From the NCBI GenBank assembly GCA_037893245.1, contig JBAIAA010000251.1:372001-436000 (forward strand): 64,000 nt of DNA. The letters run 5' to 3'. How positions within the stretch are numbered: the stretch's first letter is position 1; every line of letters starts with the position of its first letter. Shown here piece after piece: positions 1-64,000 of this stretch. The notes under the pieces are model-generated. The model saw only the letters and a list, made by a program, of their open reading frames with translations. It ran no database searches and was not told the DNA's origin. The translations under genes were made by a program, and so were the position numbers. Source of the stretch: Crossaster papposus (Eukaryota; Echinodermata; Asteroidea; Velatida; Solasteridae).

Positions 1-2
1 AG

Positions 3-251
3 CCCCAGGGTCCCCAGCAACTCTGCTTCCCCCTTAGCCCCATGACGACGGTGAGCGAGGAACCCATGACAGCGAACCCCGAACCAGAACCAGTGAGCGA
101 AGATCCCCCGCGTAAGAAGATGAAATTGGCCATCGTCAAAGAGAAGATCTCCCGCTGCACGTACCTGGACGGGGAACTAGTCCACGAGGAGGTCATCCAC
201 AACAAGTTCCGGAAACCGGTCGACGCCAACTGCTACCATGTGCCGACTTAG
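3..251 (+). CDS. 3' end of an unrecognised open reading frame
   Basis: The frame is open from the left edge of the window to a TAG at 249-251. An ATG lies at 42, but the frame is already open before it, so the start may lie outside the window. The visible product is acidic and proline-rich first, then has a short basic stretch (RKKMKL), then a mixed tail ending in HVPT. I recognise no domain. It could be the C-terminus of a host gene or of a retrotransposon polyprotein. A purine-rich run follows the stop directly, and the next 1.8 kb is repeat-rich and non-coding, as after a retroelement gene, but I see no clear LTR ends. Confidence 0.35.
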   Translation, partial: PQGPQQLCFPLSPMTTVSEEPMTANPEPEPVSEDPPRKKMKLAIVKEKISRCTYLDGELVHEEVIHNKFRKPVDANCYHVPT

Positions 252-1164
252 AGCAAGGGAAAATCATGGACTCTTGATCAAACCCAATGACTCCGAAGTT
301 GTTTGTAGAATATTTGTGATTTTGAATAATTGTGCGCGATTTTAAAGTACGTATGTTTCCTGCCAGATTTTTGTTGAAAAGTTCATATACTGTTGTATTT
401 AACCACTTTGTATAATTTGAAGTCGTTCTGAAGAAGTTGTGTTTTATATAAAAAAGGAATTCATGTAATTTCATGTTAACTTCATGTGCAGTAGAGTTCC
501 TCACCACAGTGAGGGTTATAAAAAATGTATAAATTCTACAGCACTGTATAAATTACGTGTGAGTGTAGGTAAACCTCACGTGTGCAGGATTTCAGGTAAA
601 CCTCACGCGGTTTTATTTGAAAAATTAGGTTAACTTTATCATTATCATTGTATAGAGATGTTGTCACCTGTTTCTTATTTTGTTTATTAAGCTGTTTAGT
701 CCGAGACGGACTAAGCTTAGCTGGGGCCTGTGTGGCGAAACAGGGTACAGGTATATGCCGACTTGTAATGAAGTCTAGTTTGTTAATAATTAATGCGCGC
801 GGTCACTGCAACCAATCAGCAGCGCGTATTGCACCCGACCTGGGGCCTGCTGAAATGTGGTTGTGTTGGCCTGATTGTCAGTTGTCCGGAAGACAGCGTC
901 TGTGCGGAGAGTCATACATGTACGTTGAGTTCGTTGTTCGTAATCTAAGAATCTGAGTAGCGCTGAACTGACGGCAGAAGCTGCACACCGTTGAGACCGG
1001 TAGGTGGAATTGTACTGGGGTATAACTAGTAATTATTGTGTCGAGATTGGTATTACAGCAAGTGGGAGTAAGATTCGTAATCCGAGGTTTTGTTGGCTAG
1101 TGGGACATTGATTTGTGTGGTTTGCCAGTCGTTGTTACTGCGAGGCAATCCTGTAATCATTGAG
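252..1164. other. No supported gene
   Basis: AT-rich to mixed sequence. A 102-codon open stretch on the plus strand (648-956) lacks any recognisable domain and is probably chance. The words 'gtgaggtttac' and 'gtgagggtta' start to appear here and become frequent downstream. Confidence 0.4.
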
Positions 1165-1860
1165 CTAGCCTGAGGGTTACCCAAACTTGTGCGAGGGTTA
1201 CCAAACTCGTGTAGGATTACTGTTCCCTGTTCTGAGCTCTTGTGAGGGTTACCCAAACTTGTGCGAGGGTTACCAAACTCATAAAGGATTAGGCCAACTG
1301 TTCCCTGTTCTGAGTTCTCGTGAGGGTTACCTAAACTTGTGGAAGGTTACTATTTACTAGGCTGAGCTCACTTGAGGGTTACACAAGGTTGTGTGAGGGT
1401 TATTATTGTTAAGTACCCCAAAGTACAATTCACGTGACCACGTTGGATTTATTTGTGCATGGTTAATCAGCCTACCCGTTGTTAATTACCCCACTTATTT
1501 TGTCGTTATTTATATTGTCACATAAGGATAAGGATTATAATTGTATTAACTGTTACAGGTGTGAGGGTTATCACACGTAAGGATTGTATTGTATAGGCCC
1601 TGTGAGGATTATATTGTATAAGCACAGTGAGGATTATCACAAGTTATAAGTTTATTTAAGTGGTGCAGTTGACCAATAAGGTTTATTAGTAAAAGTTAGC
1701 CTAGCACGTGGTGCAGTTGACCACGTGAGGATCATTGTATTTAAGTATTATAATTGAAGCTTGGATCAAGAGAATAAGACCAATTATTGTTCGTCTTCGG
1801 AATACTTGTCACTGTGAGGTTTATTTGTATTGCGAGGTTTATTAGGACCAAATAATTAGT
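1165..1860. repeat. Degenerate 70-80 bp tandem repeat rich in GTGAGGGTTA
   Basis: Two clear units of about 70-80 bp lie at about 1169-1239 and 1240-1318, with a third decayed one to about 1370. Each has two 'gagggttac' words and a 'ctgttccctgttctgag' core. Looser copies of the GAGGGTTA word, plus 'gtgaggatta' variants, continue to about 1860. No coding is visible. It could be the inside of a long, repeat-rich LTR following the ORF at 3-251, but I cannot define ends. Confidence 0.6.
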
Positions 1861-2481
1861 GTTATGTTATATTACATACAGTTAATCACTCAATCACAAA
1901 ACGGTGGTATCTTTCCACCAAACGAGCCGCCCCTAGGTTAAGTCCGCCGTTCGTTAATTGTCCCCCCTTGCGTCTGGGTAGCCGCTCATCCTTGCGCGAG
2001 GCTAATACATATATTTGTTGGATAATAAGAGTTGGTTGGAGTCCTGGGATAATAAGACCAGTCCCCATCTAGGTCCTCCGCCGGTTCCGCCACAGTATCA
2101 GTATGATACAAATATAATGGTAACTACCAATTGGTTATGAAGTAAAAACCACATTATATCATGGAAATACCTCGCATGTATTTATCAAATTTAGAGAAAA
2201 ATATGAAGAAAAGTTAACAGGAAAACACAAAATGATGATCCTTTAACCAATGTTACTTACAGTCATAAGGCCTACATGTATCACTAATTGAGACCTACAT
2301 CAGGGAGATATTCACTCAACTATTTAATGTATGATTGACTTTTACAGACAAACATATCCATTGAGATAACATTTAAATATAGCGGTATGTTCTTACAACT
2401 AACCATTTTAACTGCTAATTTAGTAATTAACATCTGTTCATAGTGCCAAGCACATCTAGGAGTCTTTGCCAAGTTACTATT
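1861..2481. other. Non-coding; 3' flank of the XPG-like gene
   Basis: AT-rich sequence with no supported ORF. It holds the left copy of the direct repeat at 2150-2182 and the putative 3' untranslated region of the minus-strand gene that starts near 7.1 kb. Confidence 0.4.
2150..2182 (+). repeat. Left copy of a ~33-bp direct repeat bracketing the XPG-like gene
   Basis: The segment starting 'cacattatatcatggaaata' recurs in the same orientation at 7219-7251. About 31 bases are aligned with one mismatch (ccTCGC against tcTCGC) before similarity stops. The two copies flank the whole coding block and little else, so they may mark the ends of a mobile unit. Confidence 0.7.
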
Positions 2482-5400
2482 TTAAGTTTTACCGAAGACA
2501 TTTTTACATTCTGCAACCAAGCCACTTTGACATCTGCAGAATGAACAGCAGGGTTCAGCGTTCCCGAAGCATGGACACCTTTGTGTCCCACATTTCAGAC
2601 AGTTACAGTGGGTAGCAAAGTGTTCAGGGATTGGGTTTGAGCACAGAATTGGTGTAAGGAGGTCGTCAACCTCCTCAAACCCATACTGCATTGGATCCAG
2701 GTGATCATGTGTGGTGGACAAGAGGGACACCATCTCGTTTGTGACGTACATTGCTCTGAGGATATGTAGTCTTGTTGCTGAGCTAGTTGGCGGTAGCTGC
2801 TGTAAGGTCACATATTTACTGTGGTGGTACAATTCATTTCGGAGCTGGTCCACCTTCTTCAGTTTCGTTCCTTTCTTCAATACACGGGTGAGATATTCTT
2901 CAGCCTTGTCAATTGTGTCATCAACTGTCTTGGTGCCAAAGTCATTCAGGTAGTTCTCTGGGTTTGTCGTCAGAGCAGCATGCTTAGTACCAATCTTGCT
3001 GGTGTAATCACAACCAGTTAAAACGTGAACTGCGGGCAAGACCTGACACAAGTTCTTTCCAAGCTGTGCTGCCAGCACATGGATTGGGATGAATCGTGTA
3101 GAATCTCCAACTCCAGCTTTCACCCAAAGTTCGGTTAGTCCGTGGCTATGCAACACGTTCCAGTAGTACACCATGAGGACGAACACATCTGTATCTGCTG
3201 AAAGGACAATAATCCGACCGATTCCGTGTGTAACTGCATGCATCGCATGTGGGACTATCCGAGCATCGGCTTCCTCCATGGTGATGTTCAAGTCAGCAAC
3301 CTCTGCTCCTGCTGTAGAGCATGGCAGTTCAGTTCCATCTGGGCTCCGAAAGTTACTAACGACCACATCAGGTGTTGGTTCGTTCCATCTGTATGCTAAA
3401 GCCTCTTGGTGAAGGAGTGACTTATCGATGGCCAGAATCTGTCCATTTCCCGAGGAATAGGCGTTTCCCTTTGCACATCATGAACCTCGATGGGGAACTT
3501 CTTCTCCCGTCGTTGGCGCTCAGAGTCCTTGATAGACTTGTCCATGTATGAATCAAACACTAAGTCAATTCGTGAGGCACCCTTTGCTGACGACTGAATG
3601 AAACTCAGGAAGGAATCGCTAAATTCACCAAAGCTACTACTACCCTTCTCTTTGATCTTCCGAACGTTTGCCATGACATCAACAATGTACCCAGTCTTCG
3701 CTGAATCAGACGTCGGTGGTGTCTTTGGACAGTCTTCACGAAGGTGCTTCTCCAGCTCCTTAACTAATTCGCTTTTGGTGGCTTTCGTCATGAGACCTTC
3801 TTCAGTAAACAGTGGCGAAGTTGAACACACATCATACTGAAGTAGTTCATCCATCGACCTTCCACGTTCCTTGGCTATGTTAAACAATCTCACCATCTGG
3901 GCATCTTCCTTTTTGCTTTTTGCTGATTTGACTGTGCCTTTCTTGGAAGTCGCAGGTGTTTTGTGAATAGAAGCAAATGTTCTGAGGTTTGTCCGGTGGA
4001 TGGTTTCCGTGAGTCTGACTGTTTTTTCACAGAACCGTTTTTTCCGGAGTTTCTCATATGCAACCTTCCCAATCTGCTCTGCATTCAACAACTGGTTCCT
4101 AATCTCATCTGTCATCACATCATTGGTTTGGATGTTGTGAAGCCTGCTATCCGTTGGTGGCATGGTGAATGGATTCTCATTCCTTTGAATTACGTCCAGA
4201 ATGGCTTGAATGTTGGTCTCCTCAAATTCGGTTGCTGCCCTGCTGAAAGCCCGGTTTACATCCAACTCATAGGATGTTGTTCCCAGACCAGCAAGTTCTC
4301 TATGCAGGTTGGTAATCGCCAGCATCTCGTGATATACTATCTCCCATTTGGCAACATATTGTTTCTTCTTAGAACTGCCAATTATACCCGAAACACTTTT
4401 CTGTGCCCTGTTTATCGTTTGTTCCAATGCAATGTCTGCTCCCACAGCTTTGAAGCACCCTGGAGTTCGTTTCACGGCAAACTTTCCCTCCATGAATGCC
4501 GTGTGAATTCCTGGTGCAGTTTCAGGTAACCGTTTCATATCCTCCAAGTACATTGAGCACCACCGTAGGTAGTTTGTGGAATCGAAGGCTGCGAATAACG
4601 GTAACAAGTCCTGAATGGACTGGAGTTGGAGATTCCAGTTCCCCTCACGATCACTGCGTACAAGGTTCTCCAGGTAGGACATTAGATGGAGGAATCTATC
4701 CCAGTATTTGAACGTCTCGCTCTCCTCACTGCACTTAAGGATATACTGATCAAAGTCATGGATGAGATGGATGAGATCAGAATTGTTAGCCTGAAACTGT
4801 TGAAGAAGGGAACACTCTCCACACGGTTCTTTTCTGCTACCTTAGCTCTGAACTGCACAAGGTGATCAAGCAATTCTGTGTATCTGGTCACATGGTCAAC
4901 ATTCTTGAAAAATGACTCAAACTCCAGCCTTGCAAATGATTCCTTCAGCAACTGCAGTCCTTTTAGAGATCTCACATAGTTTTTTCCACTCAACACTGAA
5001 TCCACGACATTTGACCCAAACACCAAATTCTCTATGAGTATGTTCTCGGCACCACTGCCCTTGAGATACTTCCCCAGACATGCTAGTGCAACCTTAGCCA
5101 TGTGAAAGGAACCAAGGCAAAGTACGATGTTATCGAACTCCTTGGGACGAATCAACTGGATTTCCTTAGCTATACGGTACACACCTTCATCACATGTCAC
5201 AGACAGTTTAGGCTGGTCTAGGTAGTCCAGAACACCTTGCAGATTATTCAGCGCTGTGTACACAGTATCATACTGTGTTACAGGGTACGGGAGGACAGGG
5301 AGAAATCCCACACGTTTGAGGGGTACGTCCTCAACACTCAAAACAGAGTTGGCTGCACTCCATATTGGCATTGTTTGATTCCGAGTTCGTGTGTTCAGAC

Positions 5401-7137
5401 TAAGAGGGTCAGCTTCACAAAGGTCCATTCTACTTAATAACCAAGCTACCTCCTTCGTCCGAACAGCTTCTAAGAGATCATGATTCACTGAATGAGACGT
5501 TGGAACCTTTTATTCCTTGGGCAGATCAGGCTTTTTGGACGGTTTGTAGAATTGTTTCATCTCTTGGCACTTCAATTTAACATTGAATGCTTTACGGCCA
5601 TGTTGAATGTTTGTTTCAGAGCGTTTTGGTTTACTAGCAAGTGAATCTCCATCATCTTGAAACAAGACTGTAACCGTGTCGTGGCTTCCACCCATCCCAG
5701 AAAGGTTAGCTTCGTCATGATCAAAGTTGTCGAATGCTCCCATTGTGAACATCCCTTTGTCAAAGTGGCTTGGGAACGGAACGGTATCAGTGCTTTTTGC
5801 TACAGTAAATGATGCTATGTCATTCTGATGGCGCATAAGCTCGTCATAACTAGAACATAGGCCAAAGCGATTGAAACTTGTTATGAGAGTTTTGCTTTTG
5901 CATGCATCATAGATCGCTTGGCTGTTCATCATGTGAAATGGGGTTCTCTTTCTACCCTGATGTAGGTCATGATACATGATTTGAAACAGACCCTGCATTT
6001 GTCTAGATTTATTTTCAGATAGGCCTACTCTAGTTGTTTGCTCAATTTGTTCATCCTCAGATGTAGCAGTTGCTTCTAATCTGAACAAAGTTTTGAAAAA
6101 CTTCAAGAGGGGTTCTGGAATGTTTACATTATTCCATGATGTTTTTAAATCATTTGCATCACAGAACCGATCATTTAGTTCAAAGTCAGTGTCCAACAAA
6201 GACTGTCTAATCATTTCGGCACATTGTTTGATGGGATCAGTAGAACGAATGGTTTCAGCCATGCTATCAGCAGTCACACTCTTACTGAAAAACATCAGAG
6301 ACTTATTCAACTGTTTTGGCTGTGAATAACATATCAGATCTCCGAAGTGGTTTGTGAGCAGTACTTTCACCTAACGGTTTGTGACACTATCTGAACCATG
6401 TTGTCTCATAGCGTCCCTCACATAACTAAGTTCGTAAGCTTCACCATGTGCAAGACCGGTTTCAATGTCTGCTATTACACTTGCCAAAGCTTTCTGCCTA
6501 CAACTACCAGTTTCATCAGATTTGTCACTACACACACGTTCATACTGAAGTAAATATCTATTTACACATTGTTTGTGACAATACAAGTCTGCCCCGAACA
6601 CTGAATGGATATCTTCTAAATCACAGGTTCTTGTATAAACGTCATCCTGCATAAACACTTTTTGGCTCTCTGTGATTCGGAAATTCGATATTTCTCGTAG
6701 GTTCCTTGATGTTTTGCATTACCACAAATCACACACGTTTGCTTGTAAGTCTTGCATTCAGGAGTTGGTCCCAGACGTGGCATGCTGTTTGAACGTCGAA
6801 CAGCACGCTTAGGCCTGGTGGTATCATCTGGGGACTCGGCTGACCTGCCTTTGCTGATTCTCTCAAGGAGTCTCTTCATGGTGTAAGTCTTGTAACACTC
6901 ATTTGACACATGATACACAAATTCCTCTTGACCTATCAGCTTTAGTCGTTTGCTGACTACGTCTTCTCTGATCGATGCTGCCTCGTGGATTCGCTTGCGA
7001 CCATTTTCAGTGCTTACTGTTGGCTGTGGGGTCGACTTCTGGCAGATTATGCACCTTTTGGGATCAGCGGTCTCTTTTCCCGAGTCAGCTGTACCCGAGT
7101 CAGCCTTAAGCTTTATTGCAGTCTTTTTCTCAGTCAT
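2482..7137 (-). pseudogene. Decayed ~1550-codon gene: paired zinc modules, XPG/FEN1-like nuclease, CXC-like tail
   Basis: One intronless minus-strand gene begins at ATG 7137 and ends at 2482. The reading is broken by frameshifts near 6650, 4805 and 3400 and by in-frame stops at 6371-6373 (TAG) and 5510-5512 (TAA). Protein similarity to itself runs smoothly across each break. N-terminal part: two similar zinc-binding modules, CIIC...YHVSNEC and CVIC...YCHKQC. Middle: a conserved stretch with 'DREGNWNLQL'. Then VFDSY followed by a basic ER-QRR run, as in XPG N-terminal regions. The last 294 codons carry EEADAR, SADTDV and GCDYTSKIGTK, which line up with the acidic catalytic motifs and helix-hairpin-helix of FEN1/XPG nucleases. 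The C-terminus has a cysteine cluster (CNCLKC...CPC...CCSFCRC) like a Tesmin/TSO1 CXC domain. Similar large uncharacterised proteins occur in invertebrate genomes (recollection, not checked). Function is inferred: DNA-binding structure-specific nuclease, possibly of a mobile element. Confidence 0.72.
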
Positions 7138-7218
7138 GGCAGCCACTTGAACAGCAAGCCTGGAAAATGTAAACAATAATAATTACATATTTTTAGCCTA
7201 AAATCATGATTTGTGATA

Positions 7219-7251
7219 CACATTATATCATGGAAATATCTCGCATGTATG
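7219..7251 (+). repeat. Right copy of the ~33-bp direct repeat
   Basis: Same orientation as the copy at 2150-2182, one mismatch in the shared core. It lies about 80 bp upstream of the minus-strand gene's start codon. Confidence 0.7.
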
Positions 7252-7634
7252 CACTTGTCAATTGTAACCGCGCCCCCATCCCCGGGGATGTAGCGGGGAT
7301 GTGATTTTACAAAATGTCACATAATTTTTTTGGAAAAAATAGAACCCATAAGATGGTCGGAAATGGCATCTAACAGTCAACAATCTATGGTTTTAAGGTG
7401 GTTGATATTATTTTGGTGAACTATTTTTGCATACATTTTTTATTTTTACAAGTAACGTTTCTTAATTTGTAATCTTGTAATCAATAATCAGTACTTGCAT
7501 TGCTTCTGCCCGAAAAAATTGCTCCAGTGCCCGAAAATGTGTCATTTATTTAAAACTGGGGGGGGGGGGGCAATTGCCCTATGGTGTCAATAAGTGATCA
7601 AAAGATTTCCCACTTTTTTTTTTCTTCTTTAGTC
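7252..7634. other. No gene; G-run
   Basis: AT-rich DNA with a GC-rich spot ('cccccatccccggggatg', near 7275) and a G homopolymer near 7558-7570. No ORF or RNA gene is supported. Confidence 0.4.
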
Positions 7635-8277
7635 CAGGGGCTGGGTTGGTTTTCGTGTGCATAAAATGTACCCTGTGTTACTCACCATAATTTTGAAGTA
7701 GACTACCCACCTTAGTGGAAAAACTTGGAAAAAGCTATTTTTAGCCTTTTTTTTTAACCCAGGTCGTTTTTCGTTTCCCACATAGCGTTCATTATCCAAT
7801 ATAGTTGAACATGGGTGGGTTAAAATCAAAGCAGGATACCTAATCTAACATATTTAGGTGTAAAAGTGGCAAGGTTGGTCCATTCCTGGCCTTGGTAAGG
7901 CCGTTTATACCTGTACTCCAGATTTTGGGCAAGGTCAAAAATTTGTGACCTTTTGACCTCTGGTGACCTCGTTAGTGACCCGATTAGCATATAACACATA
8001 TCATTGTAAAGAGTGACCCAGGACAAACATTTTGAGTGGACATATGTAACAATGTGATGAATAGGTGAGTAATTATGACCATTTCAATTTCCCCTACCCC
8101 TAAATATTGGCCCCAAATTGCCCGTCCCGACCACATGAAACGATGTCATTTTCTCACTTAGTGCCGGGTTACAAAAGTGTTACCCAAGTTTTTCCACTAA
8201 GGTGGGTAGTCTACTTCAAAATTATGGTGAGTAACATAGGGTACATTTTATGCACACGAAAACCCACCCAGCCCCTG
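7635..8277. mobile_element. Foldback/MITE-type element with ~94-bp terminal inverted repeats
   Basis: Arms at 7635-7728 and 8184-8277 are inverted copies with only a few mismatches; they begin 'caggggctgggt' and end 'acccagcccctg'. The centre is non-coding, with several 'gacct/gtgacc' words. I see no convincing target-site duplication ('ctttagtc' on the left, 'cattatac' on the right). This is a non-autonomous DNA element whose superfamily cannot be told from the arms. Confidence 0.8.
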
Positions 8278-8486
8278 CATTATACAGTATAAAAACAGAT
8301 ACTCAATAGATTCCTTCTCGCAGTTACATACAACACATTATTTTGTTGTCCACCACCTTGTTAATTTTCATTAGAACGTCTTTGGTCGGGATAATTATAT
8401 TTCGAATACGGTACCAAACATCCTTGTATTGGTGATTAATAATATTTTTCCCGGCATTACACCACATTTCTTCCAAGTCGAGAGGG

Positions 8487-8861
8487 GTGGAAATATTACG
8501 TTTCTGTTGCCACTTGGTTAGAACTTTACTAGGTGCGACATCCTCTATGACCATGTTTGCTCGTCTTAATTGGGCTCCTTTTTCAAAAAGAGTCAAGTCA
8601 AAAAAGGCTATTCTTGTCTTCAAAAGTCTCAACAAAATGACTCCTTTGTACATGACAAATATTTTCACACTACTTACAGTTATTCGCGAAACAAGGCAAT
8701 CAACCCACACGGCACTAAAAGTTCCTTTCGCCAAAACAGAATGCTACGCCACAAGTTTCGCAGTGAGTGGTGCAAATATTTGGAATAATCTGCCCGAACA
8801 ATTGCGAACATTAGACTCATTAAGCACATTTAAATCGGAGCTCCGACATGTCATCCGTTAG
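8487..8861 (+). pseudogene. C-terminal fragment of a non-LTR retrotransposon ORF2
   Basis: The open frame of ~124 codons ends at the TAG at 8859-8861 and carries the usual tail of CR1/L2/Jockey-type ORF2 proteins: an 'LNWAPFSKRV' stretch, 'VFKSLNKMTPLYMTN', then 'SGANIWNNLPEQLRTLDSL' and a final 'FKSELRHVI'. Endonuclease and reverse transcriptase domains are missing, so this is a heavily 5'-truncated copy, which is the usual fate of LINEs. On the opposite strand 8324-8500 also looks faintly coding ('WYRIRNIIIPTKDVL'), so a second LINE scrap in inverse orientation may abut it. It has no expected function. Confidence 0.75.
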
Positions 8862-8949
8862 ATATTATGCCAATTGCGCTGATCTACGGAGTTCTAACTT
8901 GGTTGCCACTAATGTGGAGCCAGATGGGAATTTCCCCTTCTCTTTTTTT

Positions 8950-9366
8950 CCCTGCGTTGGCCGTGGTTCTGCTCTCTTGGTTGGCCGTGGTTCTGCTCTC
9001 TGGGTTGGCCGTGGGTCTGCTCTCTGGGTTGGCCGTGGGTCTGCTCTCTGGTTTGGCCGTTGGTCTGCCCGCTGGGTTGGCCGTGGGTCTTCCCGCTAAG
9101 TTGGCCGTGAGTCTGCCCGCTGGGTTAGCCGTGGGTCTTCCCGCTCGGTTGGCCGTGGGTCTTCCCGCTGGGTTGGCCGTGGGTCTTCTCGTTGGGTTGG
9201 CCGTGGGTCTTCCCGCTGGGTTAGCCGTGGGTCTGCTCGCGAAGCTGCCTGTATATCTACTTGTAGGTCTGCCCGCGAAGCTGCCCGTGTGTCTGCCCGT
9301 GGGTCTGCCCGTGGGTCTGCCCGTGGGTCTGCCCGTGGGTCTGCCCGTGGGTCTGCCCGTGGGTCT
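8950..9366 (+). repeat. 24-bp minisatellite grading into 12-bp repeats
   Basis: About 12 degenerate units built on 'ttggccgtgggtctgcc' plus a variable 'cgctggg' spacer run from 8950 to about 9245. Seven near-perfect 12-mers 'gtgggtctgccc' follow to 9366. On the plus strand it reads LAVGLPAG repeats and on the minus strand THGQ repeats, but neither is linked to a recognisable protein except possibly the tail of the neighbouring minus-strand ORF. Confidence 0.85.
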
Positions 9367-9560
9367 TCATATAGATGGGATTGTGCGCTAGATCGTCGGT
9401 CGGCTTCCTGTATCTGGTGATTACCTTCGTGCTCTCTGGTTTCCTGTCGGTGTCTCTCTCCTTTCGAATTGTCTTTATTGTAGCGTACAGTTTGTTTCTT
9501 TGAACTTCTATTCTGTTCCCGTTGTACTCTTTCTGCCCAGGTGATCTTCTCAGCTTTTTC

Positions 9561-10151
9561 TTATTCCTCTTCTTTTTTCTCGTCGTTCCCATCGTTGTTT
9601 TCGGTCATGTATCCTTCAAAATCGTCCTCGTTCTTATCTTCGCTGTGCTCGTCCGTTGATGTCCCGATAATGCGTAGTATGCTGTGGTCTTCTGCCAAGT
9701 GGTCTTTTTCCCCACAGATAAAACACTTCCCTTTAGCTGGACAGTCTCTCGCCAAATGACCCGGCTTCTGACAGATTCTGCACGTTTTGTGTTGTCCTTT
9801 GTGTCTCATGGGTATTGTGAAACTTCCAATCTTCGCAAAGCTGGGTATGGGTTTCTTTAGATCTCTTATTAGCATACTTCGGACTCCGTTTTTCACTTTG
9901 TCGAAGGTGTGATATTGTCTTCTTATGTTAATGACGGTACCGTATTGTGTTAGTGCGCTGACTACGGCATCGTCACCCATCTCGTACGGCACATTTGCAT
10001 ATACTATTGTTGAATTCAAGACTTTGGCACGTTCGCGTTGCATCAGCAACAATGCCACCTACTGATATCTCATCACAATCCCTTTCTTCGGCGAAAGTGA
10101 CGTTATACCACCCATTGTTTAGCTGGGATATGCACTTTGTTGCTTTGCTTG
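9561..10151 (-). pseudogene. ORF1-like zinc-knuckle protein of a non-LTR element (ZCCHC3-like)
   Basis: The main open frame is 10058-9561. It has an RRM-like segment ('IVYANVPYEM...ALTQYGTV...VKNGVRSMLI...PIPSFAKIG'), a well-formed CCHC knuckle (C93, C96, H101, C106) and a second knuckle with His in place of the last Cys (C112, C115, H120, H125). An acidic, D/E/K-rich tail follows. Similarity continues upstream in another frame ('NNGWYNVTFAEERDCDEI', about 10050-10120), so there is a frameshift near 10050. Downstream, a basic K/R-rich stretch in a third frame runs into the THGQ-coding minisatellite. Such RRM plus knuckle proteins are ORF1/gag-type nucleic-acid chaperones of LINEs. The 5' end is cut by the element that starts at 10152. 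Confidence 0.7.
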
Positions 10152-10920
10152 CAGTCAAACCTGCCTTTGCGGACACCTTGATACAGCGGCCACCTGGCTT
10201 CACTGGCCACCTTTGCTTGGTCCCAGTTTGATTCTTGCATAAACATACCTAACCATGTCTTGCTAATGCGGCCACTGTGTAACGCGGCCAGTGTCCAACC
10301 CATAATAGCCCCAGCAAATAAAATGTGTACAATTGCATTGCCGTGAAACCTGTGTACACCGGCCGCAGAAATGAAGGGCGCCCTCTGTTGACTTTATAAT
10401 TTTTCCTGTTGTTTGGTTCCTGGAATTCATACTCGTGTTTTATACAAACGGTACCGAGCGCACAGACTAAAATAGTTCTTGTCGTCGCGACACATGTAAA
10501 CGTACGTGTTCGTTTTATTAAACGTCAGATCGTGGGTGCTTATAGTTTTATTTCATCATTTTGAAGTGTGAATTGCCTATCCATGTGCCTTGAGATTAAA
10601 ATAAATAAATACAATTGGAAAGAAATAATAATTACAGTATATTATGTAAGTTTCTTTTAGCCATTCTTGTGCCTTGAGATTAAAGTAAATAAATACAATT
10701 GGAAAGAAATAAACACAAATTCTGTTTCAGAAAAATTATGTTTTAAATTGACACATATAGTTGTGTTGTTCATAGGTGGGCACACGTACTACATGTACAT
10801 GTACGTATATTCATTAATTATGCGAGCACATAAGTGTGTACGTCTTGCTATAGTGGCCACTTGCGTATAGTGGCCACGAAAACCGGCACCGTCGATGGCT
10901 GCTATATCAAGGTTTGACTG
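10152..10920. mobile_element. Pogo/Tigger-like non-autonomous element
   Basis: The left end reads 'cagtcaaacc' and the right end 'ggtttgactg', a 10-bp terminal inverted repeat. Both subterminal zones carry repeated 'gcggccac' or 'agtggccac' words, a pattern common in Tigger-type MITEs. The right end is followed by TA, but the left is preceded by TTG, so the TA duplication is not intact. There is no transposase ORF. Confidence 0.6.
10584..10712 (+). repeat. Two 45-bp direct repeats inside the pogo-like element
   Basis: Copies at 10584-10628 and 10668-10712 begin 'tgtgccttgagattaaa' and differ by one base (aataaat against gtaaat). The spacer is about 39 bp. Confidence 0.85.
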
Positions 10921-11834
10921 TACATAGTTTATTTCCAATGGCATGGTATACCTCTTCTGGCATGATCTCTACATTGCCTGTGCGGAAACGTATTGTATTG
11001 GGCCTGCGCAGGACTGGGTGTGGTCGGCTCTGGGTAGCCATTTCAAAATGGCGTCGGTGTGGCCTATGCTACTGAACGCAACATTTACGTAGGCCAAAAG
11101 GCCCCAAATCTACAGTTTCTGGCCTTTACAACTCTACTATAATGGATATATATCCTACTCACTTATATCTGTTAAAAAAGGAAGCTCCAAACCCGTCGCA
11201 AACATGTGGAAACAAATCGTGATTTTTACGGAGCCCTTTCTCATAGTGTTGCGTCCTCACACGCTATTATTATTATTAGTAGTAGTAGTAGTAGTATTAT
11301 CTTGGAATAAGTACCCTTTGGGAGACCATTTTGCGTAATTTTAAGAACATTAGGGAGACCATGGTCATCAGGGAGACTTTTCGAGGTCTCCCTAACGTTC
11401 CAACTACAGGAAGGAGATACATTTTTAAACATTTAACAGTCCAGATTGATAGAGTAGTGTCCAACATGCATAAATATGAAATTTCGTAGAAAAAGCTCTA
11501 GGTAAAACGGGTTAGGTTACAATAAAGAATGGAAGATTTTGTGCACGTCATTATGGAGAGGTCTCCCAAATGTACCATTTTCGGTTACGCCCAAAACCTC
11601 ACACGGATGTCTGTCCCTACGTCGTCTAGCACCCCGACTTCACTCCCATAGGAAAGAACATGTAAACAAAGCCATGACGTCAGTATACGTCTCAGCTCTT
11701 CAAGCTCAAAGTAAATGCTGTATTTTAGTACAACAACACGAAATACATTAAACGTCCCTTCGTACTCTGCCCTGCGGATTAAAACAGTGTGTCACAAAAA
11801 TGTAAACAAAATATAACGGAATACCACACATAAT
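10921..11834. other. No gene; ATT/TAG microsatellite and nested inverted repeats
   Basis: An (ATT)n/(TAG)n run lies at 11264-11299. 'gtaccctttgggagacc' at about 11310 is inverted at about 11561 ('ggtctcccaaatgtacc'), and inside that 'gaacattagggagacc' (about 11345) is inverted at about 11384 ('ggtctccctaacgttcc'). This looks like remains of a small foldback element. No coding is supported. Confidence 0.5.
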
Positions 11835-12786
11835 GGCCCGTATGCATGAAAGAGGTATAACTTGTACTGAAAGTAAGCCTATTCAGAGAATAGTTATTCC
11901 TGTCATTGTGGTATACTGAAATCGGTATGCACGAAACGTATGTTAACAATTCCAGGCATAACTATCATGCGAATAAGCTATTCCATGGTATTAGGGTTAT
12001 GCAATGGTTTATTGATTTGTGATTCCAAAAACATATATTAATAGGACTGTCTTCGCGCTACTATTCTGAATCACAATATGGGTTACACGTAGATCTGGCC
12101 ACATGGCGCCAAAGGGAGATCTGCCAAGCACTGGGAATATCGTAGCGCCGTTGATATGTAAGCCTAAAGACCAACGGAAACGGGCAAAAAACTGGGAAAG
12201 TACTAAAAAGGAATACATGTTGGACTGTTTAACGGACCACGTTTTTATAAAATATAAAATATAAAGGTATCTAACAAATAATGAATATACTATACATGCT
12301 ATCAGAAACCTACAAGACCATATTTTGGATGATCCTATATTATTTCGGATGCTAAAAAGTACGAACAAAATAAAACAACTTAACAAACATATCACTTTAA
12401 TGCAGGGCACTATCCCTTTTTGACAAAGAACTCCAGTATAATTGACGAAAACAAAGGCATTGCAGAGTAACGAATATCATTTTACGCCAGTATCCTCCAA
12501 ACAGAAGGCAAAGTTATGAGACATCCACTGGAGTCGAACTCCAAATAGTCTTAATCCACTCCTTAAACATACCCCCTGGTTGGTGTAAGTTACACCAGGA
12601 AATCTGCCGTATTTACACCACATAATAAGCTATTCCACCTTTGTGCATACGACTCCCTATTCGAGGTTAAAAGTTAGGCCACAGTTTAACTTATACCCCG
12701 TTCATGCATACCAACAGTGGTAAAACCATTCATTTATACCTGGTATAAGCTATTCTGCCGCTATTCCGCTTTCATGCATACGGGCC
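11835..12786. mobile_element. 952-bp MITE with 'ggcccgtatgcatgaaag' terminal inverted repeats
   Basis: The first 18 bases, 'ggcccgtatgcatgaaag', are perfectly inverted at the right end (12769-12786). Weaker inverted similarity goes on inside each end, with repeated 'tcatgcatac' and 'ggtataagctattc' words. No ORF fits a transposase and I see no target-site duplication. Confidence 0.75.
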
Positions 12787-13127
12787 AGAATGTGTAACCA
12801 GCATAAGTATATGGTTTGAAAGATACACCTTTCCACTTAATAAATGATACACCTTTCCACTTTATAAATGAGACATCGTTCCAATCTGATAATAATTGAC
12901 AGAGTAACGAGTAATTCCCCAAGAGAGGTCAAATTGACATGGGACTAAGTTTTTCGATTTTGTGGCGATACTTTGTGTTACAACGACCGACCAATAAGAA
13001 CTGACAGACTATGTAACGTGACGCACGGGCTAAAATCGCTCTCCAAAAAGTCAATGAAATTTAGTCTTTATCCGCAAAATATAACGCCTTTTCGTCAATC
13101 AACACAATAAACACACAATTCTGATCA
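12787..13127. other. No gene
   Basis: AT-rich spacer with a short direct repeat ('gatacacctttccactt', twice near 12820-12860). It ends in the TA target dinucleotide at 13128-13129. Confidence 0.4.
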
Positions 13128-13563
13128 TAGTGAGGTGGATTAAGGAAAACATCGTTACACGGTGGACCAAAGCACCATTTTTTCACCAAAGTATCAGTTT
13201 GACCCATAGATTTCAAAAAAGTCATGCTCCAAAAAATCTGAGAATTGTTAACCTTGAATTACGTCATTATGACGTCATAACCTCTTGTTATGTAATAAAG
13301 CAAACGCAAATGCCATGGTGGGATTTCTACATGCCAAAATTATGTTTCTGAGGTCAAGGAATTCAATGAGGGTGGTATTAGTTTGTAAAAAATTAATATC
13401 CTTTATGGTGACTACATGTATATTGATGTAAATATGACGTCATCATCGTCAATACTACACAAATAACACAACATTTGAAAAAAACAGATTGTATTGCCGT
13501 TTTTTCACCAAAATGCTATTTTTTTGGTGTTCAAAATGGTAACAGTATAATTACCGTGGCACT

Positions 13564-14365
13564 GATCTACAAGATACCATGATGTCATTATGATATAATA
13601 AACAATAACTATCAACCAAAACAATAACACATTAACACAATGAAACACAATGATTCTGACCGGATATAGGTTATGACAGGATATTTATTATATTGAATAG
13701 CGCATATAACAGTTGGTTTGTGTATACGAGGGATTATAGTGTGTTACCATTTATTTAACTGCATCTTACAGTTACAGTTATTAGGTTTTTTTACAGTTTA
13801 TTACTATTAACCACCTACTTAAAGGGGCAGAATCGTCGCTCAAAAAATTGGCGTTCAACAAAGCCAGCTACAACGTCAGACAAGCTAAACGAATCCTTAA
13901 TAAATACACTGGTCTACTGGGCCCCAACTACGGCGTTAACATCTCTATCACCAACAACCCTAAGCTAAAACAGTTGTTTTGTACCAGCCGCACACTGCAC
14001 AGGAAGATTGCTAACTTCAAAGTATAATATTAATATAAAAACAAGAATATAATAAAACAAAACAAATCCTCCGACTATCACAAGTTTGTGACGCGTAATT
14101 CCTTCTAAAAAATATTCCCCGAGAGCCACTGGTATTGGACGCGTAATTTCTTCTTAATAATATCATCCAAGAGCCACTGGTTTGTAGACGATCTACAAGA
14201 TACCATGATGTCATTATGATATAATAAACAATAACTATCAACCAAAACAATAACACATTAACACAATGAAACACAATGATTCTGACCGGATATAGGTTAT
14301 GACAGGATATTTATTATATTGAATAGCGCATATAACAGTTGGTTTGTGTATACGAGGGATTATAG
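13564..14365 (+). repeat. 176-bp direct duplication within TIR element copy 1
   Basis: 13564-13739 and 14190-14365 are the same 176-bp segment, starting 'gatctacaagatacc' and ending 'gagggattatag'. The second copy interrupts the ~50-bp repeat tract. The identical arrangement sits in copy 2 at 16509-16684 and 17135-17310, so the duplication is older than the pair. Confidence 0.9.
13797..14027 (+). pseudogene. 76-codon exon-like fragment inside TIR element copy 1
   Basis: A 'ttaggtttttttacag' tract at 13781-13796 looks like a 3' splice site. The frame is open from 13797 to a TAA at 14025-14027 and has no ATG at the front. The product is basic (about residues 9-76: 'KGAESSLKKLAFNKASYN', then 'RILNKYTGLLGPNYGVNISI', ending 'LHRKIANFKV'). 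Base composition is clearly richer in GC and more codon-like than the surrounding element. I do not recognise the family. It may be the last exon of a host gene captured by the element, or the last scrap of the element's own protein. Copy 2 holds the same ORF unchanged (16742-16972). Confidence 0.45.
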
Positions 14366-14745
14366 AGCCACTGGTTTATAATTTTATAATAGACGCGTAA
14401 TTCCTTCTTAAAAATATCCACCAAGAGTCACAGGTTTATGAACGCGTAATTCCTTCTTTATAATTTACTACAAAAGCCACTGGTTGGTAGATACGTAATT
14501 CCTTCTTAAAAATACCCTCAGACAGCCACAGGTTTGTGGACGCGTAATTCCTTCTTAGAAATATCCTCCAAGAACCACAGGTTGGTGAACGCGTGGTTCC
14601 CTCTTTAAAATATCCTCAGACAGCCACAGGTTTGTGGACGCGTAATTCCTTCTTAGAAATATCCTTCAAGAACCACAGGTTTGTGGACGCGTAATTCCTT
14701 CTTAAAATTATCCTCCGAGAACCACAAGTCTGTAGACGCGTGTTT
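14080..14745. repeat. ~50-60-bp degenerate tandem repeat in TIR element copy 1
   Basis: About ten units built around 'acgcgtaattccttctt' and 'gccacaggtttgtgg', interrupted by the 176-bp duplication. The same tract is in copy 2 at about 17025-17690. Confidence 0.85.
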
Positions 14746-15403
14746 CCTTATAACTTCATTTCGCCGACAGCCATTGCTGTACGAGCATGTATGCCTATAT
14801 TAAAAAGATCACTTTTTACTCAATTAAATAACAACTTTCAACTATATAACGGGCAGCTGTTCACTATGTGAGACGTGATGTTTAAGCTCTACCCATTTTA
14901 AGTTAAGTTTTTAAGTTACGCATACATATCGGTTAATGTTTTCATAATTTTCCGATAATTTACCACACGCCCTTATACATAAAATAAAATAAAATTCTTT
15001 AGTATTAAGTCTAAATTACACGATAAGTTTCTTATACAATTCATTATTAAAGATTGATTTATGTCAATTAAAATACACATTGATTATACACTATACTGTA
15101 TAATTTTAATTCATTTCTTTATTTTTGAAACTCATCTTTTGAGTTTTTAATGTAAAAAGTGTATTATTACAGGCTCGAGAAATATCTGAACCATATCTGC
15201 TAACTTCCAAATTGAAAAATTGTTTATATCCTTAAACTATTTAATTCATATTTTCTAATTTATTAATTTATTAAATATAATATGTTTAAAGAAAATGTGA
15301 ATTAATACCGTAGTTCTTTCTAGAGAAACATAATTCCTTCATCTAATTGATTTAAAATATAGTTGTATCGAAATGCAATAAATTATAACCATAGAACTGT
15401 CCG

Positions 15404-15606
15404 TACTTCGCGTGCATTTTGAGTTCTTACTGTTTCCTCTATGTGTGATCTCTGTGTCTTTGAACTACCTATCCCCTCGTGCCGGGTTTGACATTACTGG
15501 ATCTTTTATAACCGGTCGTCAAGTCCACCAACAGGCACATTCCCGAACGGTTTTTAAATCCCACTTTCTTCTACGGCGACTGTCTGAACGTCTGGCGTAT
15601 CGTAAG
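15404..15606 (+). other. Exon-like open segment ending at a donor-like site
   Basis: An open stretch with better codon character than its AT-rich surroundings ('LSPRAGFDITGSFITGRQ...FLLRRLSERLAY') ends at 'aag|gtacgt', a good 5' splice match. In copy 2 (about 18351-18544) a two-base change in the front part shifts the start of the frame but leaves the rest. It may be a second captured exon; the family is not recognised. Confidence 0.25.
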
Positions 15607-16075
15607 GTACGTTAGGGACTGTAGTTGGACTTTAGGTTCACTATACAACAACACAACCATGAGCTGAAATTGAAACATGTTAACATATTTTAATACAAAC
15701 CACTGATTTTCCCACGGTGATGATGATGTATTTTATACCATCATATGCTAATATAGACAAATTTAATACAAACATGATGAAACTGTTTGTTTCAGCGCAA
15801 CACAAACGTTGCCATGCGATTCCTTGGCCTTTGATACATATAATTCGCTACTAAAATCACTTGCCTCGGCATTATATAACTAAAAACATGCCGTTTTAAG
15901 GAAATGGCGGCCATTTTGAATATATTACGTCATAATTAGGTCAAGGTCATTGCAATTTTTTTGGAGCATGGGATTTTATTAATCTACATACCCATAGGAG
16001 TCTTTAAAAAAAAATTGGTGCTTTTGTCCACCGTGTCACGATCTTCGTGTTTTTTGTCCTTAATCCACCTCACTA

Positions 16076-19013
16076 GTGAGGTGGATTAAGGAAAAAATCG
16101 TTACACGGTGGACAAAAGCACCATTTTTTCACCAAAGTATCAGTTTGACCCATAGATTTAAAAAAAGTCATGCTCCAAAAAATCTGAGAATTGTTAACCT
16201 TGAATTACGTCATTATGACGTCATAACCTCTTGTTATGTAATAAAGCAAACGCAAATGCCATGGTGGGATTTCTACATGCCAAAATTATGTTTCTGAGGT
16301 CAAGGAATTCAATGAGGGTGGTATTAGTTTGTAAAAAATTAATTTCCTTTATGGTGACTACATGTATATTGATGTAAATATGACGTCATCATCGCCAATA
16401 CTACACAATTAACACAACATTTGAAAAAACAGATTTTATTGCCGTTTTTTCACCAAAATGCTATTTTTTTGGTGTTCAAAATGGTAACAGTATAATTACC
16501 GTGGCACTGATCTACAAGATACCATGATGTCATTATGATATAATAAACAATAACTATCAACCAAAACAATAACACATTAACACAATGAAACACAATGATT
16601 CTGACCGGATATAGGTTATGACAGGATATTTATTATATTGAATAGCGCATATAACAGTTGGTTTGTGTATACGAGGGATTATAGTGTGTTACCATTTATT
16701 TAACTGCATCTTACAGTTACAGTTATTAGGTTTTTTTACAGTTTATTACTATTAACCACCTACTTAAAGGGGCAGAATCGTCGCTCAAAAAATTGGCGTT
16801 CAACAAAGCCAGCTACAACGTCAGACAAGCTAAACGAATCCTTAATAAATACACTGGTCTACTGGGCCCCAACTACGGCGTTAACATCTCTATCACCAAC
16901 AACCCTAAGCTAAAACAGTTGTTTTGTACCAGCCGCACACTGCACAGGAAGATTGCTAACTTCAAAGTATAATATTAATATAAAAACAAGAATATAATAA
17001 AACAAAACAAATCCTCCGACTATCACAAGTTTGTGACGCGTAATTCCTTCTAAAAAATATTCCCCGAGAGCCACTGGTATTGGACGCGTAATTTCTTCTT
17101 AATAATATCATCCAAGAGCCACTGGTTTGTAGACGATCTACAAGATACCATGATGTCATTATGATATAATAAACAATAACTATCAACCAAAACAATAACA
17201 CATTAACACAATGAAACACAATGATTCTGACCGGATATAGGTTATGACAGGATATTTATTATATTGAATAGCGCATATAACAGTTGGTTTGTGTATACGA
17301 GGGATTATAGAGCCACTGGTTTATAATTTTATAATAGACGCGTAATTCCTTCTTAAAAATATCCACCAAGAGTCACAGGTTTATGAACGCGTAATTCCTT
17401 CTTTATAATTTACTACAAAAGCCACTGGTTGGTAGATACGTAATTCCTTCTTAAAAATACCCTCAGACAGCCACAGGTTTGTGGACGCGTAATTCCTTCT
17501 TAGAAATATCCTCCAAGAACCACAGGTTGGTGAACGCGTGGTTCCCTCTTTAAAATATCCTCAGACAGCCACAGGTTTGTGGACGCGTAATTCCATCTTA
17601 GAAATATCCTTCAAGAACCACAGGTTAGTGGACGCGTAATTCCTTCTTAAAATTATCCTCCGAGAACCACAAGTCTGTAGACGCGTGTTTCCTTATAACT
17701 TCATTTCGCCGACAGCCATTGCTGTACGGGCATGTATGCCTATATTAAAAAGATCACTTTTTACTTAATTAAATAACAACTTTCAACTATATAACGGGCA
17801 GCTGTTCACTATGTGAGACGTGATGTTTAAGCTCTACCCATTTTAAGTTAAGTTTTTAAGTTACGCATACATATCGGTTAATGTTTTCATAATTTTCCGA
17901 TAATTTACCACACGCCCTTATACATAAAATAAAATTCTTTAGTATTAAGTCTAAATTACACGATAAGTTTCTTATACAATTCATTATTAAAGATTGATTT
18001 ATGTCAATTAAAATACACATTGGTTATACACTATACTGTATAATTTTAATTCATTTCTTTATTTTTGAAACTCATCTTTTGAGTTTTTAATGTAAAAAGT
18101 GTATTATTACAGGCTCGAGAAATATCTGAACCATATCTGCTAACTTCCAAATTGAACAATTGTTTATATCCTTAAACTATTTAATTCATATTTTCTAATT
18201 TATTAATTTATTAAATATAATATGTTTAAAGAAAATGTGAATTAATACCGTAGTTCTTTCTAGAGAAACATAATTCCTTCATCTAATTGATTTAAAATAT
18301 AGTTGTATCGAAATGTAATAAATTATAACCATAGAACTGTCCGTACTTCGCGTGCATTTTGAGTTCTTACTGTTTCCTCTATGTGATCTCTGTGTCTTTG
18401 AACTACCTATCCCCTCGTGCCGGGTTTGACATTACTGGATCTTTTATAACCGGTCGTCAAGTCCACCAACAGGCACATTCCCGAACGGTTTTTAAATCCC
18501 ACTTTCTTCTACGGCGACTGTCTGAACGTCTGGCGTATCATGAGGTACGTTAGGGACTGTAGTTGGACTTTAGGTTCACTATACAACAACACAACCATGA
18601 GCTGAAATTGAAACATGTTAAAATATTTTAATACAAACCACTGATTTTCCCACGGTGATGATGATGTATTTTATACCATCATATGCTAATATAGACAAAT
18701 TTAATACAAAAATGATGAAACTGTTTGTTTCAGCGCAACACAAACGTTGCCATGTGATTCCTTGGCCTTTGATACATATAATTCGCCACTAAAATCACTT
18801 GCCTCGGCATTATATAACTAAAAACATGCCGTTTTAAGGAAATGGGGGCCATTTTGAATATATTACGTCATAATTAGGTCAAGGTCATTGCAATTTTTTT
18901 GGAGCATGGGATTTTATTAATCTACATACCCATAGGAGTCTTTAAAACAAAATTGGTGCTTTTGTCCACCGTGTCACGATCTTCGTGTGTTTTTTGTCCT
19001 TAATCCACCTCAC
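16076..19013. mobile_element. 2.94-kb TIR element, copy 2 of a head-to-tail pair
   Basis: It has the same ends, internal repeats and ORF fragment as the element at 13130-16073. It follows that copy directly after a single shared TA (16074-16075) and is followed by TA at 19014-19015. Length is 2938 bp against 2944. Differences are scattered substitutions and small indels (for example a five-base AT-tract loss near 17930). Confidence 0.88.
16742..16972 (+). pseudogene. 76-codon exon-like fragment inside TIR element copy 2
   Basis: Same as the fragment at 13797-14027, including the acceptor-like 'tttttttacag'. I see no base difference inside the frame, although the surrounding copies do differ. 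This is suggestive of, but does not prove, constraint or recent duplication. Confidence 0.45.
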
Positions 19014-19015
19014 TA

Positions 19016-19457
19016 TAGAGGTCAGTGGGCTATACAGACAACACAAATTTGGCTGTGGCATGAAATATATTTGCTCTCAAGACTAGATGATTTTGAGAGA
19101 TATTTGCGACTCGTAATAACGATAATATACATGTGCTATGTAAACGTGGACCTGTTGATGTAGGAAACCATACATTGTCTGCAGCTGGGCGTAAAGACTT
19201 CATTTAAGCTCGGCAGAGTCGTAAGTTTATGCTGTATTTCCAGGGCCTTTTGGGTTTTCTGTACGGTAGTTTTGTGTGAGACATTTTGTAGCTATTACAC
19301 AATCTATGCAATGCTTGTATTTGGAATTTCTGGAACTTTGCCTATTATTGTGGTGCGTAATTGTAACTACGTAGTATGTAAATGTATTGACATTATTAAT
19401 GAGCAGTATTGTATACATGTATTTAATTGGGTACATGTGATGGGTTGTTCTTTCAGA
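19016..19457. other. No supported gene
   Basis: AT-rich flank to the right of the second TIR element. Short open stretches on both strands have no recognisable domain. Confidence 0.4.
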
Positions 19458-19639
19458 TTAAACCGCACGAAGGGGAGATCCCACTTCAGAGTAACCAGCT
19501 AACATACAGTTTCCAGTGTGGGTTATTCTATCTGGTGTGGGTGTGTGTGTAAATGATAACCGTGAGCGATGAAGCAGCACAGCAGACGAGCAGAAAATGT
19601 AACAGTCGGCGATGTAGATATTTGACCCATTGTAGCGGT

Positions 19640-20295
19640 TGTTCTTCAGAGATCGGGCAGCGTTTTTGTTGACGAACTGCCTATCTGTATACCTCAACAG
19701 CTTACAGTGAATCATTCGTGAGCGCGTCTGACTATCGACCCCGGTGTGAGTTGGCCGGCGTCCCGGTGTACGGTGGACTCGTTCAATCTCGATGTCAGAG
19801 GCCCCCCCAACTTCATGTGATTCGTCAATAAATCCGCTACAAATTCCTCGCAGGATTGATCTTTTTCGGATCCCTCGAGAACACCGAGGATTACAATGTT
19901 ATTTCTCCTGCTTCGGTTCTGCAGATCGTCAAGCTGGTCTTCAAGCTTGTTGATTTCTAGGTGGTGTGCAATAGAATGGTTGTTGATGGTCGCAGTGACT
20001 GATCTATTATTTTCCTCGAGCATTTCAATGGCTGTTTTCAAGTCGTCTATGTCCTTTGAATTTCCATTGACACGACGATCGGTGTCACAAAGACTGTCTT
20101 AAAGCTTGGACAGCCTGGCATCCATGATCTCAATGGCATTCGGGATTTGGTCCAGCTTCGTATTCACGGCGGAAAAAGCGTCTCGACAGTACTGGCAGCC
20201 ACCTTGAACCACAACGGACTCACTGGTAGAAGGAGTCGACGACGGTTGATCTGTTTTCCCTCGTTTTCTGCTGCTCCGTACAGGCTTGCTCACAT
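19640..20295 (-). pseudogene. LINE ORF1 (L1/Tx1-like), decayed
   Basis: The minus-strand start is near 20311 ('MADSCDVSKPV'). An N-terminal CxxC ('CQYC') is followed by a heptad-rich coiled coil. Then comes the diagnostic 'KLEDQLDDLQNRSRRNN' and 'IVILGV-EGSEK', as in L1/Tx1-type ORF1 RNA-binding proteins. A TAA at 20099-20101 breaks the frame. A seven-G run near 19804-19810 causes a frameshift, after which 'ASDIEIERVHRTPGRRPTH' continues the RRM region. A third segment, 'CKLLRYTDRQFVNKNAAR', fits the C-terminal domain. ORF1 normally coats element RNA in the retrotransposition particle; this copy cannot. No ORF2 is present downstream on this strand. Confidence 0.75.
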
Positions 20296-20510
20296 CACAA
20301 GAATCAGCCATGATACTATACATGGACAGATCATCATTGTTTCATTTTGAAGTCGGCATGCGGAGAAGTGCAACATGGCGGACCAACGACGTGACTCTGT
20401 GAGCCAATGAAATGTCCAGGTGTTGGTACGATACGTATTACTTAATCTATTTCTGTGACGTCATACTATTGTTGAAACTGTAGATTATTTTTAAGAATGT
20501 ACACTTTACC

Positions 20511-20557
20511 GTAGATTAAGTTACGAATCGACTCTTGGCTGTAGATTAAGTTGACAA
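20511..20557 (+). repeat. Left ~47-bp direct repeat of the Crypton
   Basis: It starts 'gtagattaagttacgaatc' and continues through 'actcttggctgta' to 'attaagttgacaa'. It matches 23207-23253 with two mismatches. Confidence 0.8.
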
Positions 20558-21209
20558 TTAAATCCTTAGTATAGGTTTTTTTATACAAAACAATCGCTTA
20601 CAACAAACGTTTAAAAGGTATAGAGTATACTTTTTGCGACTATCTAAAAAAATCATAAACCAACAAAATTATTGTTCCAAAGATTATTTGAAGTAAATAT
20701 GTTAATGTCTCTAAACTCCCTGTGGAATTATTAATTCTGGCATGCTGTCATTTTAAAGGAAATAATAACAGAAGTCCAAAAGTGTGTGTGTTTCAGAGAC
20801 GCATTTATTGCCATTAAGTATTGGTTGAAAATCAAAATCTTCGAATATTATTTCTTCAGAAAATGCAGCATTCACAGAGCCAAAACTTTGTCGTGATACA
20901 TGTAGTTGTCAAGTGTCTTTCTTTAGTTTGTGAGAACTTTGCTGCTTTAAATGATAAAAATACACAACTGACAAATAGTATATTATACCTTCAACATACA
21001 TTTTTTACTTTTTTGTAAACGTAACTTTCCTACAGAGAGAAAATAGAAAATATTCACAAAACTAATGCTACAGGAAAACCTCGCAATATAAAGTTTAGTT
21101 AGTAAATGGTCATTTTATACATCAACAAAATAAACCACTCAATTTCCTGAACATTTCCTGAATATTTTCTGAACTATAAAATAAAAAAAATAAAAAATGG
21201 AAATGGATT
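20558..21209. other. Non-coding 3' part of the Crypton
   Basis: AT-rich and without a supported ORF. It includes the presumed 3' untranslated region of the recombinase gene. Confidence 0.4.
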
Positions 21210-22934
21210 TTATTTGGGCACATTTACATTTACAGTTATATGTATTCCACTGCCGTCTGCACGAGTGGTTGCAGGTCTCTCAAAGCTGGTGCTTCCTGAT
21301 GCACCAAGGGCAACATCGGTGTCTTTGGAGCTCTCTGTCGGACGCTTCGTGGAGGCAAGAGCATGGCTGATTGCTTGTCGTTGGTCATCCGTCGTCCGTT
21401 TGTAAGAGCGGACAGCAGAAGAGCGATGACCAGTGGTCTCACAGATTAGCTGCTCGTCGAAGTTCTGCTGATACAAACGGAATGCAGCCGTAGCACGAAG
21501 GGAGTGATTAGTGTAGTAACCATGCAATCCTGCTTGATCACATAGGCGTCGAACAGTTTGGGAAAGCTGATGAATTCCTTGTGGCTGACAGGTGTACCAT
21601 ACATCACCATGTGGCTTTGCAAGAGGACGGAGATAGAAAGCTGGACTACATTTCGCTGATGTCGGTCTATGGCGTATATACTCCTCGTAGAGACGTACTA
21701 CGCCTCTGTCTGGATTCGAGGTGTTTTCGTATGCATCCACTTTCTTAGGCATGATCTTCCGATGTTGCAATCCACCTTGAAGGCTCTTAGACACATCTTC
21801 CGTGTATCTGAGAAACCGCTTGTCATCGGTGGTTGTCTGAAGGTGCATCTGCGAGTTTGTGTATCCACTAACTGCTGTGCTGTATTGGTCCCAAGAATCT
21901 TCTTGTCCCACATGACATTCTCATCTTCCACGCCGATTACTTCTGCCTTGCGGTGTTTCACTATGTGTCCTGCAGCAGAAAGTTCTTTCATCTGGTTGTC
22001 AAGGGTATTTCTCAAAGAAGAAAATGCTTCGTCGTGAAGAAACCGATATTCCTTGCCGTGCATCGCCATATACAGCTGAATACATGTCACCATCTCATAG
22101 AGAGTTTCACTGGGATACTCCTCTCCGTTGACCTTACGCACCTCCAAGGTGAAACGGGTGAGACCGTAACACAGTTCATCGGTTGTCATTTCAAGGAGCT
22201 CACTCCGTATAGCGCTCAAGTTCAAGTCAGGATTCAGTATTGCTCGTTCATTCCTCTGAATTTTTCACTCGTTGAATGCGCGAACTGCCCAGGCACATTT
22301 CTTATCCGTTGAATCCGAATATCTTAAAATAGAAAGGAAAACAAAAACGTAGAAAATGTTATAACGTAAAACATCAGAAAGGGCGATTTTTTTGTTTCTT
22401 TATATACCTAGCACAATATAGATTCAGGGAACACAATGACCAACACAAAAGAGGGGGGTTCCCTCTGCCACATATCATGATTCACGTTTCTTGACATTGA
22501 CACTAGTCACTAGTCCTCATATGTTTTAGGTGATTTGGCATGGCTATAAAACCATTTTTCTTATTTGCTAGTTTGGATATTATACAAGAGTTATACAGCC
22601 ACTAAGATACAAGAATTACAACCTACCTTTTTGTAGATTTGCGGACAACCTCAATATCACCCATGGGAGGTTTGAATCGGTTGCTTTCGTTTGCAGTTGT
22701 TGTTTTAATATATCCAAGATTTGTACTTGCTGGTGCTGGTACATCTTCGTCAGATATCTCCGAGAAATAAATCGATTTATCATAGCCACACGTTTTTTTC
22801 CCAACCACTTGGTTGTCATTTTGTAGTGTCAACAGGAATTTAGCTGTAGCAGTACTGTCGGAACTACTGGATGAGCTAGGTCTAAAGCTACTCTGAGTAA
22901 GAGGCATACTGTTCGAGCTGTCGCTGTCAGACAT
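21210..22934 (-). pseudogene. Crypton tyrosine recombinase (KIAA1958/ZMYM-like), two exons, inactivated
   Basis: Exon 1 runs from ATG 22934 ('MSDSDSSNSM', serine-rich) to 22627 and stops at an AAG|GTAGGT donor. The intron ends at a 'cctttctattttaag' acceptor, and exon 2 starts at 22322. Joining them keeps the frame (phase 2 plus 1), which supports the model. Exon 2 has the alpha-helical N-terminal region ('YPSETLYEMVTCIQLYM'), then the recombinase core with HSLR (box with His and Arg), TGHRS and the SYKR tyrosine. Damage: TGA at 22265-22267 in a position that is normally tryptophan. A frame change near 21855 appears to delete the short segment holding the first catalytic arginine of the family. 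The normal role is DNA strand exchange for element integration; this copy should be dead. Confidence 0.8.
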
Positions 22935-23156
22935 TGTGAAACCTCTGACTACAAGTCCAATATGGCAGCGCGAAAGCCTTTTACCTTGGTTTTTATACCC
23001 GCGTTCATGTAGTAACAAAGCCCTGAATTGGTGATTATATAATGCTTGTGGCTTAAATTCATTCACAAACGCACTGTAAGCTTGACAACAATTAGATCTA
23101 CACCCATCTGCAGGGCCCATTTGAATAAACCTTAATTGTTCTTTTCAAAAATTAGG

Positions 23157-23290
23157 TTTTAGGAATGTACAGTCAGAGTCTTTGTCAACTTAATGTACAG
23201 CCAAGAGTAGATTAAGTTACGAATCTACTCTTGGCTGTACATTAAGTTGACAAAGACTGTAGATTAAGTTAACAAAGACTCTGACTATAC
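23157..23290. repeat. Hairpin and direct-repeat cluster at the 5' end of the Crypton
   Basis: 'gtctttgtcaacttaatgta' with the following 'cagccaagagtaga' (23178-23211) is perfectly inverted at about 23224-23257, around a 12-base centre. A further partial copy, 'gtagattaagttaacaaaga', follows to about 23278. Another pair, starting 'ttcacaaa' and ending 'tgatctacac' or 'tagatctacac', lies at about 23060-23103 and 23292-23336. Confidence 0.8.
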
Positions 23291-23336
23291 GTACTTTAAT
23301 TCACAAAGCACTAAGTTTGATAACAATATGATCTAC

Positions 23337-24076
23337 ACTGTAGCGGCAAGTTGTGAGATTTAGTTTGGGTTTAATCATAGTTGTTATTCAAAGTGTTTTC
23401 TAAATTTCAATTTATGATCACGCATACTTTTGATTGGAAATAAGTTCGTTGCGGTAAAATTGTTCCCGTACCTTTGTAATAGCGCCCTCTTGTGATATCG
23501 TGCATGAGGCCAAAGTTGAAACTCTTCATGATTCCGATGATTCGTAAATAATGGACATGTATCAAATTTATCTCCCCAAAGAAATGTAAAATTAACAGGT
23601 TTTCTAAGTCCCAAATGTTGTAGTTTCGGATCCAACACAATCGGTAAGCCTTGCTGATTTATTCACTGTTATAATTTCTCGTATTCTGAGTGATTTATTA
23701 AGATAATTTGCAGCTTTTAAAGTGAAGATTGATATGTTTTGGGGTCTGTTTACTTACACGTACAGGGATAATGTACGCACTATGTCAAGTGAAGGCTCAG
23801 GCTCAATCGCATATATTTCACTAATTATTCCAAATGGTTTATTATATTTTTCTGTAATTGTTAATACTAAAGTTAAGTATTGTAATTTGTGTAATTGCAG
23901 TGAACCACCACCACCGTAAGCAATAAAGCACTGAATACAGCAGCACTAAAGTATTACTGCCTCAGGGTGCGTTCAGAAAGGGACCGGATTCTTCAAATAA
24001 AAACACATGTGTAGCAAACGTCGTTCCCAAGGCTACATAAAGTTCACGATTTGGGACATAGTTCTACAACTTAATC
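23337..24076. other. No supported gene
   Basis: AT-rich. A minus-strand open stretch at 23638-23384 has no recognisable domain. 'cagtgaaccaccaccaccgt' near 23898 is a short repeat. Confidence 0.35.
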
Positions 24077-24325
24077 ATGGCTGAGGCAGATTCTGCAAAT
24101 AATTTACCTGACAATGCTGACGCGGTTAGTGAAGCCGGGTCATCCGTTTCAAGAGCTAGCTCGAGGGTTAGCACAAATTCAGTTTCCAGACGGAAAGAAG
24201 CCAAGGCCAATCAGTTACTGGCACGCCTCAAAGCAAAGCAGTTAAAGAAGAAACAGGCATTGGCGCAGGAGAAGCTCAAGATTGAACAAACACTGTGCGA
24301 AAGGGATGGGTTTACGAAAATTTAA
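24077..24325 (+). pseudogene. Gag-like N-terminal fragment (possible BEL/Pao-type retroelement)
   Basis: The ATG at 24077 opens an 82-codon frame. It has an acidic start, then a serine/arginine stretch ('SSVSRASSRVSTNSVSRRK') and a long K/A/L/Q-rich predicted coiled coil. That order is common at the front of BEL/Pao-type gag proteins and of related domesticated genes. The frame stops at 24323-24325, just before a ~30-base C run (24354-24383) that may mark a break or an assembly problem. No capsid, protease or polymerase follows. It could instead be a small host coiled-coil gene exon. Confidence 0.35.
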
Positions 24326-24349
24326 CGACGCATGAAACGAACGATGGAG

Positions 24350-24383
<34 letters not shown>

Positions 24384-24384
<1 letters not shown>

Positions 24385-26657
24385 TTTCGGCTAACAGTTT
24401 ACCAACAGAGTGCGGGGTTATGAAAATGTAACGCCGAGTTTGCACGCTTTACGACGAGCAGAACACGTTAATTGGAAATTGTTCGTGCACTAGTTTACAT
24501 AATTCTATGCACATGGAATCAAGCCAAAACCGGGTGTATTCATTACATAGGATTCAGTTTGCTATTGGTTAGTCATAATAGTAATGTTGAACGGCCATAT
24601 TGCCGCTAAAATAATATGCTCACACAAGATGGCCGATTCTGTTTTAGAATGTGTGCATGCAAAACTGAAAGTATTTTCCTTAAATCGTTTTCACGCAAAC
24701 AATCAATAACATTCTTATTATTTTCCTGGTTCGGTAGTTTACCTCTCTTAAATGTGTATATAAAAATGACATGTTTACGCAACACGACTCGTCAGTGTAC
24801 TAAGATTTTGTTTTTTCATTTCGTTCCTATCAAGTTTTCTCAAATAATTTGATTTTACAGGTTTTATATAGTTAGTGCGAAACATCAAAGTGAACCAATT
24901 AGTACTGTGTACATCGGCTTTCAGTATTCGCCTGTACCATACTGGCGTTGTATACGTATGAACATGTACAATCTGCAAATATATCTCGTTATAATGTACA
25001 GAACAAAATAACCTGCATGTTGATAAACTGACCGGGTCTACTTAAATAAAAGTATCATTACAAACACATGTACATTCAAACAGGATAGTGTCTTGTTAAT
25101 AGTGTGAGTTTCCCCTGCCACTCTTTAAACCACCTTGTGTTTGTTTTAGAAATACAAAATCTCTTGTTTTGTATAATGTTAATGTTTTTGTTTTCTTCGT
25201 AAAGCCGCCTTCAGTCCCCATACAGTGCTAGAGTTGTGTAAGATGTACGCACAACGCTAAGTTTATCACTCGTTTATAAATTACACAGTGACTTTATAGT
25301 ACAGGCCATACCGTACTGACACAGGCGTGCAGCATATCCATGTTGTAAAGGACGCAATAATCGCAGCGCTATACTGTGTGATCTATCACAGCGAGTTGTG
25401 AACTTTTGTCTTTTTCCGTTATGATTCGAATTACCTTACCCCACATGCATTCGACCCAAACTGGCCCTTTACGTTTTAGACGAGTGTGAACCGCTAAACC
25501 ACACCGTACGATATCCTATGTTGGTACACTAGGTACATGTACATGTACAGTATATACCAATTATTGATGCCCGGGTATACGTACTCCATAAAGTTGTACA
25601 TGTATGTGTGTGTGTTTGTTTTCCCGTAAATAAGTACCAACCAGCATATCAATACATGTACATCGCCTGCTAAACCAATTTCTCGTACTATCGTCAGCTA
25701 AAATGGGATGTACAGCAGCTGCTAAGATTCAGCTGGGGACCAACAAAAACACACATAAACTTGCTTTAATAGTAAAACAAGCTTAATAATTACAAAATAA
25801 ACTTGCATTAGACTTGTGCTGGGATGATCAGACTCTTTAGGCAACTTGTATTCTCAACTAAGGGATATTATTTATGTTTCATTATTATACATGGTAACCA
25901 TTCAACCAAGGGTGTTTTTTTGTATGGGGCACCACAAATTGAATAAATTAAATCATATATAAAACAAAATAAAACATTAAGTCGGGGTTCAAACGTAAGA
26001 ACAAAACTTTACACCCAAAATATACATTTGTAAATAAAAAGTAAAACAATTAACAATATTATATAATAAATTAGTCATATGTGCTTGACTCAATCACACA
26101 CCATAATTTCTTAATATAAGTTTGAAATTGATTATTATAAGAAAAGCTCGATCCCCAACAACTTAGACAGCAAGATCTTAGACAAATTTGATTCGTAATG
26201 AGAAATATTTCCAAGACAATGTTTAAATAGAGTGACACAAAATTAGAATTGAACGGTATCTGACTAAATTAGTTTGGTAAAAACGTGTGGGTTTTTTTCT
26301 CGGACGAAATGAAATCTGAAAATTGGTAAATTTAAATAGAAAATGTTTTATAATACCCGTGGTAAAAACGTTCAACACAGGATTAAAATAGTAATAAAGA
26401 AACGAGGGGAATAGTACAGGGCGAGTAAACAAAAAGTGAAGCCCCGACACAAAACAAAATATATTTCATATAAAAAACACCAAAGTTATGCTTACATGTA
26501 GTTGAAAATGAACCACACGTGAATATTGGGAGCTAATTTTTTTTAGTTCATGCATGCAGAGACGTCTGTATCAAGGTATCAAAAGTACTAGATAACAGCT
26601 TGAGAATTTCTCTGAACGTACTGTCTATTCGAAAGAAATTTAAAAAAAACCAATTTA
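24384..26657. other. No supported gene
   Basis: 2.3 kb of AT-rich sequence with many 'acatgtac' palindromic words, for example 25530-25546, and a short TG run near 25606. No domain-bearing ORF or RNA gene is visible. Confidence 0.5.
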
Positions 26658-26890
26658 TTATATACTAGTAATACCACTGAGTAGATTTAGCCTGCTGAGG
26701 TCACCAGGGTCAAGTAGAAGGCTTGGCTTGTCTAGCCACAGAGGATCTCCACCTGTTGTGCTACCCGATTTATAGGTCCAAGGACAGTCACAGACACTTG
26801 CTGCGCGGGATAATTCTAACGCCATAATGGATTTTGCTAAGCCAGTACTAGCTCGCTGTATGTACTGCAACAACGTTTGCACAACATCCC
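26658..26890 (-). CDS. Possible terminal exon of a host gene
   Basis: On the minus strand a 'tatctattttcag' acceptor ends at 26891, and the frame is open from 26890 to a TAA at 26658. The ~77-residue product has a leucine-rich helix ('QTLLQYIQRASTGLAKSIMA') and a C/D/P-containing loop, ending 'RLNLLSGITSI'. GC content is higher than in the flanks. I do not recognise the family and cannot place upstream exons with confidence. Confidence 0.3.
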
Positions 26891-27508
26891 CTGAAAATAG
26901 ATATTCCTGAAACCATCAAATAACACTTCCTTGCCATGGTAGCCATAACAGTAGGTTATGATTTAGCCGTTGACGAAGTTGTCCGTCGAGTTATTCTGAC
27001 TGAGCTTGACACCACCATGGAATTATTATGACCACAGAGCAAGGAACAGTGCATGACCAAACGGTCGGTGTTGCTGTATAATGGAGTGCTATGGATTTTG
27101 AACTAGTAACGGGGGTAAGTTAATTTGTTAATCGTCCAAAATAAATACTACTGAGTACTGTAAACAGTTTAAAGAGGTTTTTTTATTACGATTTAGGCAA
27201 CCACGTGATATTTTTGTCGCATATTAATAGTATAACTAGTTTCAGTGATAACCTGTCCTTCCTCTATGGCTATGCATTTTGCTGTATTCTTTTGTTACTA
27301 TGCATGTTCTTACAACTTGGTCATGTTGTTTGTTGGGCTTGTTAGTCAGGACTATTTTGAGTTTGAACTTAGATTCGTATAGACCCTACTGTTCTTTATT
27401 GTTCTACGTCTGTAGTACTAGTACTATTCTCAAACACATGTAGGGTTTTCCCTGTATAAAGCCTAGACACATGCTGGAAATGATAGAGGGAACAGTATAC
27501 AATTGTTC
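26891..27508. other. No supported gene
   Basis: Possible intron or upstream region of the exon candidates on either side. Confidence 0.3.
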
Positions 27509-27642
27509 GTGTTTAACAAAACCCTTGATAACCTCGTATTTATATTGTTCGATATTAAATTGAAGTCCTGGTGCGTGTTTAACAAAACCCTTAATAACCT
27601 CGTATTTATATTGTTCGATATTAAATTGAAGTCCTGGTGCGT
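27509..27642 (+). repeat. 66-bp tandem duplication
   Basis: Two adjacent copies (27509-27574 and 27575-27640) begin 'cgtgtttaacaaaaccctt' and end 'gaagtcctggtg', with a single difference (gataa against aataa). Confidence 0.9.
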
Positions 27643-27669
27643 GAAATTATGTCTTTTCACACTTTTCAG

Positions 27670-27783
27670 GGTTTGCTGGCGCCGAAACCGTCTCCTTGTG
27701 ACCATTCATTTGGTGAGACTACCGGATGGGCGGAGGGCTACTCTTTCAGGAGGATAGACTATTATTTTGAGGAAAACATGGAG
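27670..27783 (+). CDS. Possible internal exon of a host gene
   Basis: A pyrimidine-rich 'cttttcacacttttcag' precedes 27670 and 'gag|gtcagtaac' follows 27783, so both borders look like splice sites. The 114 bases are exactly 38 open codons (phase 0 to 0): 'GLLAPKPSPCDHSFGETTGW' then 'AEGYSFRRIDYYFEENME'. Family not recognised. It lies directly behind the 66-bp duplication. Confidence 0.35.
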
Positions 27784-29794
27784 GTCAGTAACTCAAATTT
27801 CAAGATTTATCGATCATTATTTGAACATTTGGGGGAAAATTCAAGGAAACCTGCAAAGCGATATTAAATTTTAATATTACTGTTCGTCATGTGCACATAT
27901 CCCTTGGACTATAAAAACAAATATACCTTTGATGTTGCACAATTCAATTGTTTGTACCCACCATGCCCACTGGCTATTGTTTTGAATTTAATGATAACCT
28001 TTATCTCTCCTGACAAAATTAATGAGCTCACTGCATACCCTTTTACTCACGCTTACTCACAAAAAGAACAATAAACCTCGACGGTTGAAACACATAAAAG
28101 CACAATCAGCAATCCTGGCCATGATTATATTAATTAAGATTTTACCTTTCGGTTTTTATCCATGTTACAGTTGTTTTCCTAGTTCCGGATCGCTTTTAAT
28201 AAAAACTCCCCTCTTCTTATGGCTCGTGCCCCGAAACAAAAATCTCGGTGCATTTAAAAAAAAAACATGTAAGCTTCTTGATACACAAATATTTTTTTAA
28301 TAAATTATCCATAAAGGAATTGCGGCTACATTTTTGACTCGCACTTTGACATGTTTGGACGGTTTTTAGAAAATCACAAGAGTCGCAAAACCACAATATG
28401 TCACTCACAACGTGTGATTTCGATTATGCCTTTTTGTAATCTACAGTTGTATTAACTCATGCATCGATTATTTGTTGAGTCAAAATCAGTAGAAAAATCT
28501 CTAGTATTAAAACATCTTACAAAGAGTGAACTTGTACTTGTTCATAGTTTCAGATCGCGCTTAAAATACGTGCATCGACTGCACGCCCACAAGCAATTTT
28601 AAGTGACATGTTCTATAAGTCAGTTTATCGGCCCGTTCCCGCGCGCACCACGGTATGGTCGCACTGCGCTACACAAACGAAAATTTCAAAATCAATGTCT
28701 TACCCAAGTCGTCTTTTTAAAACTGTATTGGAAGTATTTAAAAAAAAATTTTTTTAATATTTAAATACTAAAATCGGCTTGACTCGAGTTGGTTCTAGCT
28801 AACATGTATTTTCTCGCGCGATTATTTGTTTATGTACGAAGCAGTTTTAACCGATCCGGAATTTGTTAAGTCGATTCGCAACTACAGCAAAAGGATGTCG
28901 GCCCTTTTATATATTTATTTTATTTATTTATTAACCACTTCAAACAGCGAAAGAACCGCCAATTACTGGAATGAGATAAACATACACACAATCTCTCCCA
29001 GAGAGATTGTATATAACAAATAGGCCTATATGAAATATAAATGTAAATGTCGTTTTGACGTTGTATTTTTAAAATTAGAAGAGCAATATTGAAACAAAAA
29101 CAATAGTATCTCCACCACCCAAAGTAAATGATACTAAACCCATTTCACTTAAATGTTGAGGATTGGTCTAGCCGAAAGCAGTCTGAATAATTGTTGCGAT
29201 CTCGAACTAGGAAAACGACTGTATCAGCGTAGTACTACTAGGGAACTCAAAATTAATGTTAGAAAAACATTGTTTGCTGAAGTATTTGTTGCTGCTAACC
29301 GATCAGTTTTAATCCACCGGAAGTGAAACTCATTACCAAACGGGCTGAGGACAAGCATGGGAGGAGTCAGAATCGCTCTTCACATGTCTCAATCAGTATA
29401 GCTCTAGCAATCTAATGAATGACTTTGCAAATAACTGGTGCCTGTCAATGATTACGTGTTTTGTGTCAGGTATACTATAGGTCTCTCGCAAGTCTCGTCA
29501 TTTTCTAAACTTCCTTTTTTACACTTTATCTTTCTGTTCACATTACAAAAGGTGTATTCATTGAAAATCCGCTAACTCCAACGGAAATTGTGTGCAACAT
29601 TCACCGATCATTGCGTAATACGCGTACGAGACAACATACTTCTGCGGCTTCTGCACAGGCATGTGAGGCTTTCGACTTTGAGTTACTTCAGTTGCCAGAC
29701 TTCGCCGCTTTCGAGGTTTTCCGCGTATAACAAAGAGGAGCAAGATCCCCCAAAACAAAAACTATGGTAGGTCAACAAGATACGTATTAATAAT
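27784..29794. other. No supported gene
   Basis: AT-rich DNA with A/T homopolymers (28257-28266, 28738-28757). The open stretches are short and carry no recognisable domains. Confidence 0.45.
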
Positions 29795-30840
29795 AATAAC
29801 TAGGCGGTCACCCGGGGTTTGTCGGTTCTCGGGTTTGTAGCTACTTCCCTGGATGGAGATAGTTAAGCCATTTGAAACATAACTGAAATATGTTGCTTCA
29901 GAATCTCAAGATTGTCTGCCTGATTTCAAAAGCACCATCATACTTGCATAAATCGTGCAATATTGCTGTCTATTAACCCTGGGAGACACCACCTTTTTTT
30001 TTTTTTTGTCGAGGCACCTCGTGCCTCCAAAGGGGGGACGTTTTATGTTGGGGGTAATGAACTGTGTTTGGGGGTACAAATCTTTTTCTCACGGTCTCAA
30101 CAGATGGATATAAGGACCCTGGACACACATATCAAAGATTTAAACATTCTGGCTATTTTATGTATTTTTTTAAGGACATCCATTGCAAGCATGTAAACAT
30201 TGAAATCAGTATTGCGCAATACAGACATGAAACAGCCATATGATACAAATAACAAAGACCAACAGCTCTAACTACCCCCCAGGGGATATCTGGATGGCGA
30301 TTGATAACAGCTGTGTTTGTTCTCTACCAAGGCCGCTCAAAGAGATGTCAGAGACTTTTTTTGACAGCGGCTAAACACAAAGGGATCAGATTTCGATTTG
30401 TCTGCACAACTCTATGGCTTTTGGCCCAAACCATTATTTTGAAGGGATGTTTCACCCCCTGAATGACCTCCTGGGTTAGAATTTTTTCCCAGTCCATTAG
30501 CCCGATAGGACAAACTTTGAAAATTCGACCCTTAGACGACCTTTGACCCCGGAAGACCCGAAAAACGCTAACCCGTTTTATTTTTGCCACGCTCACCTCG
30601 CATCGAGCATTGCGATCACCGAGTTTAAGCACGATCCGACCAACTTCAAAAAGGTGACCCCTAGATGACCTTTGACCTCGTACGCTCTAGCGAATGCAAA
30701 CTGGTTCTTGCGGGGACCGAGCCGGACCCACCCACCGAGTTTGAACGCCGCACGACCCCGGGAAGGGGACGAAAAAGCGCGCACAGACAGACACACAGAC
30801 AGAGAGTAGCGTATTATTATATAGATTATAACAATAATAA
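29795..30840. repeat. Dispersed repeat ending in a CAGACAGA tail and an ATT-rich end
   Basis: It starts 'aataactaggcggtcacccg', carries several 'gacctttgaccc' words each following a 'cgagtttaagc' word, and ends 'cagacagacacacagacaga' then 'gtagcgtattattatataga'. The beginning is repeated at 30886. This looks like a SINE-like or LINE-3'-end family with an AT-rich tail, but I cannot assign it. Confidence 0.5.
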
Positions 30841-30885
30841 AAATAATAATAGCATTGAACGATGAAATGTATTGACTATTATACA

Positions 30886-31215
30886 ATACTAGGCGGTCAC
30901 CCGGGGTTTGTCGGTTCTCGGGTTTGTAGCTACTTCCCTGGATGGATTTTTTTCCAAGTTCGACTCGCATTCGGGCTTCCCGTCCCCGAGTTTAAGCCCG
31001 ATCGGACAAACTGTGAAAATTCGACCTTTAGATGACCTTTGACCCGACAAACGCTTTTTGTTCAAGTTCGACTCGCATTCGGGCTTCCCGTCCCCGAGTT
31101 GAAGCCCGATCGGACAAACTTTGAAAATTCGACCCTTAGATGACCTTTGACCCGACAAACGTTTTTTTTTCCAACTTCGACTCGCATTCGGGCTTCCCGT
31201 CCCCGAGTTTATGAT
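30886..31215. repeat. Second copy of the dispersed repeat with ~96-bp internal tandem units
   Basis: The first ~60 bp match 29800-29860 ('aggcggtcacccggggtttg'). Then follow three starts of a ~96-bp unit, 'cgactcgcattcgggcttcc' at about 30960, 31064 and 31180. Units carry 'gatcggacaaact' and 'gatgacctttgacccgac'. Confidence 0.75.
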
Positions 31216-31674
31216 GCATGTGTGTGAATATTTTGAATACGTCATTTGAGGGTTTGTTTTTCATTTTATTACTTTTAAAGTTTAGCGATCCTGGGGTTCT
31301 AGTACTATTGGCTTCAATAGTCCAATCCTGGGGTCTCGGTGCACATATAGATAGGTGGTGAAAACACGTTTAGTTTTTGGAACACAATAGGAATCCCGGT
31401 CATATTTCAAAATGCATTGAAAGCGGGCTTGTATAAAGCAACATAAATATGTTGTTTTCAACTTGAACCCTCGGCTGCCAAATTCTGTAATACTCACACA
31501 CGTTCTAAAACTATTAATTGCGTGTTTATTTTGTCTGCTCTATTATGGAATATCATTACCCCCACAATGAAGGTATAATCTATGCTCACATGCAATTTTC
31601 CACGATGAATATAAATACGAATACATTTCTAGTTTGATTTGTCGTAGTTTTTCAGTATAGTCTAGATTTGTTAA
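31216..31674. other. No supported gene
   Basis: AT-rich spacer; short open stretches without domains. Confidence 0.4.
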
Positions 31675-33930
31675 AAGGTTTCTGTGAAATACTTAAACAA
31701 TATTACTGTTAAATTCTTTATCAAGCGTTTGAGACCAGCATTGCTAGCTTTATGCTTTATGTTTTGTTTGAAAAACTTAACCTTGATGGCATTGCCTGTT
31801 AAACCACATGTGGTTCGGTTCACTCTGCGCGACCTGGGCGCCCGGCCCCAGCTCAATTTACAACCAAAACCTTGACTGTGCCTCACTTAACAGGCCGACC
31901 TTTTTTTCTTAATGACATGGACCCTAATCAATCAGTCTTTGAATAGGCGGAGCTAAAACTCATGGATGCCGAGAAAGGCACGAAAAACAGCGTTTGTTTG
32001 CAACCGGCGTCGAGCAGTTATTCTTATGTAATTTGTTTTTTTCGCGATCGCCGTCCGGCGATTGCGAATTTGTCTTTATAAAATATTTTTTTTACAGAAT
32101 AATTACAAGATATCTAGCGCAATAATTTTGCTGGATGCCTAACATCATTATTTACTTTTAGATGAGTAAGATATTTCTTAATAATTCGGTAGTAAATATT
32201 TTCGATATCTGCAAATGATGTATCCTACCTTTAACACTGACAAAGTCAAAAGGCCATGTTATGTACAATCGTATAAATATTATAAGAAAAACGTTTACTA
32301 AAATCTTGAAACTATAGGCCTATACATGTATGCTGATTACGTTTTTATTTAAAATTGTAGTCTTGCTGCTGTCGTATTGAGTGTGTGTGACAAGTTTGGA
32401 ACTTTGTTTTCGAGGGCTAACTTTGGCATCAATTTTGTACAGTTTTATGTTGGATTTTGTTTAATCCAGTACACGTATTGCTGACTCTTACAAATATATA
32501 CATAGACTTTTTTTTCAAAAAAGTTGAAATTCAAATTCCGAAATCAAGAGAAGGCTTATTTTAGCAGTGTTTCTAAATCGTGGAATTCTGTGGTGGCAGT
32601 GGGTGATGGCTTTTATAGTTCGATCCTGGAATGTCATCCACAGAAGTGCGTGATGGATACACAATATTTTTCGCACAAACCAACATAAATGCAACCGTTT
32701 CTTCTGTTCTTTTTTGAATTTAAAGAGAAGAAGCCATACTCAGGTTAGCCCAGGACAAACAAAGTACTGTTCTATTTACATGCATGCTCTTTGATTTTGT
32801 TTTTCTAATATCGGCCGACCATTTGTTTTTATCTGTATAATATATGCCATTTTGTATGGTGAAATGTTCTTATATTTACTTTGATCTATACAGTTCTATA
32901 CAAGATTATCAAGAATATGACTTACCAGTACGTGATTATTTTTGATAGTAGATTTGTTTAAAGAGACATTGTGAATTACTTGAAAATCTTACTGTGAAAT
33001 TTTAAATCAATCGGTTGAGAACAGCATTGATTTGTTCGAATATCAACTTTAACCTTGGTAGCATTGGACTGTCAATTTGTCAAACCATAGGTGAAACCAT
33101 GGTCAAACCAAGTGTAGTTCTGTTCACAAAACACTTGAGATATAGGCCTACCATGGAGGTATGAGAACGGCGAACAAGCTCAATTTGACCGCAAATGATT
33201 ATTGCGCCTGAACATGGGGGGGGGGAGGGGCATTGCTGTAACGGGGTGACCTTTTTATAAAAAGACATGAACCCTCCAATCAATCAGTAGTGGGATGGGC
33301 GGAGAGAAAACTATAGGTGTAGTAAACAAAACTCATAATGTACAAAACAATTTAACCATTGAAACCTTTTTGGGTGTTAATTAGATGATTGTTAGAAAGG
33401 AAGAGTTTTGAATGTAATGTTTAGATCACCAGACCTCCAGGCTCCAGGACTGACAAACGTTTACTACAACCAAAGTCCTTGTTTGTTTCTTTTCTTGGAA
33501 CTATGTTAATTACATTTATAATGTATATTTCTTCACGATAACAACAAGCATGTTCTTGGAGAGTTTGGAACTTTGTTTTGAAGGGCCATCAAAAGCATCA
33601 ATGTTCACATATAGTTCAATATTGGATAGTTACACGTGTATTTTGTTTAATCCAGTACACGTATTGGTGACTGTTACAAACATAATTATAGACAAACTGT
33701 TTTCCTCAAAAGTTGAAAAACAAATTTCGAAAACCAAAAAGAAGGCATATTTTAGCAGTGTTTCTAAATCGTGGAATTCTGTGCTGGCAGTGGGTGATGG
33801 CTTTTATAGTTCGATCTTGGAATGTCATCCACAGGAGTGCGTGCTGGATACACAATATTTGTCGCACAAAACAACATAAATGCATCCGTTTCTTCTGTTC
33901 TCTTTTGAAATTAAAAAGAAAAGAAGCATA
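31675..33930. repeat. Diverged ~1.2-kb tandem segmental duplication
   Basis: 31675-31960 pairs with about 32960-33310 ('gtgaaat/aattactt', 'gttgagaacagcatt', 'aaccttg-tggcatt', 'gacatg-accct-atcaatca'). 32555-32730 pairs with 33750-33925 ('ttttagcagtgtttctaaat' to 'ccgtttcttctgttctt'). Order is the same in both, with divergence of about 20-25% by eye. Neither copy has an intact gene. Confidence 0.7.
31963..32240 (+). repeat. Segment also present at 36610-36870
   Basis: 'gccgagaaaggcacg', 'cagcgtttgttt-caaccggcg', 'tttcgcgatcgcc-tccggcg' and 'gatatctagcgcaat-attttgctggatgcct' are shared in order with 36628-36870, ending in 'tgtatcctacc'. This is a dispersed repeat of about 240 bp, unclassified. 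Confidence 0.75.
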
Positions 33931-33947
33931 CGTTAACCCGCACAACG

Positions 33948-35110
33948 CATGCTCGTTGAGTTTTCCACTATTTTTTTGTTTTAAAACGTTGCTGCTTCTC
34001 GCACATTTCCTGTAAGATTATTTGATGGGTAAAAAAGCAAAACCTTCGTTTTATTTACTTTTGTAATGGAGAATATTTTTTTAAAGTGTACATCCTAACC
34101 CTTGTTTATTATTTGTAAAGTGAAGCTTGAACTTTCACGGCCTTGTCGTGTCGAACCAAACAGAGTTGGATAGCAAAGCCCATGAGACTGGAGGATCGCT
34201 AGCTCAATTGATGACATCTGCTTGAAATTTGGCGGGAATTCTCTAACGGGCCCACGTTTTTATCAATAAATATAAGCGCTCAGCGTCAGTGAAGCTAAAA
34301 CTATGGATTCAGTAAAATATTTTATTATTTTTGCATGTTGATTTTTGCAGTCCTGTTTTTGTTTAAAATGTGTAGTCTATTTATTATTTTACAAAAAAAG
34401 AAAATATTGTTGTTTAACTTCATACAACAAGATGTATACTTTATTCACAGGCAAGCTCGTTGAGTTGTACACTGTTATTTTTTATAAAAACGTTGCTGCT
34501 TCTCGCACATTTTCTGTAAGATTATTTGATGGGTAAAAAGCAAATACTTTGTTTAATTTTTCTTTGTAATAGAGGATATTTTTTAAAAGTTTACATCCTA
34601 ACCCTTGTTTATTATTTGTAAAGTGAAACTTGAACTTTCACGGCCTTGTCGTGTCGAACCACACAGAGTTGGATAGGGCTAGCGAAGCCCATGAGACTGG
34701 AGGCTCGCTAGTTCAATTGATGACATCTGCTTGAAATTTGGCGGGAATTCTCTAACGGGCCCACGTTTTTATCAATGATAAGCGCTCAGCGTCATTTAAG
34801 TTAAAACTATGAATCCAGTAAAATATGTTAAAACTTAAAGGTTTTTTTTTCAGAATGTAGATTTCATATTGATACAAAACACCGTATATCTCCACATTAT
34901 GACAGATTCATGCTTTGAAATGTATACATTAGTTATGTAGCACGTGTTGTTTAATTAGTTTTGTGTCTTTTGAACAAACATTTTGTTTTTTCTTTATGTG
35001 GACTGTTGGTTATTTTTTTTAAACAGAAGAAAATATTGTTATTTAAATTCATACCACAAGATTAATACTTTATTCACACGCATGCTCGTTGAGTTGTCCA
35101 CTATTAGTAC
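33948..35110 (+). repeat. Large tandem repeat, about 500-630 bp period
   Basis: 'gctcgttgag' starts at 33951, 34455 and 35084 open three copies. The first two share 'ttgctgcttctcgcacattt', 'gattatttgatgggtaaaaa', 'cacggccttgtcgtgtcgaa' and 'gcgggaattctctaacgggc' almost unchanged. The third is truncated. No coding. Confidence 0.8.
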
Positions 35111-35263
35111 TGAAACAAAAATATTGTGTTTTCTTTAAGTTGACTGTCGGGCCGCACTGTCAGACTTTTGAATAATGATGTAAAACATGTGATTGAGAAT
35201 AAATATTTTACCTCCTTCAAAAATGTGTTATTGAATGTTTGTTGTTAAATGTGTCACAAGAGG

Positions 35264-35400
35264 GTGGGGGGGGGGGGGGGGGGGGGGAGGGTGGGGGGGG
35301 GAGGGTGTACAGGTTGTTGGTGGATTTGTGTTAGTGGATTTGTGTTGGGGAGGAGGGTTTGGGGGGGGGGGGGGGAATGGGGGAGGGGGGGGGTGAATAC
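35264..35400. repeat. G-rich low-complexity tract
   Basis: Runs of up to ~24 G's, interrupted by A and T. It may form G-quadruplexes and is likely to be of uncertain length in any assembly. Confidence 0.9.
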
Positions 35401-35989
35401 GATAGGGGAAGATAAAATAAGTGACTAAGTCAATAAATTGCAGGGGAAGCATTTGAAACCTTGAAGCTGGTAATTTTGTTCAATAATTATGGCTGAACGT
35501 ACAACCTATTGACCATAAGCACGCACATGAATTTCCGCGAATTATAGTCTAACATAAAACAAGGAAAGCTGAAATCTGGTTTCGGGGGTTATGGTTTCGG
35601 TATTCGGAAATTGCGGAGGCGAAGGGTGCACTTACTTAGTGTGGAAGCTATCTGGAACTAGAAATGAAAATGATCGGCGGAGACGGCCGGATATAGCAAC
35701 GAAATGGGTTGGTTTCGTGTTCAATTAGGCGTCAATTTCCGCATGCGAAAACGTGATTTTTTTTAAACAGTGGTACCTGTGAGGACAGAGATGGTTGTTG
35801 TGATTGATTTAGCCTAGTAGCGCATATATTGCAGCACAGGCTGTATACTCCCCAGGGAGTCGAGAGGGTTTAAGGATTGAAAATTGCCCAGTGATCAGGG
35901 GTAATAATGTTGGACGCGCTTTGAGTTGCCCTTCGGGCGTGAAAAGCGCTATATAAATCCAAGATATTAGTATTATTATTATAATAAGT
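35401..35989. other. No gene; SINE/LINE-like tail near 35910-35985
   Basis: The sequence 'gcgctttgagttgcccttcg' ... 'aaaagcgctatataaatcca' followed by (ATT)n at 35967-35981 is a 3' tail type seen on many animal LINEs and SINEs. The rest of the stretch is unassigned. Confidence 0.45.
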
Positions 35990-36515
35990 TAAGCAGCGGA
36001 CGGGCCCTGCGTTTTGGATTTTAATCTAGTGTATAGTTAAGTTCAGTGGATGGGAAATAGTTATAAGTTGCGCAGCAGACGCGCCTTGTATGTTGAATTT
36101 GAGTCTGACATTGTTAAGATCAGACGATAAGAGAGAATATAAGTTGGGCAGTGGACAGGCGCTGTGTGTTGAACTTAAATATAGCTTTGTTAAGATCAGA
36201 GTTTAAGAGAGTATAACAGTTACGCAGGGGACGGGCCTTGGGTGATGAATGTTTATCTTACATAGATAGGCCTATCATCCGAGGTTAAGAGAAAATAGGA
36301 GTTACGCAGTGGACAGGCCTTGTGTGTTGAATTTTTAATCTAACATGTTTATTTTTAGATCAGAGGTGGGGCCTCCGCGTGAGAGACAGTAACAATTCCG
36401 CGTGGAAGGGCCCTGCGTGTTATATTTGAATGTAACTGAATAAGGTCAGAGGTCGGGCCTCTGCGTTTGAGACAATTAGAAGTTCCGCAGTGGATTAGGC
36501 CCTGCGTGTTATGGG
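35990..36515 (+). repeat. Left part of an ~88-bp satellite array
   Basis: About six diverged units built on 'gcagtggacaggccctgcgtgtt' and 'aagatcaga...gagaga'. It continues at 38853-40095 after two insertions. Confidence 0.8.
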
Positions 36516-36916
36516 TAGTATACACCATGGTTATATGCTTAAATTATCATGAATGGGCGAATTTAGACGGTTGTATTTTATAGTAAATATAATTTAACTG
36601 GCCTGTTCAAAGTTTTACAGTCATAAATGCCGAGAAAAGCACGGAATTCAGCGTTTGTTTTCAACCGGCGTTGGGCGGTTATTCTTATGTTATTTGTGTT
36701 GTTTCGCGATCGCCATCCGGCGGTCGCATATTTTTCTTTATAGAATTTTAATTTTCAGAATAATTTCGGGATATCTAGCGCAATCATTTTGCTGGATGCC
36801 TAGAATTTTTATTTACTTTCAGATGAGTAAGATATTTTTTAATATTTCGGAGTAAATGGTGTATCCTACCCTTAAGTTTCCATGTAGCTGGTTAAAATCA
36901 GAGGACGGGCCTCTGC
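36516..36916. other. Insert in the satellite array, with a dispersed 240-bp repeat
   Basis: 36610-36870 repeats the segment at 31963-32240. A short piece of satellite ('aaaatcagaggacgggcctc', about 36896-36915) returns just before the LINE begins. Confidence 0.6.
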
Positions 36917-38481
36917 TTCTTCTTTTTTCGCTCCAGTTGATGAACATGAGATATCTGACATTATCTGACATTCTCAATAATTTACAAAATAAAAAGAGCT
37001 CTGGTTATGATTGCATTAATATAGCTGTTGTCAAGAGTACTATCATGGCTATTTGTAGGCCACTTGCACACATTATTAATCTTTCATTCATAACCGGAAT
37101 TGTTCCACACCAATTGAAAATTGCCAAAGTTATTCCAGTTTATAAAAGTGGTGATCCTAATTGTGTTAATAATTATAGACCCATTTCCATCTTGCCTTGT
37201 TTTTCAAAAATATTTGAGAAATGTGTCCATACCCGACTCAGTAAATATTTATTTAAATTTGATATTCTAACCAATTCACAATTTGGATTTCGTAGCAAAC
37301 ACTCAACGACCCATGCAGTTCTTAATTTCTTGGACAAAGTTTCTAATGCAGTAGATAACTCTGAGCACACTTTGGGGATATTTCTTGATCTTTCAAAAGC
37401 CTTTGACACAATTGACCATGACATTTTGTTGCATAAATTGTCCTATTATGGTATTCGAGGAGTATCCCTGGAGTGGTTCAGAAGTTATCTTACAAATAGA
37501 AGCCAATATGTTTTTATTGGTGGTTCAAATTCATCTTTCAAAACTTTAAGCTGTGGAGTCCCTCAAGGATCAATTTTAGGCCCGTTACTTTTTATAATTT
37601 ATATCAATGACTTCACAAAATCATCAGATGTACTTTCATTTATTTTATTTGCTGATGATTCAAATTTATTTTTTTCTCATAACAACTTGAATACTCTTAT
37701 TGATACAATGAACAATGAACTTAAATTAGTTTCTAATTGGTTTAGAATCAATAAGTTGTCATTAAATATTAATAAAACCAATTACATGCTGTTCAGTAAT
37801 TCTGCTAATGATCTTCCTAGAGATGTTGTGATTAATGATGCTGCTATTATAAAAACCGACTGTTTCAAATTTCTGGGACTGTTTATTGACTCTAAGTTAA
37901 CCTGGAAAAATCATATTGATTATCTATGTAAAATTGTTGCTAGAAATATTGGTGTTATCAATAGAATCAAACATTTTTTTCCTCCATCGGTCCTAGTCTC
38001 TCTTTATAATACTTTAATTTTGTCATACCTTAATTATGGAATACTTGCGTGGGGTAACTGTTCCACTGGTTATCTTCAAAAGTTATTTCTTTTGCAGAAG
38101 CGAGCTCTTCGTATAATAAATTTTGTTGATTTTTGTGCCCATACTGATCCTCTCTTTTTTAAACATAAAACCTTAAAAATTAAGGATATTTATTACCATC
38201 AGCTTGGGTCCCTCATGTATCAGTCCGATTCCAATACTTTACCCTCGGCTATTAAGGCAATATTTGTGCGAAATGATCAGATCCATGCCCACTTTACTCG
38301 ACAGGCTTGTCATTTTCATCTCCCATTAACTCGTACTTCTTTTTCACACAAAACTATTAAATATGAGGGACCCAGGTTATGGAATTCACTTACTAATACA
38401 TTAAGAAGCTCCAAACATATTATCGCTTTCAAACGAGATTATAAGTTTGCTTTGTTGAACTTTTATTGTGAACTAATGTAA
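36917..38481 (+). CDS. Reverse transcriptase of a 5'-truncated non-LTR retrotransposon
   Basis: An uninterrupted frame from the LINE boundary to the TAA at 38479-38481 gives about 520 residues. Reverse transcriptase motifs are in order: 'KKSSGYD', 'YRPISILP', 'FLDLSKAFDTIDHD' (first catalytic Asp), 'GVPQGSILGPLLF', 'FADDSNLFF' (catalytic Asp pair) and 'LSLNINKT', then 'FKFLG'. The thumb and C-terminal part end with 'GPRLWNSLTNTLRSSKHI'. This is the CR1/Jockey-group layout. The APE endonuclease and ORF1 are gone, because the copy is truncated just before the RT domain. The frame also extends 20 codons back into satellite DNA (from 36856), which is chance. No stop or frameshift is present, so insertion is probably recent; without the 5' half it cannot move itself. 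Confidence 0.85.
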
Positions 38482-38852
38482 AATAATAACTCAAAATGTA
38501 TTTTTTTTATTTTATTGATGCATTCCTAAACTGGCTTGTTGATGTGCTGTTTATTGTTTGTCCTTGTCTTTTGTTTGTTTTGGTATTAGTGTATTTAAGT
38601 AAGTAACTTACTGTTATTTATAAAATGCTGTATGTGCTCTGGGCCTACTGTCCGTGTTTGCTCCTATTTTACATGAATATTCTTGTATCCAATACATGTA
38701 GCCCAGAGCACGTACATGCATGCATAGGGGGCCCACACCTACAAGCTTTGCTTCTAGTGGGTCCCCCTTCAGCATCACCTATCATAACTGTATAAACTAC
38801 CATTATCAATCTGTATGTTGATGCCGAAGAAATAAATGAACCTTGAACCTTG
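36917..38852 (+). mobile_element. 5'-truncated LINE inserted in the 88-bp satellite
   Basis: Left satellite stops at 'gacgggcctctgc' and right satellite resumes at 'gagagacaaaag', which are neighbours in an uninterrupted unit ('cctctgcatgagagacaaaa'). The element therefore replaced about two bases. The 3' end carries 'aataaatgaaccttgaacct', a short tandem tail as on CR1-group LINEs. Confidence 0.8.
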
Positions 38853-40095
38853 AGAGACAAAAGTAGTTGCCGCAGTGGATAGGCCCTGCGTGTTAGATTC
38901 GAATGTATCTGATTAAGATCAGACTGGTGGGCCTTTGCATGACATGCAAAAGAAGTTGGGCAGTACTTAGGTCCTGCGTGTTAGATTCGAATGTATCTGA
39001 TTAAGATCAGACTGGTGGGCCTTTGCATGACAGGCTAAAGAATTTCCGCAGTGGATAGGCCCTGCGTGTTAAATTCGAATGTATCTGATTAAGATCAGAG
39101 GTCAGGTCTCTGCATGAGAGACAAAATAAGTTCCGCAGTGGATAGGCCCTGCGTGTTAAATTCGAATGTACCTGATTAAGATCAGAGGGTGGGCCTTTGG
39201 ATGGGAGACAACAGAAGTTCTGCAGTAGATAGGCCCTGTGTTTTAAATTTGAATGTAACTGATTAAAATCAGAGAACGGGCCCTTGCATGAGAGACAAAA
39301 GAGGTTTCGCAGTGGATAGGCCCTGCGTTTACAGTTTTGAATTTAACTGATTGAATGGGACTGATTAAGTTCAGAGGATGGGCCCTTGCATGAGAGACAC
39401 AAGAAGTTTCGCAGTGAATAGGCCCTGCGTTTACAGTTTTGAATTTAACTGATTAAGTTCAGAGGACGGGCCTCTGCATGAGAGACACAAGAAGTTTCGC
39501 AGTGGATAGGCCCTGCGTTTACAGTTTTGAATTTAACTGATTAAGTTCAGAGGACGGGCCTCTGCATGAGAGACACAAGAAGTTTCGCAGTGGATAGGCC
39601 CTGCGTTTACAGTTTTGAATTTAACTGATTAAGTTCAGAGGTCGGACCTCTGCATGAGAGACACAAGAAGTTTCGCAGTGGATAGGCCCTGCGTTTACAG
39701 TTTTGAATTTAACTGATTAAGTTCAGAGGACGGGCCTCTGCATGAGAGACACAAGAAGTTTCGCAGTAGATAGGCCCTGCGTTTTAAATTTGAATGTGAC
39801 TAATTAAGATCAGAGGATGGGCCCTTGCATGTGAGACAAAAAAAGTTTCGCAGTGGATAGGCCCGGCGTGTTAAATTTTGAATATAAATGATTAAGATCA
39901 GAGGACGGGCCTCTGCATTTGAGACAAATGGAAGTTCCGCAGTGGATAGGCCCGGCGTGTTACAATTGAATGTAACTGATTAAGTTCAGAGGGCGGACCT
40001 CTGCTTGAGTGACAATAGAAGTTCTGCAGTGGTCGGGCCACGCGTGTTAGATATGTAACTAACCGATTAAGATTAGAGGACGAGCCTCTGCAAAA
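38853..40095 (+). repeat. Right part of the 88-bp satellite array
   Basis: About 14 head-to-tail units. In the best-kept part (39400-39770) the spacing is exactly 88 bp. The unit reads 'tttcgcagtggataggccct' ... 'aactgattaagttcagagga' ... 'cgggcctctgcatgagagac'. Outer units are more diverged. Confidence 0.92.
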
Positions 40096-40682
40096 AGAAA
40101 AGGAGAGAACCCAAAAACCCCAAAACCCCAAAACCAAAACAAACAAACTATGGATTAAAGGATATTTTCCTAAAATGTTTAAATGGTATTTGTTTGTACC
40201 AGCAGGGCGTCCTTAATAACATAAACAAGTTTCGGCCAATCCTTGTCTATTTTTTATTGTTGTGGTCATCTTTACTCCACTTCTTAGAAGTCTTATAATT
40301 GGGAGCGGAACTTTTGCCTAAAGACCTCAAAAGAATTATAAGAAAAAGAGATAGCGGCACGTAAAGTAGTTGCCAAAGCCAGTTTGGCCTAATTTATACA
40401 CGATTTTTAACGGTGTTCTTTATTTTTGCTTTCTGTTTCCTAAATGACGTTTAATGATTGGTCGAAGTCACAATTTTTCTTCACAGATTCTAAGAACCGT
40501 TTCCATAGTGAAAAGCGATGTTGTTGTTTCCACGTTCGCCGTTAAACTTTGCGAAAATTGCGTGTCGACGGGTCAGCAACTGTCCATCGGTGCAGCCGTT
40601 CTGCAAAACTGCCCGTTTCCAACGTATAGATGAATCCATTCAAACATACATGGGCATTGTGGGCCAGTAGCCCTGTATCCCT
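40096..40682. other. No supported gene
   Basis: Spacer between the satellite and the 74-bp TIR element; starts with an A/C-rich run 'ccccaaaaccccaaaacc' near 40115. Confidence 0.4.
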
Positions 40683-40854
40683 ATAGTACCCTAATTGCAC
40701 TGCTGCTTTGTTCGGGCCCCAGAATCTATACTAGCGTCTTAGATATGGGGAGATTCTTCGCTCCGAACCAGGACCACGAAGCCTCACCCATTCCCACAAT
40801 ATCTCGCCCCAAATACCACCCATACTTCACCCATACCTCACCCACACCTCACCC

Positions 40855-41060
40855 GTACCGCGTCGCCCGTACCGCGTCGCCCGTACCGCGTCGCCCGTAC
40901 CGCGTCGCCCGTACCGCGTCGCCCGTACCGCGTCGCCCGTACCGCGTCGCCCGTACCGCGTCGCCCGTACCGCGTCGCCCGTACCGCGTCGCCCGTACCG
41001 CGTCGCCCGTACCGCGTCGCCCGTACCGCGACGCCCGTACCGCGACGCCCGTACCACGAC
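40855..41060. repeat. 15-bp minisatellite (ccgtaccgcgtcgcc)
   Basis: About 13 near-perfect copies; the last few change to 'cgcgacgcc'. It is followed to 41170 by looser 'gacgcc/aacgcc' repeats. Open frames on both strands here are products of the repeat. Confidence 0.93.
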
Positions 41061-42030
41061 GCAACGCGTCACACGCACGACGCCGTCCGCACAACGCCTC
41101 TCGCGCGACGCCACCCGCAGGACGCCACCTGCGCAACGCCCCACGCAGAACGCCACACGCACGACACCGCCATCCATCCGGTAAAGCGAATAACTCCCCG
41201 CCTAACTGATGGCGTTTTGCCGTAAACGCAGACGTATTATTCGACAGACGCGGTGGAAATGCGTGCAATGAAAACCAACTTGAATTTGAAAGTCGCCCTT
41301 TGTCTACGGGGGCGGCGTAGCCATTCAGACTATCGATGCTAACCAGATCGGCGGAGGCAGGTTCTGAAGGACCAGCCCCCGAGTTAGAATATCCGACATT
41401 TGCGAGTAGCGCGTTGCAGTTTGACACTGTATGTGGCCAGAGGGCGGATAGCCCTACATACCGAGGCATCAAAAGCCGAGAGTTATTAGGGCGCGGAATA
41501 CTACCTAATGAGCGACAGATCGAACCATCCGGCGCAATTGCGACCTTCAAGATATCTTAAACATAAATGTACATTTGCCATGCTCCACGGTGCCAAGGAT
41601 CGTCAATGACGGGTATATTATTATGGGGTCTCGTGTCGTCACTCCTCGCTTAGAACTCCGCCTTCGCTTTCGGGAACATCCCGATAGACTTGCAGACGCC
41701 AAACGAGCACGGGAAGAAAAATAGCGCGGAACTGGGAACTACGTCCTGAATGAACCTGCAAGACCGCCCCATACCTTTAACGGTGTTATCTAATTGATAA
41801 ACTAATATTGCAGATGAGCTTCACAAGTCCGCAAATATGCGCAGAACAACAAAAAGGAGAAATGCTGCGTGTGGGACTTTTCTCGACGCCGAATTGCATA
41901 CATAAAGCGTCTCGTTTCCTCAAATATCCCCCTGTGGGTCAATGCCTACCGCAACTGCGTATAGTTAATATCTATTTTATTGTAATTATTGCCATTACCA
42001 CTTGACTCAGGCACTTTTTCAAACACAACA

Positions 42031-42366
42031 GTTCGTCGGGTGCCCGGCAGAAGGGCATATGAGCGTTCTGACGCGAAAATCACTTCCATAAAAATTGCGT
42101 TAAAAGGCTCCAATGTTCCCCCACGCGTATTATGAATCCTATGTTCTCTCACACGTGTCATAAACCGTACGAATGTTATATTTGTCACACATCTGAATCA
42201 CAATTTTTGAGAGCAATTTGTGTTAAGTTCAAAGGAAAATGTTTAAATGTCTTTAAGATATAGGCAGTTGTTTTGCATATGCCCTTTTGCTGGGAACGTT
42301 TTGGTAATTACGCGTTTGCGCATAAGGGCATACGCGCATATGCCCTTCTGCCAGGCACACGACGAG
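42031..42366. repeat. Small inverted repeat nested in the TIR element
   Basis: 'gtgcccggcagaagggcata' (about 42038) is inverted at about 42340 ('tatgcccttctgccaggcac') with one or two mismatches. 'gcatatgccctttt' near 42277 is a further half-copy. Probably an older MITE inside the larger element. Confidence 0.55.
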
Positions 42367-42927
42367 TTAACAATACGAAGAAAAGGTTGTTTCATTCTCG
42401 AGCAGGAAGACCATGTGACGTTAAATTACTATTTGCATTGCGGCGAGTGAGGGCGCAAGATAAGATACTATCAGTGTTAAGTCTGGTTGAGGCAAGGATG
42501 AACGGTAAGGTGTAGCCGGTAGGTACAAGTGAAACAATAGGTGTACTTCAATAAATCCGGGCCCAGTCTCGAGGGGACAACACCTGTTATTTACACTTTT
42601 TTTTTTTTTTTTGTCTCCCCTTCTTTTACCACCCTGCCGCCTTACCACCCGATGTTGGTTTGTTCGGGCTCCGGTTTCTTCTCTCGAATCTCCCCATATC
42701 TAAGACGCTAGTATAGATTCTGGGGCCCGAACAAAGCAGCAGTGCAATTAGGGTACTATGCTAAGCACAAGAATACCTGCGCGCGCAGCAATAACGGCTC
42801 GCCTAGAAAGGAACAAGAGTTTGTCGTCTGCTAGCTGCAAGAGTGTAAAGATATACGTACATTATTATAACTTAAGAAGCAAAAATAGTTGCAAAATATA
42901 AAGAGCTATCGTTTTGAACTGTTCACG

Positions 42928-44708
42928 ATGGAATTAGCAGCAGCAATCTTTCGCCCAGAAAAAGTTGAAAAACGGAAGTCTTTTCCTTTCTCGATTGCGA
43001 TGGATATCGCCCTGGCATCACGGTATGTCGAGGAAAGGAGCATAATTGAAGGTGCGCTGAGAGGGACCAAATTGACCAATAAACATAAGATGGCAGCTTG
43101 GGTCAGAATTCAGCAGAGCGTGAATTCGTGAGTAACTATATAACATTAACATTAATTTATTAAAACGTTATTATTAGTAGAGGTAACTACTATTATTATT
43201 ATTATATTTTTCGCGCTTTTATACAAAACTTCATAGGGAAAACTGTTTTTGTTACGGTAATGAGAACTTGATGGAGGGCGCTGTCCCTATTGTTTTTTTA
43301 ATTTAGGCGGTCCTATTTATTTACGCCATTGGCCGTTTATACTCAATCGTTTCGTAAAGCCCGTGCTGCTTGCTGAAACTAGTTTTGTGACATTAAATGT
43401 TAGTTCCATATGGAACTAACATTTAATTTCACCTTACTTGCACGTAACAACATTATTTGTGTTCTTTTTCAGGGTTGCAGGGGGAAATGGGAAGACAGTT
43501 CCCCAGTGTAAAGACCGTCATCGCAACATGGTTCAGGCCAGTAAGTACATGTACATTTATAAAAAATCATATTCCTCCATGGTTTGTTCCTTCCTCCATG
43601 GCTTTCCCAACACCGATGTGTAATTGTATATCAGTCCTTCTTATTTCTCCATGGTCGGATGCAACATTTTAGCCCCCAAATGGCAGCAAATTTGTCATAA
43701 ACATTATGGTAAACTTGAATGTTATTACACATGCCAAGAAAAGAGCTGCACCTTGTTTATAGTGCTGGGATAGTGGAGTGGAGTTACAAACTGCACTTTC
43801 AAGGCCAGTTAAATATATATGCATTATGTATATTTTCTATTTACAAAAAGAAAAGGACAAGTCCTTACAACTGGTGGAGGCGCAAAGCCCTTACCCCTAA
43901 CATCTACCCAGCAAATCATCGATAACAGTTTATTAAAAGAGAAACGGAAAGGGATTGAATCCCCATTGGACACTTGCAGTGGTAAGTGTTTTTTCTGTGT
44001 TTGTTTTTTTCTGTGTTTGTTTGGGGTGGTTTTTTTGGTGTTTTTTTTGGGGGGGGGTGGTACGGGTAGGCCATCAACAAATGTTGAATTAATGAAAAAC
44101 AAGTGCCACTGCCACATCAATACCATCGGCATCCACAACAAGTGCCACTGCCACATCAATACCATCGGCATCCACAATAAGTGCCACTGCCACATCAATA
44201 CCATCGGCATCCACAACAAGTGCCACTGCCACATCAATACCATCGGCATCCACAACAAGTGCCACTGCCACATCAATACCATCGGCATCCACAACAAGTG
44301 CCACTCCACATCAATACCATCGGCATCCACAACAAGTGCCACTGCCACATCAATACCATCGGCATCCACAACAAGTGCCACTGCCACATCAATACCATCG
44401 GCATCCACAACAAGTGCCACTGCCACATCAATACCATCGGCATCCACAACAAGTGCCACTGCCACATCAATACCATCGGCATCCACAACAAGTGCCACTG
44501 CCACATCAATACCATCGGCATCCACAAGCACCATTTCAACACCATCGACCGCCAAATCAAGCTCCAAATCATCATATATGACAAGCAAGTCGTCCAAAAG
44601 AAGGTGCATTACAGAAGACGAGTACATGCTCAGAAAACTTGCTGTGCTGGAAAAAGAGCAACCGTTAAGAGAACGGTTGCTTATTGCGCAGGCAAAGTTT
44701 TTTAGGTG
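42928..44708 (+). CDS. Myb/SANT-like DNA-binding protein with repeat-coded linker
   Basis: Predicted exons: 42928-43127 (donor GTGAGT), 43473-43540 ('ttctttttcag' acceptor, GTAAGT donor) and 43856-43981 (weak acceptor, GTAAGT donor), then a last block to the TGA at 44707. The first three join in frame. The protein starts MELAAAIFRPEKVEKRKSFP, has 'HKMAAWVRIQQSVNS' and 'VPQCKDRHRNM' of a trihelix/Myb-SANT fold, then 'LTTGGGAKPLPLTSTQQIID' and 'GIESPLDT', typical of Myb/SANT-like proteins related to Harbinger accessory genes and NAIF1. The last block has a T/S/A-rich repeat and the basic/helical tail 'RRCITEDEYMLRKLAVLEKE'. Oddity: splicing the 88-base third intron (acceptor at 44069) runs into TAA TGA. 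Reading straight through it stays open to the end, because a one-base deletion near 44292 restores the tail frame. So this copy may be broken, or the minisatellite may be misassembled. Confidence 0.6.
44101..44528 (+). repeat. 39-bp coding minisatellite
   Basis: Eleven copies of a unit starting 'aagtgccactgccacatcaa'; 39 bases is 13 codons, so length changes keep frame. In the tail frame it reads TSATATSIPSAST. The sixth copy has lost one base near 44292, which switches frame. Confidence 0.93.
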
Positions 44709-45000
44709 AAAACAGAATTTCTGTTAAAACATATGGATACTAAGTAAGTAGACTGCTACATGCTTGTCACCCCAAACTGGTTACTTAGGGAATAATTCGT
44801 CATCGACACCACGAACTGGCACCCTCTGCATCACATGTGTACAAAAAATTCAAAAAATTCGAAACAAAATGTATTGCTGAATATATCATTTTGTGCCATG
44901 AAGTATAACATGGCGAAGTTGTTTTTTCTTAAATCATGTTAATTTGCTAATTTTTATTGGGGAGTTTTGCAGAAATTAGTCCATTCTGTCGTTTTTCGGT
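44709..45000. other. 3' flank of the Myb/SANT-like gene
   Basis: AT-rich with no ORF of note; contains one 'cacgaactggcaccc' word of the next repeat. Confidence 0.4.
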
Positions 45001-45385
45001 TCCACGAAGTGACACTGCTCTCAGTGTCAGTTCGTGAAAACGAAATTGCCGGGGCGCGCTGTGAAAAAGATTTCACGAACTGGCACTGTCTATACAACGT
45101 ACCCAGGGCAATGTTGTATTACGCCGTGTATACGAATTACGTTTGTCTACGAAATAAATAGAACTCGATGTTGTCAACACGGCGGCACCCGATCACTGTG
45201 TGCGCGCACTCCCCGAAAACGCGTCAATTTTCGTTTTCACGAACTGGCACCCAGCACAGTGTGCGCGCACTCCGCGAAAACGCGTCAATTTTCGTTTTCA
45301 CGAACTGGCACTCACTCACTGCAATGTATGCGCGCACTCTCCGAAAACGCGACAGTTTTCGTTTTCACGAACTGGCATCCGTCTT
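45001..45385. repeat. ~60-65-bp tandem repeat with 'cacgaactggcac'
   Basis: Three good units at about 45190-45380, each with 'gcgcactccccgaaaacgcg' and 'ttttcgttttcacgaactgg', plus one decayed unit near 45030-45085. Confidence 0.85.
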
Positions 45386-45611
45386 AATCATTTAATTATT
45401 AATTTACTAACCATATTTTCACAATATAAAAATTGTGTTTCAGCAGTTAACGAATTGTTACGTTTAATGATACCAAAAGCCCTCAAGTAGACGGATTTGT
45501 TGACTGAGTAAACTCATGTCAAACCTTTAAAAGCGTTTTTCTCCGAATTGTATTTCTGTAACGGCGACCACTGGGTGTCAGTTAGTGGTGTCGGTGACGA
45601 ATTATCAGTGC
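45386..45611. other. No supported gene
   Basis: AT-rich spacer. 'gtgtcagttagtggtgtcgg' near 45576 loosely resembles the flanking repeat. Confidence 0.4.
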
Positions 45612-45755
45612 GAGGACCCGGTCATTACTTTGTGATAATGAACGGGTTGGGGGATGACGGATGACTGCTGGTAATGGACTTTGCCTTCGGCTCGGTCCAT
45701 TACCAGCGGTCATCCCCCAACCCGGTCATTATCACAAAGTAATGACCGGGTCCTC
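45612..45755. repeat. Long hairpin (foldback) with ~65-bp arms
   Basis: 'gaggacccggtcattacttt' at the left and 'aaagtaatgaccgggtcctc' at the right are exact inverses, continuing inward with few mismatches through 'gggttgggggatgac' and 'ggtaatggac' to a short loop at about 45683-45695. Probably a foldback MITE. Confidence 0.9.
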
Positions 45756-46890
45756 CACTGTTATTCCCTAATTTCATGCTGTGATGTGCTATACAGCAAC
45801 CTTTGAATAGTGGCCCCTTAATTAGTTAAACAACATTTGAGATAATCCCAGCCCAACATTATGGCGACGATAACAAATTGTATTTACTGGTCCATTCTAT
45901 GTGATGTCACTGGCGGTATATGGAAGCTGCTATTTCATTCCTCATTACCTTTCCAATGAGAACTTCATTTCCGACTTCTCTGTCGAAATGTTGACTGCTC
46001 TCTGAATTGATGGCTTCTCCAGGCTCCTCTGGCATCAGGTCCCCTGGTAGGAAAATGAATGGAATGTTGCAAATTATACTTAGGGGATAATAATTTAGGG
46101 GATAATCAGGGCATACCTGGATTATTCAAGTTAACTGACAGAGCCAAAGGATTACCGCATACAGAGGCGTGTGCAGGATTTTTCCTGCGGGGGGCTGAAT
46201 CAAAATCGTTTCGGTAGAGCGAAGCGAGCGGAGAGTCTAACAGCGTTTGGTCCAGGAGGTCTGGGCCTCGGTGGGGGTCCAGGATTTTAAGACCTGAAAT
46301 CGCCTTTTCTTTCAATTTTCAGACAAGTTTTGCTGCAAAATCAGTTGATATAATGTAAGGACTCATAGAGGTTACTCGTGTGCCATATGGCCAAATACAG
46401 GCGCGGATCTAGGATTTCTGGTTGGGGGGGGGGGGGGGGGGGGGGGGGGGGCGTTGTCTCATGCGTGCTGCACAAATTGGTGGCTCCGAGGTGGGTTTAA
46501 TCTGAAGGCCTACCCAGTCGCCTACATGTCAGAGTATCGGGAGGAAACGTCGAAATTAAAGTTAAAGTGGCGTTTGTCCTATACTAGTGTACTTGCAAGT
46601 GAGCTCAGTGGGTTTATATTGAGGCCGTTAGGTCATCACTTCTATGTCATAAGCTATGCGTGATGGTCTGTGCTGGAGAATATACAAGACATCACAAGCA
46701 AATTGCACAGAGTAACATGACAACTAAGAAAAACAAATACCTGTCCCATTGTCGCCAAGTCACTGCATAGTCAGCCGAGCTGTTACGTTTGTACTCGGGT
46801 CCGAGTGAAAGTGCACAAAAAATCGCAGTATCCTTGAATGTTTTCTAGTTCAGGAATCTGGATTTTAGTAGTACAGCAGGGGTCTACTAG
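45756..46890. other. No supported gene; G-run
   Basis: Mixed sequence with MITE-like words ('aggcgtgtgcaggattttt' at 46163 and 'caggcgcggatctaggattt' at 46398, which both precede G-rich runs). A G homopolymer of ~27 bases lies at about 46425-46451. Confidence 0.45.
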
Positions 46891-47060
46891 TATACAAATA
46901 TTGACTGCTTTGAGTGGTATAGTAAAACTAGCCTCCCGAGGTGATCCATGGAGCATTATATTTTTCCGAGGCGAAGCCGAGGGAAAATATAATGCTCCAT
47001 GGATCACCGAGGGAGGCTAGTTTTACTATACCGCGAAATAAAGCAGTTCATATTTGTTTT
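46891..47060. repeat. Foldback element with ~75-bp arms
   Basis: 'ggtatagtaaaactagcctc' (46917) is inverted at 47013-47032, and the match runs inward through 'tgatccatggagcattatat' and outward through 'actgcttt'/'aaagcagt'. The loop is 'ccgaggcgaagccgag'. Confidence 0.85.
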
Positions 47061-47407
47061 ATTACACCTCACTCACAGATTCTGCACAATTTAAGCTTCC
47101 TGAAAGTATAGTAATGACAAAAAATCTCCGAATTGTACGTATCTCGATCATACGTGTACTTTGTTGCCTTGATGAACGGGTGCGAAGGTGATAGAGCAAT
47201 GTTTACGCAATGCACCTAAACACACGTCTGGGTTTCAGTCACGCTTTCGTTGCTATGCGCATAGTTCGTGTGTTGCTATGCGCATAGTCCTTTTTGCGTG
47301 GTATAGTCTTTTTGGATAGCGCAAGTAAAAAATAGTAAAAATAGCAAGTGACACGTGACGCGCTCTCGGCCAATCAAGACACAGAATCTGTGAGTGAGGT
47401 GTTATAA
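47060..47407. repeat. ~350-bp inverted-repeat element cut by the array boundary
   Basis: 'tattacacctcactcacaga' (47059-47078) plus 'ttctg' is inverted at about 47382-47407 ('cagaatctgtgagtgaggtg'). The right arm is inside array unit 1 and recurs in every unit. The left arm exists only here, outside the array. Confidence 0.8.
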
Positions 47408-47578
47408 TACTAATTCGTTGACATTGCGAACGTCATCAACGTGGTTACACCATTAACATAGAAAAAAAGCGCATCGTACTACGTACCGGTTGATGAACCT
47501 CTGTTGTGTCTGTATTGTGGTTTCCGGTCGCGGCTCGCTAGCAGCGATAATGTTACAGTCAAACTGAAGTAATGTTGT

Positions 47579-47743
47579 CCCCCCCCCCCCCTGGTGCTGG
47601 TGGTAAACGAGCAAGAAATATTTGGAGGGGGGGGGGGGGCATGTGCCCGAGCCACCCCCCCTCACCCCCCCCCCCCCCCACCCCCCCCCCCCCCCCCCCC
47701 ACCCCCCCCCCCCCCCCCCCCCCCCACCCCCCCACCCCCCCCG
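47579..47743. repeat. C/G homopolymers and (CCCCCCA)n block of unit 1
   Basis: This block differs in length between units (also 51199-51397, 54859-55023, 58481-58634, 62092-62285) and accounts for most of the unit length differences. It creates long proline or glycine open frames that are artefacts. Confidence 0.9.
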
Positions 47744-48885
47744 CAGATGGCACTTGGTGGTGAATGGACCAGTGAGAGTTTGGCTCTCGCTCATGGTGAC
47801 AGCTAAAATAGTTCACATGGCCAGCGCACTCCCGCACAATTACAATTATTTTCTGAACTAGACTCGGGGCTAAGTTCAGAACCCCAACGAAACTGCACTA
47901 AGTTATAGAGATCAGTGTTATATGATACTCTCAAACACTTGAGGAGTTGGGAATCCAATAATTACAGGTAATTGAGTGAAATTACCTCTCATCGTGGGCC
48001 CTCGACCTGTCGCGTCTCTGGAAAAGCTGAGGCCGGATTACTCAATCGACTTCTATATCTATGGGCCGTTTTCCGAGTGGCCAAATATACATTCAGACAA
48101 AGCTAAATTACAGATAATCGTTTCAACCCCCTTCAGATCCAACCGAAGAATAAACTATTCAACAGAATGAGTTACAACATACAATACGACCCTGTACCTA
48201 GGTTATTTTTAGCGGAGGGCCACCACCGCACCCGTTGTGATCCGTACGTTGTAAACAGCTTACATGGGTAGTTTGTGCTCATTGCGCTTAAGGAACTACA
48301 TGTAGGCCCACATGTCATATAACCCGTTTCCACACAATATTATACGGCAACGTTTTATGTATACTCTAGGCCTACAAGTTTAAACAATTTCATCGGGTGC
48401 AATCCGAATGAGTGAAGGTCTTCTGCTCGGTGGGATCTAGGTCTAACATCATTTATGTCAAGGCATACACATACTCACTAATTTGTTATATGGAAAGAGG
48501 TAGGCCCCCTATAATGATTAAAACAATTGTTTTACTTACCGTTTAACGCTTGCTTGAATAGAATGTTTCGAAGCAAGTGGATATATTTCGGAGAATCTTT
48601 TGTAGCTATATGATCAAGTTAAGTTCCAAATCTCCTTGACACCTTACAACCATGTGGACAACGATGAAAACACGTTGAACAATGAAAATCATTCAGCTCG
48701 TATTAACGTCATTATAGCCAGCACGTCGCCAATTAAAACTATCAACCAATTGGATCATCATGTTCAGTCAAAGCCGATTGGTTTGATCACCAGTTTCAGC
48801 CGATTTAATAATTTTTCCTTCTTTCTCTCTTTCTTTCTTTCCTCTTTCCTCTTTCTTTCCTCTTTCGTATACCAGCGTATACCAG

Positions 48886-49653
48886 GAGGCATTGAAGGAA
48901 AGCGGCTACGACCACAAGCTTGAATTCAAAACAAGCGTACCAAATGGGCATAATACACGAAAGAAGCGATCCAGAAAAAGAAACGTCACTTGGTACAACC
49001 CGCCGTTTGACTTAAGAGTCAAAACCAACGTTGGACGCCAATTCTTGAAGATCGTTAACGAGAGTTTCCCCAAAGCACACGCACTGCAACAAATCTTCAA
49101 CAAGAACACACTGAAGCTGTCATACAGTTGTATGCCGAACATGAAGTCAACCTTGGACGCTCACAACAAAAATATAATAAAGAAGCAGGCACCAGAACCA
49201 GAAACCAAACCTTGCAACTGCAGAGTAAAGAATGAATGCCCCCTGGATGGAAGATGCAGAACACCAAACATCGTCTACCAAGCCACTGTAAAAACCAACA
49301 CGAGTGAAGAGACGTATGTGGGCCTAACCAGCACCGAGTTTAAGCAAAGACTCGGAAACCACCGACAATCATTCAAGAAAGAAGCGCACAGGAACCAGAC
49401 AGAACTATCAAAACATGTATGGACGCTAAAAGACAAAAACACTGAATTCACAACCAAGTGGAAAATCTTGAGCAATGCTCAACCGTACTCTAACATCAGT
49501 AAACAATGCAACTTGTGCACTATGGAGAAATTCTATATCATCTGCCACCCAGAAAAGGCTACTCTAAACAAAAGATCTGAGCTAACTAGCGCATGCCGGC
49601 ACGCGGCTAAATTCAAACTGATAAAGCACGCCAAAACCACGCCCAGAGTGTAA
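48886..49653 (+). CDS. GIY-YIG endonuclease end of a Penelope-like element, unit 1
   Basis: The frame is open from 48886 directly after a long CT-rich tract and 'gtataccag', so it looks like an exon start; there is no ATG at the front. The 255 residues start EALKESGYDHKLEF. They hold 'YNPPFDLRVKTNVGRQFLKI', 'LKLSYSCMPNM', a cysteine group (CNC...C...C, about 108-122) and the GIY-YIG nuclease: VYQATV (128-133), TYVGLT (141-146), FKQRLGNH with the key Arg (153), Glu 212 in 'CTMEKFYI' and Asn 226 in 'TLNKRSEL'. This is the C-terminal linker and endonuclease of Penelope-like retroelements, which nicks target DNA. The reverse transcriptase that should precede it is absent. It is the same length in all complete units with no disruption. 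Either a truncated element amplified as satellite, or the last exon of a spliced gene. Confidence 0.85.
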   Translation, partial: EALKESGYDHKLEFKTSVPNGHNTRKKRSRKRNVTWYNPPFDLRVKTNVGRQFLKIVNESFPKAHALQQIFNKNTLKLSYSCMPNMKSTLDAHNKNIIKKQAPEPETKPCNCRVKNECPLDGRCRTPNIVYQATVKTNTSEETYVGLTSTEFKQRLGNHRQSFKKEAHRNQTELSKHVWTLKDKNTEFTTKWKILSNAQPYSNISKQCNLCTMEKFYIICHPEKATLNKRSELTSACRHAAKFKLIKHAKTTPRV

Positions 49654-50195
49654 CGTTAGGCCGTGTCCGAATTGTTTGGCTGCGGCTTCAAGTTACACGC
49701 GGGCCTATGGTAGTTACTGCAGCCACTTCCCATGGACTCTTGTGCGATGTCAAGCCGTGGCCGGGTAGTTCGGGCGCGGCCATATAATTTTCCCACGCCC
49801 GCGTCAAGTTGCCCACATACGCCCGCAATCCAAGCACGCGTTATTGCGTTCGCGCCCCCCCCCCCTATAACTTGATGCACAGGTAGAACGTTTCGAGAAT
49901 GCCATTAAAATAATATTCCCTGACGAGTGGAGGTATATCCACGAAACAAATTTGTCGGAATAAAAACAATGGTGAACAAAAACCTATCCTAGTTTTTGTG
50001 ATTGATTTTATATCGCTCCTTTTATAAAGTAGAGCACTCTCCGAAGTTGAATCGGTTTACAAACACGTATATATATATTTATATATCCAATGAATTTGGC
50101 ATCTATCACAATCCAAAGTGCTCGATACATCTCTGTAGAGCTATAATTATGAAATAAATTTAGGATACGAGTTAAAATAACTTTGGCATATTTAT

Positions 50196-50239
50196 TTCTG
50201 GACAGACTGTTTCGTACCGTGTGGCACTCATCAGCAGAA
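50196..50239 (-). ncRNA. Hammerhead ribozyme (type I), unit 1
   Basis: Read on the minus strand: TTCTG (stem I) then CTGATGA core, GTGCC-ACAC-GGTAC (stem II, five pairs including one G-U), GAAA core, a tiny stem III in CAGTCTGTC, cleavage site after the GTC (at 50201), and CAGAA closing stem I. All invariant core bases are there. Hammerheads are known in Penelope-like elements and retrozyme-type satellites. Stem III is very short (2-4 pairs), as in forms that work as dimers, which a tandem array transcript would provide. Confidence 0.8.
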
Positions 50240-52540
50240 TGACATAGAATATCGTGTAGCATCTTCGTATACACATCGACGATGATCTCACGAAGTGCAA
50301 AAAACCTCTAAGCCTGGCTACAACTGCATTTTGAGATAATCAGGTTTTTGTATGAACAACTTTTAAAACGATATTTTAGATCACTTTCCAGTCACATATT
50401 TAAATCATGTTTGCATGTCCATGGCTGGTATGCCTTGCTCTATGGTTTTATGCAATTTGTTTGTACATGACTCTATTAATTAGCCAAATAATAATTAGTA
50501 AAATGTGTTTGCACTTCGTGAGATCAAGAAAACAGCCGCGCCTACTCTATCGACGCACGCGTCAACGTTTTGTGCACTTCGTGAGATCAATAAAGCAGAC
50601 GCGCCTACTCTATCGACGCACGCGTCACCGTTTTTGCACTTCGTGAGATCAAGAAAGCAGACGCGCCTACTCCATCGACGCACGCGTCACCGTTTTTGCA
50701 CTTCGTGAGATCAAGAAAGCAGCTGCGTCTACTCCATCGACGCCCGTGTCCGAATTGTACGTATCTCGATCATACGTGTACTTTGTTGCCTTGATGAACG
50801 GGTGCGAAGGTGATAGAGCAATGTTTACGCAATGCACCTAAACACACGTCTGGGTTTCGGTCACGCTTTCGTTGCTATGCGCATAGTTCGTGTGTTGCTA
50901 TGCGCATAGTCCTTTTTGCGTGGTATAGTCTTTTTGGATAGCGCAAGTAAAAAATAGTAAAAATAGCAAGTGACACGTGACGCGCTCTCGGCCAATCAAG
51001 ACACAGAATCTGTGAGTAAGGTGTTATAATACTAATTCGTTGACATTGCGAACGTCATCAACGTGGTTACACCATTAACATAGAAAAAAAGCGCATCGTA
51101 CTACGTACCGGTTGATGAACCTCTGTTGTGTCTGTATTGTGGTTTCCGGTCGCGGCTCGCTAGCAGCGATAATGTTACAGTCAAACTGAAGTAATGTTGT
51201 CCCCCCCCCCCCCCCCCCTGGTGCTGGTGGTAAACGAGCAAGAAATATTTGGAGGGGGGGGGGGGGCATGTGCCCGAGCCACCCCCCCTCACCCCCCCCC
51301 CCACCCCCCCCCCCCCCCCCACCCCCCCCCACCCCCCCCCCCCCCACCCCCCCCCCCACCCCCCCCCCCCCCCCCCCCCCACCCCCCCACCCCCCCCGCA
51401 GATGGCACTTGGTGGTGAATGGACCAGTGAGAGTTTGGCTCTCGCTCATGGTGACAGCTAAAATAGTTCACATGGCCAGCGCACTCCCGCACAATTACAA
51501 TTATTTTCTGAACTAGACTCGGGGCTAAGTTCAGAACCCCAACGAAACTGCACTAAGTTATAGAGATCAGTGTTATATGATACTCTCAAACACTTGAGGA
51601 GTTGGGAATCCAATAATTACAGGTAATTGAGTGAAATTACCTCTCATCGTGGGCCCTCGACCTGTCGCGTCTCTGGAAAAGCTGAGGCCGGATTACTCAA
51701 TCGACTTCTATATCTATGGGCCGTTTTCCGAGTGGCCAAATATACATTCAGACAAAGCTAAATTACAGATAATCGTTTCAACCCCCTTCAGATCCAACCG
51801 AAGAATAAACTATTCAACAGAATGAGTTACAACATACAATACGACCCTGTACCTAGGTTATTTTTAGCGGAGGGCCACCAACGCACCCGTTGTGATCCGT
51901 ACGTTGTAAACAGCTTACATGGGTAGTTTGTGCTCATTGCGCTTAAGGAACTACATGTAGGCCCACATGTCATATAACCCGTTTCCACACAATATTATAC
52001 GGCAACGTTTTATGTATACTCTAGGCCTACAAGTTTAAACAATTTCATCGGGTGCAATCCGAATGAGTGAAGGTCTTCTGCTCGGTGGGATCTAGGTCTA
52101 ACATCATTTATGTCAAGGCATACACATACTCACTAATTTGTTATATGGAAAGAGGTAGGCCCCCTATAATGATTAAAACAATTGTTTTACTTACCGTTTA
52201 ACGCTTGCTTGAATAGAATGTTTCGAAGCAAGTGGATATATTTCGGAGAATCTTTTGTAGCTATATGATCAAGTTAAGTTCCAAATCTCCTTGACACCTT
52301 ACAACCATGTGGACAACGATGAAAACACGTTGAACAATGAAAATCATTCAGCTCGTATTAACGTCATTATAGCCAGCACGTCGCCAATTAAAACTATCAA
52401 CCAATTGGATCATCATGTTCAGTCAAAGCCGATTGGTTTGATCACCAGTTTCAGCCGATTTAATAATTTTTCCTTCTTTCTCTCTTTCTTTCTTTCCTCT
52501 TTCCTCTTTCTTTCCTCTTTCGTATACCAGCGTATACCAG

Positions 52541-53308
52541 GAGGCATTGAAGGAAAGCGGCTACGACCACAAGCTTGAATTCAAAACAAGCGTACCAAAT
52601 GGGCATAATACACGAAAGAAGCGATCCAGAAAAAGAAACGTCACTTGGTACAACCCGCCGTTTGACTTAAGAGTCAAAACCAACGTTGGACGCCAATTCT
52701 TGAAGATCGTTAACGAGAGTTTCCCCAAAGCACACGCACTGCAACAAATCTTCAACAAGAACACACTGAAGCTGTCATACAGTTGTATGCCGAACATGAA
52801 GTCAACCTTGGACGCTCACAACAAAAATATAATAAAGAAGCAGGCACCAGAACCAGAAACCAAACCTTGCAACTGCAGAGTAAAGAATGAATGCCCCCTG
52901 GATGGAAGATGCAGAACACCAAACATCGTCTACCAAGCCACTGTAAAAACCAACACGAGTGAAGAGACGTATGTGGGCCTAACCAGCACCGAGTTTAAGC
53001 AAAGACTCGGAAACCACCGACAATCATTCAAGAAAGAAGCGCACAGGAACCAGACAGAACTATCAAAACATGTATGGACGCTAAAAGACAAAAACACTGA
53101 ATTCACAACCAAGTGGAAAATCTTGAGCAATGCTCAACCGTACTCTAACATCAGTAAACAATGCAACTTGTGCACTATGGAGAAATTCTATATCATCTGC
53201 CACCCAGAAAAGGCTACTCTAAACAAAAGATCTGAGCTAACTAGCGCATGCCGGCACGCGGCTAAATTCAAACTGATAAAGCACGCCAAAACCACGCCCA
53301 GAGTGTAA
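52541..53308 (+). CDS. GIY-YIG endonuclease end of a Penelope-like element, unit 2
   Basis: Identical product to the frame at 48886-49653, with the same CT-tract and AG in front and the same TAA. Differences between units are concentrated outside this frame, which fits either recent homogenisation of the array or constraint. Confidence 0.85.
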   Translation, partial: EALKESGYDHKLEFKTSVPNGHNTRKKRSRKRNVTWYNPPFDLRVKTNVGRQFLKIVNESFPKAHALQQIFNKNTLKLSYSCMPNMKSTLDAHNKNIIKKQAPEPETKPCNCRVKNECPLDGRCRTPNIVYQATVKTNTSEETYVGLTSTEFKQRLGNHRQSFKKEAHRNQTELSKHVWTLKDKNTEFTTKWKILSNAQPYSNISKQCNLCTMEKFYIICHPEKATLNKRSELTSACRHAAKFKLIKHAKTTPRV

Positions 53309-53853
53309 CGTTAGGCCGTGTCCGAATTGTTTGGCTGCGGCTTCAAGTTACACGCGGGCCTATGGTAGTTACTGCAGCCACTTCCCATGGACTCTTGTGC
53401 GATGTCAAGCCGTGGCCGGGTAGTTCGGGCGCGGCCATATAATTTTCCCACGCCCGCGTCAAGTTGCCCACATACGCCCGCAATCCAAGCACGCGTTATT
53501 GCGTTCGCGCCCCCCCCCCCCCCTATAACTTGATGCACAGGTAGAACGTTTCGAGAATGCCATTAAAATAATATTCCCTGACGAGTGGAGGTATATCCAC
53601 GAAACAAATTTGTCGGAATAAAAACAATGGTGAACAAAAACCTATCCTAGTTTTTGTGATTGATTTTATATCGCTCCTTTTATAAAGTAGAGCACTCTCC
53701 GAAGTTGAATCGGTTTACAAACACGTATATATATATTTATATATCCAATGAATTTGGCATCTATCACAATCCAAAGTGCTCGATACATCTCTGTAGAGCT
53801 ATAATTATGAAATAAATTTAGGATACGAGTTAAAATAACTTTGGCATATTTAT

Positions 53854-53897
53854 TTCTGGACAGACTGTTTCGTACCGTGTGGCACTCATCAGCAGAA
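53854..53897 (-). ncRNA. Hammerhead ribozyme (type I), unit 2
   Basis: Same sequence and fold as at 50196-50239; the spacing from the unit 1 copy is 3658 bp. A transcript between the two cleavage sites would be one unit long. Confidence 0.8.
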
Positions 53898-56167
53898 TGA
53901 CATAGAATATCGTGTAGCATCTTCGTATACACATCGACGATGATCTCACGAAGTGCAAAAAACCTCTAAGCCTGGCTACAACTGCATTTTGAGATAATCA
54001 GGTTTTTGTATGAACAACTTTTAAAACGATATTTTAGATCACTTTCCAGTCACATATTTAAATCATGTTTGCATGTCCATGGCTGGTATGCCTTGCTCTA
54101 TGGTTTTATGCAATTTGTTTGTACATGACTCTATTAATTAGCCAAATAATAATTAGTAAAATGTGTTTGCACTTCGTGAGATCAAGAAAACAGCCGCGCC
54201 TACTCTATCGACGCACGCGTCAACGTTTTGTGCACTTCGTGAGATCAATAAAGCAGACGCGCCTACTCTATCGACGCACGCGTCACCGTTTTTGCACTTC
54301 GTGAGATCAAGAAAGCAGACGCGCCTACTCCATCGACGCACGCGTCACCGTTTTTGCACTTCGTGAGATCAAGAAAGCAGCTGCGTCTACTCCATCGACG
54401 CCCGTGTCCGAATTGTACGTATATCGATCATACGTGTACTTTGTTGCCTTGATGAACGGGTGCGAAGGTGATAGAGCAATGTTTACGCAATGCACCTAAA
54501 CACACGTCTGGGTTTCAGTCACGCTTTCGTTGCTATGCGCATAGTTCGTGTGTTGCTATGCGCATAGTCCTTTTTGCGTGGTATAGTCTTTTTGGATAGC
54601 GCAAGTAAAAAATAGTAAAAATAGCAAGTGACACGTGACGCGCTCTCGGCCAATCAAGACACAGAATCTGTGAGTGAGGTGTTATAATACTAATTCGTTG
54701 ACATTGCGAACGTCATCAACGTGGTTACACCATTAACATAGAAAAAAAGCGCATCGTACTACGTACCGGTTGATGAACCTCTGTTGTGTCTGTATTGTGG
54801 TTTCCGGTCGCGGCTCGCTAGCAGCGATAATGTTACAGTCAAACTGAAGTAATGTTGTCCCCCCCCCCCCCCCCCTGGTGCTGGTGGTAAACGAGCAAGA
54901 AATATTTGGAGGGGGGGGGGGGGCATGTGCCCGAGCCACCCCCCCTCACCCCCCCCCCCCCCCCCCACCCCACCCCCCCACCCCCCCCCCCCCCCCCCAC
55001 CCCCCCACCCCCCCCACCCCCCCCGCAGATGGCACTTGGTGGTGAATGGACCAGTGAGAGTTTGGCTCTCGCTCATGGTGACAGCTAAAATAGTTCACAT
55101 GGCCAGCGCACTCCCGCACAATTACAATTATTTTCTGAACTAGACTCGGGGCTAAGTTCAGAACCCCAACGAAACTGCACTAAGTTATAGAGATCAGTGT
55201 TATATGATACTCTCAAACACTTGAGGAGTTGGGAATCCAATAATTACAGGTAATTGAGTGAAATTACCTCTCATCGTGGGCCCTCGACCTGTCGCGTCTC
55301 TGGAAAAGCTGAGGCCGGATTACTCAATCGACTTCTATATCTATGGGCCGTTTTCCGAGTGGCCAAATATACATTCAGACAAAGCTAAATTACAGATAAT
55401 CGTTTCAACCCCCTTCAGATCCAACCGAAGAATAAACTATTCAACAGAATGAGTTACAACATACAATACGACCCTGTACCTAGGTTATTTTTAGCGGAGG
55501 GCCACCACCGCACCCGTTGTGATCCGTACGTTGTAAACAGCTTACATGGGTAGTTTGTGCTCATTGCGCTTAAGGAACTACATGTAGGCCCACATGTCAT
55601 ATAACCCGTTTCCACACAATATTATACGGCAACGTTTTATGTATACTCTAGGCCTACAAGTTTAAACAATTTCATCGGGTGCAATCCGAATGAGTGAAGG
55701 TCTTCTGCTCGGTGGGATCTAGGTCTAACATCATTTATGTCAAGGCATACACATACTCACTAATTTGTTATATGGAAAGAGGTAGGCCCCCTATAATGAT
55801 TAAAACAATTGTTTTACTTACCGTTTAACGCTTGCTTGAATAGAATGTTTCGAAGCAAGTGGATATATTTCGGAGAATCTTTTGTAGCTATATGATCAAG
55901 TTAAGTTCCAAATCTCCTTGACACCTTACAACCATGTGGACAACGATGAAAACACGTTGAACAATGAAAATCATTCAGCTCGTATTAACGTCATTATAGC
56001 CAGCACGTCGCCAATTAAAACTATCAACCAATTGGATCATCATGTTCAGTCAAAGCCGATTGGTTTGATCACCAGTTTCAGCCGATTTAATAATTTTTCC
56101 TTCTTTCTCTCTTTCTTTCTTTCCTCTTTCCTCTTTCTTTCCTCTTTCGTATACCAGCGTATACCAG

Positions 56168-56935
56168 GAGGCATTGAAGGAAAGCGGCTACGACCACAAG
56201 CTTGAATTCAAAACAAGCGTACCAAATGGGCATAATACACGAAAGAAGCGATCCAGAAAAAGAAACGTCACTTGGTACAACCCGCCGTTTGACTTAAGAG
56301 TCAAAACCAACGTTGGACGCCAATTCTTGAAGATCGTTAACGAGAGTTTCCCCAAAGCACACGCACTGCAACAAATCTTCAACAAGAACACACTGAAGCT
56401 GTCATACAGTTGTATGCCGAACATGAAGTCAACCTTGGACGCTCACAACAAAAATATAATAAAGAAGCAGGCACCAGAACCAGAAACCAAACCTTGCAAC
56501 TGCAGAGTAAAGAATGAATGCCCCCTGGATGGAAGATGCAGAACACCAAACATCGTCTACCAAGCCACTGTAAAAACCAACACGAGTGAAGAGACGTATG
56601 TGGGCCTAACCAGCACCGAGTTTAAGCAAAGACTCGGAAACCACCGACAATCATTCAAGAAAGAAGCGCACAGGAACCAGACAGAACTATCAAAACATGT
56701 ATGGACGCTAAAAGACAAAAACACTGAATTCACAACCAAGTGGAAAATCTTGAGCAATGCTCAACCGTACTCTAACATCAGTAAACAATGCAACTTGTGC
56801 ACTATGGAGAAATTCTATATCATCTGCCACCCAGAAAAGGCTACTCTAAACAAAAGATCTGAGCTAACTAGCGCATGCCGGCACGCGGCTAAATTCAAAC
56901 TGATAAAGCACGCCAAAACCACGCCCAGAGTGTAA
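56168..56935 (+). CDS. GIY-YIG endonuclease end of a Penelope-like element, unit 3
   Basis: Same 255-residue product as in unit 1, intact, without ATG at the front and without reverse transcriptase. Confidence 0.85.
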   Translation, partial: EALKESGYDHKLEFKTSVPNGHNTRKKRSRKRNVTWYNPPFDLRVKTNVGRQFLKIVNESFPKAHALQQIFNKNTLKLSYSCMPNMKSTLDAHNKNIIKKQAPEPETKPCNCRVKNECPLDGRCRTPNIVYQATVKTNTSEETYVGLTSTEFKQRLGNHRQSFKKEAHRNQTELSKHVWTLKDKNTEFTTKWKILSNAQPYSNISKQCNLCTMEKFYIICHPEKATLNKRSELTSACRHAAKFKLIKHAKTTPRV

Positions 56936-57476
56936 CGTTAGGCCGTGTCCGAATTGTTTGGCTGCGGCTTCAAGTTACACGCGGGCCTATGGTAGTTACT
57001 GCAGCCACTTCCCATGGACTCTTGTGCGATGTCAAGCCGTGGCCGGGTAGTTCGGGCGCGGCCATATAATTTTCCCACGCCCGCGTCAAGTTGCCCACAT
57101 ACGCCCGCAATCCAAGCACGCGTTATTGCGTTCGCGCCCCCCCCCCTATAACTTGATGCACAGGTAGAACGTTTCGAGAATGCCATTAAAATAATATTCC
57201 CTGACGAGTGGAGGTATATCCACGAAACAAATTTGTCGGAATAAAAACAATGGTGAACAAAAACCTATCCTAGTTTTTGTGATTGATTTTATATCGCTCC
57301 TTTTATAAAGTAGAGCACTCTCCGAAGTTGAATCGGTTTACAAACACGTATATATATATTTATATATCCAATGAATTTGGCATCTATCACAATCCAAAGT
57401 GCTCGATACATCTCTGTAGAGCTATAATTATGAAATAAATTTAGGATACGAGTTAAAATAACTTTGGCATATTTAT

Positions 57477-57520
57477 TTCTGGACAGACTGTTTCGTACCG
57501 TGTGGCACTCATCAGCAGAA
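57477..57520 (-). ncRNA. Hammerhead ribozyme (type I), unit 3
   Basis: Same sequence and fold as at 50196-50239. Confidence 0.8.
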
Positions 57521-59777
57521 TGACATAGAATATCGTGTAGCATCTTCGTATACACATCGACGATGATCTCACGAAGTGCAAAAAACCTCTAAGCCTGGCT
57601 ACAACTGCATTTTGAGATAATCAGGTTTTTGTATGAACAACTTTTAAAACGATATTTTAGATCACTTTCCAGTCACATATTTAAATCATGTTTGCATGTC
57701 CATGGCTGGTATGCCTTGCTCTATGGTTTTATGCAATTTGTTTGTACATGACTCTATTAATTAGCCAAATAATAATTAGTAAAATGTGTTTGCACTTCGT
57801 GAGATCAAGAAAACAGCCGCGCCTACTCTATCGACGCACGCGTCAACGTTTTGTGCACTTCGTGAGATCAATAAAGCAGACGCGCCTACTCTATCGACGC
57901 ACGCGTCACCGTTTTTGCACTTCGTGAGATCAAGAAAGCAGACGCGCCTACTCCATCGACGCACGCGTCACCGTTTTTGCACTTCGTGAGATCAAGAAAG
58001 CAGCTGCGTCTACTCCATCGACGCCCGTGTCCGAATTGTACGTATCTCGATCATACGTGTACTTTGTTGCCTTGATGAACGGGTGCGAAGGTGATAGAGC
58101 AATGTTTACGCAATGCACCTAAACACACGTCTGGGTTTCAGTCACGCTTTCGTTGCTATGCGCATAGTTCGTGTGTTGCTATGCGCATAGTCCTTTTTGC
58201 GTGGTATAGTCTTTTTGGATAGCGCAAGTACAAAATAGTAAAAATAGCAAGTGACACGTGACGCGCTCTCGGCCAATCAAGACACAGAATCTGTGAGTGA
58301 GGTGTTATAATACTAATTCGTTGACATTGCGAACGTCATCAACGTGGTTACACCATTAACATAGAAAAAAAGCGCATCGTACTACGTACCGGTTGATGAA
58401 CCTCTGTTGTGTCTGTATTGTGGTTTCCGGTCGCGGCTCGCTAGCAGCGATAATGTTACAGTCAAACTGAAGTAATGTTGTCCCCCCCCCCCCCCCCTGG
58501 TGCTGGTGGTAAACGAGCAAGAAATATTTGGAGGGGGGGGGGGGCATGTGCCCGAGCCACCCCCCCTCACCCCCCCCCCCCCCCCCCCACCCCCCCCCCC
58601 CCCCCCCCCCCCCCCCCACCCCCCCACCCCCCCCGCAGATGGCACTTGGTGGTGAATGGACCAGTGAGAGTTTGGCTCTCGCTCATGGTGACAGCTAAAA
58701 TAGTTCACATGGCCAGCGCACTCCCGCACAATTACAATTATTTTCTGAACTAGACTCGGGGCTAAGTTCAGAACCCCAACGAAACTGCACTAAGTTATAG
58801 AGATCAGTGTTATATGATACTCTCAAACACTTGAGGAGTTGGGAATCCAATAATTACAGGTAATTGAGTGAAATTACCTCTCATCGTGGGCCCTCGACCT
58901 GTCGCGTCTCTGGAAAAGCTGAGGCCGGATTACTCAATCGACTTCTATATCTATGGGCCGTTTTCCGAGTGGCCAAATATACATTCAGACAAAGCTAAAT
59001 TACAGATAATCGTTTCAACCCCCTTCAGATCCAACCGAAGAATAAACTATTCAACAGAATGAGTTACAACATACAATACGACCCTGTACCTAGGTTATTT
59101 TTAGCGGAGGGCCACCACCGCACCCGTTGTGATCCGTACGTTGTAAACAGCTTACATGGGTAGTTTGTGCTCATTGCGCTTAAGGAACTACATGTAGGCC
59201 CACATGTCATATAACCCGTTTCCACACAATATTATACGGCAACGTTTTATGTATACTCTAGGCCTACAAGTTTAAACAATTTCATCGGGTGCAATCCGAA
59301 TGAGTGAAGGTCTTCTGCTCGGTGGGATCTAGGTCTAACATCATTTATGTCAAGGCATACACATACTCACTAATTTGTTATATGGAAAGAGGTAGGCCCC
59401 CTATAATGATTAAAACAATTGTTTTACTTACCGTTTAACGCTTGCTTGAATAGAATGTTTCGAAGCAAGTGGATATATTTCGGAGAATCTTTTGTAGCTA
59501 TATGATCAAGTTAAGTTCCAAATCTCCTTGACACCTTACAACCATGTGGACAACGATGAAAACACGTTGAACAATGAAAATCATTCAGCTCGTATTAACG
59601 TCATTATAGCCAGCACGTCGCCAATTAAAACTATCAACCAATTGGATCATCATGTTCAGTCAAAGCCGATTGGTTTGATCACCAGTTTCAGCCGATTTAA
59701 TAATTTTTCCTTCTTTCTCTCTTTCTTTCTTTCCTCTTTCCTCTTTCTTTCCTCTTTCGTATACCAGCGTATACCAG

Positions 59778-60545
59778 GAGGCATTGAAGGAAAGCGGCTA
59801 CGACCACAAGCTTGAATTCAAAACAAGCGTACCAAATGGGCATAATACACGAAAGAAGCGATCCAGAAAAAGAAACGTCACTTGGTACAACCCGCCGTTT
59901 GACTTAAGAGTCAAAACCAACGTTGGACGCCAATTCTTGAAGATCGTTAACGAGAGTTTCCCCAAAGCACACGCACTGCAACAAATCTTCAACAAGAACA
60001 CACTGAAGCTGTCATACAGTTGTATGCCGAACATGAAGTCAACCTTGGACGCTCACAACAAAAATATAATAAAGAAGCAGGCACCAGAACCAGAAACCAA
60101 ACCTTGCAACTGCAGAGTAAAGAATGAATGCCCCCTGGATGGAAGATGCAGAACACCAAACATCGTCTACCAAGCCACTGTAAAAACCAACACGAGTGAA
60201 GAGACGTATGTGGGCCTAACCAGCACCGAGTTTAAGCAAAGACTCGGAAACCACCGACAATCATTCAAGAAAGAAGCGCACAGGAACCAGACAGAACTAT
60301 CAAAACATGTATGGACGCTAAAAGACAAAAACACTGAATTCACAACCAAGTGGAAAATCTTGAGCAATGCTCAACCGTACTCTAACATCAGTAAACAATG
60401 CAACTTGTGCACTATGGAGAAATTCTATATCATCTGCCACCCAGAAAAGGCTACTCTAAACAAAAGATCTGAGCTAACTAGCGCATGCCGGCACGCGGCT
60501 AAATTCAAACTGATAAAGCACGCCAAAACCACGCCCAGAGTGTAA
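59778..60545 (+). CDS. GIY-YIG endonuclease end of a Penelope-like element, unit 4
   Basis: Same 255-residue product as in unit 1, intact, without ATG at the front and without reverse transcriptase. Confidence 0.85.
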   Translation, partial: EALKESGYDHKLEFKTSVPNGHNTRKKRSRKRNVTWYNPPFDLRVKTNVGRQFLKIVNESFPKAHALQQIFNKNTLKLSYSCMPNMKSTLDAHNKNIIKKQAPEPETKPCNCRVKNECPLDGRCRTPNIVYQATVKTNTSEETYVGLTSTEFKQRLGNHRQSFKKEAHRNQTELSKHVWTLKDKNTEFTTKWKILSNAQPYSNISKQCNLCTMEKFYIICHPEKATLNKRSELTSACRHAAKFKLIKHAKTTPRV

Positions 60546-61087
60546 CGTTAGGCCGTGTCCGAATTGTTTGGCTGCGGCTTCAAGTTACACGCGGGCCTAT
60601 GGTAGTTACTGCAGCCACTTCCCATGGACTCTTGTGCGATGTCAAGCCGTGGCCGGGTAGTTCGGGCGCGGCCATATAATTTTCCCACGCCCGCGTCAAG
60701 TTGCCCACATACGCCCGCAATCCAAGCACGCGTTATTGCGTTCGCGCCCCCCCCCCCTATAACTTGATGCACAGGTAGAACGTTTCGAGAATGCCATTAA
60801 AATAATATTCCCTGACGAGTGGAGGTATATCCACGAAACAAATTTGTCGGAATAAAAACAATGGTGAACAAAAACCTATCCTAGTTTTTGTGATTGATTT
60901 TATATCGCTCCTTTTATAAAGTAGAGCACTCTCCGAAGTTGAATCGGTTTACAAACACGTATATATATATTTATATATCCAATGAATTTGGCATCTATCA
61001 CAATCCAAAGTGCTCGATACATCTCTGTAGAGCTATAATTATGAAATAAATTTAGGATACGAGTTAAAATAACTTTGGCATATTTAT

Positions 61088-61131
61088 TTCTGGACAGACT
61101 GTTTCGTACCGTGTGGCACTCATCAGCAGAA
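61088..61131 (-). ncRNA. Hammerhead ribozyme (type I), unit 4
   Basis: Same sequence and fold as at 50196-50239. Confidence 0.8.
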
Positions 61132-61641
61132 TGACATAGAATATCGTGTAGCATCTTCGTATACACATCGACGATGATCTCACGAAGTGCAAAAAACCTC
61201 TAAGCCTGGCTACAACTGCATTTTGAGATAATCAGGTTTTTGTATGAACAACTTTTAAAACGATATTTTAGATCACTTTCCAGTCACATATTTAAATCAT
61301 GTTTGCATGTCCATGGCTGGTATGCCTTGCTCTATGGTTTTATGCAATTTGTTTGTACATGACTCTATTAATTAGCCAAATAATAATTAGTAAAATGTGT
61401 TTGCACTTCGTGAGATCAAGAAAACAGCCGCGCCTACTCTATCGACGCACGCGTCAACGTTTTGTGCACTTCGTGAGATCAATAAAGCAGACGCGCCTAC
61501 TCTATCGACGCACGCGTCACCGTTTTTGCACTTCGTGAGATCAAGAAAGCAGACGCGCCTACTCCATCGACGCACGCGTCACCGTTTTTGCACTTCGTGA
61601 GATCAAGAAAGCAGCTGCGTCTACTCCATCGACGCCCGTGT

Positions 61642-64000
61642 CCGAATTGTACGTATCTCGATCATACGTGTACTTTGTTGCCTTGATGAACGGGTGCGAA
61701 GGTGATAGAGCAATGTTTACGCAATGCACCTAAACACACGTCTGGGTTTCGGTCACGCTTTCGTTGCTATGCGCATAGTTCGTGTGTTGCTATGCGCATA
61801 GTCCTTTTTGCGTGGTATAGTCTTTTTGGATAGCGCAAGTAAAAAATAGTAAAAATAGCAAGTGACACGTGACGCGCTCTCGGCCAATCAAGACACAGAA
61901 TCTGTGAGTAAGGTGTTATAATACTAATTCGTTGACATTGCGAACGTCATCAACGTGGTTACACCATTAACATAGAAAAAAAGCGCATCGTACTACGTAC
62001 CGGTTGATGAACCTCTGTTGTGTCTGTATTGTGGTTTCCGGTCGCGGCTCGCTAGCAGCGATAATGTTACAGTCAAACTGAAGTAATGTTGTCCCCCCCC
62101 CCCCCCCCCCTGGTGCTGGTGGTAAACGAGCAAGAAATATTTGGAGGGGGGGGGGGGGCATGTGCCCGAGCCACCCCCCCTCACCCCCCCCCCACCCCCC
62201 CCCCCCCCCACCCCCCCCACCCCCCCCCCCCCCACCCCCCCCCCACCCCCCCCCCCCCCCCCCCCCCCACCCCCCCACCCCCCCCGCAGATGGCACTTGG
62301 TGGTGAATGGACCAGTGAGAGTTTGGCTCTCGCTCATGGTGACAGCTAAAATAGTTCACATGGCCAGCGCACTCCCGCACAATTACAATTATTTTCTGAA
62401 CTAGACTCGGGGCTAAGTTCAGAACCCCAACGAAACTGCACTAAGTTATAGAGATCAGTGTTATATGATACTCTCAAACACTTGAGGAGTTGGGAATCCA
62501 ATAATTACAGGTAATTGAGTGAAATTACCTCTCATCGTGGGCCCTCGACCTGTCGCGTCTCTGGAAAAGCTGAGGCCGGATTACTCAATCGACTTCTATA
62601 TCTATGGGCCGTTTTCCGAGTGGCCAAATATACATTCAGACAAAGCTAAATTACAGATAATCGTTTCAACCCCCTTCAGATCCAACCGAAGAATAAACTA
62701 TTCAACAGAATGAGTTACAACATACAATACGACCCTGTACCTAGGTTATTTTTAGCGGAGGGCCACCAACGCACCCGTTGTGATCCGTACGTTGTAAACA
62801 GCTTACATGGGTAGTTTGTGCTCATTGCGCTTAAGGAACTACATGTAGGCCCACATGTCATATAACCCGTTTCCACACAATATTATACGGCAACGTTTTA
62901 TGTATACTCTAGGCCTACAAGTTTAAACAATTTCATCGGGTGCAATCCGAATGAGTGAAGGTCTTCTGCTCGGTGGGATCTAGGTCTAACATCATTTATG
63001 TCAAGGCATACACATACTCACTAATTTGTTATATGGAAAGAGGTAGGCCCCCTATAATGATTAAAACAATTGTTTTACTTACCGTTTAACGCTTGCTTGA
63101 ATAGAATGTTTCGAAGCAAGTGGATATATTTCGGAGAATCTTTTGTAGCTATATGATCAAGTTAAGTTCCAAATCTCCTTGACACCTTACAACCATGTGG
63201 ACAACGATGAAAACACGTTGAACAATGAAAATCATTCAGCTCGTATTAACGTCATTATAGCCAGCACGTCGCCAATTAAAACTATCAACCAATTGGATCA
63301 TCATGTTCAGTCAAAGCCGATTGGTTTGATCACCAGTTTCAGCCGATTTAATAATTTTTCCTTCTTTCTCTCTTTCTTTCTTTCCTCTTTCCTCTTTCTT
63401 TCCTCTTTCGTATACCAGCGTATACCAGGAGGCATTGAAGGAAAGCGGCTACGACCACAAGCTTGAATTCAAAACAAGCGTACCAAATGGGCATAATACA
63501 CGAAAGAAGCGATCCAGAAAAAGAAACGTCACTTGGTACAACCCGCCGTTTGACTTAAGAGTCAAAACCAACGTTGGACGCCAATTCTTGAAGATCGTTA
63601 ACGAGAGTTTCCCCAAAGCACACGCACTGCAACAAATCTTCAACAAGAACACACTGAAGCTGTCATACAGTTGTATGCCGAACATGAAGTCAACCTTGGA
63701 CGCTCACAACAAAAATATAATAAAGAAGCAGGCACCAGAACCAGAAACCAAACCTTGCAACTGCAGAGTAAAGAATGAATGCCCCCTGGATGGAAGATGC
63801 AGAACACCAAACATCGTCTACCAAGCCACTGTAAAAACCAACACGAGTGAAGAGACGTATGTGGGCCTAACCAGCACCGAGTTTAAGCAAAGACTCGGAA
63901 ACCACCGACAATCATTCAAGAAAGAAGCGCACAGGAACCAGACAGAACTATCAAAACATGTATGGACGCTAAAAGACAAAAACACTGAATTCACAACCAA
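61642..64000 (+). repeat. Array unit 5 (partial, runs off the window)
   Basis: Same order as unit 1 up to the GIY-YIG frame. It has the unit 2 states at all three diagnostic sites ('ttcggtc' about 61748, 'gtgagtaagg' about 61904, 'ccaccaacgc' about 62764). The hammerhead region lies beyond the window. Confidence 0.95.
63429..64000 (+). CDS. GIY-YIG endonuclease frame, unit 5, cut by the window end
   Basis: The first 190 or so residues match units 1-4, including VYQ, TYVGLT and the Arg of the nuclease. The last part lies outside the window. Confidence 0.85.

Follow-up and report, generated by a model that had tools for sequence, protein, structure and literature searches.

How can a hammerhead ribozyme come to lie antisense to a GIY-YIG frame within one tandem repeat? 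The question is raised by a 64,000-nt stretch of the Crossaster papposus genome (the window), in which the first-pass annotation had described minus-strand hammerheads at unit spacing. These hammerheads (HHR-A) are real: four identical type I copies lie at 50195-61132, one per ~3.6-kb unit, and in the covariance-model check that had been proposed for them each matched Rfam RF00163 at 37.6 bits, above the gathering cut-off of 34 (E 7.1e-06 for the window). The parts claimed for the motif, namely CTGATGA, a five-pair stem II, GAAA, GTC and a five-pair stem I, are all present, and the predicted cut after 50201 falls at the standard type I cleavage position. A structural descriptor, composed only after the motif had been seen, gave 0 matches in 40 Markov-sampled 64-kb controls, and the remaining Rfam matches at E<=5 were all under their own cut-offs, mostly in a fold-back repeat or C runs. 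The copies, assigned below to a Penelope-like element (PLE) called PLE-A, are as follows.

50195..50240, minus strand: HHR-A copy 1, type I hammerhead of PLE-A (RF00163, 37.6 bits; structural descriptor)
53853..53898, minus strand: HHR-A copy 2 (RF00163)
57476..57521, minus strand: HHR-A copy 3 (RF00163)
61087..61132, minus strand: HHR-A copy 4 (RF00163)

The claim that the hammerhead is antisense to the GIY-YIG frame is true of HHR-A, yet it is incomplete: a second hammerhead (HHR-B) had been missed, and each of the two has the same sense as the element it derives from. HHR-B occurs once per unit on the plus strand, the sense strand of the GIY-YIG frame, at a distance of ~230 bp from HHR-A.

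49914..49962, plus strand: HHR-B copy 1, hammerhead of PLE-B (pattern and descriptor; found twice in locus L029)
53572..53620, plus strand: HHR-B copy 2 (pattern and descriptor)
57195..57243, plus strand: HHR-B copy 3 (pattern and descriptor)
60806..60854, plus strand: HHR-B copy 4 (pattern and descriptor)

The conserved core and three stems are present in HHR-B, all 13 counted pairs form, and 30 control sequences contained 0 matches to it. RF00163 did not list it at E<=5, whether over 17.5 kb or over 451 bases. Counted slot by slot (the MAFFT alignment is out of register in stem III), six pairs differ from those of HHR-A on both sides and one on one side, six are unchanged and none is broken.

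The suggestion that two elements were joined in one unit is supported, as fragments of two PLEs are present, each with its own hammerhead. PLE-B was read at L029, where HHR-B copies 2591 bp apart flank a 718-aa frame on both sides and in sense. The GIY-YIG frame of the unit is the C-terminal end of PLE-B, only about its last 260 codons.

48871..50070, plus strand: 5'-truncated PLE-B insert, first copy, comprising the long-frame end with the GIY-YIG domain and then pLTR-B (BLAST of L029 against the window; GIY-YIG Pfam)
52526, 56153, 59763 and 63414, plus strand: starts of further PLE-B insert copies (BLAST of L029 against the window)
52442..53308, plus strand: stop-to-stop frame with GIY-YIG domain, second in-window copy (first in-frame ATG at 52787, giving 173 aa)

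The GIY-YIG domain of PLE-B scores 22.8 bits in Pfam (cut-off 22.6). No RT model matched the PLE parents in Pfam at E<=10 or NCBIfam at E<=1, and a PDB sequence search with the PLE-B frame gave no match at E<=0.01. The predicted structure of PLE-B (pLDDT 87.4) matches solved RTs and telomerases with a best E of 4.4e-08, telomerase chains making up 13 among the 50 matches listed, with low TM-scores of 0.19-0.37 by query; this model supports a probable RT fold for the protein. The idea of the EN frame as a maintained gene is unsupported: it is a truncated fragment with a frameshift in unit 6, and its codon differences from L029 (five synonymous and one non-synonymous over 257 codons) are too few to reveal selection.

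In the genome, PLE-A forms tandem monomers of 2434 bp whose HHR-A is in sense to their 711-aa frame, and it also occurs as numerous 5'-truncated copies. Its protein gave no GIY-YIG match at E<=10 and is 55% identical to that of PLE-B over 700 aa, EN region included; a protein search with the PLE-A frame found 2378 relatives at E<=0.001 among 7994 scored. In the unit, PLE-A is represented by a short insert.

50080..50279, minus strand: 5'-truncated PLE-A insert (PLE-A 2235-2434, that is pLTR-A with HHR-A), 99.5% identical to PLE-A
53738-53937, 57361-57560 and 60972-61171, minus strand: other PLE-A insert copies

The proposed link between these hammerheads and PLEs is borne out, with HHR-A lying within the PLE-A insert and in sense in longer PLE-A copies. 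The idea that HHR-A and the EN frame come from one and the same element is rejected, as PLE-B has its own sense hammerhead and HHR-A belongs to PLE-A.

Both parents resemble known elements. They have a GIY-YIG region (for PLE-A by its identity to PLE-B) in a probable RT frame, tandem pLTRs with a sense hammerhead (2434-bp and 2591-bp spacings), 5' truncation, an optional 3' tail and an AT-rich target. The Poseidon element of Anolis is an EN-containing PLE with a pLTR hammerhead (PMC11167929), and minimal type I hammerheads occur in PLEs (PMC7761336). EN-containing PLEs of this kind share the single long GIY-YIG frame, tandem pLTR units, minimal type I hammerhead, 5' truncation, optional 3' tail and AT-rich target (PMC11167929; PMC7761336). 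In contrast, the window has only 3' fragments of two such elements, tail to tail and co-amplified with unrelated repeats, and the 3.6-kb unit itself lacks the complete RT-EN frame of a PLE. The repeat contains the tails of two related jumping genes set end to end, with a predicted motif for self-cutting RNA on each strand; it is an unusual composite built of known parts and not a new kind of element. No description of this composite was found in the titles or abstract beginnings of the open-licence papers listed.

The two fragments meet at a sequence that both elements target.

50068..50086, no strand: (TA)n-rich tract separating the PLE-B 3' end (plus) from that of PLE-A (minus), the shared target (sequence)

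The PLE-B 3' end at L029, the one locus read, runs into (TA)n. Of 27 free PLE-A 3' ends (17 long, 10 short), 25 lie at alternating AT runs of at least 10 nt and two at 9-nt runs, although they are not 27 independent events because several have flanks in common. Moreover, a probe for the PLE-B/(TA)n/PLE-A junction matched nearly end to end at 11 of the 40 places scored (the best of 383 candidates) and partially at the other 29. Seven of the 11 are in the array and four elsewhere, in two classes, whose PLE-B-like partner shares only about 89% identity with PLE-B; a PLE-A/PLE-A pair also lies tail to tail at L027. For the other junction probe, the places scored (the best 40 of 396 candidates) included 34 outside the array, and the stretches fetched cover 27 of these 34. 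Because scoring took in just the 40 best places of 383 and of 396, an unamplified relative of the unit could exist elsewhere.

With a probability of roughly 90%, the unit is a nested pair of 5'-truncated PLE insertions, tail to tail at (TA)n, that was later amplified. A truncated PLE-B copy on the plus strand would first have stood beside a (TA)n microsatellite, into which a ~200-bp PLE-A copy, essentially pLTR only, would have inserted on the opposite strand so that the 3' ends abutted. Each fragment would have carried in a pLTR hammerhead of its own sense, and the result is therefore one hammerhead per strand and an apparently antisense ribozyme. Against this account, the truncated side of the PLE-A insert is without the expected (TA)n, and this end has therefore been rearranged or lost. 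Partly comparable structures are described for Penelope elements of Adineta vaga (PMC3846280), with inverted pLTR pairs and a PLE inserted in a PLE in opposite orientation; however, those are described as single loci, mostly head-to-head, whereas the array is tail-to-tail at (TA)n seven times.

We infer the order of insertion and amplification at the DNA level, the latter from the structure of the array.

47127..64000, no strand: in-window part of the tandem array (unit self-BLAST, BLAST on L009, unit spacings, boundaries)
50508..50750, no strand: 62-bp tandem repeats, about four copies, at the unit's end, with the unit junction inside the last copy

The array runs on past the window to about C251:444,510 (= L009:8510) and holds seven units in this one assembly, with lengths of 3595-3658 bp and successive HHR-A spacings within the window of 3658, 3623 and 3611. 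At its edges the array shows a duplication junction in which two bases are shared; this junction falls within the last 62-mer rather than at the end of a pLTR, and the left edge is at unit position 560. Units 1 and 4, and likewise 2 and 5, show 0 substitutions in 3446 counted sites (C/G-rich stretches are outside the count), against three between units 1 and 2, three between 1 and 3, and two between 2 and 3. The leading partial unit has one difference from each of units 2, 3 and 5 and does not fit the three-unit pattern exactly. Because the array edges do not coincide with PLE ends and a block of three units appears to have been duplicated, tandem DNA duplication would be the simplest route from the composite locus to at least seven units. 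The identity of units 1/4 and 2/5 outside C/G-rich stretches could also suggest that assembly error contributed to the repeat number, or to the array as such, for example through a duplicated 10.9-kb block, but C-run lengths differ between all pairs among the seven units, and two deletions and three substitutions are private to unit 6, which makes this very unlikely.

The first-pass annotation had inferred that minus-strand transcripts could self-cleave into ~3.6-kb monomers and possibly circles. A rival reading built on this is a retrozyme-type satellite whose array was made, or is maintained, by such an RNA cycle with cleavage at HHR-A. The intact core and the presence of one hammerhead per unit are consistent with this, as is folding: the hammerhead fold of a monomer lies above the predicted minimum by 4.5 kcal/mol for HHR-A (3.9 for HHR-B), whereas for two HHR-A copies a dimeric fold is possible that exceeds the cofold minimum by 1.0 kcal/mol. 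Weighing against the motif itself, an HHR-A monomer is predicted to take another fold at minimum energy, and 34 of 200 shuffled sequences fold equally well or better. However, the unit appears not to be set by cleavage, as its boundary falls within the unrelated 62-bp repeat, at a distance of about 0.5 kb (HHR-A) or 0.8 kb (HHR-B) from the hammerheads, and the three-unit pattern points to DNA-level duplication. Furthermore, both junction probes match end-to-end at 100% only here, among the best 40 of 396 and 40 of 383 places. Animal retrozymes similarly have a type I hammerhead in tandem DNA repeats, but these are reported as short units (PMC7229834) of 150-450 bp around the hammerhead, whereas the array unit is about ten times longer, carries a PLE-B coding fragment and has ends not set by the ribozyme. 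As such, a retrozyme origin appears highly improbable.

The pLTR-A copies stand in direct repeat at unit spacing and the genome has a long open PLE-A frame, so the 3.4 kb between successive pLTR-A copies could instead be cargo copied by the PLE-A protein, on the model of a host gene reported between Adineta pLTRs (PMC3846280). Examined free PLE-A 3' ends lie at AT runs, however, whereas the left array edge, which on this model would be the 3' end, falls in other sequence at unit position 560, and this origin is extremely unlikely.

Under the nested-insertion reading, either strand, if transcribed, could be cut once in every unit by its predicted ribozyme, with a dimer of two copies probably the most favourable form, and putative self-cleavage to 3.6-kb monomers or circles is possible for either strand. 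Viroids with two hammerheads exist. HDV-like circular RNAs whose two polarities both contain hammerheads are described from toads and termites (PMC7761336). These circles and viroids are like the array in having one hammerhead on each strand of the repeat or circle, but the array is a DNA composite of two transposon ends. There is a small chance that the array is a symmetric self-cutting satellite, with facing pLTR promoters transcribing both strands and HHR-A and HHR-B cutting the RNA into 3.6-kb monomers and circles of both polarities. If so, neighbouring copies would act as dimeric hammerheads, and the DNA-encoded circles would resemble two-hammerhead viroids.

The locus illustrates that a hammerhead can become antisense to a coding frame without new biology, through two PLE families that share a (TA)n target and end up tail to tail. 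A PLE hammerhead whose core is intact can escape the Rfam type I model, and genomic hammerhead counts may therefore be low. Finally, an array with one hammerhead per strand would be a natural substrate for asking if tandem minimal PLE hammerheads cut as dimers in vivo.

The array, seven units of about 3.6 kb behind a leading partial unit, carries a hammerhead on each strand. The first-pass annotation described minus-strand hammerheads at unit-length spacing, and this description proved accurate: the Rfam type I model (RF00163; cut-off 34 bits) matches four sites, here called HHR-A.

HHR-A in the window (RF00163 matches)
50195-50240, minus strand, type I hammerhead, 37.6 bits
53853-53898, minus strand, type I hammerhead, 37.6 bits
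57476-57521, minus strand, type I hammerhead, 37.6 bits
61087-61132, minus strand, type I hammerhead, 37.6 bits

Along the whole array the spacings are 3658, 3623, 3611, 3653, 3620 and 3595. With 40 of 396 candidates scored, a 171-base probe around HHR-A gave 41 matches in the window's own genome (1.02 Gb); seven, all within one array on the window's contig, cover the entire probe, and the remaining 34 cover only the part belonging to PLE-A, the element that carries HHR-A. RF00163 itself gave 72 matches above cut-off among 74 scored of 117,957 candidates in this genome and none in 14 control genomes. Five HHR-A variants (44.9-45.3 bits, both strands) lie within 67 kb on another contig, C258 (1335177-1401807), and three of their sequences were read.

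Reading the sequence past the GIY-YIG nuclease frame uncovered a second hammerhead, HHR-B, which recurs once in every unit on the plus strand (the first at 49914-49962). Its core is intact, with a stem II of five pairs, a stem I of six pairs and a self-complementary stem III, and 13 of 13 counted pairs form; relative to HHR-A, both sides are changed in six pairs, one side in one, and none is broken. HHR-B is missing from the Rfam matches at E values up to 5, which counts against it. The hammerhead descriptor had no matches in 30 control sequences and an earlier one none in 40, both having been composed only after the motif was known.

The two hammerheads belong to different parent elements, both of which we take to be Penelope-like (PLE). 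At other loci (L011-L012), PLE-A is a 2434-bp tandem element containing HHR-A and, in the same orientation, a stop-to-stop frame of 711 aa; the window retains only positions 2235-2434, reversed and 99.5% identical. The nuclease frame is part of the second element, PLE-B, one genomic copy of which (L029) has a 718-aa frame flanked on both sides by HHR-B, 2591 bp apart and all in one direction. The window copy begins at L029 position 1662 and differs in six of 257 compared codons, five synonymously. The two proteins are 55% identical over 700 aa. Against a Pfam cut-off of 22.6 bits, GIY-YIG scores 22.8 bits in PLE-B, while the window frame scores 22.5 or 22.8, varying with the length of frame given; PLE-A has no GIY-YIG match at E<=10. 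Neither protein matches a reverse transcriptase model in Pfam (E<=10) or NCBIfam (E<=1). The YRDD and FDIVEFYPS stretches agree with reverse transcriptase motifs. A structure predicted for PLE-B (27 sequences, mean pLDDT 87.4, pTM 0.83) has matches among solved reverse transcriptases, the best at E 4.4e-08, and telomerases make up 13 of the 50 chains listed; viral RNA polymerases are likewise among the matches, and TM-scores are low. Elsewhere in the window, a 541-aa stop-to-stop frame at 36856-38481 has an RVT_1 reverse transcriptase domain (128 bits) and is by appearance a non-PLE retroelement.

In each unit the elements meet tail to tail, which explains why HHR-A lies antisense to the nuclease frame: in the first copy PLE-B ends near 50068, with (TA)n next to it and, beyond that, the PLE-A 3' end on the opposite strand. 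Among 27 free PLE-A 3' ends in the loci read, some of which have common flanks and so are not independent, 25 adjoin alternating AT runs of at least 10 nt and the other two adjoin runs of 9 nt (17 with the long end, 10 with the short). The PLE-B 3' end at L029 likewise continues into (TA)n. For a probe across the junction, the best 40 of 383 candidates were scored: seven belong to the array, four others span nearly the whole probe at 87-91%, 28 stop at base 87 (PLE-B side and (TA)n) and a single match stops at base 103. Three of the four non-array composites (L031-L033), 95-97% alike, were counted as one event and L030 as a separate one; the PLE-B-like portion of these composites shares about 89% identity with PLE-B. 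Similarly, L027 has two PLE-A copies tail to tail. The arrangement thus arose more than once, as expected given a common (TA)n target, which in turn agrees with the AT-rich cleavage reported for an Anolis PLE protein (PMC11167929).

Five PLE-A 3' ends (hammerheads L012:5570, L018:5024, L022:4968, L027:7677 and L027:2221) adjoin a near-identical flank past (TA)n, either a repeatedly targeted dispersed repeat or older duplications. Head-to-head PLE-A pairs, with 5'-truncated ends at most 80 bp apart, occur at 10 of 18 non-array loci (L014, L015, L019, L020, L021, L023, L025, L026, L027 and L028); L019/L023 and L020/L021 have common flanks and look like copies of single events. Such pairs agree with in vitro work on the Anolis element, in which both target strands are reported to be cut and extended (PMC11167929). 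A repeat 96% alike at L025:4039-4418 and unit positions 1929-2314 (first full copy 52118-52503) adjoins a CTTTC-type tract and is followed by a PLE-A insert in L025 and a PLE-B insert in the window, possibly a common landing site.

The array runs from 47127 to L009:8510; two bases are common to its edges and the unit junction, which lies inside the last 62-mer. A TGATCTCACGAAGTGCAAAA-like end recurs in inverted orientation on both sides of the 62-mers (50280-50303, 50508-50750, and the right flank in L009), perhaps marking a small DNA transposon interrupted by that junction. A long fold-back repeat lies immediately left of the array (46917-47031), where Rfam miRNA matches of 45.3 and 39.3 bits fall far under their cut-offs of 98 and 89. 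With C/G-rich stretches excluded, units 1 and 4, and 2 and 5, show no substitutions over 3446 sites, and units 1-2, 1-3 and 2-3 differ by three, three and two. Three substitutions and two deletions separate unit 6 from unit 3, and one of the deletions disrupts the nuclease frame of unit 6. The leading partial unit has a single-site difference from each of units 2, 3 and 5 and therefore falls outside the three-unit pattern. This pattern suggests that a three-unit block was duplicated, and it argues for duplication at the DNA level and against an origin of the units through RNA, but it could also reflect a duplication made in assembly. One pair of 48-49-bp repeat arrays is present twice, at 14090-14749 and 17035-17694 (2945 bp apart), which suggests a further tandem duplication in the window.

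The hammerhead is not the minimum-energy fold of either monomer (z-scores -0.90 for HHR-A and -2.90 for HHR-B), lying 4.5 and 3.9 kcal/mol, respectively, above the predicted minimum; two-copy hammerhead folds lie 1.0 and 1.6 kcal/mol above the cofold minimum. Minimal PLE hammerheads are said to be capable of self-cleavage via dimeric motifs (PMC7761336), and the Anolis hammerhead cleaved solely with protein present (PMC11167929). Because a tandem array gives each transcript at least two copies, self-cutting of array RNA from either strand, if transcribed, is plausible.

Hammerheads are already known from Penelope-type terminal repeats (pLTRs), and so are pLTRs in inverted pairs and a PLE nested in another in opposite orientation (PMC7761336, PMC3846280). 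The Crossaster papposus array is a new example of these features, and what is unusual in it is the joining of two families tail to tail, with a hammerhead on each strand once per unit, and their amplification.
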